Of a stretch of DNA of 61,313 nt, positions 1 to 61,313 are shown piece after piece. A program made the position numbers and the translations under genes. Position 1 is the stretch's first letter. Every line of letters begins with the position of its first letter. Under the pieces are notes generated by a model. The model saw only the letters and a list, made by a program, of their open reading frames with translations. It was not told the origin of the DNA and made no database searches. Source of the DNA: Gracilaria domingensis. Lineage: Eukaryota; Rhodophyta; Florideophyceae; Gracilariales; Gracilariaceae. Where the stretch lies: positions 1 to 61,313 of the forward strand of contig VCMS01000259.1 of NCBI GenBank assembly GCA_022539475.1, in the 5' to 3' direction.

Positions 1-3000
1 CGAATGGTACGCCCCAACAACTAACCGAGTGGGACGACTCTGCCTTAATGGGGGAGTGGATGTTAGGATTTTCTGTTAATTCTGGTCATGTTTTATTTGA
101 ATTGTTTATTTCTACATTTAGTTAGTCATTTTAATGTTTTGAATGCTTCTTTGAATCCGTGATCTGATGCGATCGCGATTGATACCCTAAATGATCCTCA
201 AGAAGTCTTGGTTTGACATTAGTTGTCCATAATGTTACCAAGACAATGTCACGTGTGATGTCTGCCTGTCGTGAGTTGACGTCATGACTGACTTTCATAG
301 TTCCGGTGCTTCTGGAACTTCTACAACTGGACACAGTTTCAGGAACTTCTAGAACTTCTAGACGACTTCCACTGTCGATTCTAACGCACATTTCTACACA
401 ATTCCGACGCAAGGCCAGTACTCATTAGACACATTAGTTTGAAGGGATATTTCTAGAAATCTGCGTTTAGCGACCTTATTTTCGAAGGTTGATCTCATAT
501 AAAACCCTGGTCGACTGCCGAACCTCCTCGCGCAAGTCACCATCGTTCACGTTCTCAACCTCAGAACGCAGTGTTCTAACCAGATACCCTGCACGCACAT
601 GGAATACTTAGGTGCTATTACTAGATGATGCCCATTATGAATCATACCGTTTTATTCGTATGCTATCTTCTATTGTACCGTTTTGCTAAACCCACTACTT
701 CGCTATATTACATGTACCCTTTCCCCATAATGGAGCGGGTGTAGGCGGCAAATCTGCGGCAGATGCAGAGACTGCACTCCACTAAAGTGCGGTATGGTAG
801 ATACACATACGCACTTCCGAGAAGGATGAGTCGCGAAGCGCCTCATCCTCTCCGTTCTCATGTAGGGAACATGCCCAGATGCATGATTCCTTACTTGGAA
901 TAAGTACTTGCACCCTGGCAAACTCGTGAGCTACGTCCGCATCAAAAGTCATTTACCTGTATACTCAAGAGCAAGTATTCCATAATTAGTCAATGCTCTG
1001 TTGGACACATTTGGAAGATGCGACTGGAACGTACCATTGATAAAGGCAAAACAGAAAAACGTTGCAGCCTAGAAAATTCGAGAGACCTAGTAACTCGCCA
1101 AGGAAGAAAAGAAGAAGGAAAGGGAGCGTATAGATTAACCAACAATCCTTCATGGCGTAAACGCGAAAGGTCTCGAAGCGAGAACTCACAAGCAAGTACC
1201 AAGACCTGCCCATGCGCAACAAATACCCCAAGATGCCATAAACGTGAATGCAGCCTATGTCCTAAGCAGTACCAGAAATTGCCTTCATCCGAACAGTCAG
1301 CGAACCAAGATCACCAAGAAACCACTTGGACCAATTTTTAGCGTGCTTCAAGTCGTCGCTTGGCTACTGGGTTTCGTTTTCACCCTTCAACTCGTTCTAT
1401 ATCTGAAGAAATAGAAGAAACGTTGAAGGTGAAAAGCTTATTTTCTGCGTTTTATATGTCCGCGAGAGCGCGAGAAAACGGCGGTGAGGATTGGGTTAGT
1501 TTAGAGCAAGTAGCGTGGAGGATATGGAAGCAGTATGAAATAGACTGGAGCGGCATACAGTCCGTGAGATAGTCGGAATGAGCTACAGTCCTAGCTATTG
1601 CTTAACGTAGCTTACTGGTAATGCTCCTCCGATAACCGGTAGTTAGTAGCAGAGAAAAACAGAAGGACAACGCGGAGTATACGCGAGATGTGGGATGCGC
1701 AACCAGTGCACGACCGGTAAACAAAAGGTCGGACGTCGGAGGGGCCGGCGGCTGCAGCGAGGGAACAGATTATTTTTCCTGTGCGAGATTGAACATTACA
1801 GCGTGAACAAGCGTTGCGAACCACAGGTTTAACGCCAGTGGGTACGATAATTCACTGGTAGAAAATAGACCTTGGTGTTGACGAGTCGAACGATCGTACC
1901 TACGTTTCTTTCTGAACGAAACACGTGACTTAAACTGCTCCAAAGAATATATTCTCCCGCTTAACAGCTTGAGCGTCGAACTTGACTGTCGCACGACCCA
2001 CCTTCTCCCTCGGATCGCCTTCTTTGCCGTCTTCTTGGTTTGTCGTTATTCTCCTATTCATAGTGATCTGTCTTCCCATGCGCTGCTAGCGGTTTGGCGC
2101 TTAGCGACGACGTTGAAAGTAGGATTCCGACTAAGGACGTGGGTTGCCCCGTTCTACGCGGCTGAGGAGTGTTATCTCTTCTCAACCAGCATGTTCAACC
2201 ATCTAGCGCGCTGTCGCTCTAAAAGCCGCGCTTGAGAAGATCCTATGAGGCGGCCCCTTATCGAAGAAGCACGCGTCCCAAGCTCTTCCGCTCCGCGCCC
2301 GCATCTTCAGAAACGGGCGAGAGCTGGTCTTCTTTCTTGTCCATCTGTTCCGCCCGCCTTCCGGGGTGGATCCAAGGACAGCGTTCGACTCCACTCCGTG
2401 CGCCCCTCTCATTCCGGACACAATTCGCATGTGATATTAACTCCTTCCCCGGGTCCGCGGCATTGCCGCGAGAACGAGAATATTTTCACGCCCAGAATGC
2501 CTATCTGAAGGAGGTCCCTCGTGGATTTGCAATATGGATTATCTCAGCGGTCCTTGTCTGGCTCAAATAGCTTCTACAACCATTACGGTACATCTGATGA
2601 AGCGCAGAGCGAGCTAACTCTAGGGGCTACTTTCGGACACCGCAATTTCTCGCAAACGCGTTCAAGCGAAGGCCATAACAACGGACAAGCGCTGTACAGA
2701 ACTGCGAACTGTCCCATTTTCAGACGAATGTACGCTAAAAGACGGTTTAAAATGTCTCAGAACCTGATTCTCTGCAGAAGATGTAAGTTCAGCGCCACCC
2801 TCTACACAGAGGACCCCGTTCAGACACTTGTGACTAATATCGAGCTCCAGTTGGCTAAAACGAAAACACATTCTTCCACCCTATCACCTCAGACCCACTT
2901 CCACGAAAATATCGTCACCCATGTCCGGCTCTCTGCAAGAGGACGCGCCTCAAAACTTAAGGAAATGGTCATGGCTTTTGATAGTAGAATAGTGGGGGTC

Positions 3001-6000
3001 ACTCACCAAGATATAAGTTCACATGAATCATTTCGTAGGATCTCTGCAGGTATACACCGATAAGTCTTCAACAACCTCCTAAAGCACAACATCGGTTTAC
3101 CGCCTACCTCTTTCGACCTCATCTTTCTCAACTTCTCTCAGACCGACACGCCGTAAGATGCAATACCGTGATGACCTCACAGTACGTGGGCAATAATCGC
3201 CTACTACACTGATCGAGGTTTCCCGCATCTGAGCAGACGCAATGCCATTCGTTTCTAGCAAGTCCTCTACGCGAGTCCAGGTGCAAAATCCTTGAAGCAC
3301 CTCTTCGTCAAGTCCTGGAGCCTTCTAATTCACGCCAGATAAGGTTTTCAGTTCAATCGGCGAATGACAAACTAAGTCGAGTGTGCCATTTCTCTGCTTG
3401 CAAGTTATTGTGGCGGATATTTTGAGGCTAAGGAACTTCTGTCCATTCTTCATGGACCAAAACGGAAAGCCTTGGTAATAGATCAAAAAGCCCCTCGCTC
3501 ATCTTTTGAGTGCTGTTCTCACTCATTCCAACGGATTTCTCAAAAGCACACGAAAAGCATCCGAAAGACCATACATAGTTATCTGGTACAACATGTCAGC
3601 AAAGAGACAAGGCCGAAAGACGTCCTACGTCGTGCGAGGGAGAGGAGATATCAGGCGGATACTCTGATGGATTCAAATTTCCATATCCTCTCATTCATTC
3701 GTTTCCTCCGAACTTCCGTAGCCTTGAATGATCCGGGATTGTCTCCAAAGGTCTTTGCGACCTGTCTGCCCAGGTCCCAGCACGTGGTACATCCTAAATC
3801 TCTCTCCTGTTTCCAGTGCCCCCACGCCTTAGCCTTCAAATGACTAGATCGCTTCTTCCTCAAAGCCTCTTTTTCAAAGCGCGTCACCATATCGCTCTTG
3901 GCGACTTCACTAAATACCCCGAAACCATAAGTCCTCCGTCCGCGTCTTAACCTTTTCTTTTAAGCAATTCGAGGCGGATTTAAAAGATCACGATCTGTTC
4001 ATAGAGGTTGATTCACACAGTGTGGAGTATTTTCCGGTATGTTCTCTAGCACTCTTCGGCGATAGGCTCGGTATGCCGCAGGATTCGTGTTATTCGTTAT
4101 CAGAACTATCCTCATGTGCTACACCCTTAGGAACGAGAGGCTGCAGGCTTCTCTGTCTCGCACCCTTGCGACGGCTTCCCAGCTCCAATCCCGTGTCTGT
4201 CCTCTCTCCATAACATCGTAATATCAGCATGAAATTGGGCCTCGTACGAGCTGCACGGCCCGTTCTGGAAAGAGGGGAAGGTCGAGAATACGCTCCCCGA
4301 TCAGTGCGTCTCTCGATATTCTTTTTGTCTTTCTCCTTGTACCGGACGCATTGCGAGGCAATAATACGACTCATCAGTGGCCCCAGTTCTAGAAGGCAGA
4401 GAGGGACGTGGACGATCTTAACATACTAGGGTTCTTACGACTTCCCGTCAAGATATCCGCTTGTTCTTCCAGATCGCTGGGCGGCGTCATATCCCGCGCT
4501 CGCCCGTAAGCTCCGGCATCTTCGATATGCGGCGTGGGGACGTGAAGGGTATTAGGGTGCTCAATACGAACCTTCAGTCCACGTTGTCATGCCCTCCCTC
4601 GATCCGTGGAGCCATGGCGGCCCGAGTTACTCATCATCTTGGGGAGCAGGATAGACAGATGTCACGATTGCATTATCGCAGTTTTACGGAATGAATAATC
4701 GTTGGCCTGATCCCACGAATCTTGACGCAACCTGGAAAACACTCTCGCTGCGAAGATGGACGATGAGAGTAAGTAGAGGACACCCACGACCACTCTCCTG
4801 TCGTCTGAGATTGACTTTGACGATTCTAGGATTGCCGGTCTTGTGATTGATTCGTAATGATCTGATTCTCTCTCCTGCGTTCCTGTCCACTCTTGTTCCG
4901 CCTCCGCGTACTATTTTCGCGTTCACTACGGCGTTTATACCCGCTACGGTATAGGCGGACGATCAGGAGAGGTGAGGGTTAATCGAACTGAATGTGGGGG
5001 AGGGGGTAGGGGATGTGCATGGTTTCAGAATTTCCGGGGACTCAGCTAGTTCCTGCTTTTAGGAAATGAGGTGCACAATGGGTCGCAATATCGCCGTTAC
5101 AAATAGAGGGAAGAGCTCAGTTGTCACATTTACACGCGTATTGGAGCAGCTTGCCGCGAATCGAATTCGCAAGCAATATTTAACTTTATATTCGGTAGCT
5201 CTATCCATACATGATATTGATTGCCTTCGCCGACATGGTCATAGCTCCAGTCCCAGCGTAGCTCTCAACGTAGTCTTGCGAGCAATAGTGGCTGCCACAG
5301 CTCTTTGCCCTCTCAATTCTCTTCACCAAAGCTTCTACAACGAGTAGAGGCATAGTTAGAAGGCCGGCCACTTAAACTGTATCACGACTTGTCCATCGCT
5401 TCGCACCATCTTCACATTAGCACTTCGGAGAGTTCTGTTCGAACCGGGGCTGCGAATAAATCGGGATCCCCGCATGTATATCCCGGCGTCGAGAGAGCTT
5501 ATGATGGTAGTTCCCCGGATTACAAGAAGGCGCGGGACATGTAGAGACGTCGTTGCTCTCCTTGTTATATCCTCACGCGGCGTGGTCTTGCGTCGTTCCT
5601 CTCAGGGAGGAACGGAAACTCGAAACCTGCAGATCACAGTGACCATCAAGAACAATCACTGGCGAAACATGGCCGACGCAAGGTACCTGCACAGGGGGTT
5701 GCTCACGGACAGCAGCCTGATCCGACTACGTTGAGTGTCTTCTTCCGGTTCGTCAGATCCGTGGTACCAAAGTTCATAAAAATGACAGATAGGTTTCCCC
5801 GCAATTATCTTATGTTCTGTGAAGTACCGCCACACCGGCACGGGAGAGTCATTATGAAGACTCTACATGTAGCGGATAGCGAATTGAGCTTCAACAGTCA
5901 ACAGCAGATATGCATATACCATTAGATTCAGAGCTCCTCGGTAACTTCTCGCCTCAAAGATCTACAGTATCGCTGTCCACACTTGTCGCAAACTACCCAT

Positions 6001-9000
6001 GTCCTTCCAGATCTTCCTAGGAACTGATGTAATATGTGCAGGAATCAACTGTACTGGGGTATCCAAATAGAGCCTCCCCATTCAAGCCGACTCGGTACCG
6101 ATGTGGAACGCGTTCATAAGTCGGTTGATGCAGCATCCACACCTGCCTGTCAACTGACGATAGATTCATTCCCCCGCGAAGACACTTCGGCCATAGAGTC
6201 CTTATATGGTGCCGCATGGCTTGAAACATGGTCCTAGTGCCTCGTCTCACTCGCCCGAGAGACACGGGCTCGACTACTTATCGATTCGTCAGCGATGTAC
6301 CGCACGCCATACCCGTAGGTACGTGAAGAGTTTTCTCCGTCGAGAGCATTGTCAATACGACAAGATCACCGTGTCTGTGAACCGGACATATCATATCTCT
6401 GTTCTCAATCAACTATTCTGGACTTCTGGCTCCGGCCTTTGACCTAACGCCACTCGGCCCGATCGTCATCACAGCCCGGTCCGAGCTTTAGATGATGGTG
6501 ACGGATGTAAAAAGTGAACGACAGGCCGCCAAAGCGAGCGGATTGCTACACAGAGCGCGAAACTACCGCGCTGGTCTCTTCATTTTTTCTTCTGTTCACC
6601 ATGCTCCATTTCAACTGTGGCGTGATGCCTGTTCCTCACACTTTCACGCCCGATCGACACTGCGCCATTCACAGTCCTTGTCGACGCGGAGGTGCCATAT
6701 TCTCGTTACGTCAGCTAGTATAGCCACGGGAAAAAAGAAGGAGATGAACATGTTAAATCATGTGCTCCTAACAATTGGATGAATTAAGAACTGAGGCGTA
6801 TCCATCCGATGTGTGCGCAATCACAGCATTCACCTCTCATCGAACTGCGTATCATCCGTTACGGGCTGTATCCAACTAACTCGCGGTGGAATTCCTTCCA
6901 CATTAACTTCGAGTCCGGATGAACACTGGATTCCCATCCCACCTTAAAACGAAGGAATGGACGGTCTGGTTTCAACCGCTTAACGCTTCCAGCTTCATTC
7001 TTTCGTACTCGCCGGTTTCGAAAGTATCACTGTGCCAAACATGAAACTGTGCCATGGCCAGAGAGTGATGACTGTAGCCCACCTACCGAAGCGCGGAAAT
7101 GCACTGTAAGTCGCCGTACGAGATCCATGGTCAATCCTCTACCTCGCAAGACAGCTCTTGGTGGACGCAAGCACGTCGTTGCGCCGCTAGGAGAGAGCCT
7201 ATCGAAAACAACCTCCTTCCTTCGAGTGTGCTGAAGGGAGGGGGTCTTTGTAGTAGGACAGCAAGCCTGTTGCCTCACGCCACGAGGTCAAGAAGAGATC
7301 TCCTCTGAATTAACACAAACCGATGGTCCTGTGTGCTCATCACTCAGGTCCTTCATGTCATAGGATGGGTTTGTATGCTACAAAAGTGTGACTATTACTC
7401 ATTCCCCTTTCCACACCTTGTCATATTCATTCGAAGGCGACGATAATCCCCTCAAATCGCGGGCCTCGAGAGCTAACAATCTTTATGTTGCATGGTAAGC
7501 GATGACCCGGCACCGAGAGTTCTTTATAGCTGCCGCACGATTCACCGGCTTTTCTCGAAGTCGTCGCGCAGCGGAGGCCTCACAGAGATCTATATCCTCT
7601 CGACGAGGTGGGGCTGGTGCAGACTGGGTCGTTACGAAATTCGAGCATTGACCGCAGTGGTTTAGAGTTTCCGTCAGTTTCAATACGGGTTTCCCATGGA
7701 ATGCCCACATTGAACCTGGCGCATGAGCGCATATCCTGTATCGGTTTCATCAGCAACTCCGAAAAGTTACTGAAATCGTGCAGGCAATTCACCGGAAGTC
7801 AGAACCAGATACTGGTATCCCGACTCCGAGAACTCTATCCAGTTCCTCATCTGATCAGCCCGTAAGCTCGTATGAGGCTATCGTGGGTGCATATGGTTTC
7901 GAGCGGTCTGTCAAAAATCCTTAGGCAGTATCGGAGGTTTATGTATCGCATTCGATCACTCAGGTCTCCACCGCCCACGGGAGTACTGCTACTGTGGCAC
8001 ATCTGTGTGTTTCAATCGAGTACTCTGGCTCGGGGGCTAACCAGAACTCCGTGTCTCTGCGCTGTATACTTCCGAAAGTTGCAATATTCATGTGAACACA
8101 GGTGCGTAGTGAGGGAACTCACCATGTGAACAGTTTTGAGGTGTATCCAAAGATGAGCGCCGAGCAGGACTCGTACTGGCCATGCCGCGACTGCGGTATG
8201 CTGGAGCCGTCTCTTCACTGATAGCCCGAATCCAGTCCGATCATAGTTGTCAATTCTGGAGAACGTCGTAACAAAAGTGGGATAATGTACACACGGGATG
8301 GTAGACATGGTTCCAATACGTTCGTTTCTTTGCACTCGGTATTTTCTCTTGCTTCCATCCATGGTCGGGAGTGTGGTAGTCTCGTCCCTACGTATGTGGC
8401 CGAGGTAGATAAGGTATTTAACGGACTCAATGGTTCGCAGCTGTTGCGTGAGGATAACTGTCTGCTTCAGTACCTGCTTTCTCCTCGCGCTCATACCAGG
8501 AAATACCAAGCCAGCGCATCGCACCGCGGTAAGTATATAACCCATATCCATAGAGAGGAGTAAATAATCGGGCGAATCTATGGTCTCATCCCGCTTCTCT
8601 GTCACAAGCTTCTGTTTCACAAGACATGATAGATTTGATCACAGGTTTTGTTAGTTCACAGACAGCTCTTTCCATCGCAGTTGCCTTCAAAGTTCTGCAA
8701 GGTTCCTTGGAAGTTAGTGGATCCTGAGACATCTTCCTTGCGCGCGCATATCACTTGAATAGAAGTTTACGGGCAGCAGGTCTATTACAACCATGCTAAC
8801 CCGTCGAGGCCTGTGTGCTGCTCAGGGCCTACCATCGCTGTTTGCCTAAAGCATCGCGGAAGTACCGAATAAAAGCTGACATATGCATGAACGCGGAGGC
8901 GGAGCACTCATGTCGATAGGATGTATCTTCTCTCCATCATCGTAGGATACCATCGCTTCAGCGCAGAACGAACGGATGGGCGTTCCCGAGCCTCAAATAA

Positions 9001-9365
9001 GAGCGCGACTGACGCCCGGGGCACCCCAGCTTTCCGCGACACGCTTCTCCCAGCGCACTACCAGTCTCGCATCGTGTAGACGTGGTCCGCTCCTTCTGAG
9101 GTCAGTTGCTGTGCCCGCTTTAAGCGGGTGCGAAAGCCGATCGCGTGGTCTGGCCAACCGGGCCGTCTCCCCCCCGGGCGGATTCGGAGCATTACACAGC
9201 GTCGCGTCATTGTGCTAATAGTCGCGGTCGCAAAGTGGGTGTAAGCGCTGGTTTTCTCTAGTTTGATATATGTTTACGCGTGTGGCAGCGAAAGCCACTT
9301 GCCGGAAGTGCCGGGAAAGTGTTTTGGGAGAGCTCTCCGGAGGGTGCCAGAAATGATGGCCAGAA
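1..9365. other. Gene-poor stretch, nothing recognisable
   Basis: I read both strands and found no open frame that looks like a protein. The longest frames (about 180 codons near 2521-3063 on plus, about 200 codons near 8012-8620 on minus) have no motif, domain-like pattern or low-complexity signature and look like chance. I saw no LTR, terminal inverted repeat or array. It may be old degraded repeat or intergenic DNA. Confidence 0.5.
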
Positions 9366-9580
9366 ACGTGCCCGCGTGCGGGGGGGGGGTCGATCGTGTA
9401 GGCTAGGTTACCACCTAAAAACCGAAGGCCGACCCTCCGCCGACCGCGGGCACGTTTTGGGCGATTTTTTTGAAAAATGTGTGATTTTATGCCCCGATGG
9501 GCGGTTGTTTTCCGGTTGTGTTAGGCGTCACGTACCCTAACACGACCGACCCCCGCCTCCCCCTCTGCATCGCGGCACGT
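9366..9580 (+). mobile_element. Small TIR element, copy A
   Basis: About 215 bp that begins ACGTGCCCGCG followed by a long G run and ends with a C-rich stretch and CGCGGCACGT, so the two ends are inverted repeats of each other. The core holds TTTTTTTGAAAAATGTG and GATTTTATGCCC. The reverse complement of 10817-11019 matches this order of blocks. It has no coding capacity, so it is a MITE-like or fold-back element. Target-site duplications are not clear. Confidence 0.55.
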
Positions 9581-10816
9581 TTTTGAGCAACATCTCGTTG
9601 CCGCCGGATCGCGGGACATCCAAAAAGCCAAACACCCCCCTACTCCGCGCGTTCCTGTACCACCTAGGCTCCGCGCCGTCAGCACCAAATCCCGTCTTCT
9701 AAACAACTCCAGAACTCCTTATATTTCACGACGCCCGACACCGTACCATAGAGAAGAGGTGGTAATCTCGAGAGCAATGATGTATGGCGTGACCGCTAGC
9801 TTCTGCGCCGTGTTCCACGACCGGGGGCTGTAGCTCCGCTTGTGAGAGCAGCCCCAGATGCCCGGCTGCGCCTCTGGCAGCAGCAATACTCTAAGAGTGC
9901 TCATACGCATAGGCAAGTTCTTTGTGTCTAGTGGTAAGGTATGAGAGCTCAATCAGGACTTTCTGAGTAAACGCTAATCTTATACGCCAGATCGAGAGAC
10001 TGAGGTACCACGGACTGCAAGTATACTCCCGAGAGACCGTCGAGATTCGTTACGATTCGATGGAGCCTCAGTACGAGAGGCGCCGCTGTGCCGCCACGAA
10101 ACCGCGCCCAACACAGTCTCGACTCCAAACCCACGACAACGAGCCGCTGCTGACACCGCAAGGGTGTGAAGGGGCGTTTGCGAACGACGCTTCACACCCT
10201 TCCGTCGTGCTCTCCCTCTCCTCTCACAACCATTTTGACAACAAACACAAAGCGGTCACAGTTCGCGTATCTATCCTCCGCCCGGCAGAACAGTTGACCA
10301 GCAGGCCGAGCGGAACGACCGAGGGCGATGGACAGCGTGATGCCGAAGGCGAGCGCCTCGTGCACGGGTGATCTTGCCCGGCCGGGCATTATCGGCCCGC
10401 CTTGCGGTGTGCGCGATCTACTGATGTTCGTCAATGTCGGGGTCGTACCACTGATGTTGAGCGCCGGTCCGTTACAGTTGGTCGGCGGACGGCAGCCTGC
10501 TTGCTCCCGGGATCTGTGGTGGGGACACCTCCCTCGCGCGCTCGCCGGTCAAGTGCCTGTTGCCATAAATTTAGGGCAGCCTGGTGCTATACTGCTGCAG
10601 CGTGTAGAAGAGATGGAACACTCAATTATACCATTCGGTCACTGATCAGTGAATGTGTAGACCTCGGAAGGGAGATGTGATGCGCCAGAGAGGAGGTGTG
10701 GTGCGCGTGGGAATATGGGAGCGTTTGAAGGATGGAGAAGACGCGTTGGTGCATTGGGTGAGCGGTGGGTGCACGGAAGTGCCGGGAGGAGTGTTTTGAG
10801 AGGAGAGAGAGAGAGT
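9581..10816. other. Spacer between the inverted element copies
   Basis: 1.2 kb without a recognisable gene. It contains a perfect 12-bp inverted repeat at 10160-10171 and 10190-10201 with an 18-nt loop that itself can pair (CGTT/AACG). A short direct match, GGAAGTGCCGGGA, lies just before each element copy (near 9307 and 10775). The pair plus spacer may be one composite element. Confidence 0.4.
10160..10201. repeat. 12-bp perfect inverted repeat (hairpin)
   Basis: The arms AAGGGTGTGAAG and CTTCACACCCTT are exact complements and flank an 18-nt loop with an inner 4-bp stem. No T-run follows, so it is not a simple terminator. Confidence 0.6.
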
Positions 10817-11019
10817 ACGTGCCGCGGCGGGGAGGGGGGGGAAGGGGGGGGGGGGTTCGGTCCGTGTTAGTGTAGCTAACACGACGGACCCCAGCGCACC
10901 AGCTGGGCATAAAATCGCACATTTTTTTCAAAAAATCGCCGAACGTGACCGCGGGCGGGGGATACCGTCCGTGTTAGGGTACCTACTTAACAGACGACCC
11001 CCCTGCGCCACGGGCACGT
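10817..11019 (-). mobile_element. Small TIR element, copy B (inverted)
   Basis: On the minus strand it reads ACGTGCCCGTGG, a G run, a core with GCGATTTTTTGAAAAAAATG and GATTTTATGCCC, then a C run and CCGCGGCACGT. The same order of blocks occurs in plus orientation at 9366-9580. Divergence is considerable (single-base indels, run-length changes), so it is a relative, not a recent duplicate. Confidence 0.55.
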
Positions 11020-11821
11020 TCTGGCTCAACTTACTTGCGCCATCCTGGACCTTTCCAACAACACGCCCCCCCGCGTGATTTCGCTACACCCGGCCGCAGT
11101 AAGTTGGCGCCGCTGTCCACGTGTTTGGCGGGAGTAGGGTAACATGAATGTGATGAGTGTACTCTGACTACTAGGAAGATTGAAAGAGCACGCATTAGAG
11201 AGCGCGCATTGCTCGGGATGATCACTGCGCGACTCCACACTCTAAAAGCGTACAATGAGCGTGAGAAGCGGCCACGGACAGACGAATCGGACGAGACTGG
11301 CAGTGCGCTAGGAGGAGCTTGCCGAAATCGGGTGCCCAGCGTAAGTCCGCCATTTAAAGGCTCGACTCGTATTACTAATCGTCCAGAGCGAGCGTATCGT
11401 TGATATACAATTTCACTGCATATTAGCTCACATGAAGCCAACTCTTGTTCGAAGCGTACGCAAAGCATGACTCCTCCACTCGGCGAGAGGCACTCGATAT
11501 TTTGCGAGTCTGAGAGATGCGTGTTGAGCTCGCAGATGGATATTGAGAATAAGAGAAGGTTGATATGGTACGGGGAGAGTTGTTGCATAATATGGAATGA
11601 CCTCTCTATCGCGAGTTGAACGGGAAGCAATGGACCCAGGTCTTGTGGTGGTTTATAATATTCTCATCATCGAAGCGGTCAGACGTTCTACCCTTACCAG
11701 GCGGAGGTCCTGGATTCTCCAAAATACATCCAGGATCTCCGGAAGGCGCTACTTGGGATGAAAAAATTATGAACCGGGGGCAGTCAGCATTCCGGCGTCC
11801 AAGTGACGAACGGTGAGCGCT
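11020..11821. other. Upstream region of the ParB/dioxygenase gene
   Basis: 800 bp without a convincing gene. A 199-codon minus-strand frame (11031-11630) has no motif and I do not call it. The region may hold the promoter of the gene starting at 11822, but I could not identify a TATA element or other site. Confidence 0.3.
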
Positions 11822-12427
11822 ATGAGTGAGGTGATGACGCCGACAAGCCGCAGGAGCCCATTCGAAGTTCATCAACACGAGAGTAACGCATCAGTAGCAC
11901 CTCCGCAGGCCGGTCCGTCGTCTGTTACGAAGCGGACTATGGAGACGAGATCATCTCCAGCTACGAAGCGGACAGGCCAAACAAAGTCTACCTCCGCTAC
12001 GAAGCCCACTGCGTCGAAAAGGGCATCTCCTGCGATGAATCAGACCGTCGGCACAAGGGAAACTTCTGTGTCGAAACAGACTGCTCAGCACGGGACGGCT
12101 GTGCAAGAAGAGGAAGATGAGATCATAAAAGGTCCCCTTCCAGACGCGGATGCGCAATCCGCACAAGGAGCTGGTCCATTTGTACCCCAAACTGCACCCA
12201 AAACTGCGGAGCAGCAGGACGATGACGTTGTGCTTCTGTCCGCAAGAATGCACGTTCAAGTGTTTCTGGCGAGCGGTCTGGAACACAAGGGACACCTACT
12301 CGAGCAAGACGTAGAGACGAATTCGTCAGAAGGTACCAAAGGTGAACCTCAATCAGTACCGGGATGGTTGTTGTTACTGTTGACATCACTCTGGTGGACA
12401 CTCCGCCCAATTTACTCCGTGGAGTAA
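11822..12427 (+). CDS. N-terminal low-complexity part of ParB/dioxygenase gene
   Basis: Open from the ATG at 11822 (an in-frame GTG at 11813 is less likely). The product is rich in Ser, Thr, Lys and Pro, with repeated variants of a short SPATKRT-type motif (about residues 35-85), then an acidic stretch. This looks like a disordered, probably nuclear, tail. About 20 codons before the end the hydrophobic, Trp-rich translation suggests the true frame has already moved by -1 near 12340 into the ParB-like segment. The change could be an indel or, less likely, a tiny intron. No domain is recognised here. It is treated as the 5' part of the next segment because of strand, spacing and overlap. Confidence 0.5.
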   Translation: MSEVMTPTSRRSPFEVHQHESNASVAPPQAGPSSVTKRTMETRSSPATKRTGQTKSTSATKPTASKRASPAMNQTVGTRETSVSKQTAQHGTAVQEEEDEIIKGPLPDADAQSAQGAGPFVPQTAPKTAEQQDDDVVLLSARMHVQVFLASGLEHKGHLLEQDVETNSSEGTKGEPQSVPGWLLLLLTSLWWTLRPIYSVE

Positions 12428-13386
12428 TTAAACGTCACGGTGAAGCCCTTGTGAAGAGTATGGAGGAGCAGGGGATATTGCAGTCGATGGGTTCTCCAGT
12501 GGTGGCCTCACAAGATGCTACTACGGGAGAGAGGGATACTGACAAGGGACCTCTAACGAAGAAGTGCTTCATTGTAGATGGTTTGTATCGTCTGAAAGCT
12601 GTACAATATTTGGCAGCGACTGGTGCACCGAATTGGAAGCGATTAGCGAGGTTTTGGCGTTGCAATCTGCTGATACGAAGAGATGGGAGGCCCATTGGGA
12701 TGAAGGAATTGTTATGTGTTGCTTCGTACCTCAATGAGTCGACGAGTACCATGCAAAGGATGATGTTTGCAGACAAGATACACTCTACAGTTAGTGTGGT
12801 CGCCATTCTAATTGAAGATATTGAGGGGGTGACGCCGGCATACGTGGATCCTGCAGAAGTGACAGAAGTGTTGAAGGAGAGCCAACTGATTGGGACCGTG
12901 CAAGAGCGTCAGTATCTGAGATATGCCAATGTCGCCCTGCAACTCATGTCTCGTGAGAGAGTGCTGGCCCATTTCGAGGATATATGTGAGACTGTGAGTG
13001 AGATAGGTCTCACACATCTGTCCCATACTACGCCATATGTTTTGGATGCCGAGGAGTTTTCCTTCATTCTAGACTGTCTTCAGATGTTTCTATTGAAGGG
13101 CAAGTCGACGAAGAAAAAGCAATGGAAAAGCTTTGAAGAGGTTCGAGCTTTCTTTTATGATAGAGCAGTGTCTCTGTTCCGCGCGGCTCGAGCAGTGAGG
13201 AATGAACTGAACGATGAAGAGTCCATGGAAGTGTTCCAGAAACGCGAAGTCAGTCTTTCTGCTCCATCGAATGAAGATGACGTTGAAGACCCAGAAAACA
13301 ACGCAGCTGTGTATCAGTTCCCTTTGGGACAAGTTGTGCACTTCAACACATTACCGGCGTGTTCGGAGCAGGACGAACTCAATTAG
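12364..13386 (+). CDS. ParB-like N-domain protein segment
   Basis: A 340-codon frame whose first ~90 residues fit the ParB/sulfiredoxin-like fold. It has a beta strand with VDITLVDTPPN, a helix RHGEALVKSMEEQGILQ (the ELAxSIxExGxxQP pattern), then FIVDGLYRLKAVQYL, matching the ParB box in which an Asp/Gly-His/Tyr-Arg-Arg motif precedes an alanine-rich helix. ParB-N domains bind nucleotides (CTP in bacterial ParB) and occur in DNA-modifying and partition proteins. The remaining ~250 residues are helical, end in an acidic tail and have no family I recognise. The segment is in a different frame from its neighbours on each side (-1 upstream, +1 downstream). The ParB assignment rests on pattern reading only. 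Confidence 0.5.
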   Translation: MVVVTVDITLVDTPPNLLRGVIKRHGEALVKSMEEQGILQSMGSPVVASQDATTGERDTDKGPLTKKCFIVDGLYRLKAVQYLAATGAPNWKRLARFWRCNLLIRRDGRPIGMKELLCVASYLNESTSTMQRMMFADKIHSTVSVVAILIEDIEGVTPAYVDPAEVTEVLKESQLIGTVQERQYLRYANVALQLMSRERVLAHFEDICETVSEIGLTHLSHTTPYVLDAEEFSFILDCLQMFLLKGKSTKKKQWKSFEEVRAFFYDRAVSLFRAARAVRNELNDEESMEVFQKREVSLSAPSNEDDVEDPENNAAVYQFPLGQVVHFNTLPACSEQDELN

Positions 13387-13423
13387 AACTGCAACAACTT
13401 CCGTTCAGAATCGATTGCGGACG

Positions 13424-14059
13424 ATGCTCAAGGTAATTGCGCCCCCCGCGCCAGTGAAGCAGTCCGTGACGAAGAGAAGAACTCCCGCTGCTGCTGCTGT
13501 AACATCTACCAGTGAAGAAGGGGAGCCGCGAAGAAGTGCAAGAGAACGGGCGCAGCTGAGTTATAGGGAAATTGAGCACGGCCGAAATGGAGGTGCCATA
13601 AAAGTTCTGGATAGCTCTGAAGAAGAACAGCGGGGTCCGCCGAGAAAGAAACAGAGAAAGTCTTTCACACAACAGATGAGATCTGCTCTGAACAACATGA
13701 CAGCGGATGACCTGATGTCTCAAATAAATGAACATGTGCTGAGAGGAAGGTCGATGAAGGTTCAGTTCGTGGCATTGGAAGAGGGACGGAATGCAGAGAA
13801 CGCAGGCAGTTCTGCATTTGTGGATGACGAAGAGCTTCTTGCTGTGACAGTTCCACGGGTTATCACCCTCGAAAAAGATGCTGCGCCAGACGAACAGCAA
13901 GAGACAGGTGGGGGGTCATTTGATGACGAGTTACCTACAGCTCTTCAGGAATCTGAAGAGCACGGACTTGTTCGAGGAGACCCATATGATGGCCCAGCGA
14001 ACCCATCATGGTGCGGGTATGTCAGGCTGAGACCGAAGAATGGCAAGGGAAGAACATAA
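13424..14059 (+). CDS. Charged linker segment with NLS-like motif
   Basis: An open frame in the +1 frame relative to the ParB-like segment. The first plausible Met is at 13424 (MLKVIAPP). The protein is charged: an Arg-rich patch, a Ser-Glu-Glu acidic box, then PRKKQRK, a classical monopartite nuclear localisation pattern, and a helical stretch around residues 85-120. It could be the start of a separate gene or the linker of one long protein with the ParB-like part. The continuous spacing (38 nt between the stop and this ATG) and the following frame change support a single gene damaged by indels. No function is claimed. Confidence 0.4.
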   Translation: MLKVIAPPAPVKQSVTKRRTPAAAAVTSTSEEGEPRRSARERAQLSYREIEHGRNGGAIKVLDSSEEEQRGPPRKKQRKSFTQQMRSALNNMTADDLMSQINEHVLRGRSMKVQFVALEEGRNAENAGSSAFVDDEELLAVTVPRVITLEKDAAPDEQQETGGGSFDDELPTALQESEEHGLVRGDPYDGPANPSWCGYVRLRPKNGKGRT

Positions 14060-14850
14060 TTGAGCACAAGGACCCCTGGCTCAGAGTCATTCACTTGCCG
14101 AAGGCACATAGGTCGGAGCTGCTAAGTGTCTCAGATCTCAGAGATGCACACCATCTTGTGTTTTGGCACGGTGCAAGGGCTGAACATCGCCTACGGGCGG
14201 AGACATTTGGTATGCAGTATCCTCGTACTCGGCCGACAGGTATGGATGATGAAGAGGTGCTGTGGGTTGCTGCGAAGGAGCATGACGAATTTGGGCAAAT
14301 GTTCTTCGCCCGAATGCAAGCTGAGCTAAGGCAGAATGGATATTGCGTGCTTGATGGCTTTGCGACGGATAATGGTGTCTCTAAATGGGAGGAGTGGGAA
14401 GAAGTTCGGGAGTTCGGAGATGTGTCGGGGAAGTTGGTGGAATTCTTCGAGAATGAGTATGGAGCGATGCAGGATATACCGAAAGGGGAGGAACAGAAGT
14501 CGTTTGTTCAAATCATCATCGATGATGAAGAATGGAAGGACCGGAGCGATGGACCATTTGAGGGGAGAGTGATGTCGACACGTTGGGGTACGGTGGAGAA
14601 GCCGGAGGATAATGAGGAGCTCAGGTGGGTTGTAAGATGGCGTGCTTTACTTGATGTTCGAATGGGTACAATTGCTGCGGCTTTGGGACTATGGGACAGT
14701 GAAAGGGAAGCTGTGAAGATGTACACTCCGAAAACTGGTGGTCGATTTCTGGGGACCACGAGAAAGTGCAAGCGCCAGACGCTGCACACCGACCTCAGTG
14801 GTCTGGTTACGAAGGAAACAATGAATACTGGTAACCCGGATACTTTTTAA
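14008..14850 (+). CDS. 2-oxoglutarate/Fe(II) dioxygenase-like, N-terminal part
   Basis: This frame carries NGYCVLDGFATD, the typical opening strand of 2OG/Fe(II) dioxygenases. Later come RFLGTTRKCKRQTLHTD, where HTD supplies the first His and the Asp of the iron-binding HxD...H triad, and then a Gly/Leu strand. The homologous sequence continues in frame 3 (about 14826-15003) as GYFLMASGKERFPLWV and GSHQLVG, a usual double-stranded beta-helix segment. The switch is explained by one missing G near 14840 (NTGNP directly followed by GYFL). The upstream start of this frame overlaps the linker segment by 52 nt. I infer it is one polypeptide broken by a 1-nt deletion. Confidence 0.55.
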   Translation: MVRVCQAETEEWQGKNIIEHKDPWLRVIHLPKAHRSELLSVSDLRDAHHLVFWHGARAEHRLRAETFGMQYPRTRPTGMDDEEVLWVAAKEHDEFGQMFFARMQAELRQNGYCVLDGFATDNGVSKWEEWEEVREFGDVSGKLVEFFENEYGAMQDIPKGEEQKSFVQIIIDDEEWKDRSDGPFEGRVMSTRWGTVEKPEDNEELRWVVRWRALLDVRMGTIAAALGLWDSEREAVKMYTPKTGGRFLGTTRKCKRQTLHTDLSGLVTKETMNTGNPDTF

Positions 14851-14989
14851 TGGCCTCTGGGAAAGAGCGCTTTCCTCTCTGGGTGAGCGCTGGAAGCCAT
14901 CAACTGGTGGGGATGAACAACCCAACAGTTGCGAGTGATGTCGGAGGTGTATCCAGCGAAGAAGATAATCATCCACCGTACTCTGTATT

Positions 14990-15346
14990 CGTGGCCGTGG
15001 TGATGTGACACATGCTGGAGCAAGTGGGAAGGACAAGGTGGATAGGCTCGAGTCTATGGATTTGCTGGTTAGATACCACATGTACATGGTACCAGAGGGC
15101 TACGCACTACCTGATGCTGTTCATCAGGTGCAGGATTTCCGACCCACGTTTGTCAATGGTGACGAGGAGGAGGAGGCGGAGGATGAACAGTTGTCCGATA
15201 AGGAGGGTGGGGCGGTTGACATGGACGAAGACCAAGTGGTCGTGAAGATTGGTGTGGAAGCGGAGGCCGGTAGAACCGAAGTGCTCGAGAGCAGTAGTGA
15301 TGACGATTTGCCAATAATGAGGCTGCGAGCGCCTCGAAGTGGATGA
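14990..15346 (+). CDS. 2-oxoglutarate/Fe(II) dioxygenase-like, C-terminal part
   Basis: It reads RGDVTHAGASG, the second conserved His of the 2OG/Fe(II) fold (HAGAS-type), then VRYHMYMVPEGY, which holds the Arg that binds the 2-oxoglutarate 5-carboxylate. An acidic, disordered tail ends at 15346. It lies one frame away from the preceding beta-helix segment (14826-15003), a second 1-nt deletion. The complete set HxD, H and R is therefore visible across three frames. Substrate unknown. Fused to a ParB-like domain, a nucleic acid or protein hydroxylase is a reasonable guess but only that. Confidence 0.55.
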   Translation, partial: RGRGDVTHAGASGKDKVDRLESMDLLVRYHMYMVPEGYALPDAVHQVQDFRPTFVNGDEEEEAEDEQLSDKEGGAVDMDEDQVVVKIGVEAEAGRTEVLESSSDDDLPIMRLRAPRSG

Positions 15347-15639
15347 GAATGAGATGATTAGTAAATTATGAGTGTCTTGCGAGTATTAAGAGTAGTATAC
15401 TATTGTAGGCTATACATATGAACATAGAAAAGGTGCGGCAGGCTGGTATTTGACAATGTCATACGTCTTTGGTCCAGTTGCGTCTAATTTCAACATGCAA
15501 CATGCTCGGTATCGTTAACATCATTGGTGGCACCATTCAATTCGCAATTGAACATGAAACGTCCTACCACTTCTGAAACTGCACTTAAGGTTGCTTTTAA
15601 GAGAAGTATGAAACTGAGAAGTCTATACAGTTCCTGTCT

Positions 15640-16221
15640 GTGCGGTCTTGTGGCACCATGGTGACTGTATCAGGAAAAATGGAAGAGGAACAGAGAGACT
15701 TGGCGGGAATTTCAGCCATTACCTTGTCTAAGTTCATATATGCCAATGGTTACGGTATATTAAGTTCCGTTGATGGAACGTTGAGAAGAGAAGGAGAGTC
15801 AATTCCAGAAGAAGTTGTGAAGTGTATGAAGTTCATTGACGAACGTGTTGGTTTCGGACTTGTCACAAGGGGTGATGTGGGCGACGTGGAGCGGAAAATG
15901 GAAGGACTCGGAGAGTATAAGTTTGGTGTGTCGGCGAATCATGGAGCTTTCCTCCGTTTCTCTGACGAGAGAGAAATTAAGGCTGCGTTCAATGATCATA
16001 CCCTTGACCACACTGTTGACAGACTACTGTTCCTGGCAAGGGATTTGAATAGGAGGCATGGTATTGTGAATGATGATGAGAAGGGGTTCGTGGAGACCAG
16101 AAGTGATAGTGGCCTTCCCAATTTCGTGTACAACAAACTGTGGCAGTGGAGAGAAGAAGTAGATTCTGCTTTTGGGGACCATTGCAGAAGATGGATGCGT
16201 TTGTTATCTATCCGGCAATAA
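15640..16221 (+). CDS. Hypothetical protein, paralogue of 16.8-17.4 kb
   Basis: A 193-codon frame; Met codons at 15658 or 15679 are better starts than the first codon listed. The product is mixed alpha/beta with no family I recognise. Two stretches mark it: a YANGYGIL segment near residue 36 and SDSGLPNFVYNKLWQW near residue 158. Both are found again on the minus strand at 16834-17370, so this is a real duplicated coding sequence. It ends at a TAA. A further frame at 16172-16360 is probably not coding. No link to the dioxygenase gene 300 bp upstream is evident. Confidence 0.45.
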   Translation: MRSCGTMVTVSGKMEEEQRDLAGISAITLSKFIYANGYGILSSVDGTLRREGESIPEEVVKCMKFIDERVGFGLVTRGDVGDVERKMEGLGEYKFGVSANHGAFLRFSDEREIKAAFNDHTLDHTVDRLLFLARDLNRRHGIVNDDEKGFVETRSDSGLPNFVYNKLWQWREEVDSAFGDHCRRWMRLLSIRQ

Positions 16222-16833
16222 AAGTTGCGAAATTGTGGACAAGCGATACAGAAAAGGAAGCGGAGGAGCAAATCTTGTGGATAATGAACCGAGATTTATT
16301 GATACGGATGACGTCGTGACGTTCGGAAGTGCTTTGAGCGACGGTTTTTGCAAGAGGTAGACGTGTACGGCGTTCACGTCAAAGAAGATTGTATCCCGGG
16401 TGGAGTACACACCTGTTCGAAAGCGTGGAGGATGTACATTCGACAATTATGCTGGTGGCTCTGTTGTACGGCTACAGGAAAAGCAGCACGATAAAAACCA
16501 CCATGAATCATAAAAGGGTATTGAGATATATACGACCCTTTCATGACTGAGATCTCATATCCTAGCTAAGTATTACAGGCATCGTAAGAAATTCCCAAGA
16601 CCATTTCTAAACCATTGACCTTGCATTTTGTGTACGCGTACAGTTCTGCCACCCTTCTGATGGTCTCCATGCACGTCCTCCACCCCATCAACAAGATATG
16701 TTACCGCTGCTGGATGGTCGTCTCCCTTCCATGAACTGCCAGGGTTGCCATTTCATATAGAGGGCCATCATTGGAAGCATTCCGGAAAGCACGATTAAAT
16801 GTGTGTCGAACTGGGGTTCGTTTTCAACCAAGG

Positions 16834-17370
16834 CTAGCGCCCCACTATATTTCGTGAAACGAATGTCCCTATGTCACAGTTTTCATCTTGAGGGTACGCA
16901 AGCAGGTTCGGAAAGGATGTCAACACTTTTGAAATACCGGAGTTAACTTTTGTTTTCCACTTCGACAGTCCATTGTACGTGAAGTTAGGGAGTCCACTGT
17001 CTTTTCTAGTGCTCACAACTGCTTGTTGACGCTCTTCGTGAAGTCCGTGCGATTCATTTAAGGAGAGTGCAAGTCTCTCAAGTTCGGCTGCACATCTTTC
17101 GTATCCTTCCCTGTCAAGGTCTTGATCAATTTCGGTACCATTCGATAATTACCCGTGCGCCTGGTTTCCAGAGATGCCAAAAGTGTAGCGACCCAGGTGC
17201 TCCATGAACCTCGGCATCCTCTATATCTCGCCAGTAGCAATTCCGAAACCAACGCGTGCATTGATGTAACTTCATACATTTGACTGTTTCGGCAGGAATG
17301 TGTCCCAGCTCATTTTTAGAGACGCAATATCACTAAATCACGACCGTAGCCATTTTGAATATTTCGTTAG
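16834..17370 (-). pseudogene. Degraded inverted paralogue of the 15.6-16.2 kb gene
   Basis: Read on minus, blocks appear in the same order as in the plus-strand gene: an IQNGYG segment near 17350, PAETVKCMK and a VGFG-like block near 17280-17240, SLNESHGL near 17040, then KDSGLPNFTYNGLSKW near 17000-16950. They lie in at least two frames with stops between them, so the copy is dead. The two genes converge with ~600 bp between them. Confidence 0.5.
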
Positions 17371-18452
17371 ACCGTGCTTGAGTATTCTTCCTTGGATCTA
17401 ACTTCTGAGTTAATACAGTTTTGAAAGCTTTCGATGGTCGTTATTGTAATGGGTGTGAGTATCGCCATGAGAAGGTGTGATTGATGTCACAGGTGTTTCG
17501 TAGTATAAAAAGAGTCTAAGGGACGCCTATACGAGTATTGTAGTACTGTTTAAAACGTTACTAGAAGAGAAGATTTTGCATCGATCTGCAGTAAAAAAGG
17601 ATGATTTTAGTCAGACATTAAATGACGGGTTCAAGGGTAAGCCAAGCTATGATAATCTCACATGAGCTTAGAATCAAGAACGAGTAACAACCTCCATTAA
17701 GGGTTGAAACCCAAAAAGGTTTACCTTACTGTTATACGGTGCCCGAGTATTGCCGAACGGCTTAAGTTCTTCAGAAATATCACAATTTGTACTTTTTTGT
17801 TCTAGTATCGTGCACTTTTAATGAGTGGAATGACCCTTTTCCATCTAGCAAAACTTCGCGAGGTAATTAGTGATAAGGGGTAGGATTTAAAAGGGGTATT
17901 TGCACCCGAAGGACGAACAATTAAGTAATATAATAGGAACTGTCATTTCGATAAAGTAAATTTATGTTTTACTCTCTCTAAAAGGTAGAACACGAAAGTC
18001 ATGTGTTTCTACGCTCAAAGCTGGGATGGGGAGGGGGAATAACTTTCTTAAAAGTTTGACGTAGTTTGTATTGAAAAGGAGCGGGGTCACCGCCTACGAT
18101 TGTTTCTTCCTTGCGGAAAAAGTGTAGAACGTACGCGTTTCCTAAACTGAAAGTCGGAGAAAAGAAGTAGGGAAGCCAACGAGAGTATTATCCATATGCA
18201 CAGATTCGCCAAGGTTCTTTCCTAGGTTGAAAGTATAAACCTGTCTCCAGGTACTATCTTCAAAAAGCTCGTCTTCCATTATTGTGAGCACCGTACTGAA
18301 ATCGTAGCGACTAAGTCCATAGGATGAAACTTGTTGAGGCCCCGACGATGTTGAACGCTGATAGCACAACCGAGCTTCTCTAAGCTTATAACAAGAAATG
18401 TGTTTCGTCGACAACCCGCAAGTGAGACCCTAGATCTAAACCTGTCTGCACG
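17371..18452. other. Intergenic, nothing recognised
   Basis: AT-richer DNA with no frame longer than ~90 codons and no visible repeat. Confidence 0.4.
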
Positions 18453-18643
18453 TTGGAGGCCCACTTCCTGTTGCGACATGAGACATCTGGACTTGAGCAG
18501 TGGAAGCCATCCTGGCGGAGCTGCGTTCTTGAAAGGAAACAACGTATAACAACTTTTGAAAAATTTGTCACACACCGAGCTTCGAAACCCAATGGTATGA
18601 TTCCTCCATTCTGGAAGAAAACGAGATTCGCTCTGAGCGAATA
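18453..18643 (+). pseudogene. Probable 5' part of the insertion-split gene, up to assembly gap
   Basis: An open plus-strand frame with coding-like composition (EQWKPSWRS, then VTHRASKPNGMIPPFWKK) runs into the gap. I join it to the coding sequence after the gap by strand and proximity only. No family recognised. Confidence 0.3.
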
Positions 18644-18927
18644 NNNNNNNNNNNNNNNNNNNNNNNNNNNNNNNNNNNNNNNNNNNNNNNNNNNNNNNNN
18701 NNNNNNNNNNNNNNNNNNNNNNNNNNNNNNNNNNNNNNNNNNNNNNNNNNNNNNNNNNNNNNNNNNNNNNNNNNNNNNNNNNNNNNNNNNNNNNNNNNNN
18801 NNNNNNNNNNNNNNNNNNNNNNNNNNNNNNNNNNNNNNNNNNNNNNNNNNNNNNNNNNNNNNNNNNNNNNNNNNNNNNNNNNNNNNNNNNNNNNNNNNNN
18901 NNNNNNNNNNNNNNNNNNNNNNNNNNN
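18644..18927. other. Assembly gap (284 N)
   Basis: A run of N. Frames crossing it are meaningless there. Confidence 1.
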
Positions 18928-19339
18928 CAAAACGTATTGCAATGACGTATTGGAAGACGTAAAAGCAGCGATTGGCAGCAATCGCAATACTGTGTACTTC
19001 TTGGTACATTTTGTTTCTAAAGATACCCTTTCGCAGGTAATAGAGAAACTTGGACTCAAAAAGAGCGGCAAAAGCAAGCAATGGTTGCTTGCTTGGTTTT
19101 ACAAACTGACGTACAGTCAAATCGACGAAAAGAACTACCGGATTGCCTAATTGAGGGAGCATTTATCACTCAGTTTGGGAACTGGAAACAGTCGGGGCGA
19201 GATTTAGACAAATGTTCCAAACCAAACGCTCTAATAGAGACACTACCACGGAAGAAACGCTTTCGGTGGAAGCGCGAATTGAAAGTTAGCGAACGCTCTA
19301 AGATGCTTAATAATCGTTCTAGGAACGAACCGGCTAGAG
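18928..19339 (+). pseudogene. Left half of the gene split by the nested insertion
   Basis: Two plus-strand frames cover this stretch. One (to 19150) reads LEDVKAAIGSNRNTVYFLVHF and KSGKSKQWLLAWFYKL. The other (19150-19339) reads a Lys/Arg-rich block ending RNEPAR. The second frame continues exactly into 32252 onward once the TRIM element and one copy of its TAGAG duplication are removed: the codon series goes GAA CCG GCT AGA GTA AAT. The gene is thus broken here by insertion, with an additional frame change near 19150. Family unknown. The right half is described at 32252. Confidence 0.5.
19335..19339. repeat. Target-site duplication of TRIM (TAGAG), left
   Basis: TAGAG directly precedes the TRIM left LTR and recurs at 32247-32251 directly after its right LTR. 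Confidence 0.85.
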
Positions 19340-19397
19340 TGTCGTGTTGTGCCTTGCGTGAGGTATATTGACAGTGCGCATTTGCATGTCCAGTGTA
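19340..19397 (+). mobile_element. TRIM left LTR, 5' piece (58 bp)
   Basis: Starts TGTCGTGTTGTGCC. It continues at 31180-31368 after the nested chromovirus. Together they give 247 bp, the same length as the intact right LTR (32000-32246), with three visible substitutions. Confidence 0.85.
19393..19397. repeat. Target-site duplication of chromovirus 1 (GTGTA), left
   Basis: GTGTA lies next to the TGTGG end of the LTR and is repeated at 31175-31179 after the ..CTACA end. Five bases is normal for Ty3/Gypsy integration. Confidence 0.9.
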
Positions 19398-20255
19398 TGT
19401 GGTGCAAAACCCTTGACGGGAAAACAACAAGCCGCGTCGCGGACGAGCACCTCAGGGTGTTCAGGCCCTGCTCCCTGTGAAGGGCAGTCGAGCGGCAGAA
19501 CCCTCCGATAGGGCCAACACGAGCCGGGTGTAAATCCGGGTGGCCCCGATCTGGGCGTGCAGTCGGAGGTAAAAGGGGTAGAATCGGCGTAGGTATCCGG
19601 ATGGTTCCGGCGAGCCACAGCGAGTGGGGGTATCCAGCCCAACGGTATGGGACGACAAAAGATCGACAAACGAGCCGCACTGCGGAGCACTGACTCGCGA
19701 TAAGCGGGAAAACTCCCGAGACAAATAAAACAAACCTACAATGTAGGGCAGAGTAGCGAAAGCCGTAAGACGGAAATGACAATAATAAAATAGATAAGAA
19801 AAGTGCCGTGACGACGGATTAGTACTCCTCAGGAACGGAGGTTGGTTGATCAGCCCGGAATTGCGGCGGTATTCCCCAGGATGGGGCTGGTGACCGTGCG
19901 CAAGCGGCAAGAAGATCAGAGCCAAAGGCCTCGTTGAGGTTTACTTCCCGTACAGTGGCGGCAAGTGCCGCCACTTATATACGGCACTTGAAAATATCAA
20001 TTAAAATATCTAACTATCCGGCGCTGCCGGCCAATACACTACAGGTGTGCAACCGTGGCAGGCTTGCCACGGCGCACCCGCTATCGGGCCAACTTGGCAC
20101 ACGTGTGCAGAAATACTACCCTTCCTAGGCATAACCCAAAATAGGGGCACTACCCCAGTAGCCTCTCATAACCTGAGGTGTCGAAGCCGATGACGGATCA
20201 ACAAACTATGAAAAGCACCTCGGTGCATCCCCACAAAAGGGCGTTTTGCTCTACA
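19398..20255 (-). repeat. 3' LTR of chromovirus 1
   Basis: 858 bp, identical to 30317-31174 except at one visible position. It holds strong short inverted repeats, e.g. GTGGCGGC/GCCGCCAC, CCGGC/GCCGG and CCGTGGCA/TGCCACGG, and a minus-strand TATATAAG box (near 19973-19982). Frames inside the LTR of up to 179 codons on minus are chance products. Confidence 0.95.
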
Positions 20256-20270
20256 TCTCCCCCTTCTCAG
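20256..20270 (-). other. Polypurine tract of chromovirus 1
   Basis: On the element's strand this reads CTGAGAAGGGGGAGA directly against the LTR start TGTAGAG. Its position and purine content fit the plus-strand primer site for reverse transcription. An exact copy lies at 22235-22249. Confidence 0.85.
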
Positions 20271-20308
20271 GCTGAGACACCGACTCCGTCGGCTCGATAC
20301 GCCTCGCG

Positions 20309-22129
20309 ATGGAGGTATATAAGGAAGTCTCCCAAGACGGGTCTGCCGAGAACTGTTCGGAGCCACCAACACCTCCGGTGTCAGTAGCGAACCTCGTCAT
20401 CTCGAGCCCTCCCGCGATGTCCAACGCACCGAACGGCCCTCCGTCCTCGACGGCACGCATGCAAGTATCGAACCCGCCGTTCCGGTCTGTTCCTCTCCCG
20501 CAGTCGGCGGCTGCCTCCCAGCCGGGTTCTTCCGGACAAGATCACGCTCCAGCTCAGGCTGGTCCCGCGCCCGTGCGGGATTGGTTCAACGTCGAGATGC
20601 CAGCTACGCTGGGTGGATGGCCTACCGCAGGCGCGTTACGCATCCGGGATCCGCACCGGCACAGTTTCCTTTTTGCCCAGGCTCCCTGGTTTGACGCCGA
20701 AGCCGTTCGGGATACAGAGCTCGTCGACTCGTACGCTGTCGACGGTCAACTCCCTGGTGGGCTTCCTGCTGACGTTACCCGTTCATGGGACTGGATCGCC
20801 CGCGTTGCGGTTATACCGAGCTGCCTGTTTGTAGGTCGAAACGAGACGAGACAATTCGCTCGCAATGAGATGGCCCGCATTGGGTACGCGCGACACTTCC
20901 GAGCTCCGAACGAACATCCGGTGCCGGCACAGTACCAGTACGATGTGGCACGTTACCGAACTTTCGGCGAGGTCGGCTACGGCGACCATCTAGCCAACGC
21001 GTTGGACGAAATTGACCGATATTCGGATACCGTTCAGCCGCAGCAGGAGTTGATCCTGTGGGCGCGGCCGATCCTTCGCGCCGAGTTCCGGTTCCTTCGC
21101 CGTCCTGGACGGTCTCAATTTCATGAAGGCCTCCGCTTCGAGAGGAAATGGCGCTCCCGCTTCGGGGTACTGGTGCCGTACCAGTGCACGGAGGTGGAAC
21201 GCATTGCGCGTCACTCCCATACTGGGCGATACCTGCCGCTGCCGTCATTCTGGCCTGCGGTCGAAGTCCCACGAGGGTGTCACGTAGAGCTACCGCCCTG
21301 CCTAACTTACATAGGCTCGTACTTCATGAATGATCCGCCTCGCGGCCTGTGGAGCATCCTGGCAACAGAATGGACCGTCCGCGTTGCGGCTTTCCTCCTC
21401 ATCGAGGCATATGACTCGTACCGAGTTTGGTTCATCCCGGAACTCATCCGGCAAGCGATCCGAGCGTTGGATCTCTCCGAAGTGCTCGGCTCGGTCCGCA
21501 ATGCGCGCGAAGCCACCGCGTTGGTGGACGTCATTGACCAGATTGACTGGAATGAGGTGCCTGCTAGTCAGGTTTCCGACGGGGTCCGTCGGCAGTCGGA
21601 CCGTTCTCCCGGACGGAACGTCAACGCCGGCGACTTCGTATACTTTGACCCATGGATTTGGGAGGTAATTGGTCCCGCTGAGGCGGCTGGTCGCCGCCGA
21701 GAGGAGCGATATATCCCGGAAAGGCACCCGCGTGGGTTCGTATACGTCGACGATGACGGTGATGACCCTGCAGAGGGAGGAAGTCCCATGGATGAGGGGA
21801 GCCCAGTGGGGGTTGCCTCGGAGCCCGACGCTACGGGAGATGACGACGAAGTCGTGATCGTTGACCCGCCCGCTGTAGCGGCTCCCGCTCCGACCGGCCC
21901 GTGGGCTCAGGATGTAGCATCCGCCGTGGGCGGCAGTTCTTCTCTCACTCCGCGAGCGGCGGTCATTCGCGACTTCCTTCGAGGCGTGGGAGTGGCCGTT
22001 CCCGATACGGTGACCGACGAGTCGGAGTTGCAGGCAATAGCGGCACAGCGCTTCTCCGGGGCTCCCGGTAGTGGGGCACCCCAGGTGCTGGACCGTCCGG
22101 CGCGTAATTTTCCGGCTCGAGATCCCTGA
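20309..22129 (+). CDS. Antisense ORF protein of chromovirus 1 (aORF), 606 codons
   Basis: A long intact frame on the strand opposite to gag-pol, between the chromodomain gene and the 3' LTR. Start options are the ATG at 20309 or the ATG at 20417. A strong TATATAAGG at 20315-20323, just after the first ATG, could drive transcription from ~20345 and favour the second. Residues 1-90 are Pro/Ser/Ala-rich. The middle (about 90-430) is a globular region with motifs RDPHRHSFLFAQAPWF and NAGDFVYFDPWIWEVIG. An acidic stretch follows (about 490-530), and a helical end has IRDFLRGVGVAVPDTV. I recognise no family. The same motifs, in order, survive on the minus strand of chromovirus 2 (57868-59690), so the frame is an old conserved part of these elements. 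By analogy, antisense genes near the 3' LTR are known in some plant Ty3 elements (Grande-type). Function unknown. Confidence 0.8.
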   Translation: MEVYKEVSQDGSAENCSEPPTPPVSVANLVISSPPAMSNAPNGPPSSTARMQVSNPPFRSVPLPQSAAASQPGSSGQDHAPAQAGPAPVRDWFNVEMPATLGGWPTAGALRIRDPHRHSFLFAQAPWFDAEAVRDTELVDSYAVDGQLPGGLPADVTRSWDWIARVAVIPSCLFVGRNETRQFARNEMARIGYARHFRAPNEHPVPAQYQYDVARYRTFGEVGYGDHLANALDEIDRYSDTVQPQQELILWARPILRAEFRFLRRPGRSQFHEGLRFERKWRSRFGVLVPYQCTEVERIARHSHTGRYLPLPSFWPAVEVPRGCHVELPPCLTYIGSYFMNDPPRGLWSILATEWTVRVAAFLLIEAYDSYRVWFIPELIRQAIRALDLSEVLGSVRNAREATALVDVIDQIDWNEVPASQVSDGVRRQSDRSPGRNVNAGDFVYFDPWIWEVIGPAEAAGRRREERYIPERHPRGFVYVDDDGDDPAEGGSPMDEGSPVGVASEPDATGDDDEVVIVDPPAVAAPAPTGPWAQDVASAVGGSSSLTPRAAVIRDFLRGVGVAVPDTVTDESELQAIAAQRFSGAPGSGAPQVLDRPARNFPARDP

Positions 22130-22234
22130 CGGGCTGTAGTAGTCCGTAGTAGACCCTGATGATGAGGGGCGAACTCAATAGTTAGAGGTAAACTTCACCA
22201 GCCCTGCTGGCTTGGCCCACATTTTTCTTCCTGT

Positions 22235-22249
22235 TCTCCCCCTTCTCAG
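22235..22249 (-). repeat. Internal exact copy of the polypurine tract
   Basis: The 15-nt sequence TCTCCCCCTTCTCAG (plus strand) is identical to the tract abutting the 3' LTR at 20256-20270. It places the aORF between two tracts. Confidence 0.7.
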
Positions 22250-22458
22250 TGGGCAGTACCTCGTTTGAGGCTGTTGCGAATGGCCCACAAGAGAGGGGTA
22301 ACTTTTCCGCACAAGCGGCTGTAGCGATAAAACTTCTTAGTCTTCCTTCCAGTTTCCTGGCTTCTTCTCCTTCTTCTTAGGCTTCTTTCTTCTTTATCTT
22401 CTTCTCCACTGTAAGTGGCTTCCGCATTTCGCGGCATGTTTGTTCAGCGAAAAGCTGT

Positions 22459-22593
22459 CCGCTTAGAGCGGCCTGGTCCGCCTGAGGCGGCTAAGTGATC
22501 TCGAGTTAACTTCAAGTTGCATCCGCTTGACGCGGCATATTCTTGCGTAATGCAATACTGTCCGCATGAGGCGGCATATTCCGTCTGGGACGG
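22459..22593. repeat. Cluster of five 13-nt mini-palindromes
   Basis: CCGCT-TAG-AGCGG (22459), CCGCC-TGA-GGCGG (22478), CCGC-TTGAC-GCGG (22523), CCGC-ATGAG-GCGG (22562) and CCGTC-TGG-GACGG (22581). The arms change in a compensatory way between copies, which points to selection or copying of the pairing itself. Confidence 0.6.
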
Positions 22594-22618
22594 CTGTGCT
22601 CAATAGAGACGTGGGTGG

Positions 22619-25600
22619 TCAACCCACTTGGGCCTTGTCCAGCGTAGCCGGTATCGGTGTCCGTGTGCGACGGTGGTACTGCAAGACCTTCGAGCGAGGC
22701 AAGTGCTCAATGGGCTCGTGCGTATCCTCTGAAGAGGCGTAGCCGTACCAACGGACTCGATACAGTAGTTCCCCGTCAGGGGCGTAGCCGTGACTTATCA
22801 GACGGTCAATGACATACTCCTCATCGAGGACCTTCCGCGCAGGATGCGGCTTTGTCGATGTATCCTCTCTCGAGGTGTCGTTGTTACCTCTCCCGTCGTG
22901 GGCTTCATTGGTTACTTTCGGCTTCCGTCCTGACGGCAAGACATCCTGTACGCCAGGCGAGAGCCATTTTGACCATGGTGTTTCCATGTTATTCCGGCTT
23001 CCAGAGTTCTGGCTTTCCTTCCCGTATTGTCGGGCTGTTACCGAGCTTCGGTGTTCTCGAATAGCGAGCTTCCGGCGTTCCGGCAAGATCTCCCGAAGTG
23101 AGGGTGAACGGTCCGCAATGCGGTGTGCCAGCGAGTGGTGCCGTGGCACGTGCCGAGGCGACGCCTTGCCAAGCATTGCTGGCGGTGGGGCCTGCGCCGT
23201 TGCACGGCTGTGCGTTGCCGATTCAAATTCGGAATTTCCGTTTCCGGCGGCCGCAAGCCTTACAGCGGGCACGTGCCCGGCTCGTGTGTTGTCACCCTCC
23301 ACTGGAGGCGGATCGCCGGCGAAGCCAGACACTTGGCGCAGCGTGCGCGCGTGTGCAGCGTTGGGCTGCTGCCCACCTACTGTGGCATGTCGGCCTGCTG
23401 TTGCGGCGGTTGCCTCCGTGTTTTCAACGGCTTCATCACTCGATGCTTCAATAAAATCTCCCGAAATCGGGTCTGCCGTAACAACACGGTCTTTCTGGAC
23501 AGGCTTCTTTCCCGGTCTTCCGGCTTCTTTTGACCCGAGTGCGCTGCCGCTGCCGGGCTCCGACTGCGGCGGGCATGTACTTTCCGCATTCGACGTGGCT
23601 GCTGCGGTGGTTACCACCCTCTTTTCCGGCGTACTGGTCTCACGCTGCACAGCTGGGGCAGGCTCTTGTCCTTCCGTCTGTGACGGCCGTACAGTGCTAT
23701 CCGTGGGCGAAGCGACGACTTCTGCAGCAGCTACATCCTGGTGTTCTTCCGGTTCTCCGGCTTCGTGCTCCACCGAAGTGGTGCGTTCCTCTTTAGGCTT
23801 CCGCGATGACTGCGCGTTTCTCGCTTCTTTCCGAATCTTCGGCTGTACGTCGCGCGTCCGCGTGCTTTCACCACGACTTGCGTGCGGCCCGGAGGCCTGC
23901 AAAGGCACTTCCGTCGACGACGGCGACAACGAAATCGAGCGACTTACCTCCTCCTCCCCCTCCTCAGTTGGAGCGTCGGGGGTGGTGGTGAGTATCCCCT
24001 GAGGGGCCAGTATCCGCGTGTGGACATGTGCGGCGTTCGAGACTGACGGGTTAGCTTCCGGCTTTGCCGGCAAATCAGCAAGTCCGCGGCTAGGATGCGG
24101 CAGGACTGACAACGAAGCGCGCTCTCCCGCTGTCGCGGCTTGGTCCACAGTAGGCGTAGCGCTGTCCGGCGTTTCCGGTTGCTTTTCCTGACGAACAGGC
24201 TGTGGCGCAGGCGTTACGCGATCGCGCGAAAAACGCTCGTGTTCACCCTCAATATCGAGGACAACCGTTGTATCGGTGATAGAAATAACCCTGTAGGGGC
24301 CGTCCGCGATAAGAGAGAGCTTATGCCTCTTCTCCTTTTCCGGGTTATAGTATTCCTTCCGTAGGAAGGCGTAGTTACCTTCCCTGATCTGAGGGGCATC
24401 CCTGCGCATTCGTGCGTCGAAATTCCGCTTGTACGCGGCTTGTGCCTTATCGATGTTTTGCCTAACTGTAGGAATGATGTTCTTAAGCCAGGCCTTCCAG
24501 GCGTCCCTGTGTAGACGAGGCGAGGGGAACTTATCCAAAGTTGGCTGTGGCTCGATAGCCACCGAAGGTGGAACGCGTGATAGCACAAGCTCGAACGGCG
24601 AGATCTGAGTAGTGCGATGAACCTGCGTATTGTAGGCATATGTCACCGCATCGGTGTATTGATCCCACTCCGACGGATGTTCGGCAACTAATGTCCGTAA
24701 TGCATTGAGCATTGTGCGGTTAAAACGTTCAACCTGCCCATTACTCTGGGGGTGGTATGTTGTCGTAAACCAGTTTTGGATCCGCAAGATGCGGCAAACG
24801 TCCTGAAAGAACTTAGCCGTAAACTGCGGTCCATTGTCCGATAACAGGTCAATCGGCGGTCCGTAGACAAAAACCCAGTGTGTAACGAAAGCTTGGGCGA
24901 CCGCACTGGCGGTAACCTTCGTCAAAGGCACAGTCCGTACCAGTTTAGAAAAACGGTCGGTGATCACAAGTAGAAACCGGTTTCCCCGGCGAGTGCGGAT
25001 AAACTCGCCGAGCAAGTCAATTGCCACGAATTCAAGTGGAGCCCTAGCAGGGAAGAGTACCAACTTCTTGGAGTACTTCCGCAGTTTGACGCGGTTCTTC
25101 GCGCAGTCAGAACATCCACGAACAGTGGCATACGCGTCGAAAGCCATTGCTGGCCAGTAAAAGTCCTTCCGTAAGGTGTAGTACAACTTCCTGCCACCAG
25201 GGTGGGCTGACAACTTCGCGTAGTGCGACAAATGCAGTACTCGTGACTGAAGTGAGTGCGGAACCACAATCTGTGGCCTGTTTCCGACGGTTCGGATTAG
25301 AAATCCTTGGTCGTTCTCGACGAAAGGCAACTGTGCTCCACCGTTTAGGCGACTACGAATCTCCGTACAAAAACGGTCGGTGTGCTGCTCCCGGATGAGT
25401 TCCTCCGGCTTGATCGGTACGAAAGAGCCCGGTTCGGGTTTCGTGTCAGACACGGCTAAAACAGCATCGTAGATGTCCCATCCTTCCGATTCTTCATCGG
25501 CATCGCTCGAGCCGTCTTCCACGAGGAAGCACGGTATCTCCAGATCATCGACTGGCGCAGCTTCAGCCGCTGTTTCCAAGCGGGACAGTGCATCAGCCTG

Positions 25601-25849
25601 AGTGTTCAGGAGTCCTTTCTTGTAACGGATTTCGAAGTCGAATTCCGACAAGCGAAGTCTCCACCGCATCAAGCGGCCAGATGGCTCTGCTATAGAGAGT
25701 AGCCAGCGTAATGCCGAATGATCGGTATGGACAATGAAGCGGGTCCCCATAAGATAGGGCCGCAGTGTCTGTAACGCCAAGACAACTGCCAAGCACTCCT
25801 TTCGGATACCGAGTAATTCCTCTCGTGAACGTTGAGGCTCCTTGACCAA
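22619..25849 (-). CDS. Chromovirus 1 pol, part 2: RNase H end, integrase, chromodomain
   Basis: A 1,076-codon frame. It opens inside RNase H (KECLAVVLALQTLRPYLMG, then HTDHSALRW). The integrase zinc-binding region has HLSHYAKLSAHPGG and CSDCAKN. The catalytic core has Asp in AIDLLG, Asp in LLSDNG and Glu in GQVERF with exactly 35 residues between the last two (D,D35E). A GPY/F module (ADGPYRVIS) follows. A long, Pro/Ser/Glu-rich linker of roughly 400 residues leads to a C-terminal chromodomain (YVIDRLISHGYAPDG, LLYRVRWYGY, PIEHLPRSKVL). Chromodomains of this kind can direct integration to marked chromatin. The first ~20 codons are out of frame; the true polypeptide enters from the 25690-28026 frame through a 1-nt slip at the T run 25800-25802. 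Confidence 0.95.
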   Translation of the reverse strand: MVKEPQRSREELLGIRKECLAVVLALQTLRPYLMGTRFIVHTDHSALRWLLSIAEPSGRLMRWRLRLSEFDFEIRYKKGLLNTQADALSRLETAAEAAPVDDLEIPCFLVEDGSSDADEESEGWDIYDAVLAVSDTKPEPGSFVPIKPEELIREQHTDRFCTEIRSRLNGGAQLPFVENDQGFLIRTVGNRPQIVVPHSLQSRVLHLSHYAKLSAHPGGRKLYYTLRKDFYWPAMAFDAYATVRGCSDCAKNRVKLRKYSKKLVLFPARAPLEFVAIDLLGEFIRTRRGNRFLLVITDRFSKLVRTVPLTKVTASAVAQAFVTHWVFVYGPPIDLLSDNGPQFTAKFFQDVCRILRIQNWFTTTYHPQSNGQVERFNRTMLNALRTLVAEHPSEWDQYTDAVTYAYNTQVHRTTQISPFELVLSRVPPSVAIEPQPTLDKFPSPRLHRDAWKAWLKNIIPTVRQNIDKAQAAYKRNFDARMRRDAPQIREGNYAFLRKEYYNPEKEKRHKLSLIADGPYRVISITDTTVVLDIEGEHERFSRDRVTPAPQPVRQEKQPETPDSATPTVDQAATAGERASLSVLPHPSRGLADLPAKPEANPSVSNAAHVHTRILAPQGILTTTPDAPTEEGEEEVSRSISLSPSSTEVPLQASGPHASRGESTRTRDVQPKIRKEARNAQSSRKPKEERTTSVEHEAGEPEEHQDVAAAEVVASPTDSTVRPSQTEGQEPAPAVQRETSTPEKRVVTTAAATSNAESTCPPQSEPGSGSALGSKEAGRPGKKPVQKDRVVTADPISGDFIEASSDEAVENTEATAATAGRHATVGGQQPNAAHARTLRQVSGFAGDPPPVEGDNTRAGHVPAVRLAAAGNGNSEFESATHSRATAQAPPPAMLGKASPRHVPRHHSLAHRIADRSPSLREILPERRKLAIREHRSSVTARQYGKESQNSGSRNNMETPWSKWLSPGVQDVLPSGRKPKVTNEAHDGRGNNDTSREDTSTKPHPARKVLDEEYVIDRLISHGYAPDGELLYRVRWYGYASSEDTHEPIEHLPRSKVLQYHRRTRTPIPATLDKAQVG

Positions 25850-28026
25850 TACCCAATTGGCAATCGCTCGCCATCATTGGTGGTCTGGAATAGGGCACAG
25901 CCGACTTGGTAGTCGCTCGCATCCGTATCTACTGCATATGGCAAACCAGCCCTAGGCAGGGATAAAACAGGTGGCGATGTCACCGCGTCCACGAGCGACG
26001 AGAAAGCCGCGACCTTGCGGTTGTCGAATTCTTCCAGATCGACTGGCTGGCCTTTGCGAAGAAGCTCGTTCAGAGGTGCAGCGATATCCGCAAAGTTCGG
26101 AATGAAGCGGCGATACACATTGCACAAGCCGAGAAAAGATCGGAGTTCCGTCTGCGTCCTCGGATGCTTAGCCTCTTTGAGGGATTTCACGCGTACTTCG
26201 TCAATCGAAAGCCGTCCCGGACGGATAACATGGCCGAGATACCTGACGGTTTCGGTAAAGAACTCACACTTCTTGAGCTTGAGCGTAATGCCTGCATCGC
26301 GTAGGACTCGCATCACATCCCGTACGTGGGTCAAGTGCTCATCCAGGTTGCTGGAGTAGACAATGATGTCATCCAGGTATACCAGGCAAGTCTTCCACTT
26401 AAAGCGGGCTAGCAAAATATCCACAGCTCGTTGAAAAGTGGCTGGCGCGTTCGTTAACCCAAAGGGCATCCGATTGAATCGGTACAATCCTTCATGACAA
26501 ACGAAGGCTGTCTTGTCACGATCCTCAGCCCTCACGGGAACTTGCCAATAGCCCCAATTCGCGTCTAGGGTTGTGAACACTTTCGCGTCGCCCAATGAAT
26601 CGATGCATTCATCCATTCGTGGGATAGGATACACATCCTTGACCGTAGCCGCGTTTAGCTTGCGGTAATCGATGCAAAATCGCCAAGACCCATCAGCTTT
26701 GGGCGCGAGCACCACCGGCGATGCCCAAGGTGACTGAGCCGGCTCGATAACTCCAGCGCGGAGCATCTTCTCAACTTGAGCTTTCTCCTCCTGCCGAGCT
26801 GTCGGTCCTGCCCTGTAAGGGTGCTGTGAAATGGGCCGAGTATTCGGTAGCAAATCAATCCGATGTTCGGTAATACCAATCTTACCCAGTGTGCCATCCC
26901 ACATGGGCGTGAACTCCTCAAGCATGTGCCGCAATTTATCGCGGTGAGTCTCTGGGACATGTTCAAGATCCAGAGACTCCAGTTCCTGTACTGCCTTATC
27001 CTTCGTGTCAGCAGCACTCAGGTCCGTATCATTACTGTCCGACGAGGTCGGCATTGCTTCCTTCGACCGGCTGCGGTTATTCGCATCCGACGAAGTCGGC
27101 GTAGCATCTCCCGACGAACTGTTCGGTCCAGTATTTGTTTCGGAATTGTTCCGTTCCGCCTCCCCCTCCTCAGCTTCGAGGATTCCGAGAACCTCGGCAA
27201 TAGAAACCTTAGTAGGCACTATAGCCGCAGGGTGCGGAAGCAACGAACCAATAACTTGGCTCCTAACCAACCGTTGAGGAAAACGGCTGAAGTTCGCAAC
27301 CAGCACCTGAAAAGGCTTCTCGGGTTCGACGAAAACAATCCCATTAGCGAGGGCAAGCTGATGCTTCTCCTGTAACGCAGGCAACGGTTGTACCGTTTGT
27401 AAGCCACATTGTGGGGAGGTCACAGTAACCCAGACCTGTGATTCAGGCGGGATGGAAATGGGCCGAGCTACTCGGAGCTTTGTAGACTTCCGTTCATCGG
27501 CTGTAGGCTTCTGTGCCGCAGGCAAAGGGACTTGCTTCTTCAGAGCCCGGCGCAGGGGACGCCGAACGATCGGTACAGTAGTCCCATCTTCCATTTCGAT
27601 GGTTCGCTTCCGCGGTCGAATTGCATCGACGAAGCGGTCACAGAAGTCGCAGCCGAGGATAACCGGCGCAGCGAGTTGCTTGCAAACCAAGAAATCGAGC
27701 TTCGCCACGTAGCGGCCAAGCCTGACGAGCAGGTCTATTACTCCCACAGTCGAAAGTGGCCGATTGTTCGCATTCGCTATATCAATCTGCGGCGCCGCAC
27801 GAACGCGAGACCGCAAGTGCGGCGGAATCATAGACTCAACCAAAAAGTTTGGCCCAGCTCCTGTATCGAGCACGGACAACTGCCGAACCATGTACTGGTC
27901 GGAAACACCTAGGTCGGCGTAAACTTTGTAGTTACGTTTCGCCATGACCAGGACTCTATCCGGGAACCGGCTGTTCTTAGACCGTATCCACGGGCGACGC
28001 AAGACACCAAGGTGCTCAGAGTTCAC
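25690..28026 (-). CDS. Chromovirus 1 pol, part 1: protease, reverse transcriptase, RNase H
   Basis: A 778-codon frame. The aspartic protease has LSVLDTGAGPNF (catalytic DTG) near residue 50 and ILGCDFCDRFV near 135. An acidic Ser/Asn/Thr-rich linker follows. Reverse transcriptase has the fingers/palm motifs WRFCIDYRKLNA, MPFGLTNAPATFQR and the active site CLVYLDDIIVYS. RNase H starts with PYAVDTDASDYQVGCALF. After WSRSLNVHERNYSVSE the frame breaks: the codon series lacks one A compared with the related element, and the remaining ~30 codons are nonsense to a stop. Upstream, the frame is open back to the gag end at 28152 in the -1 frame, so translation most likely enters by frameshifting and the first Met is not the natural start. 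Confidence 0.95.
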   Translation of the reverse strand: MNSEHLGVLRRPWIRSKNSRFPDRVLVMAKRNYKVYADLGVSDQYMVRQLSVLDTGAGPNFLVESMIPPHLRSRVRAAPQIDIANANNRPLSTVGVIDLLVRLGRYVAKLDFLVCKQLAAPVILGCDFCDRFVDAIRPRKRTIEMEDGTTVPIVRRPLRRALKKQVPLPAAQKPTADERKSTKLRVARPISIPPESQVWVTVTSPQCGLQTVQPLPALQEKHQLALANGIVFVEPEKPFQVLVANFSRFPQRLVRSQVIGSLLPHPAAIVPTKVSIAEVLGILEAEEGEAERNNSETNTGPNSSSGDATPTSSDANNRSRSKEAMPTSSDSNDTDLSAADTKDKAVQELESLDLEHVPETHRDKLRHMLEEFTPMWDGTLGKIGITEHRIDLLPNTRPISQHPYRAGPTARQEEKAQVEKMLRAGVIEPAQSPWASPVVLAPKADGSWRFCIDYRKLNAATVKDVYPIPRMDECIDSLGDAKVFTTLDANWGYWQVPVRAEDRDKTAFVCHEGLYRFNRMPFGLTNAPATFQRAVDILLARFKWKTCLVYLDDIIVYSSNLDEHLTHVRDVMRVLRDAGITLKLKKCEFFTETVRYLGHVIRPGRLSIDEVRVKSLKEAKHPRTQTELRSFLGLCNVYRRFIPNFADIAAPLNELLRKGQPVDLEEFDNRKVAAFSSLVDAVTSPPVLSLPRAGLPYAVDTDASDYQVGCALFQTTNDGERLPIGYWSRSLNVHERNYSVSERSAWQLSWRYRHCGPILWGPASLSIPIIRHYAGYSL
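25800..25802 (-). other. 1-nt deletion in RNase H of chromovirus 1
   Basis: On the coding strand TCC GAA AGG AGT GC replaces the expected TCx GAA AAG GAG TGC (seen as GAA AAA GAG TGC in element 2). One A of an A run is missing. It is either a real inactivating mutation or an assembly error. Confidence 0.8.
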
Positions 28027-28140
28027 GTCTGTAGTGGCCAGTGTCCTCGAAAGGATTGTGACCGGGGAGCGAGGCTTCTCAGCCTCAGGCGCACTAAACC
28101 CCGTCGCTGGGGGCGCCTCTCCATTGCTGGAGGCTCCCTT

Positions 28141-28157
28141 GCTCAGTTTTTCTGAGC
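28141..28157 (-). promoter_or_regulatory. Candidate -1 ribosomal frameshift site, gag/pol of element 1
   Basis: On the coding strand the gag end reads CAG AAA AAC TGA, giving the slippery string G AAA AAC directly before the gag stop. Pol continues in the -1 frame (GAA AAA CTG). The site lies in the loop of a 6-bp inverted repeat (GCTCAG/CTGAGC), and another potential stem, CCTCC...GGAG, follows within ~10 nt. Element 2 has the same heptamer at its junction. Confidence 0.55.
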
Positions 28158-30152
28158 GTCGCCGCCAATCTGCGGAGGTTGCGATTCCGCAGGGGCGGCT
28201 ACAGTTCCACCATTCGATGGCACCGTTTCCTGGTTTCCAGGCTGAGTCTCCGCCTTCGCACGAAGGTACGATTTGTCGGGAACACGTTCCCGCTCGGCGG
28301 GCGTCAACGACTCATACTGAGGCACTATCTTCGCCATATCCCGTATGGGCATTAAGCAATTCGGAGCGATGTGCCCTGGCCTGTAACAGGTATGACAAAT
28401 AAGGTGACGAAGAAGATCCGCGTTGGGCGGCCGGCGCTCCTGTCGAGGAGGATACGGGTCCCTCCATCCAAAGCGTTGGCTTCGATATCCGCCAGAGTGC
28501 GGCACGGGCAATGCCGGGACTTGACGTCCGGCGTACAGAGCGGGGTCTCCGTCCACTGTAGACTGCTCCGTCGTCGACGGCAATTCCGAACTCGGCATTG
28601 AACCATCGTCCTGTAACAGGTGCAGGTTATCATAACCCCCTTGAACAGAACCTCGCGAATGAGGCAGTGAGGAGTCTCGGCCTTCTACATGAAGGAGTCG
28701 GCGCGTGCGCGTCTTGATACCAGTGCGTGCTCGAGCTGCATCTCCCTCCGCTTGGGCAAATTGAACGAGTTCCAGATAGGTAATCCGGCGTTTGTTCTCC
28801 CGATAATGGGCTACCAACGTCCGAATTGATCGGTCCAGTCCATCAACAAACATCGTACACCGCTCGGCTGCGGAGAACACGTTGCCACATCTGTGGAAAG
28901 CCTTATTGAGGCGGGTCGAATAAACGGTTTCCGACTCTTCGGCTCCTTGCTTCGTGTCTCGTAGCGCGAGTATGGCACCTTGTATCGCATTGCCTGTCGC
29001 GTAAGAGCGCAGGAGATATTGTACCGCTTCCGGCCAGCACGTAACTCCTCCTTCGGAGGCGCGAGACGACCCACGAACCGAATTGAATTGATCTTCGGCT
29101 ACACCCGTCAAAAAGTACGGCAGCGCGATGTAGGCCTGTGCCTCACTCATCCGAAGTACATCGGCTTCCGCTACGAAGCGGCTAAGAAAATCCAAGACAA
29201 GAATTGAATCTTCCCCAGAGAACTTGTGGGGCTTTAACGTGAGCTCCATTTGTCGGAGATGATTTCGCACTTTGCCAGTCCCACGTGGGGTCCTCTGTGG
29301 CGTCGTGTCATCAAGCCGATAATATCGGTAAGATAGTAGCTTCCGATACAGTAAGTTTGTCGGCTTCAACTCCTTCAATCCGAGGTGTCTCCGTCCTTTC
29401 GTACGGCCTCGTGCAACGCCAGAAGTGGCTTCAGTAGCCCGCGAACGGGATGCACGATAGCGAGAGCGCTCTTCCGCGCTGTCCGAAGAGTCGGTAGACG
29501 ATCCCTTTTTGGGGCCCTCCTCATCAGAAGAGGATGAAGAAGACGAGTCAGACTCAACCTTGACCTTCTTCTTTGCCGGACGATCCCGGGAACGGCGCGA
29601 GTGCTGAGAACCCTCAGAAACCGGGGCTCCCGGCGCAACAGCATCAGATACGATGATTTGCTCGACCGTCTCCAGACGGGTAGCCAGGCGGTCCAGGCGT
29701 GCGGCAGCCTGCTCGTGCAGACCAGCCGACACCTGTCGGTGTTCCATAATCTGGTTGACATCAGACCGTAAAACACGGACGTCGCTCGAAACATCCCGGA
29801 CACCGGCTTCATCGAGCCGTTGCCGGAGTTTCGTAATGTCCCGGATGAGGCCCACTTGGGAGTTCTGCAGGATGCGAACCTGAGCCTCTAATTCACGGAG
29901 GGTATACTCGTCGGACCGCGACGACATAACGTCAACCGCTGCGGCGGCATCAGCCGCAGGTGCGGTTTCAGTTGGCCCACGAGTGGGTGGGGTCCCGTTA
30001 TCAGAACGGCGGCCCCGGGAAGCCGGTTTCGGGTCGCCATTGCCTGGGACCTCCAGTGCGTCCTTCGGCAACGGAGGCAAACTTGCCGGCAAGCCGGACG
30101 AACCGGGCACAGAAGCGGCACGTGGCGCGCCACTCCTGCGACGGGACGACAT
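28143..30152 (-). CDS. Chromovirus 1 Gag, 669 codons
   Basis: Starts at the ATG 30152, 164 nt after the 5' LTR. The N-terminus is Pro/Arg/Ser-rich. A predicted coiled coil lies around residues 80-165 (heptad-like LRELEAQVRILQ...). A Lys plus poly-Ser/Asp acidic block follows near 200-230, then the capsid-like region (FSGEDSILVLDFLSRF, GVTCWPEAVQYLLRSY, STRLNKAFHRCG). One CCHC zinc knuckle, CHTCYRPGHIAPNC, sits near residue 590. These are the standard parts of a nucleocapsid-forming Gag. It overlaps the -1 pol frame at its last codons. Confidence 0.9.
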   Translation of the reverse strand: MSSRRRSGAPRAASVPGSSGLPASLPPLPKDALEVPGNGDPKPASRGRRSDNGTPPTRGPTETAPAADAAAAVDVMSSRSDEYTLRELEAQVRILQNSQVGLIRDITKLRQRLDEAGVRDVSSDVRVLRSDVNQIMEHRQVSAGLHEQAAARLDRLATRLETVEQIIVSDAVAPGAPVSEGSQHSRRSRDRPAKKKVKVESDSSSSSSSDEEGPKKGSSTDSSDSAEERSRYRASRSRATEATSGVARGRTKGRRHLGLKELKPTNLLYRKLLSYRYYRLDDTTPQRTPRGTGKVRNHLRQMELTLKPHKFSGEDSILVLDFLSRFVAEADVLRMSEAQAYIALPYFLTGVAEDQFNSVRGSSRASEGGVTCWPEAVQYLLRSYATGNAIQGAILALRDTKQGAEESETVYSTRLNKAFHRCGNVFSAAERCTMFVDGLDRSIRTLVAHYRENKRRITYLELVQFAQAEGDAARARTGIKTRTRRLLHVEGRDSSLPHSRGSVQGGYDNLHLLQDDGSMPSSELPSTTEQSTVDGDPALYAGRQVPALPVPHSGGYRSQRFGWRDPYPPRQERRPPNADLLRHLICHTCYRPGHIAPNCLMPIRDMAKIVPQYESLTPAERERVPDKSYLRAKAETQPGNQETVPSNGGTVAAPAESQPPQIGGDAQKN

Positions 30153-30295
30153 CGTTCACCGACACAGTCGGCCAATGGGCAACCAAAACAACTTCCGAAA
30201 ACGGACAATGAGAGAACCGTAAGAACGGATATTCCCAGCTATCTGGGCTCCAAACAAACGAACCAACTCCAACGAACGTTGGCCAATTAAGCCGA

Positions 30296-30313
30296 TTCTA
30301 GGTCGGGAGACCA
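30296..30313 (-). other. Primer-binding site of chromovirus 1
   Basis: On the element strand, three bases after the LTR end, the sequence is TGGTCTCCCGACCTAGAATC. Its complement ends ...GGTCGGGAGACCA, the layout of a tRNA 3' end (T stem, 7-nt acceptor, discriminator A, CCA). I cannot name the tRNA. Confidence 0.75.
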
Positions 30314-30316
30314 GTT

Positions 30317-31174
30317 TGTGGTGCAAAACCCTTGACGGGAAAACAACAAGCCGCGTCGCGGACGAGCACCTCAGGGTGTTCAGGCCCTGCTCCCTGTGAA
30401 GGGCAGTCGAGCGGCAGAACCCTCCGATAGGGCCAACACGAGCCGGGTGTAAATCCGGGTGGCCCCGATCTGGGCGTGCAGTCGGAGGTAAAAGGGGTAG
30501 AATCGGCGTAGGTATCCGGATGGTTCCGGCGAGCCACAGCGAGTGGGGGTATCCAGCCCAACGGTATGGGACGACAAAAGATCGACAAACGAGCCGCACT
30601 GCGGAGCACTGACTCGCGATAAGCGGGAAAACTCCCGAGACAAATAAAACAAACCTACAATGTAGGGCAGAGTAGCGAAAGCCGTAAGACGGAAATGACA
30701 ATAATAAAATAGATAAGAAAAGTGCCGTGACGACGGATTAGTACTCCTCAGGGACGGAGGTTGGTTGATCAGCCCGGAATTGCGGCGGTATTCCCCAGGA
30801 TGGGGCTGGTGACCGTGCGCAAGCGGCAAGAAGATCAGAGCCAAAGGCCTCGTTGAGGTTTACTTCCCGTACAGTGGCGGCAAGTGCCGCCACTTATATA
30901 CGGCACTTGAAAATATCAATTAAAATATCTAACTATCCGGCGCTGCCGGCCAATACACTACAGGTGTGCAACCGTGGCAGGCTTGCCACGGCGCACCCGC
31001 TATCGGGCCAACTTGGCACACGTGTGCAGAAATACTACCCTTCCTAGGCATAACCCAAAATAGGGGCACTACCCCAGTAGCCTCTCATAACCTGAGGTGT
31101 CGAAGCCGATGACGGATCAACAAACTATGAAAAGCACCTCGGTGCATCCCCACAAAAGGGCGTTTTGCTCTACA
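30317..31174 (-). repeat. 5' LTR of chromovirus 1
   Basis: 858 bp, partner of 19398-20255. In element orientation it runs TGTAGAGC...GCACCACA. A TATATAAG box lies at about 30892-30901 on minus, so U3 is the 31174 side (with several perfect short inverted repeats) and R-U5 the lower-numbered side. Confidence 0.95.
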
Positions 31175-31179
31175 GTGTA
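31175..31179. repeat. Target-site duplication of chromovirus 1 (GTGTA), right
   Basis: Matches 19393-19397. Confidence 0.9.
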
Positions 31180-31368
31180 GACACGTCTGCGGTCGCAGTA
31201 GCTCACTTTAGCATACGTAAGACGAGTACGTCCGATGACGCAAGTATCACCGCGCTTCGGTATTTGCTGTGCGGTATAAAGGCGTCCGAATGGACCCAAC
31301 GCGCCCTGAACAACGGGCAGGCGTCTGGTTGAAGCTCACTGCGTCTCCTTCCTCCCTCCTGCTCCACA
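31180..31368 (+). mobile_element. TRIM left LTR, 3' piece (189 bp)
   Basis: Continues the LTR interrupted at 19397 and ends GCTCCACA. A TATAAAGG box (GCGGTATAAAGGCG) sits near 31274 in plus orientation, suggesting the element is transcribed on plus. Confidence 0.85.
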
Positions 31369-31999
31369 TTTTTTTCAACCAATGCACCAACTTCAGTAAT
31401 TGTTGAGGCTGTGAGCCAGTGTGAGTTCTCGGGTTTCGCATGATGGCGAGACGAAACAGCTGTCGGTTGTGAAGACTGTTGATTCTGCCGTTCTGGAGTT
31501 GGTGGAGGAGTGTCTATGATGGATCTAGCTCGGTTTATCGGACTCGTGGCCGTGCTCGAAGGATCCGTTTGCGTTTTAGGAAAGCGTTGTGATGTTGGTA
31601 TCAGGTCTGGGGACATCGCGGTGGCGCTGGTCATGCTTGCAGTGCAGTGGTTGGCTGAAGATGACGTGCCTCTGGCGGGAGAATATGTTTTGATGGATGG
31701 ACCTGAAGTGACCATTGAAGACGTTTTCTGATGCGCATCTTGCGCTGAAATGTTATGGTGTTGGACTTGGGTACATGGTGCGTGTGCTGAACTGAAGGAC
31801 AGAACGCAGGACGATCTTGGTAGACATTGGGCTGAGTGCTAGAGACGGGGTCGTCCATGAACGGTTCTGCGAAGAGAGCTGAAATCTGGACCTTTGTTAT
31901 GACAAACTAATTGTTGTTCTTGGTCGCCCCAGCTCAATTGATAGTATCGGTCTGCCCAACATCGAGAAATGATGAGTTGGTCTAGACCTGAGGGGGTGA
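31369..31999 (+). mobile_element. TRIM internal region, 631 bp
   Basis: Lies between the two 247-bp LTRs. It ends with GACCTGAGGGGGTGA, a purine-rich tract next to the right LTR that supports plus orientation. No PBS is clear after the left LTR (TTTTTTTCAACC). No gag or pol motif is present, so the element is non-autonomous. On minus, a Ser/Thr/Pro-rich frame (31203-31715, about 170 codons) stays open. On plus a 73-codon frame (31510-31731) is hydrophobic. Neither is recognised. The minus frame could be captured host sequence. Confidence 0.7.
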
Positions 32000-32246
32000 T
32001 GTCGTGTTGTGCCTTGCGTGAGGTATATTGACAGTGCGCATTTGCATGTCCAGTGTAGACACGTCTGCGGTCGCAGTAGCTCACGTTAGCATACGTAAGA
32101 CGAGTACGTCCGATGACGCAAGTATCACCGCGCTTCGGTGTTTGCTGTGCGGTATAAAGGCGTCCGAATGGACCCAACGCGCCCTGAACAACGGGCAGGC
32201 GTCTGGTTGAAGCTCACTGCGTCTCCTTCCTCCCTCCAGCTCCACA
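32000..32246 (+). mobile_element. TRIM right LTR, 247 bp
   Basis: Runs TGTCGTG...CTCCACA, with TG/CA ends, and differs from the rebuilt left LTR length by zero and at three visible sites. TATAAAGG near 32152. Whole element without the nested insertion: 1,125 bp. Confidence 0.85.
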
Positions 32247-32251
32247 TAGAG
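32247..32251. repeat. Target-site duplication of TRIM (TAGAG), right
   Basis: Matches 19335-19339. Confidence 0.85.
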
Positions 32252-33213
32252 TAAATGTATCTGTAAATGACGACCGTGCTGTCACTGACGCTGAAATGCC
32301 CACCGACTTCACCTTAAACGCGTTCGCACGGATATGCGTTTTACTTTGCGATGACGATCAAACACGGGAAGCAGTTCGGTCGGCGGTTGCCGCAGAAATG
32401 ACTCCTAGTCAAATTGAAACAGGAATAAATTGAGATTCTTTTTGGAGCGTTATCGAAAATCGCTTTAAGAATAGTGCTGTTCGCACCAGAGAAGACTTTT
32501 GCAGCGATATCGAAGGAGTTATTTCTGACGTTGTGCCACCTGTCCGTCGATCTGCGGCATTGCTTAGAAGCACTTATGGTCGAGCGCGGAAGAGCTTCAC
32601 CTACTATTAAGATTTATGGAGTAGGTCCGGTCAGAACGATCCTGACGCATTTCACAGATTTCTCCCACGCGTTGATAATAATCGCTTTCTGAGCAGTGCT
32701 GCGAGAGCATTCATAATTTTCAGAGTATGTCGATGTGGTACGTCGAATAGTGACACAGAATTGATTAGTATGTGTACAAGGGTAATGGAGGAGGGTGTTG
32801 CATGTGAAGTGGGTGTAGCGAGAGATGAATTCGAGCAAAACCTTTCCGAGCCTCGGCCGAAAAAACGTCATTCTGATGATGTCGAAAGCTTGAAGGCTCT
32901 TGATGGCCGATTGAATGAAGTTATTGAAGTTTCGAAAGCTTCAATACAAGCCTAATTGGAATTAGCTCAGGCAAATGAAGACAAAGTGGACCTGACGTCC
33001 AAACTGGATGCCCAATTAGATCTGCTTCGTAAGTAGCTTCAGGACCGCCGCAAGGATGAAAAGGCACATGTACTACAGAAAGGCAAAGATGCATTGGACT
33101 ACCTGCAGCAAATGTCTAACTTTCAAGTGTCGAATCTTATGACGACAATTGAAGAAACCAAGAATCTCATGAAGAATACCAGATCTGGAGCTAACGACGG
33201 AAGCTCAGCGTAG
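32252..33213 (+). pseudogene. Right half of the insertion-split gene, nonsense-mutated
   Basis: One plus frame can be followed from the TRIM border to a final TAG at 33213 with several in-frame stops (after TPSQIETGIN, after KSFTYY, after KASIQA and after LDLLRK). The product has FTLNAFARICVLLCDDDQTR, a DSFWSVIENRF block, a DPDAFHRFL block and a long C-terminal coiled coil (ELAQANEDKVDL..., DYLQQMSNFQV). The Trp-bearing helix followed by a SGQNDPDAF pattern resembles Myb/SANT- or MADF-like DNA-binding proteins that accompany some transposons, but this is weak. It joins in frame with 19150-19339 when the TRIM is removed. Confidence 0.5.
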
Positions 33214-34186
33214 TTTACAAAATTCTTTCTTTACCCTTTCTGCATCCTTTCGAATACCGTTACCTTAGATTAGCAGCCTCGCCTGGCAGAAATTGCGTTC
33301 ATCATCATCATCGCTTACCAAGAAATCATCACTGTTCCACTCTTTCTTCTCCACCTCGACCACAGCTCCTTCTCTCTCTCCTCTCCCTTCGTCACGAACG
33401 GTTCGCAGCCAAGTGCTGCGTCGTAATGTACTTGAGCTTTGCGAATTGCTCTAGACGAGAGGTATACGACAGTCGGAATCTGGTCTTCACCAGCCTGTCA
33501 TTTACGACCCCATGTCCGGATATATGTTCTTCCTACAAAATACTCGACATGACATCTTCACTGTGAACATCTGCTTCTCCGCTCGTCTTTGCCTGGCGCA
33601 CATCCGCGTTCGCCCCCACATTCGCACGCTGCCGCGCCGCCGTTTGGGCCTGCCGCTGCCTTCCACACCTACTCGCATATCACGCACGACGCGGTGCAGC
33701 AGGGGTCGCAGTCGGTAACCAAGCCGCAGCACTCACAGCCTCGTCACAATGCGCAACTTCAGCAGCAGCTGCATCCGCCCAGCGAGCAGACCTACATTCA
33801 CAATTACCGTACGTCAGCCCATTCCGCTGCACTGCACACACACACACTCGATTTCTCTAGCCCTGTGTGTTTGTTCGCCGTTTTCTCTCGCGTAATTGCA
33901 GTGACTGGTCATGTTCTCTCGTTTCACCACTCGACAATTGCTACAGTTCAGGTCCTGAACGTGATAACCAGTATACAACTCCTGCGCGTTTCTCATCAAC
34001 TTCATCTCAATGCAACGAACATATCATGATCTATGGCAACATTCACAGGCCCCCCCACAGCTTACTGTGGCCTTGCAATTCTTCGTCTTCTTCCTTCCTT
34101 TGTTCATCAGTCCACAACCTTGAGTCTCTTTTGGCATCCAGATTAACAACGGCCTTACAATATGTATATATCACGTCCTGAAGAAG
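33214..34186. other. Region with a possible intron-bearing exon
   Basis: A plus-strand Pro/His/Gln-rich frame (about 33589-33808) ends at a donor-like GTACGT and a possible acceptor TTGCAG lies at 33896-33901, giving a 93-nt candidate intron. A pyrimidine-rich stretch precedes the acceptor. The downstream frame is Ser-rich. It may be the 5' part of the LRR gene at 34.2-35.6 kb. Not firm. Confidence 0.25.
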
Positions 34187-34307
34187 AATCGGCGCGGCGG
34201 GATCCACAAACTGTGCCGATGTCATCGAATACTCCTTATCGACAGCCTGTGCCATTCTGGAGCAATGCAACTTTTCCAAGCTAGCGCAGGGCAAGCAAGC
34301 ACAAATT

Positions 34308-35609
34308 GTGGACGTCTTTGAGGAGTACGGCTTCACCATGGAACAGGTGCAATGTCTGTTTCAAAGCCGGACAAGTGTCGCCGTCGTGAATATCCCTCCC
34401 GCTCTCTGTGAGAATGTCTCTGCTGAATGCACTCATCAAGATGCTTCGGATGATACGAATTTCGTTGAGGGTGATCGGAAGGAAAGTGGAACTGATTGGT
34501 GTGAAATTGATCAGGATGAGAATGCTTGCCATGAAGTAGATTCTGTTTCGGATGGCAAAGAGAGTGATGGTGAACAACAAGAACAGCCGAACATCAACAG
34601 ATACGATTCAATGTGCGCATCGACCTAGTTTGCAAGGAGTTGGACGCACTATGTTTTGGCGGATGCCAAAGACAGGGAACAGTTGTTTGGTGGTTGGAAT
34701 GAGTGCTTGAATCGCCTGCTGCAGCGCGAGATGGTGTCACCACGCACTCTGAACGATGGAACGTCATCCAGCATTTCCAGATTCACGAACAGCGCGAGAC
34801 GATTTGTACAGAGTGAAATGCATCCAAGCAAGATGAAAATCGGATTCAAGTTAAGGATGGCGCAGTTTGTGCATGAATATGTACAGCAGGATGGAAATGA
34901 AGCAACGGTAAGCGCCCGCAGTTCGCAGACGGCAATGATCGAAATGGCAAACGAATGGAGTCAGTTCATTTTCGGTTCACACGATGAGGAGACTAAATTG
35001 CGATCGCGCGTGACCGAATGCTTGGTTCAGTGTCTCAAAGAACTAAACCTTTCATGTTCAGGCCTTTCCGGGCATGCCCTGCGAATCCTCGCAAATGCAC
35101 TGAGTGAGAAAGAATCTCTGTCGTCAGTATTACATATTAATGTTAGCAGGAATGCCCTTGGTCGGCAAGCGAGGACAACGGTTTTCGCAATAGCTCGATT
35201 GTTATTGGATGCTTTCCGAGTTGAGCAGATTGACATATCTCATAATTTGCTGCCAAACTCGTTTGTAGCAGATCTCGTTGGCAGTTTAACGAGTCTGGGA
35301 AAGAATCAAACTGAGAAGAGGGCTAGCTCTGTAAGAAAGGTCTCGTTCGTTTTGAACAATCGTCGGTGTCCAAGCGCACTTCTAGATGTAGATGACCCAC
35401 AAGCTCTGGTTGCGTACTTTGCACAAATGTTCACGATTCTTTCCCAATTGGAAGTGGTAGACGTCCGAGCGTGTGGGGCGAATGGAACTACTCGACGACT
35501 ATTAAGGGATCTCAATGCTGAGAACAACCTTTGTAGCAGAAGCATCATAACGGTTTCAGAAGCGGTTATGGAAGAAGCTGACAATGCCAATGTGGTTTTA
35601 GACAAGTGA
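34308..35609 (+). pseudogene. Leucine-rich-repeat-like protein with in-frame TAG
   Basis: One reading frame runs from before 34187 to 35609, interrupted only by a TAG at 34626-34628. The first part (34308-34625) has the helical FEEYGFTMEQVQCLF then an acidic Asp/Glu-rich block. The second part carries two or more LRR-type units: LKELNLSCSGLSGHALRILA, then SVLHINVSRNALG and EQIDISHNLLPNSFVADLV, the ribonuclease-inhibitor pattern LxxLxLSxNxLG. Later residues are helical. No Met-initiated start precedes the LRR half before 34731, which supports one gene broken by a nonsense change (TAG from CAG would be one transition) or a short unrecognised intron. Partner and function unknown. Confidence 0.45.
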
Positions 35610-36489
35610 ACAGTGAAATGATGAGACCACTGCATAAGAAGATAGGAAACAGTGATATCTCAAATATGTTGGGGAGGGTGAATTGCACGTGATCACTACC
35701 GTGTAAAGGTCTCAGGTATTGTTTGGTATCCCTGCCGCTGACTGCATGCTGTTTCAAGCAGCATCAATTTGAATCGTTGCAAGAAGGCCAAGTTACTCTG
35801 TATCTGTATGTAGCATCTGATGACCACTCATGCATTTCACCGTTCAAGTCCAGACATCGTCGATGAAGATGGTCGTCGCTTTCGAATGGAGTGAATGCCG
35901 CTGATTCGGCAATGCGCGACAGCTGGACAAATCTTTCTGCAGTGAACGCATCTCCCATCGGAGCGTTGCAGTTTACCCCATCCCCAAGAGAATCTCAGGA
36001 AACATCTACGACTGACTACCCTTTTGCATGCATTTTCGGTGCATATCGCATACTCGGCTACGGATGCACACTTGCTTGCCCAAATATGGCACCATCTTGA
36101 TACTACTGCCGGTTCAGTTTGCGCAGGAGAGATGTCGATTGTCTCCGTCAATGGTGTCGAAAAAGTTGCGCTTGTTCCTGCTGTAAGTGGGGTTGAAGAG
36201 GCCGGAGTCGAAGAACGGGGCAAAGGGCATAATGAGGGTATCGATGGATTCCAAGAAAAGAGATCATGCGAATCGAGCAATGGTGAATCATATGGTAGCA
36301 ATGGTGAGGGCAACAAGTCAGGAGGCGCGAATGGAGAAAGACTAAGCAATGGGGAGCGAGGGCGCTTATCTGGAGATAGCACAGTCATCCTTTGTGGAGC
36401 CGAAATCGGAATATACCAACCAGGATCCAGGTAGAAATGTGAGCTTTGATTCAAGTTATGATGAGGAAAAACGTGATCATATACAATAC
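35610..36489. other. Unassigned stretch with plus-strand frame
   Basis: A plus frame (36024-36434) ends with a Ser-Asn-Gly-Glu-rich repeat tail (variants of SNGE). A 237-codon minus frame overlaps it; only its first ~17 codons belong to the POL2 homology. I expected the POL2 zinc-finger end here and do not see it. Confidence 0.25.
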
Positions 36490-39410
36490 GAGTTAAAAGG
36501 AGTATGAGTAGAGCTTCCGTGGTAAATTCTCTGACTCCAAGCAGTTGCAAAAGGCTTCTTCACATATCTGTCACTTCTTCAGTTGATGACGAATCCAACG
36601 AAAGAACATGACTGAGAGAACTAACAAACTCCAGGGCCGGGTTTCGCTTGTCTTCCTGAACTGAACTCAGATCAGACGGAACTTGTGGGAATACTAACGA
36701 CGGCGTCTTCTGGCGCATTTCGTGCACCTTCTCCAACAATTGAGTGGTCAGTCCCTTAACGAGCCATTTCACTTCTTCCGCGAATCCATCACCTCTCGGT
36801 CTCAGACGAAGCTTTTTCTTGTGTTTCTTCTCAGCGTCCGCCGCAGAATCGTTTTCATCACTTCCTGTGGTATTATCTTCGACCTCTTTCACATATTCTG
36901 TTTCTTCCGAAACACATCTCTGAATTATAGGACAACGAATAAACTCCTCCACTACTTGTGACCATAAAACCGCGATCGGGAGCCGAAGGTAGCGTGAAAA
37001 ATCCCACTCCATGCAAACAAATGGAATGTTCTGAATCGCATACGTACGCTTGCGATTCGAATTGGTCCTTTGGGTTTCAGTAACCTCCCCAGTCAAAATC
37101 GTAGATTCTTCTGGCGCTGGAAGTGCACCGTAGTTTAATCTGTCCACGAGCAGCAACACTGCGTATACGCCTATGACAGGATCGAAACGGATATGTCGGA
37201 AAAGAGGTTTTTCGTTGATAGTCTTTTCCAGAAATCCAGCGTACCTAAGTCCATCAAAAGTGTGAGTCTTGGGCGTCGCAAAGATAAGGCGGGATGATGA
37301 AGCATATACAAAGGATGCTCCAAGATTTTTCAACTCTCCAATCAGTTGTCGGAATACATTCTTGACCAGCCAGCCCAAAAACCTTGACAGAGTTGGGTCG
37401 AACAAAAGCGAAGATTCCGAACGCGTCCAGCGATTCAGATGGTCCAAGAGATTACGCGCTATAGACGCAATTTTGCCGTTTGATTCTTGAGAGGCTATCT
37501 TGTCTCAGTTGCGTACAAGATCCTTCAACACATTGAAAGCTGGTGCAAAGGAGGCCATTTCATCCAGCGAAGCCACCCGCTTCCTTCCAAACGTTTCATC
37601 GTTTCTACTTGAAGCCATACTGGGTCCAGAACAGGACGAAGCGGCTGTCCTTACTGCTTTGGCGCTTGCATCGGCTGCAGCATCAAATGCAAGATCGGTA
37701 CCTTCTACTTGATTCACATAATATGAGGACGGATTTGTTACAATTGACAGATTCGATAGTTCTGTGTCAATGCAAATCGTGTGGTATGATCCTGGGTTTG
37801 TCACCTCCGGAACTGACCTCATCTCGTTTTGCAAATTGCAATCATCTTCCTCAAGTCCTCCAAGATCCGGTTGGGACGAAGTAGAGGCCCAGAGAATATG
37901 ATCGCGATTGATAAGCTCTGGTCCAACAAGCACGTCGAGTGCTTGGGCGTGCACGTCTGTCAAGGACATATTTCCAATAGGGATTCCAGCGAATCGCGAG
38001 AGAAGTAGTTGATTGAGAAGCCAGTCTGTGATATCCCCGTACCTTGACAAGTCCGTCGTTGTAGCTCGATGCTCCCAACCAACTGGCAAGTAGTTACCAT
38101 CTTCTGCATTATTTGGAACTCGAATGAGAGGGTAACTTCGAGTTGCCGCGATACATTCTTGAAGCGCGGAAAGCTTCTTGCGGAGATCTACTTTCTTTCC
38201 GCTTGAACCAAACATGGCGTTTGTCGACATTGCTGTGTCCATCACAGGCCATTGTGCAAGTACAATTGTCTTCATACCTGTAGAATGTAGTTTGTTGGAC
38301 AGCCGTGGAAAATATCGCAGATTCGAAAGTTATCTGTGCAACTCAGCCCAAGATTTCTGCTGTACTCGCACTGCCGTTAATGTGAAGTTAGAGTCTAGCG
38401 ATAATGCGCTCTTCTTCGAGTTTTCTTCACTGTTCCCCTCGCGTTGTTCTCTTCTTGCCTTTAGAGTTTTCTTCCCAATTCTTTCCACATTGAAACTCAC
38501 ACCTTCTGTTGGTGTAGAGACGACAATGTGCACAATCTTGGCGTCAAACGCATACAAAGCAGGAAATGTTCCATCTATCGCATGTGACCCATAAAGAAAT
38601 GCTTGGTGTAACACTGTCTTGGCAGACATACTTCGCTGTTCTTGAAGATATGGGACAGCTTCGGGGTCCCGCGGAACGATGTCATCCAGACTCAGTCCCT
38701 TCCGCAGGAGTTGCTTAGAGCTCATGTTGGCAACAGCCGCTTTACGAGGGGCGCATAAGGTGCCGAGGGTAAGGAGGATTTCAAAACCTAACGGCTTTTG
38801 CATTCCATACACGCTGTCAACGCTCCCAACGTCTGTGAGAAGAGAAGGTGTACCGTTATTGCTTTGCTGGGAGCGCTCCTCCTAGTCCTGAACACGAAAG
38901 AGATGATTCACTGCCCGAGATTTCGGGAGAGTGACCCCACGCACCATTCCGCAAGAAGCTCCTGGGATGTCCGGGATCTTTTTGGTTTTGAGTTCAGATG
39001 AAGGACCGTCTTCACTTGCAGCGGTATACTATACAGGTGTCCAGTCTCAAACCGATTTGATTCTTTCTTGACCGGGAGAACCCAAAGTCGAAATTCTCCA
39101 GGAAGTTCCACGACGGGCGACCCAACAAGACTCTGCAAGGATATGCCAGATCCAATAAGAGGGACATTCTTCCTGCTGAAGAAATCATACGGGGCCGCAC
39201 TCTTTCGAAGATGGACAACAGAATTCGACGGAGAATCATCCATGGATGTAATATCGCTCGAACCATGCCTCTTCCGAGCTCGCCTCACCCCAAACGTCCT
39301 GGCGAATGACTCACCTCCGAAAGGTTTTTCGGCTGAAATCGACGCTTCTGAGTCTCCTTCTTCGGTATGACCTTCGGTCTCATCATCCGAAACCTGCGCT
39401 ATGCTTCTCT
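36490..39410 (-). pseudogene. POL2: DNA polymerase epsilon catalytic subunit, C-terminal half
   Basis: On minus a single frame from ~38880 to 36490 matches the region called DUF1744 of Pol epsilon. Landmarks are VYGMQKPLGFEILLTLG, RFAGIPIGN, ILWASTSSQPDLGG, RFLGWLVKNVFRQLIGELK with LGASFVYASSSRLIFATPK, and LEFVSSLSHVLSLD followed past a stop by LLQLLGVREFTTEA. Upstream, in another frame (38908-39410), lies GEFRLWVLPVKK and an acidic leader. The change near 38830-38910 could be a short intron (acceptor TTCTCACAG). The main frame has stops at 38330, 37505 and 36560, each explicable by one transition (CAA-TAA, TGG-TGA, CGA-TGA). The exonuclease/polymerase half and the cysteine modules are absent, so this is a truncated dead copy. 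Confidence 0.8.
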
Positions 39411-39873
39411 TCCGGGCGTATCGTTGAACCCTTATGCCGCGTTGTGCACGCCAAATTCGCTTCGCATAACGAATTCATTCGGAGTAATCAGAACGAATAA
39501 AGGAATGAAATGCCCGAATGGGTTCCAGCACCGCATTGCGGGCTTGGATTGCACGTTCACCAGAGTCTACGGCGTTGCGGCGGAGAAGAAATTCATCAGG
39601 ATAGAACCAGACGCTCCGTGCTTCCTTCAAGGTGTCTCGTTCATTCTACAGTCTTCTCGTCACTACTGCATTTGCTCTTTGTTTGGCTACGTGAGAGGCG
39701 GTCCAGGAACCTCTGAGTAGATCGTCGATGTCCTCGATTCCAAGTCTGTCCGTATCTTCACAGCATTCCTCAATGACTTGCCGGAAATTTGTGCTCACTG
39801 AACTTTCGATGCACTTGTGTGCCAGCTGAAGACAAATCAACAAACAGCTAACAAACCTTTCCTTGATTAGACG

Positions 39874-40151
39874 GGGGCCAACTTTCTTCGGGGAGGCTTC
39901 ATAGATATGAGCGATAAGTACATGTGTGCGACATATGCGGATTGATTGCAAAAGCAGATCCTCCAAAGAACGCGTTCCATTTTACGAACGGCAACAACAG
40001 CACGGCTGTTATCCATGTCTGCATTCCGTACACATGCAAACTGCTCTTCCAGGAGCTAATGGCATTTCGTGGAGGTTACAGGTGTAAAAGAGAACGATCT
40101 CTTGATGACGGCCAGCGTCTGATACGATGGCTCCTGTGGAACCAGTCATAA
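39874..40151 (+). pseudogene. RPB2: RNA polymerase II second subunit, C-terminal fragment
   Basis: It reads GANFLRGGFIDMSDKY then, one frame over, HVCDICGLIAKA and, further, IPYTCKLLFQELMAF. These are the last conserved blocks of RPB2 (the clamp zinc ribbon and the KLLFQEL helix). The second CxxC pair of the zinc ribbon is lost (FHFTNGNN instead), and there is a 1-nt frame change at ~39921. After LMAF the sequence diverges to a stop at 40151. Nothing upstream of 39874 matches RPB2. It is a short dead fragment, opposite in strand to POL2 and head-to-head with it. Confidence 0.7.
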
Positions 40152-40493
40152 AGGATAAACCATAGAACGTGATTGATACGTCAGAGGATACTCTGTGTTC
40201 TTTCCCCACGCGGTTCGCGGCAATTAATGGGCACCATTTTGGCAGCGGCATGTCCTTGTATACACTTTCGCCATTATGAACATGTGTCACGAGGAGGGTC
40301 TTGAGGCTCGGAACCTATTGCCGTCGGGTGAAGCAAAAGCTCGACACCTTTGATTGCCATATATCTCGCAGCTTCGAGAAACCATTGATCCCAATAGAAG
40401 CGTTGTACTCATATCTTCGACCCTGAAAACACCAAGTTCTCTGAGGACGATGTAGACAATGGGAACATAACATATTAAGCCAAAGCAAGAAGG

Positions 40494-41762
40494 TTATGCT
40501 TGCGTACCTCCCCGAACCCCAGGGCGTCTTAGTACCAGTGATTTGATAATACAAACCATTTCGGTTCTTTTGCGTGATTCGGAAGATGAGGAGACACAGT
40601 TTGACACGTCATCAGCCTCCTCACAGAAGTCGAACCACTCTTGAGACTGAAATTGAACCATCTGACGAATACTGTCAGTGTGATCGTAGGCTTGATATGA
40701 TTCATCTACATCGATTAGAAAATTGTGCAACTTCATGCACAAAATCACCTGACGTGCGTTCTTAGGAAAATCGAATTTCAGTTCTGTCTTCAAAATTCTC
40801 CACTTCGACACAAGTCGTCCGAATGTTGTTCTACGCAAATCCGCAACGAAGACAAAAAAAAAGTTAAAAGCATCTTCTTCCAATGATGCCCTTGACGAAG
40901 GTACAGGAGTAAGAAGAACGTTCGTGCATATATATGCTTCGTCTCCGGCAATCCAGTACCCACACGGCAATCCGTACTTCTCCAAATAGCGACCGAGTTT
41001 TGAAACACTATGACACAGAGAGTCGTGAGTAGATCCAACACATTTAATAGACGCGCAAATAAACTTACCGTCAAACGAAACCATAGGTTGCACTGGAAGA
41101 CCATAGTAATTCTTTCTGGTGAAAAACGATGCTGGGATATACTGTTTGGCCGGCTTAGCAATTCGAACCAGAATCCCATCAAGAGCCCCTATACAGCCGG
41201 TCAATGGACTTGGTTGTCTTCTTAGCGTTTTGTATCCATCCGAAAGTTTTTTGAAACCCTCTTCACTCATAGGAAGTCCTTCGAAAGAAAGTACATTCTG
41301 TAAAGCGTTGCATGTCTCATGAAAAACGTGGTAAACAGAAGAGGTACCAATGTTGTGGCTGCGTGCCTGGTCCAGATACGAACCTCCAGCCAACATTCTC
41401 AATGTAAGTCCGAGCCTCTCCTCTGGATGGATCACCTCCATTTTTAACCGACTGCCCATTTCCCTGTTCTTAACTAATAAAGGACGTACGCGCTGAAGAA
41501 GCTTCCAAAACGTTTTTCGCTGCATTCTGAAGAAAGACGAAAAGCTTGCATCAGTATAAGATGCGCAAAGGCCTTCATCGTAACGAGCAGATATTCGTCG
41601 AAACTCGGGGAGTTTGGTTTTCTGTTTTACTCGTTTGCGAAAGATAGATTTCGTTTGTGCTTGAAGCAATTTTTCAAGTATGACATTTGCAGTAGAAAGT
41701 AGTCGAATGCGCGTCAATGCAAGCTGTCGGGCAGCTGTCACCCTTCGCTGTTGAATTGTCAT
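40494..41762 (-). CDS. PIF/Harbinger-type transposase (DDE_Tnp_4), inactivated
   Basis: A 422-codon frame from the ATG at 41762. The N-terminal half is helical (helix-turn-helix-like, MLAGGSYLDQARSHNIGTSSVYHVFHE). The nuclease part has Asp in CIGALDGILVRI, then FICASIKCVGSTHDS and the second Asp in IAGDEAY. The third acidic residue is expected in the RxxVEQxFGRL motif. In this frame it reads VADLRRTTFGRL without Glu, but a neighbouring frame reads FFLSSLRICVEQ at exactly this place. An extra T in the T9 run (about 40851) and a missing base ~28 nt later thus exchange about nine codons and remove the catalytic Glu. No terminal inverted repeats found. Confidence 0.8.
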   Translation of the reverse strand: MTIQQRRVTAARQLALTRIRLLSTANVILEKLLQAQTKSIFRKRVKQKTKLPEFRRISARYDEGLCASYTDASFSSFFRMQRKTFWKLLQRVRPLLVKNREMGSRLKMEVIHPEERLGLTLRMLAGGSYLDQARSHNIGTSSVYHVFHETCNALQNVLSFEGLPMSEEGFKKLSDGYKTLRRQPSPLTGCIGALDGILVRIAKPAKQYIPASFFTRKNYYGLPVQPMVSFDGKFICASIKCVGSTHDSLCHSVSKLGRYLEKYGLPCGYWIAGDEAYICTNVLLTPVPSSRASLEEDAFNFFFVFVADLRRTTFGRLVSKWRILKTELKFDFPKNARQVILCMKLHNFLIDVDESYQAYDHTDSIRQMVQFQSQEWFDFCEEADDVSNCVSSSSESRKRTEMVCIIKSLVLRRPGVRGGTQA

Positions 41763-44041
41763 CGTAGAAGATCAATCAGGGAAGAGGCTGCAAAATACGG
41801 ATTGTTGCAAGCTAGTTATGTTCATGATGGTTTTGTTTGGTTTGAATTTGAACAATGTAGAGACCGTAGACCTGATGACGCAGAAGGGAAGGAATTGCGT
41901 TGGTACTTCTTGGTAGGACTTCTTGGTAGTAAGTTGTAGGCCCTAGTTGATTGCAGAACTTTCTTGAGAAAGAACAATGCTCTGGTCTCTTTATGTGTAT
42001 GCTCCGGGGTTTTCTGTCAACTTTGGTCTCTGATCAGAATAGATCTGCTGATGGGAGAGCAGATCTAAGCTTGCTACGTTGCCCACGTGGAGGGCAAAAC
42101 CGGCAGCGAAATGTTTTTGGACTACAGGTTAGAACGCCCCTGAGGGGCGAGGTGAAACAGTCCCATCTCACCCGTGCAGAGTGAGCGCGTCCCGGGAAGA
42201 GCGGGAAATGGCAAAAGTTTCACATAATTGGGCAAAATACAGTCTTGGGCCAATCATTAATTGTAAATTTTATTAAACGTTTTGTACTCTGCGGCATTCC
42301 TGCATGGGAAATGCGGGAAATGCCGAAACTAAGAAGAATTTAAAAATAAAATATATCTTGTAAAGCATACATATAAATGAAGCGTTTAAATTCATTTCGA
42401 GTAAGCCTTTTTGTGTATGTAAGTTACAACAGTTCAGAAAGAAGCATTGTTGTGAGGAAAAATCAAGAGCTGCACAATACACAAAAGACCTCAGAAGAAG
42501 ACCTACCGCGACAATTCCCTTAGAAGTATTATAATGATAACTACGAAGTTATCACATGATAGCATCAGAGTTATCATGCTAAGTCGTAATGATGACTTTG
42601 ATAACATCACAGTTCTGGGGCCCGAGCTTCATGCTTAGAAGTATGGTCAGTCTAATATATCTAACATACTTGCCATATCGTATTTCTTTCTTGAATGCAG
42701 CAGTTTTACCTCTGAGAATAAACTAAATTGAAAGCACACAAGTTACAAAGTAGACCTTTTTGCAGTTTTTCTTCGAAGTTAGCGAGGTGAGACTTTAAAT
42801 ATCTTTTACTCCGCATTGTCATTTTGTTACATTTCACGTACAAACCACTCTCATAGACAAATTCTAGCCTAAAGTTAGGGTCTCAATCGGAACTTCGTTC
42901 GTTTTCTTTAGTCTCAAGAAGTTGACATTAGTCATCAATGATAACATAAGACACATCACGATGTGTTGTGTGATGTGTTGAAGAACAGTACAAGATTCTC
43001 AAGGTTTGTGAAGTATATACTTTTGGTAAATAAGGCGGCACCGATAGGGTTACGTGCTGGTGTTATGCTTCTCACGTGAGAAAACTTTACGAAAGTTTTA
43101 CCTACCATACATTATGTCTTTCTACTATTTAACTTGTCCGTTAGGTTTTTATTCTCTTACAAAGCGTGGATTCTATGAACGTTGCCTTACGCGTTTGTTC
43201 GTTTACAATTTTCCGGCATTTCCATGCAGTTACGCACAGAAATTACAGTAATACGGTGTGTCCATCCCAGATGTGCGCGTACATCTCGGTACATGTCGGG
43301 GAATCTCAAAATGTCGATATCACTCCCTCAACAGAAGTAGAACCTCTGTTTCATCGAGCGTTGGCGCTTAGAAATAATGTGAGAGGCGTACTCTGCTGAC
43401 ACGTAGGATTTGTAAGTGGACTATTTCGTTATGATTCCAAGAACAAAGCAGGTTTGCAAAAGTACGCAGTACTCAACACCGTTATATAGCCACAAAATCG
43501 CTATATAACGCATGTAAGTACGGCGTATTTTTAGTGATAACATTAAGTCTTTGAAGTCAATTTAGGGAACTCCACTAATTCTATACTGCTAGCACACATC
43601 TACAAATCTATCCATATGTGAGTGAAAAAATTTTTTATTTGACAAAAACGGAGCAAACTGATAATGCATCCTCCGGCATAACAACACTTTCCCGTTGATG
43701 TATGCCGATTTAGCCAGCTTGAAGGGCAACGTTCGTTTACTTCGTCAATAAGACCTTGTGTACTGTGAGGAGTTTATACCCTCCTACGCATACAACTGTA
43801 GGTGTGCTGTGGTTTTGTAATTAAAGTTGATCATAAATGTCTGACAGTGCATTTTTGCTTCATTTACTATATCCCGCTCTTCCCCGCCGTCATGTACGCA
43901 TAACCCTCTTTCCAGAGGAATCGGCGGTGCAACTCACCCGCCAGGACCACACCATCACCCAGCGGGACTGTCTCACCCGAATCAAGACAGTAATTGGGCA
44001 CAATTCTCCCTTAGTTCGAACTTGCTCCTCTCACGGAGAAA
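41763..44041. other. AT-rich intergenic region
   Basis: 2.3 kb without a gene I can support. A small plus frame at 41751-41939 starts divergently from the transposase; it is unassigned. Hairpins occur: GATAACT/AGTTATC near 42536 and CGTTATATAGC/GCTATATAACG at 43480-43510. A GC-rich island with CGCCCCTGAGGGGCG lies near 42136. Confidence 0.4.
43480..43510. repeat. 11-bp perfect inverted repeat
   Basis: Arms CGTTATATAGC and GCTATATAACG separated by nine bases. Confidence 0.6.
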
Positions 44042-44583
44042 ATGTCAACTTTACCCAACGCCTCCTCCTCACCCAGTCGAAGGCGTTCTATCTCTGCTCT
44101 AGATACGTTCCAATCGTCCCCTTTATGCACAGATCAAGACGCCCAAAGCTATGGAAACTTGAACAACCAAACTAAACTGTGCTCAGTTACACAAACTCCG
44201 GAGAAGTACGCAACGCAACTCTCTCTCTCCGTTCCTGTTCATAAATTGATCTCACCCACTTTTAGTGAAACAAATCCAAACCAATTTCATCAAGGCCATC
44301 AACTTTTGCTGGCCTCTAAGGATCTGCTTTCAGACTTCAACGAATCTAACAAATCGCAGAGCAACGATGATATTTCATTCGTACCTTCAAAATAAGACAA
44401 GCTTTCCAATTCAGACACTGTTTCAGAGACATGCTCTTTTATATCAGAACTCAAATCACGTATATCCGACGATGAATTGCGACTGCTACGAATAGAGAGT
44501 TTAGTTAGTCAAAGAGCATTTGACCACAGAGGTACTGATGAGAATACCTTTGATGCACAGCAAGTAGCCGCTGGCGATATTTA
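44042..44583 (+). pseudogene. Ser/Thr-rich protein with in-frame TAA
   Basis: Starts at ATG 44042 (context GAAAATGTC). The first 117 codons are Ser/Pro/Asn/Gln-rich, beginning with a basic SPSRRRS patch. A TAA at 44393-44395 interrupts. The same frame continues as a coherent acidic, helical segment (SETCSFISELKSRISDDEL, LRLLRIESLV) to a TAG at 44583. It ends 13 bases before the solo LTR. No family recognised. It could be the disordered N-terminal part of the transposase-like gene downstream, separated from it by the LTR insertion, but the frames do not prove this. Confidence 0.35.
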
Positions 44584-44596
44584 GTCTTCCCTTTTC

Positions 44597-45450
44597 TGTA
44601 GAGCAAAACGCCCTCTGTGGGGATGCACCTTAGTGCTTTTCATATAGGGTTGATACGTTACCGGCTTCGCCACCCCATTTATGAGAAGGCATTGTGGCGA
44701 TTGCCCATTTTTTGGGATATGCGTGGGAAGGGTAGTATTTCTGCACACGTGTCCCAAGTTGGCCCGATAGCGGGTGCGCCGTGGCAAGCCTGCCACGGTT
44801 GCACACCTGTAGTGTATTGGCCGGCATCGCCGGATAGTTAGATATTTTAATTGATATTTTCAAGTGCCCTATATAGGTGGCGGCACTTGCCGCCACTGTA
44901 CGGGAAGTAAACCTCAAGGAGGCTTCTGGCTTTGACTTTCTTGCCACTTGTGAACGGTCTTCGTCACTAATCGGGCAAGCCCCCGCAATTCCGGGCTAGT
45001 CATCCGACCTCTACCACTGAGGAGTTCTAGACCGTCGTCACGGCACCTTTTGTTGTTTCTTTGTTATTATTTCCGTCATACGGCTCTCGTTTCTCTGCCC
45101 TGTTATACAGGTTTTTGCCCAATAGTCTCTGGACTTATTCCCGTTTATCACGAGTCAGTGCTCCGCAGTGCGGCTCGTTTGCTGATCCTCTGTTGCTCCC
45201 TACCGCTAGGCTGGATATCTCCACTCGCTGTGGCTCGCCAGAACAACCGGATACCTACGCCGATTCTTCCCCTTCGCCTCTGACTGTACGTTCAGATCGG
45301 GGCCACCCGGACTTACACCCGGCATCGCGCTGGCCCTATCAGAGGGTTCTACTGCTGCGTCTACCCCTATAGAGAGCAGGTTTCGAACACCCTGTCGGTG
45401 CGCTTTCCGCGACGCGGCCCTTGTTTGCCCACTCGTGGGATTGCACCAAA
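44597..45450 (+). repeat. Solo LTR, old, family of chromovirus 1
   Basis: 854 bp from TGTAGAGCAAAACGCC to GGGATTGCACCAAA, in the orientation opposite to chromovirus 1, aligned with its LTR along the whole length but with many substitutions and indels. The paired segments (GTGGCAAGCCTGCCAC, GGCGGCACTTGCCGCC, CCGGCATCGCCGG) are kept. No internal element sequence is next to it and no target duplication is clear. Confidence 0.85.
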
Positions 45451-45750
45451 TCCTTCACTTAAGTTGGTTTCCTCAAATTAAACTAAATAATTAAAATAAG
45501 TAGTGCCATATATGGCAGAGTAATACACGTGTTGCACTTGCGCACACCCGCCTTGGCAGCCACTAATTTTAATAACCAATCCAATTTTCTCTGTGACAGA
45601 GCCAATCCATACACGCGTACACGCGATCCACTGCCACAACCAGTTACCAATTCATCATCCCCATCGGGTGCCACCATTCCATATGGCGTCAGAATGCTAC
45701 CTAAATTCATAACCTTGCTGTAGAGGCAACTCGGAAAGCCGAGGTGTTAT
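45451..45750. other. Non-coding spacer
   Basis: 300 bp between the solo LTR and the next gene; nothing recognised. Confidence 0.3.
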
Positions 45751-47051
45751 GAAACGGAACACGTCACAAGCGCGAAATCGCGATTGCTCTACAGGAATGT
45801 CAAGTTTGCGCAGTAGAAATCAAGACTTTGACTACTCTGAACACGATTGAAGAAGCCCGAAAGCGGAAGCAAAAGTTTTCAGCGATAACTATGATCAAAG
45901 ATATTGGGCGAAACGAAGATTCTTTGAAGCAATTCCATGAGCTTGTACCAACCACGGAGCACCGAGTCCAGTGCCTGCATCATGCTCTTACCTTGAACCT
46001 GAAGTCAGTTATGTTTTTTCAGGCAAAGGGCAGTAACTGCGGGATTGGAGAAGTCATTTATATCTCGATTTTGGACTTTCACGAGTGCTTGAAGAATATT
46101 TACGGATTTACTATTTCTGCGTCGCATGTTCATGGTTTTGACTGGGTTGGAAAGGGCTCGGACTTTATTCCAAAGGACTAGGATGATTTGCTACAAACAT
46201 CACATGCTTCGGGTCTACATTCTTTTGCGTCATACTATTCTCTAAGTGACGCATACCGTAGTCTCGTTCGAAGGTCTGGAACTCTCCCCCCAGCCCCTAT
46301 GATTTTTCCAACAGCGTTCGTTTATTGGAACTACTTAAAAGACGGAGTGGATGAGTTTAGTCGTGCAATTACCAGCTTTCGCTACACCAACGCAGCAGAA
46401 AATATAATTATCAGCATCATTGGGGGTCTTTTGTGCGCTCAAGTTAGTAATGCTGCAGTTCTGCATCGTCTTTCGAAGGCGAAAAGGAAAGGAAAGCTAC
46501 CAGACAGGTTTAAAGACAAAGTCGGACATGGATACCTCCAGATAAGAAAAAACGTTTCAACCTGTGCTTCGTTTTCTGACCTTGCGAGGCAATTGGCAAA
46601 AGAATACTGTGTTATTGCGGCAGCGTCTTGAACAGCTAGTCTAACATGCGCAAGTACAAATGAGAATTTGATATATGACCTACTGCTTATTATCGAACGT
46701 ACCATTGCACCTCTATACCGCAGAAATGTAGTAGAAACGTTTAATCGAGATGAAGACAGAAGGCGAAGATTGGAACAGAGATTGCTTCACAGGATTGTGA
46801 AGGGACAAGATACATATTGCGCGTTGTGCTCGTATAGTCACACGATCATAAAAATTGGAAAGCGGTACCGCAAAAAAGGTGGTTCAAGGCAGCGCCAGTG
46901 GTGCGTGATTTGTCGACAGGCAATTTGCTCGCAGTGCTGGGAAACTTGGCACAGTCAGACTGTTGTGATTGGCGCTCAAATTTCGGAGGAAGATCGGGAA
47001 GAGCTAGAGCTTAAAGCTAATGGTGACAACAACAGCCAGGATCACGTTTGA
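45751..47051 (+). pseudogene. Transposase-like gene with Cys-rich C-terminus, two in-frame stops
   Basis: One frame is followed from the stop at 45750 to TGA 47051, interrupted by TAG at 46179-46181 and TGA at 46629-46631. The N-terminal part has QVCAVEIKTLTTLN and HALTLNLKSVMFF. The middle has FVYWNYLKDGVDEFSRAI and RYTNAAENIIISIIGGLL, which resembles the late DDE region of IS4/piggyBac-type transposases (KDGVDxxxR). The C-terminus has CALCSYSH, CVICRQAICSQCWETWH, a cross-brace cysteine pattern like the piggyBac C-terminal cysteine-rich domain. The catalytic Asp residues cannot be assigned with certainty. Called by pattern only. Confidence 0.4.
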
Positions 47052-47577
47052 CATTTTAAAGCGTATATGTATTGACGTGGATCTTTTGATTTGTAGCGCA
47101 TTGTACTGTCGACGTCATCAAAACCTTACTACTTTAAGGCAACGGCAGTTTGAGTTGCGTCCTCGTCACTGTTTATGCCTATGACTGAGCGCGTGATGTG
47201 CCAAGGTTGGTTGTTCTTTCGTTTTTCATAATCCTAACGAGAACCCCACTAGTATAAAGGAACTACTTGTGCTCATCCACCACGTCTTATTATTTTGAAC
47301 TTACTGAGATCATAGATGATTATCTGCTCGCATCGAAAGAGTACAAGGTGTTTCTGACCAAGAAGCGTTGGCGCTCATAAACGCAAAGAGAAAAGCAATC
47401 GCTGTTCATTCCTATGCGTTTGGAAGCGAGTTCGAACAAAGAAAGAACTGTGCCTGGTTAGGGTCGTGTTTCGGGTGAGGCAGTCCCGCGGGTTTGCATA
47501 CAGTACCCCGGGTTACTTTACAAAATTATTTTACAGCTATGTTCTGTAGGAACTTGCGTTACGAAAAGGTAATATAA
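47052..47577. other. Non-coding spacer
   Basis: No gene seen. The last bases form a 25-nt near-perfect palindrome at 47567-47591 that overlaps the start of the next element. Confidence 0.3.
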
Positions 47578-48696
47578 GCCTTATATTACCTCTTCAAAAT
47601 ATAGGAGAAAGTACGCATTTTCGCAAAGTTTGAAATACATGAGCACAGTAAGCAAATTCATTGAAGTCACTCTCGTCATCACCACCGTCATCACCAACGC
47701 CGTTCAGCAGCACGCCCACGCCCCCGGCGCCTCCGTCACCCCCATCACCAGCTTCTCCGATATCACTGTTACCTCTATCCTCACCATCCGCCCTATCCCC
47801 TTCAACCACTCTAGTCCCTGCACAACCGCAATCTCCGCCATCTTCCAATTCCACGTTCGCGCCCCTTTCTCTTCCATTCTTCTTCTTCCTCCTTCAATAA
47901 ACCTAAAGCCGCCAGATGCTCCCATGCTTTCCTTTCCGTCCACCCCGCTTATTCTACGCGGTCTGCTGCCGCGACCGAGAAACCTGTAGATCCCCTCACA
48001 GCCATCCCTTTTGTCCATTATTGCGTAGCCGTCGTCGCGAAGGTCACTGATCACATGGAACTACATTAAAACAGCTAGATATAAATGTCCGAGCGATATC
48101 CCCGCTATAGTCGGTAGACTAGTCAGTTTTTTCAACACTGCATTATGCCAGAAAGCTGGTCTGCCTAATTTCTAAGAGCATAATGACAATGGCTTGTCAA
48201 TAAAGAACGTACTTACGCTGTCTGCTAGACACTGGGCTGGTGCGGTCTGTTTGTTTAAGGAACGCATTGGCGGGGTGATATTACTGAGAGCAAGCGAGGC
48301 AAGTTGCAACGGTCACCATGTGTACCGAAACATGCGGCGCATAATGGCAATAAATACATGGCAATATATATTGATAAAATGGATAGGTGCAACTCATTCT
48401 GATGCAGGGGAAATGTTAAACTCCAGGTGGCCGTTTCGGCAATGAATGTAGCATTGGAGATACGTTGGTACTCGAAAAAAGCTTATGCAGACAGCACTGC
48501 GCTTCGACCGTTATCGGATCTTTGGTGTTGAAACGGTCAGAACCAAACGTTGAAGGCCTCAGAGCACAATCTGCGCGCGCCGTTGATTGAAACAGCTCTT
48601 TCCCCAGTGGATTAACAGCGATACACTTTGGCAACTTGATGCACAGAATGTTCTCTAAAATATCTCTAAATTTAGTTTTCGGAGAGGTATTATAAG
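47578..48696. mobile_element. Probable non-autonomous TIR element, ~1.1 kb
   Basis: The left end reads GCCTTATATTACCTCTTC. The right end on minus reads GCCTTATAATACCTCTCC, 16 of 18 matching, flanked by TAA on the left and TTA on the right, the kind of 3-bp site (TWA) used by PIF/Harbinger elements. The inside has only an Asp/Gly/Glu-rich minus frame (47594-48054), so no transposase. The Harbinger-type transposase family at 40.5 kb might have moved it. Ends are inferred from one copy. Confidence 0.4.
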
Positions 48697-48699
48697 GCT

Positions 48700-48721
48700 T
48701 AAAGTGCAGCGCTGCACTTTA
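48700..48721. repeat. 22-nt perfect palindrome
   Basis: TAAAGTGCAGCGCTGCACTTTA is its own reverse complement and lies 12 bp from the 5' LTR of chromovirus 2. Confidence 0.7.
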
Positions 48722-48732
48722 GGCGTCATATT

Positions 48733-49715
48733 TGTGGAGCAAACCCGATTCTGAAGGTGTTTGACGAAGAAGCTCTTCATACATGAGCGATGCGCCCGTG
48801 CACGTGGCACTTGACATTATGAGGTGCATCCCCTATGGGAGTCTTCAACCGTTGGTTAATTTAATCTTAATTAGCACCCGTAGAGGGGCGTGGATGTGCC
48901 AAGGGCTCTGGTCGGGCGTGGACACGTAGACGTGGATGGCTAGTGCACAAGTGGAGCATTTTGGGGAATATTTTAGTTTGTCTTTATTTTCTGCACCCTG
49001 ACAGTGGAGTTGCGTACGTGTACCACCCGTACGGGTGTGCACTATTGTGATCGGTCAACCGGCCCGCACCTGGGGTACTTAGAGGTGCAGGGGCGGCTGA
49101 ACACCACATGATGGTAAAGCAACCAAGCCTCTCCTTCGAGAACTGCTACTCGGATCAGAGGGCACTTGAGACTCATTTTGAGTGTGGGCTCTAGGCGTTA
49201 CTGCCCTTGCCGGTGTACTACTCCGCCCGGAGGGTCACCTCAAGAGGTATAAGTACACGTACTACCCTTGGGACGCCTAAGGAATCTGTATATACCGTGT
49301 GGTATTGACGTCTACTATTTCTATTAATTCCTGATTGCAGGACAGATCTCCGCCCCAGTATTGGGTTGTTTCTTGCTCTTTCTCCCCGACGTCGGGCCTG
49401 TTGCGTGCGTGTGCACGGCCCGCGTCTCCTCTTTGGACGTACCTCTTTTTCTCTTTTTTCTTGGGCTACGTCTCCTTCCGAAGTGTCTGACTCACCCCTT
49501 TCCGGGTATTCCTCGTTTCTACACCGTCCTTTGCTGGTGATTCTCCTGATATTGGACTTTCTGCATTCACTTCTGTAGGTTATCCTCAGTACACTACTGG
49601 TTTTACACTCAGGTCCCCGGTGTCAACAGAGGCTCGTCCCCCGAGTTACCATCCCCTAGGAAGCAGGACTTCGGACATCCTGTGCGTGTTTCACCCGTTC
49701 TGGGTTTGCACCACA
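48733..49715 (+). repeat. 5' LTR of chromovirus 2
   Basis: 983 bp, TGTGGAGCAAACCCGAT...TTTGCACCACA. Contains CACCCGTACGGGTG and TATATA near 49288. Internal frames are not coding. Confidence 0.85.
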
Positions 49716-49717
49716 AG

Positions 49718-49735
49718 TGGTCTTCCGACTTAGAA
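49718..49735 (+). other. Primer-binding site of chromovirus 2
   Basis: Two bases after the LTR: TGGTCTTCCGACTTAGAAG, matching the site of chromovirus 1 (TGGTCTCCCGACCTAGAAT) at 16 of 19 positions. Confidence 0.7.
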
Positions 49736-49797
49736 GTCGAATCTCGGGAAGATCACCTTTTTCAGGTTGGTTCAAAAGTGAAATTACCCTCTGTGGT

Positions 49798-49861
49798 GGT
49801 TGGAAGGACCCTTATCGGGTAGATCTGACCGGTTGGAAGGACCCTTATCGGGTAGATCTGA
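49798..49861 (+). repeat. Tandem duplication, 33-bp unit, in the leader
   Basis: GGTTGGAAGGACCCTTATCG and the following 11 bases occur twice in a row. The unit contains ACCCTTATCGGGT, an imperfect palindrome. It is upstream of the likely gag start (49935). Confidence 0.8.
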
Positions 49862-49934
49862 TCGCTACTGCCCATCCCGGAAGTGTTTGGTTGTTTTTGG
49901 TAACCTCCCGGTACGTGGGACGCATATGTGCAGA

Positions 49935-52243
49935 ATGCCTCCCCCGTCACGTGGAAACTCTCGCAACAGGTCAGTTCAAGGGAGTGGTGCAGCACCTTCT
50001 GCTGTCCAGCGCTCCCGTAGGTCTGTTCCCGAGACGGGAGATATCGATCGCCATCCGAATGGTCGGAATGCACCCTCAGCCGTTTCCGTACCGCACGAGC
50101 TTTATAGAGTACCGATACCGGTCATGGAACCTCCTCCTGTGGAGCCTACACCGGTGGTGGAAACGCCCTCACAGGCAGCCCGCCCCAAAGCGCTGGACTC
50201 GGGTGAGTACACCTTATTAGACTCACGATTGAGTGTCAACATCTCCCTCGTGGATCTTCTTAAACAACAAACCGAACTTCGGAGTCGTCTCGACGATGCC
50301 CCTCTTAGGGATTACTCGGGAGATATTCGACTCCTGCGTAAGGATGTGAACTCTATTTTGGAGTGTCTTGGAGAAGCCGCTGTGTTCGCAGCGGAGTATG
50401 CTGCTTTTCTTGAAGAAGATCAGATGAGCGCCACTCGCTTACAGAGTCGTTTGGAAAATCTAGAGGCTACTATCCGTATGGATGAGGCTGCGGCCAAAGA
50501 TGACCCAATCACCTCAGAAGGCTCGCCCCACCGCTCAATGAAGCGCAAATCCCGGAAGTCTAAAAGGGAGGTTCACGCATATTCGGACTCGTCAGATTCT
50601 GACTCCTCCACCCAATCGTCGGGTAACTCGTCATCTTCTTCATCCTCGTCGGATAGTGAAGGTAGTAACCGACGTCGGTCTCGAGCAACGCGCTCTAAAG
50701 CGACCTTTGTCACCCAGGGATCCATTCGCTCCCGTGCTAAGCGAAAGAGACATAAGGGACTCAGGGAGTTAAAACCGTCGAATCCGTTGTACCGGAAACT
50801 GCTTTCATACCGTTATTATCGGTTACAGAACGCCTGAGGCGAACGCAATGCCCATGGCACGAGGCGAATGAAGGATTACATCCGCCGAATGCTGATTACT
50901 CTACAGAAGAAAGAGTTCAGTGGTGACGACCCAAATTGTGGTGTTGGATTTCCTTGCACGCTTCGTTCAGGAAGCGGACATACTCTGCATGAGTGAAGCA
51001 CAGGCGTATGTGGCCCTCCCATATTTCCTAAAGGGGATGGCAGAAGACGAGTTTCACTCCGTGCGTGGATCAGCAAGAGCCTCTGAAGGCGGTGTCACGT
51101 GTTGGCCCGAAGCCGTTCATTACCTATTGAGGTCGTATGCCAGTGGCAATGCGATCCCAGACGCTATTCTGGCCCTACGGGCGACAAAGCAGAATTCGGG
51201 GGAAACAGAAACGAGTTATTCAACGCGCTTGAACAAAGCGTTTCACCGTTGCGGTATTGTTTACTCCTCAGCTGAGAGGTGCACAATGTTTGTGGAAGGA
51301 TTGGAACCCGCCATCCGGGCACTAGTATCCCGTTATCGGGAGCAGAACAAGGAAGATCTCCTACTTGGAACTGGTTCACTACGCCCAGACTGAGGGAGAT
51401 ACTTTCCGAGCGACACGGAAGCCAACACACAGGCCCACGAAGGCCCTCCTGGCTGAAGGATCTGACTCATCTCTCTCCCTGTTACAGAATAACCGTCCAC
51501 CTGTGGATTACGATCAGGTCCAGTTTGCAGCCAATCCTATCTCCGTAGGAACTTCGGGGCTACCCTCAACCACTACAGAGGAAACAATGGACACAGACCC
51601 TGTGGGGTACATGGGGAACTCTAAGGTTCCTGCGCCATCACTGGCCTATGCCACCAACCACACTCGGTTTGCACGCCCAGGCTGGCGGGATACTCGACCT
51701 CAACGACCGGCGGCGTTGCGTTCGCTGGGCAGATCGGTGTCGCTGATATGTCACGTGTGTTATCAACACGGGCATATTTCACCTCAGTGCTCGTTTCCCT
51801 TGAGGGAGATGCCGAAAGTAATCGTACAGTACAAGTCTTTGACCCTGGAAAAACGGGAACGTGTGCCATCTGCCTCATATGAGGATGCCAAAGCCAAGTA
51901 TGGACGGCAACAGCAGCCTCAACCTGCAGCAGGCGCACTCCCCATTCATGGGTTAAAGGACCCGACACTGGCGAAGGGGGTTTCTTTGAAGCCCCGAGGT
52001 GGGAATGAACCGCAACCAGCGGTCGAGCCTGCCCCGAAAAACTATATTTGGGAGTCTCCCCTACGAGAGCGGCGTCTTCTGAGTCGAAGCAGAAGACGTC
52101 TGAGGCGTCACCGCTTCGCTCCCCGGCAATTCGAATCCTATCCAGGAGAGTTGCTGATACAGATGCTGACTCGAAACTCCTTGGAGTGTTGCATCGACCG
52201 TGGATTCTCTCCCGCAATTTGCGAAACCCGAACCGGGTCATGA
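49935..52243 (+). pseudogene. Chromovirus 2 gag, broken
   Basis: The likely start is ATG 49935 (MPPPSRGNSRNRS, parallel to MSSRRRSGAP in element 1). A coiled-coil region and a Ser/Asp acidic block precede LRELKPSNPLYRKLLSYRYY. A TGA at 50835 interrupts, a frame change follows near 50930 (then VVLDFLARFVQEADIL, GVTCWPEAVHYLLRSY, STRLNKAFHRCG) and another near 51370 (then LVHYAQTEGD). One zinc knuckle CHVCYQHGHISPQC remains. Near the end, at 52036, the gag frame reads CCG AAA AAC TAT, the same heptamer as element 1. Confidence 0.85.
52036..52042 (+). promoter_or_regulatory. Candidate -1 ribosomal frameshift site, gag/pol of element 2
   Basis: GAAAAAC in the same register as in element 1, with pol in the -1 frame (GAA AAA CTA). 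About 30 nt downstream is a 9-bp stem, CGTCTTCTG/CAGAAGACG, with an 8-nt loop. Confidence 0.55.
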
Positions 52244-53598
52244 TAATGGCTAAGCGGAACTACAAAGTAAACGCCGACTTAAGCTTATCAAAGTAGTACA
52301 TGGTACGTCAATTATCCGTCTTGGATGCAGGGGCTGCGCCCAATCTGATTCACACCGCGTTGATACCGCCCGCACTTCGGGAACGCATTCGCTACGATCC
52401 AAACGTGGATATCGCCGACGCGAATAACCGCCCGATACGCACAGTGGGGCACCTATCTCTCGTGGTGAGACTTGGAACTTACTTGGTGCAGTTGGATTTC
52501 GTTGTCTGCAAGGCACTTGCAGCACCCGTTATTCTGGGTTGTGATTTTTGTGATCGCTTCGTGGAAGCAATACGCCCCAGGGCCCGAACCGTAGAAATGG
52601 TTGGTGCCTCGTCTGTTCCGATAGTGCGGAAGACATTGCAGAACGCTTCGCGTAAGCGTGTCCCCTTGCCTGTCGCTCAAGAAGCGCTGACACCGAAACC
52701 GGTCTCAACGAAACTCAGAATCGCTCAATTCGTTCGGATACCATCGGAATCCCAAGTATGGGTACCTGTCTCTTCTAAACAGGTAGGGTTGCACATTGTG
52801 CAACCCCTGTCTACTCTCTTTGCCGAGAAACAACTTGCGGGTGCTAACGGAATCGTTACTATCAATCCAGATGAACCCTTTAAGGTGCTAATCGCCAACT
52901 TTGGCCATTCGAACCAATGGCTGGTGAAGAACCAAATTATCGGGTCCATCTTACCTCACTCTACCGCCATCGTGCCAACGAAGATACCTGTATCGGAGGT
53001 GCTTGGCTTGACTGACCCTAAGGAGGGGGAGGAAGCCGCTGATGTTTCTCATTTGTCGAAGAGAGGCGACTCCACGAACCCTGACAATTTATCGGGTGTT
53101 ACTAATCCGATCCCGTCAGAGGTGAAGGCCACACCACCTGGATCTGAATTGACGGATCCTGTTAAGGAGCTGGAAAACTTGGACTTGTCTCATGTCCCGG
53201 AATCTCATTGAGAAAAATTGCGCCACATGTTGCGTGAATTCTCTCCCATGTGGGGTGGCTCCTTGGGGACCATCGGGATCACGGAACATCGAATTGATCT
53301 ACTACCGAACACGCGGCCGATTGCACAACACCCTTATAGGGCTGGGCCGAAAGCTCGTGAGGAGGAACAATCTCAAGTCGAGAAAATGCTGCGCGCAGGA
53401 GTCATTGAGCCTGCTCAGTCGTCATGGACGTCATCTGTAGTGCTTGTACCTAAACCCGACGGGTCATGGAGGCTCTGCATCGACTACCGTCGATTGAACA
53501 CCGTCACAATGAAGGACGTTTATCCAATTCCACGAATGGATGAATACATTGACTCACTTGGGAGTGCAAAGGTCTTTACGACCCTCGATGTCAACTGA
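52043..53598 (+). pseudogene. Chromovirus 2 pol: protease and start of reverse transcriptase
   Basis: In one frame from the slip site. Stops: TAG 52294 (element 1 has Gln), TGA 53209 (Arg), TGA 53596 (Trp). The protease motif is LSVLDAGAAPN, so the catalytic DTG is DAG at 52324-52332. RT begins with SWRLCIDYRRLNTV and FTTLDVN. The protease change removes the conserved Thr of the active-site loop and probably lowers or ends activity, although it may be only decay. Confidence 0.85.
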
Positions 53599-55856
53599 GG
53601 GTACTGGCAAGTTCCCATTAGGGAGGAAGATGGTGATAAGGCCGCCTTCGTATGCCATCAGGGGCTATACTGCTTCAAGCGAGTGCCCTTTGGGCTAACT
53701 AATGCCCCCGCAACATTTCAACGGGCGATAGACATTCCGTTGTCACCCTTCAAGTGGCACACCTGTTTGGTATATTTGGACGATATCATAATCTTCTCCA
53801 ATAATATCGAAGAACATCTCTCCCATGTCCGGGATGTCATGCGGGTATTGCGTGACGCCGGAATCACGTTGAAACTCAAGAAGTGCGAGTTTTTCACCGA
53901 TTTGGTCAAGTACTTGGGCCACATAATTCGCCCAGGCCAACTCTCGGTCGACGAGGTGCGCGTCAAGTCCTTGAAGGAAGCTAAACACCCTACAACTCAA
54001 ACGGAGTTACGCTCCTTCTTAGGATTGTGCAATGTGTACAGGAGATTTGTTCCGAACTTTGCGGAGATCGCCACGCCGCTCAACAAACTCCTAACGAAAG
54101 GACAACCCGTGCAACTGGAACCTTTCGGTGACAAGGAAGCGTCAGCATTTACGCAGCTGATTGACGCCGTAACGTCTCCGCGTATCTTGGCTCTCCCCAC
54201 CGCTGGGTTACCGTACGAGCTAGACACTGATGCCAGTGCAAACCAAGTGGGGTGTGCCTTGTTTCAGACCGATACCGAAGGTGTCCGTCACCCAATTGGG
54301 TACTGGTCTCGCTCGCTCAATGTGCACGAGCGGAACTATTCTGTCTCTGAAAAAGAGTGCCTCGCCGTAGTATGGGCATTGTCTACCCTACGCCCCTACT
54401 TAATGGGCACCCATTTTGTGGTACATACGGACCACTCCTGCCTACGGTGGCTCATGGAAATTTCTGAGCCCTCAGGGCGCCTCATGAGGTGGAGACTCCG
54501 ATTGTCGGAGTTCAATTTCGACGTGCGCTACAAGAAAGGAAAGCTCAACACCCAAGCGGATGCACTCTCCCGTCTGGTAACTGCTGCCGAACCAGAACCC
54601 TCCGATGATTTGGACATACCCTGCTTCTTAGCAGAACTCGCAGATGAGGAGTCAGGAATCCCACTGGATGATATTTGCGACGATATCCTCGCCGCCGAAG
54701 GAAGTGAACCCACAGCGGGTTCCTTTAAACCTACTACTCCTGAGAAGTTAGTGAGGGAACAACACTTAGATAAGTTCTGTACGCAAGTGCGTTCCCGCCT
54801 GAATGGTGGACACCGCATACCGTTTGTGGTGAACGACCAAGGCTACCTGGTACGAATGGTAGAACGCAACCCACAGATCGTGGTGCCACACTCGCTACAA
54901 CGACGAGTACTACATCTTTCACATTACGTTAAGGTCGGCGCACACCCTGGGGGTCGCAAACTGTATCTCACATTGAGAAAACACTTTTATTGGCCCGCCA
55001 TGGCGTTTGACTGCTTTGCAATTAGATGCTCATGGGTGGAATGTGCCAAGAATGATGTCCGACTTCGGAAGTACTCAAAGAAGTTGACCTTGTTCCCTGC
55101 GAGAAGCCCGTTGGAATTTGTCGCTATCGACATATTGGGCGAGTTAATTCGCACTCCCAGAGGGAACCGGTACCTCTTGGTGATCACGGATCGCTTCTCC
55201 AAACTGGTCAGAACTGTACCCCTTAAGCGAATCTCCGCTGCGGTTATTGCGCAAGCATTCGTAACCCACTGGGTGTTCGTTTCTGGGCCGCCTGTCAACG
55301 TACTCTCCGACAACGGATCTCAATTCACATCGAAGTTCTTTCAAGATGTATGCAGAATCCTAGATGTCAGGAACTTGTTCACAACCACCTATCACCCCCA
55401 GTGTAATGGGCAGTTAGAACGGTTTAACCGTACAATGCTTAATGCACTCCGTTCCTATGTGGCAGATCACCGCAAGGAATGGGATCTTTATACTGACGCA
55501 GTAACGTATGCGTACAACACGCAGGTGCATCGGGTAACCTCGCTCTCACCCTTTGAACTGGTGCTCTCACAGCCACCGCCCCGGTTGCTATTGAAGCCCA
55601 ACCTACTCTTGCGAGTTATCCGTCCCCGGCGCAGTACCGCAACGCGTGGAAAAATTGGCTTACCGAGATGGTGCCGAAAGCCCAGAAGGCGATGGATAAA
55701 GCTCAAGCTACATTCAAGCGTAACTTCGACCAACGGGTGCGCAAACCATTACTCGAATTGCGGGTGAACGACTTTGTGTTCCTCCGAAAGGAGTACTACA
55801 ATCCTGAAAAGGAGCGTCGGCACAAACTTTCTCCCATTGCAAGCGGACCCTACTGA
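53599..55856 (+). pseudogene. Chromovirus 2 pol: reverse transcriptase, RNase H, integrase
   Basis: The same frame as before continues after the stop: FGLTNAPATFQRAIDI, the active site CLVYLDDIIIFS, RNase H (ELDTDASANQVGCALF, SEKECLAVVWAL, HTDHSCLRW) and integrase (HLSHYVKVGAHPGG, Asp in AIDILG, Asp in LSDNG, Glu in GQLERF). The second zinc pair is altered (CSWVEC instead of CSDC spacing). A frame change near 55570-55600 moves the end of integrase into frame 3 (KAMDKAQATFKRNFDQ, EYYNPEKERRHKLSPI, ASGPY), where TGA at 55854 replaces the Arg of the GPY module. The intact RNase H frame here reads GAA AAA GAG TGC, which is the reference for the deletion in element 1. Confidence 0.9.
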
Positions 55857-57466
55857 GTGGTATCTCTTACGCCAGACACCGTTGTGTTGGAAATCGATAA
55901 TGCCCACGAACGGGTATCACGCGATCGCGTCAGCAGCGCCCCTTTGCCTACTCAGACTCTCCCGCCTGTCGCGGCAACCTCTGCAGGTGATCAACCCTCG
56001 GAAGTATCGCGCCCAGCGGTACTTCCTCACCCGGAACGCGGTTTATCCGAACTACCGGACACCTCGAACACTCTACCCACTGGGTCAGACCCCCTCTCAG
56101 GCCCAGTCCGCGGACTCCCTACGAGTTCAAACCGTCACCCCCCCACCCGACGTGGTATCACCACCCCAGGCGGCAACGCCTAAGGAGGGAAGGACGCTGC
56201 TGGTACCGCTGGTAACACCGCTTTGGTTTCATCGGCGTTGCCGCATTCTCCACGACTTGGAGCCATCACTGTTGGTGAGACGTCGCCACCGACCGCGAAC
56301 GACACTCCCGCTGCAGGGACGCAATCTACGCATACCGAAAACGGTCAGGTGCACGTCAGTAATGTTAGAGAACTCCCAGCACGGGAGACAACCGAGAAGA
56401 AAGGAAATACTCCGTCACGGAGACCGCTCGGGGAGCCCAGCTCGCAGGCGCTCACAGAACGCTCGTCTCGAGCTCGTACACCTGAAAAGCAGGTCTCTGC
56501 AGACCCTTTGAGTAGCTACGGGCAAGCCGAGGATGACGGCGAAGTGTCGCAGTAATCCCTTCTCGGGTGATGATGTAGGAAGAACCAGAACACAGGACGT
56601 GTGGAAAGTACCCCTCCCATGAGGGAACGATAAGTATGGTACCCACTCGGGTTGACCGTCGCGAGCTCGCGCTTGCGACATTACACCCAGAAGCATGGGT
56701 GGCGCAGGGAACCCGCACATGCGGAAAATATCCAAATTTTTGGAGAGCCCGCGCGCCGCCGCCGCACAAAGGAAGCAACCCGAGATGCCAGTGCGTTGGC
56801 GACCGTTGCGCAAAGGCTCACCACTGCTGGTGCCCCGTGGCACGCGCCACGCGCGCACCCCCGCCGCAAACCAATGGCGTACCCCGATCTTGGGCGTTCC
56901 GCCTCCCCCCTGCACAGGGAGTGCAGCGTGCAACTTTCACCGCCGCGCGCGTTCTCCCATGGAAACGGGAACGAAGGAGGGAAAGAGGAAGCAACCGTTG
57001 CCCGGTGTGACCATTTGGGAACACCCTGGAGGATTTATAGTAATATGGACGCCTCAGGCGTTGCAAGGAACCCATTTGGGTAGAATTTAGCCGCCAAAAG
57101 GCGAAGGTAGGACTAACGCGACACGACGGGTAGAGTGCTACTGCAACCCGCTGAGGTAGAGGTTTGAAGCCTCTTCGCCGGCCAAAACCCACCGTTGGGA
57201 CATCTATCTTGTACTCTCATGGAGGGGAAGTCTCAGAACACCAAGGAAACCGGTACTTACTCACAGGAGTTTGCGGTGGACCGTATCGTGAAACACACTT
57301 ATACTCCGAAGGGATACTACTGTACCGGGTTCGGTGGTATGGTTACGCTCCTGAAGAAGACACGCAAGAACCCATCGAACACCTACCCAGGTCTAAAGTT
57401 CTTTCCTATCACCGCAGGACACGCACGGCTCTCCCTCAAACACTTGATAACGCCCAGGTGGGCTGA
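55857..57466 (+). pseudogene. Chromovirus 2 pol: linker and chromodomain
   Basis: After the stop the frame holds a Pro/Thr/Ser-rich linker (to 56183 and 56223-56555), then a GC-rich stretch without a clear frame. The chromodomain starts in frame 3 (EFAVDRIVKHTYTPKGY) and ends in frame 2 (LLYRVRWYGYAPEEDTQEPI, EHLPRSKVLSYHRR), so it has a frame change at about 57320-57340. The end matches element 1 down to the last residues (NAQVG versus KAQVG). Confidence 0.85.
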
Positions 57467-57867
57467 CGCGCAGCTAACGCACTGCTCCGCTAGAGGATTC
57501 GTGATGAACCCAAGCATGGGTCTCGCACGTACAGTCTCGACTAGAGAGGATTAGAAGTTATAATCACCGGTTTACGGTTTACCAACACTACCGACTTACG
57601 GTTACAACGACTCTTATGAGTGATGAAGGAAAATACTCTACGAGTGACGAAGGAAGAAGATGAAGAAGAAGCTAGGAACCCTGGAATAGGAGATGAAGAG
57701 GAAGATCTGGAAGTGATGAAGGTCCCATGGAAGAGAGGGATGAAGCAGAAGATACCACTAATTGGTTTTTACTTTTCTATTTCAAGGTATACTACACTAT
57801 ACCCTGTAGAAAGGGTAGGAGCACCATTCGCCACCCGTGGCGGGTTCGGCACCGCCCATATTCCCTG

Positions 57868-59690
57868 CTAGGAAGGGGCGCTGTTCGCGTACAATGCCGC
57901 CATTTGGTGAGGGTCCGTCATCCCAGGGAGAATAGTCGCTCCTAAGCCCACGAGGGCGTCCTTAAGGGCCTGCAACCTGAGGAGGTAGCTGCACACCCTG
58001 TGAAGGTATGGCAATCTTGCCACCCCGCCGGGGCTGCCTGTCCACCACTTGGTCCCGCAGGAGCCTCCTCCCCTACACCAGGCACTACCACTTTGGTTGG
58101 GCCGCACTCGCTGGAGTTACGTCCTCAACGTCCAACGCTGGATCGTCCCACGCCACATCGGGCACGTAATCATCCGTGAATACAAACCCAGTGGGGTGTC
58201 CAGGCGGAATTGGTCGCTGTGTTCGCGAAAGCACCTCCGCATAGTGTCGGGTGATCATGTTACCTCCACACCCGTGGGTTGTAGTACACGAAATTACCGT
58301 TGGGAAGCTGACCTACCAGGCAAATGTGGTCCCATCGCGCACGTTACCTGGTCGCTCGGGTTAATACTCCACGGCACACAAGGTCCAGTTTGATCGACCT
58401 CGACGTTCCAGAGGGAGAGAGCTAGAAGCTCATCCGCGTCGTTCTGTGACCCACAGGGGTAAATACGACAAGTCCAGCACGCATGGCCCATGATCAAACC
58501 GTCGAGGTAAATACCACAAGCGGTGATGATCATAGACCTCCCAGAGGACATGCGCACAGCGTACGCGGCAGCCCATTCGCGAGAACAATTACAACAATCC
58601 GACAGACTCGCGGGTTTCATCAAAATAATCATGGACAGAATATACAAATGGATCAGGGTGAAAAAGCATCGGCCTAGACCCACGGGGTACCTCACTCAGA
58701 GACTCCACCACGGAGCAGCAACGGAACGTACGGCCAGACTTGGCGTTTGTTGCGATACGCTCATATCTCACGATGGAGTAGAACCAGAAACCGTGAGAAA
58801 CAGGCGTGCGTGCCTTGGCGCTCAAAACTTGACTCGCAGGTCGAACAGCTGCATGGGTGCTCGTATCGTAACTAACTGTAACCGGAAGTCAGCCCGAGAA
58901 TGGTCTCTCCAGCAGAGATATACGGACATTCCCAACGGCGATTACACTCTAAAAGGGATGTTCGGGGAACTCCGCCAACGACACCTCTCCGTATAGACCT
59001 TACCGTACTGTTCGCGTAGAAGCCGGGTCAAACCTAAAGACGACCGGGTATCAATAGCTCGTTGCGAGTTGCTCGCACCTTGAGGTAGAGACCAACGCCA
59101 AGACCCGCTCAGGCGCTGGTCAAGGGATTCCCACCGCGAAGATCGGTATGGAAGATAACGGCGGGTATCGCAATGCGCCGCCAGTATCGGCAATCGGACG
59201 AGTTCCACTAGAATCCCAACCAGGAGTTGCCGTATCCATACGCCGTAGGAGTTGTGAAGCGCAATCATTCTTCACGCATCGGGGTGACCACGGAGCCCAG
59301 TGAAAGAGATCAAACTTATCGGATTTTGGATCGCGCCCTTGCAAAGATTCCTTGAGATCCACACCATCGGGGTCGTGTAACAGGAGCATACGCTGCCATG
59401 AGCGAATTCACACGCACGGGGCAGGAAAGGAACCTGTGTCGGTAGTGCGTGCATCGGAGCGTTCCCTGAGGGAGTGGGACCGAAAGGAAACCAACCGACG
59501 TACTGCGGGTGTTGCTGTTGCCGAGCGGGGACGAGCGCATTGTTTTGCACAGTCCGGGTAAGGAGGAAGAAGGAACTCTCCCCGATGGGGTAGGTTTGAA
59601 ACGGATTAATCCCAGTACGACGGGAGGAGAGACAACGACGGCTGATATGTGAGAAATAGGAGGTGTAGTCGCGGTGTGGAGTTTCTGCTA
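57868..59690 (-). pseudogene. Antisense ORF remnant of chromovirus 2
   Basis: On minus, the same place as the 606-codon frame of element 1. Recognisable blocks in the right order and several frames: DPKSDKFDLFHWAPW (~59300, compare DPHRHSFLFAQAPW), NDADELLAL (~58430, compare NAREATAL), LPNGNFVYYNPRVW (~58290, compare VNAGDFVYFDPWIW), RPIPPGHPTGFVFTDD (~58200, compare RYIPERHPRGFVYVDD) and ALKDALVGLGATILPG (~57930, compare VIRDFLRGVGVAVPD). Stops and frame changes between blocks show it is dead here. This conservation between two diverged families shows the antisense frame is a real gene. Confidence 0.7.
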
Positions 59691-59810
59691 TCACCTCCGA
59701 GGGTGCCGTAGCGTGAGAACCGGGAATTTCGTGATGATTCAGCGCGGATGCCAGCCTATTATAAAGGCTTTCAGTCTCGGTAGCGAGGTCACGACGGCGA
59801 CTCCGGACTT

Positions 59811-59821
59811 AAGGAGGGGGA
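59811..59821 (+). other. Polypurine tract of chromovirus 2
   Basis: AAGGAGGGGGA, four bases before the 3' LTR start TGTGAAGC. Confidence 0.75.
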
Positions 59822-59825
59822 TTTA

Positions 59826-60837
59826 TGTGAAGCAACCCGATGCCTGCAAGGGTGTTTGATACGAAGAGCTCCAGTCATCAACATGAGGCGATGCACCGTG
59901 CACGATGGCACTTGACATTATGAGGGTGCACTCCCTCTGGAGTCTTCAGCCGTTTGCAGTTAATTTAATCATAATTGCACCCGTAGAGGGGCGTGAGATG
60001 TGCCAAAGGCCCTGGTCGGGCGATCGAACGTGGGACGTGGATGGCTAGTGCACAAGTAGCATTTGGGGAATATTTTGTTGTCTTTATTTTCTGCACCCTG
60101 ACGTGGGGTTGCGTACGTGTACCACCGTACGGTGTGCACATATTGTTGTACGGTCAAACCGGACCGCACTGGGGTAACTTAAGGTGCAGGGGCGGCTCGA
60201 CAACCACATGATGGTAAACAACCAAGCTCTCCTTCGAGAAACTGCCACTCGAATCAGAGGCACTTAGAGACTCATCTTGAGTGTACGGCTCATAAGCGTT
60301 TAATGAACTCTTTCCGTGTATCTACTTCACACCGGGAAGAGGGGTCCTCAAGGGTTAAAATAACATACTACCTTGGGACGCCTAAGGAATCTGTATATAC
60401 CGTGTGGTATATTTGACGTCTACTATTTCTAGTTAATTCTGATTGCCAGGACCAGATCTCGCCCCAAGTAGTGGGTTGTGTTCTTGCTCTTTCTCCCGCA
60501 GTCGGGCTGTGCGTGCGATCGTGCAACGGCCCGCGTCTCTCTTTGGACGTCACCTCTTTTTTTCTCTTTTTCTTGGGCACTACGGTCTCCATTCGGAGTG
60601 TCTGATCACCTCTTTCACGGGTATTTCTCGCATTTTACACCGTCCTTGGCTGGTGAATTCCTCCTGATATTGGAACTATTTCTGGCATTACACAACTGGT
60701 AGGTTATCTACAAGGTAACTCCTGGGTTTTACAAACCAGGTCCCACGGTGGTCAACAGAGGCATATGTCCACGAGTTACATCCAGGAGCAGATTGCGACA
60801 TCCGTGCGTGTATTCACCCGTCCTGGTTTGCATCACA
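59826..60837 (+). repeat. 3' LTR of chromovirus 2
   Basis: 1,012 bp, partner of 48733-49715, ending GGTTTGCATCACA. Very many 1-nt differences from the 5' LTR. Confidence 0.85.
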
Positions 60838-61313
60838 TTATTATTGTCTGTAAACTACCGCTTAACATGTAACACGGGGCAACTGTTGCAGTACCCGCAG
60901 TCCACTGGGTGATGGCAATGGCTCTGTGGTGAATTGCACGGCCGATTCCCGGGAAACGGGGTACGTCATACGTAAGCCACACGAAATCACAATATTCCTT
61001 ACAGTTACATTATTGTGAGATATCCAAGAGCTTAAGTGCAAAACCGGGCACGATAAAGCTTACGGTACGCTGAAAGAGTATGTTTTTAAAATTTGGTGGG
61101 CTAAGAGAAGAGAATTCCGTTTTCTCACACGTGGTTTACATAACTGTGTTCGCTATACGCCTGCTGACTGCCCGTACTATGGATGGTGCACCTCGAGCGA
61201 TGACGATGGAAAAAGACCTTTATGATCGGCAAATTCTGTTCGGTGATCTGCAGCGGTCCAAGCCGGTGAGGCGGAAGCCGAGCGAATGCCGCTGCGCTTT
61301 TTCGTGCTGTAGT
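60838..61313. other. Flanking DNA, nothing recognised
   Basis: 476 bp to the window end without a gene or repeat I can support. Confidence 0.3.

What the first reader, a model, noticed from the sequence alone, without database searches (positions are those of the whole stretch)
20309..22129. Conserved antisense gene in two diverged chromoviruses
A 606-codon frame runs opposite to gag-pol between the chromodomain and the 3' LTR of element 1. The older element 2 has homologous blocks on the equivalent strand and place (57868-59690): FVYFDPWIW/FVYYNPRVW, HPRGFVYVDD/HPTGFVFTDD, DFLRGVGVAVP/DALVGLGATILP, FAQAPW/FHWAPW. The two elements differ in LTRs, so the frame has been kept over long evolution. 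No family is recognised. Antisense 3' genes are known in some plant Ty3 elements (Grande-type); I know of none described for this lineage. It could regulate the element (antisense RNA or protein) or serve in particle assembly or spread.
Basis: partly seen in the sequence, partly recalled or inferred. Interest (0 to 1): 0.87.

Follow-up and report, generated by a model that had tools for sequence, protein, structure and literature searches.

The report
Conserved antisense gene in seaweed retrotransposons
A family of jumping genes in red seaweeds carries an extra protein gene on the strand opposite to its replication genes; selection appears to have kept it, its protein has very little of the amino acid lysine, and no known protein family was found to match it.

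Summary
The frame is real: + strand 20309-22129, opposite to gag-pol, inside a young 11.8-kb Ty3/gypsy element with a chromodomain (LTRs differ at 2 of 861 aligned sites). In 65 of 68 fetched copies (window copy included) the C-terminal end of pol lies on the opposite strand beside the frame; 52 of 64 listed pol copies (element 2 included) have a convergent antisense match within 4 kb. 54 of 68 copies keep a full-length frame. Changes shared by several copies show purifying selection in families B and C (N/S 0.39 and 0.35 of expectation); family A gives 0.32 for shared changes (not significant) and 0.24 overall. Element 2 holds a decayed copy.

New: the protein is lysine-poor (0 of 681 residues in family C, 2 of 606 in the window; less so in family B) while gag and pol are normal. 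No Pfam, PHROG or PDB match. Antisense genes beside the 3' LTR are known in plants and fungal Boty; this protein looks unrelated. Probably an accessory protein avoiding ubiquitin tagging; expression and function untested.

The parts
20309..22129 (+). antisense accessory gene, family A copy, 606 codons (most fetched copies 599)
20654..21763 (+). conserved core of the antisense protein (about residues 115-485)
   Evidence: alignment; bounds approximate
19398..20255 (-). 3' LTR of element 1
   Evidence: edges read from the letters
20256..20308 (-). 53-nt gap between LTR and start codon, holding the polypurine-tract-like stretch; the antisense mRNA must start here or in the LTR (inferred)
22619..25849 (-). 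pol, second frame: RNase H end, integrase, chromodomain
25690..28026 (-). pol, first frame: RT, RNase H start (overlaps the second frame)
28143..30152 (-). gag-like frame, 669 codons (zinc-knuckle match weak, below cut-off)
30317..31174 (-). 5' LTR of element 1
57868..59690 (-). element 2: decayed antisense gene in pieces
53212..55767 (+). element 2: pol pieces, convergent with its antisense gene
48733..49715 (+). element 2: 5' LTR
59826..60837 (+). element 2: 3' LTR, 82.7% identical to the 5' LTR

Best explanation
It is a protein-coding accessory gene fixed between pol and the 3' LTR of a lineage of red-algal Ty3/gypsy chromoviruses and read in the direction opposite to gag-pol. Shown: the frame, its place, its recurrence in diverged families and in other Gracilariales species, and selection against amino-acid change. 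Inferred: the mRNA starts in the adjacent LTR or in the 53-79 nt beside it and converges with the gag-pol transcript; the protein acts in trans for the element. Its lack of lysine with arginine kept suggests that it must escape lysine-directed tagging, most simply ubiquitination, either to stay stable or because it works next to the ubiquitin machinery. I give about 0.95 to a selected protein gene, about 0.85 to an accessory protein that helps the element, and about 0.3 to avoidance of ubiquitination as the reason for the lysine lack.
For: Protein relatives in G. chorda, A. chilense and three unnamed sources. Families A, B and C 40-46% identical, all antisense: 65 of 68 loci with the pol C-terminus, one more with integrase; 52 of 64 pol copies with a convergent antisense match. 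Full-length frames in 54 of 68 copies. Frame +0 without stops, the other five frames with 7-26. Shared changes N/S 0.39 (B) and 0.35 (C) of expectation, 0 of 1000 simulations as low; singletons 0.91 and 0.74, not different from neutral. dN/dS 0.18-0.27 in five pairs of C copies. Lysine: 0 of 681 in C, 2 of 606 in A, 1-2 in P0003, P0004 and P0007, against 24 of 669 in gag and 36 of 778 and 47 of 1076 in pol.
Against: No transcript or protein evidence could be examined. Loci were the best protein matches, which favours conserved copies; in family A shared changes alone are not significant (106 of 1000) and singletons are as constrained as shared ones, unlike B and C. Stop-making changes are depleted clearly only in C (2 against 6.5 expected; B 4 against 5.1). 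Two B pairs give dN/dS 0.39 and 0.67. 12 of 64 pol copies show no antisense match. The lysine lack is weak in B (9 of 617, P 0.08) and P0008 (15 of 637), and AAA/AAG is also scarce in frame 2 of A and B.
Confidence: 0.85

Rival explanations
1. Only the antisense RNA matters: it pairs with the gag-pol RNA and feeds silencing or dampens the element; the open frame is incidental.
For: The gag-pol transcript would run through this region to the 3' LTR, so the two RNAs would overlap (layout). The review of plant elements raises this role.
Against: Selection acts on the amino-acid sequence and the protein is conserved between genera. Both roles could coexist.
Confidence: 0.04
2. A captured host gene or nested transposon carried as a passenger.
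For: Origin is unknown and no known element protein resembles it.
Against: Same place and strand in several diverged families, inherited across species, under selection. No search here could show or exclude single host copies outside elements, because high-copy families fill the scored lists.
Confidence: 0.04
3. An envelope-like or particle protein used for spread.
For: It lies in the place where sense envelope-like genes lie in other elements (abstract).
Against: It is antisense; no hydrophobic segment over the usual cut-off of 1.6 (recalled): the highest 19-residue mean is 1.52, and in B and C the peak lies in the Pro/Ala-rich tail; no signal-peptide-like start. A particle role without a membrane is not excluded.
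Confidence: 0.05
4. A shadow frame: the open frame is a by-product of coding on the gag-pol strand.
For: Minus frame 1 also shows a lowered N/S (0.24 in A, 0.76 in B, 0.59 in C).
Against: That frame shares its third positions with the antisense frame and carries 13-26 stops in the five representatives. The longest open stretch on the gag-pol strand over the gene is 275 codons. Frame +0 is far better conserved between families (E 1e-117 to 1e-109 for A against B and C; minus frame 1 about 1e-52 to 1e-47).
Confidence: 0.01

Closest known systems
Antisense additional ORFs of plant Ty3/gypsy elements (Grande gene23, RIRE2, Retand, PvRetro13)
   Same: Antisense gene between pol and 3' LTR, present in most copies of a family and in several species, function unknown (PMC7264820, sections read).
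   Different: Retand antisense proteins usually carry the TRP28 domain and Retand is a non-chromovirus lineage (PMC11963269 passages); here no TRP28 or other Pfam domain was found in nine members and the element has a chromodomain. Direct sequence comparison with Grande, RIRE2 or PvRetro13 proteins was not made.
Boty-like elements of Botrytis with the antisense gene brtn
   Same: Ty3/gypsy element in a non-plant with an antisense gene near the 3' LTR (a review section and a paper title in a reference list).
   Different: The brtn protein was not at hand; relatedness untested. Host is a fungus.
Antisense accessory protein HBZ of HTLV-1
   Same: Protein made from an antisense transcript near the 3' LTR (mentioned in passages of PMC11963269; LTR promoter in PMC7264820).
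   Different: Animal retrovirus; no sequence comparison made; resemblance of layout only.
Lysine-desert proteins of the ubiquitin system (VHL, SOCS1, BAG6, RAD23A)
   Same: Long conserved stretches with few or no lysines, proposed to prevent unwanted ubiquitination (abstracts).
   Different: No domain of the ubiquitin system was detected here; a likeness of composition, not of descent.

Membership tests
antisense additional ORF between pol and 3' LTR (aORF-3R) | lies between pol and 3' LTR, opposite to gag-pol | tested here: met
   for the window; pol C-terminus on the opposite strand in 65 of 68 loci
antisense additional ORF between pol and 3' LTR (aORF-3R) | present in most copies of the family | tested here: met
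   52 of 64 listed pol copies have a convergent match (scored and hand-picked rows only)
antisense additional ORF between pol and 3' LTR (aORF-3R) | conserved between species | tested here: met
   protein relatives in G. chorda and A. chilense; their place within an element was not seen
antisense additional ORF between pol and 3' LTR (aORF-3R) | transcribed antisense to gag-pol | not testable with these tools
   no RNA data
chromovirus (Ty3/gypsy with chromodomain) | RT, RNase H, integrase and C-terminal chromodomain between LTRs | tested here: met
   no RT phylogeny was built
Retand-type antisense protein | TRP28 (PF04195) domain | tested here: not met
   no Pfam match for it in nine members at E up to 10
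Boty brtn | sequence relatedness to brtn | not tested
   brtn sequence not at hand
envelope-like protein | sense orientation | tested here: not met
   antisense
envelope-like protein | signal peptide and membrane segment | tested here: not met
   hydropathy only
lysine-desert protein | long lysine-free stretch kept between relatives | tested here: met
   families A and C, P0003, P0004, P0007; weaker in B, P0005, P0006 and P0008
lysine-desert protein | escapes ubiquitination or works in the ubiquitin system | not testable with these tools
   needs biochemistry

The most novel reading that the evidence does not exclude
Red-algal chromoviruses encode, antisense to gag-pol, a nearly lysine-free adaptor protein that works like the accessory proteins of retroviruses: it docks on a host ubiquitin ligase to remove a host factor that restrains the element, and avoids being tagged itself by having almost no lysine. 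It would give antisense retrotransposon genes a first mechanism suggested by the protein's own make-up.
Probability: 0.12. Interest if true: 0.85.

Novelty: new variant of a known kind. Interest (0 to 1): 0.62.

Why it matters
Antisense genes near the 3' end of LTR retrotransposons are described in plants and in a fungus, and the 2020 review read here says their function is unknown. A further, apparently unrelated protein family in red algae, under measurable selection in abundant families of one genome, suggests that the arrangement arose more than once and is useful to elements. The lysine lack gives, from sequence alone, a concrete and testable hint at what such a protein has to cope with.

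Tried and rejected
Shadow coding from the gag-pol strand was rejected. Envelope-like protein was rejected as a family (orientation). Descent from gag was not supported (probability 0.2%). Known domains: no Pfam match for the window protein, and only two weak matches, each in one of nine members, among relatives (best E 0.029); one weak PHROG match (E 0.094); PDB sequences none or one at E 2.7. IMG/VR and GTDB contigs: no relative. Base composition as the cause of the lysine lack: expected lysines from codon-position base frequencies are 8.9 in A (observed 2, P 0.006) and 10.7 in C (observed 0, P 2e-5), but 14.7 in B (observed 9, P 0.08). AAA+AAG by frame 0, 1, 2: A 2, 13, 3; B 9, 12, 2; C 0, 10, 6; AAC+AAT in frame 0: 16, 27, 33. 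So DNA-level avoidance is rejected for C, is less clear for A (frame 2 also low), and B shows no clear desert.

The pol tail as a yardstick for selection was not informative: N/S 0.85-1.07 of expectation for all changes and 0.59-0.61 for shared ones in B and C. The window ORFs used for lysine comparison are not verified genes. One search read minus-strand loci in the wrong orientation and was replaced. Searches used element-2 pieces in a wrong frame and are disregarded; replace them.

Full report
What was checked. The frame exists where stated: + strand 20309..22129, 606 codons from ATG. On the - strand lie a gag-like frame (30152-28143) and pol in two overlapping frames (28026-25690 and 25849-22619) with RT, RNase H, integrase and a C-terminal chromodomain. 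The LTRs are at 19398-20255 and 30317-31174 (861 aligned nt, 2 mismatches), flanked by a 5-bp repeat, GTGTA, at 19393-19397 and 31175-31179 (edges read from the printed letters). It is a young insertion of about 11.8 kb.

Host. A database protein from Gracilaria domingensis (P0009) lies on a contig of 382,288 nt, the length of contig C50 of this genome. The genome size, 77.9 Mb, fits the 78 Mb given for that species (passage of PMC10388701). I take the host as G. domingensis (red alga, Gracilariales); this is an inference from lengths.

A gene family. Three database searches (candidate lists capped at 8000 in the first two) found eight relatives: two in Gracilariopsis chorda (66% to the window protein; the other 50% to family C), two in Agarophyton chilense (37% and 30%), one in G. 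domingensis, three without organism. In the own genome 72 family A matches were scored out of 1438 candidates; 22 of 72 show no in-frame stop by my count. Searches with distant relatives brought in families B (about 617 codons from ATG), C (670-681) and D (61% identical to P0003, seen only in tables). Pieces of element 2 found its own family (95-98% identical pieces on C430, C49 and C82) and, by a short match of about 24 residues, probably another one in frames reported as 703 residues. All counts are lower bounds, since only the best candidates are scored. A, B and C are 40-46% identical in local alignments. A tree of 12 proteins joins the window protein with G. chorda P0002, and separately P0003 and P0009 with G. 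chorda P0007, both with full support. At least two antisense lineages are thus shared by Gracilaria and Gracilariopsis, unless they moved horizontally.

Always antisense, at the same place. In 66 of 68 fetched loci (the window copy is one) pol was found on the opposite strand beyond the frame's stop; in 65 this was its C-terminal end, in L028 only a middle part. L057 and L058 gave no hit; L058 has masked letters there. From the other side, one search listed 66 pol matches to element 2; of 64 used, 52 have a convergent antisense match within 4 kb (element 2 itself is one), 12 have none, and one more neighbour on C542 is not convergent and probably belongs to another element. The 12 may lack the gene or may have fallen outside the capped and hand-picked lists. 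In the eight loci displayed, seven have the start codon 53 nt (family A) or 79 nt (B and C, by reading) beyond the motif that marks the LTR edge in element 1; L025 has lost the early start. For B and C the LTR edge is inferred from that motif, not from an LTR pair. If the start codons are right, the antisense mRNA must begin in the LTR or in that gap (inferred).

Selection. In five representatives (two A, one B, two C) only frame +0 is free of stops; the other five frames hold 7-26. Full-length frames: A 8 of 8, B 23 of 30, C 23 of 30, together 54 of 68. I compared changes between copies with the same changes dealt out at random over sites of the same trinucleotide context. N/S relative to expectation for all changes is 0.24 in A, 0.73 in B and 0.43 in C (0.25, 0.75, 0.43). 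Changes shared by two or more copies give 0.32 in A (106 of 1000 simulations as low), 0.39 in B and 0.35 in C (0 of 1000 each). Singletons give 0.16 in A (3 of 1000), 0.91 in B (320) and 0.74 in C (156). In B and C this is the pattern of a gene selected while elements multiply and decaying after insertion; A has few changes (27) and does not show the contrast. Stop-making changes: A 0 against 0.4 expected, B 4 against 5.1, C 2 against 6.5. NG86 dN/dS in twelve hand-chosen pairs: 0.18-0.27 in five C pairs, 0.39 and 0.67 in two B pairs, 0.15 and 0.38 in two A pairs; the three between-family pairs have saturated synonymous sites. Loci were the best protein matches, for A to the window copy and for B and C to distant relatives, so conserved copies are favoured.

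Minus frame 1 also has a lowered N/S (0.24, 0.76 and 0.59), because its third positions coincide with those of the antisense frame. It carries 13-26 stops, and is conserved between families far less well than frame +0.

Element 2. The best tblastn score in that region is 51.6 bits; 100 mononucleotide shuffles reach at most 28.5. Its LTRs are 82.7% identical, so it is old. Its pol is 74-81% identical to element 1 by piece and about 81% to the elements that carry family B antisense genes. Between families the antisense protein (A against B about 41-46%) diverges more than RT and integrase; gag is uneven, 43-76% by piece between elements 1 and 2.

The protein. A conserved core, about residues 115-485, is flanked by tails rich in proline, alanine and serine, the C-terminal one acidic. 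No family was recognised. Simple rules show no strong membrane segment and no classical nuclear-localisation pattern in eight members.

The lysine lack. The window protein has 2 lysines and 56 arginines in 606 residues. Two family C representatives have 0 in 681 and 670; 18 of 23 full-length C copies have none and 5 have one. P0003 has 2, P0004 and P0007 1 each, P0009 3, P0002 5, P0005 and P0006 6 each, B 9 (of 617), P0008 15 (of 637). Gag of element 1 has 24 of 669, pol 36 of 778 and 47 of 1076; seven other window ORFs, not verified as genes, have 3.1-6.4%. Against codon-position base frequencies the lack is significant in A (2 against 8.9, P 0.006) and C (0 against 10.7, P 2e-5), not in B (9 against 14.7, P 0.08). 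In C, frame 0 holds no AAA or AAG but 33 AAC or AAT, while frames 1 and 2 hold 10 and 6 AAA or AAG. In A the three frames hold 2, 13 and 3; in B 9, 12 and 2. So avoidance of the amino acid, not of the DNA word, is clear in C, likely in A and doubtful in B. Where one member has lysine, arginine is the commonest partner in the others. Two papers, of which I read the abstracts, report that lysine deserts are frequent in proteins of the ubiquitin system and limit their tagging (PMC10169902, PMC10665810). I infer that most members of this family must avoid ubiquitination or another lysine modification. This is a lead, not a demonstration.

How it probably works. Shown: a protein gene under selection, convergent with gag-pol. 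Inferred: expression from an antisense promoter at the LTR edge, action in trans as an accessory factor, and a long life or closeness to ubiquitin ligases as the reason for the lysine lack. A regulatory effect of the overlapping RNAs may exist besides.

What is known. [quoted passage not shown] In Retand they usually encode a TRP28 domain (PMC11963269, passages). Boty-like elements carry the antisense gene brtn (title in the reference list of PMC8365987). I saw no report of such a gene in red algae in the listings of ten searches; I did not read all listed papers, and the library lacks most subscription journals; I did not look for the G. domingensis genome paper itself (cited). I call it a new variant of a known kind: the same layout, a protein that matched no known family here, a host phylum for which I found no report, and an unusual composition.

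Limits. 

Noticed in passing
20256-20270 and 22235-22249: A 15-nt polypurine-tract-like motif (as read on the + strand) occurs exactly at the 3' LTR edge and again beyond the antisense gene, before the end of pol; with up to 2 mismatches 4 matches against 0.12 expected. In the three family B and three family C loci displayed no such second copy stood out; a central polypurine tract or a scar of the gene's insertion are both possible.
   Followed up: partly
30299-30316: Primer-binding-site-like stretch next to the 5' LTR on the - strand, beginning TGG two or three bases from the LTR (letters); the matching tRNA was not identified.
   Followed up: no
25690-25849: Pol of element 1 is split over two overlapping frames within RNase H, in spite of almost identical LTRs.
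   Followed up: no
44702-45244: Pieces 86-93% identical to the element 1 LTR in the opposite orientation, probably a relic.
   Followed up: no
31160-31369 and 32038-32247: A 210-nt direct repeat, 96% identical, starting at the outer edge of the 5' LTR.
   Followed up: no
G000:C259:65968-67815, outside the window: A further pol copy 92% identical to element 2 (plus an 84% fragment) on the same contig, without a listed antisense match within 4 kb.
   Followed up: no
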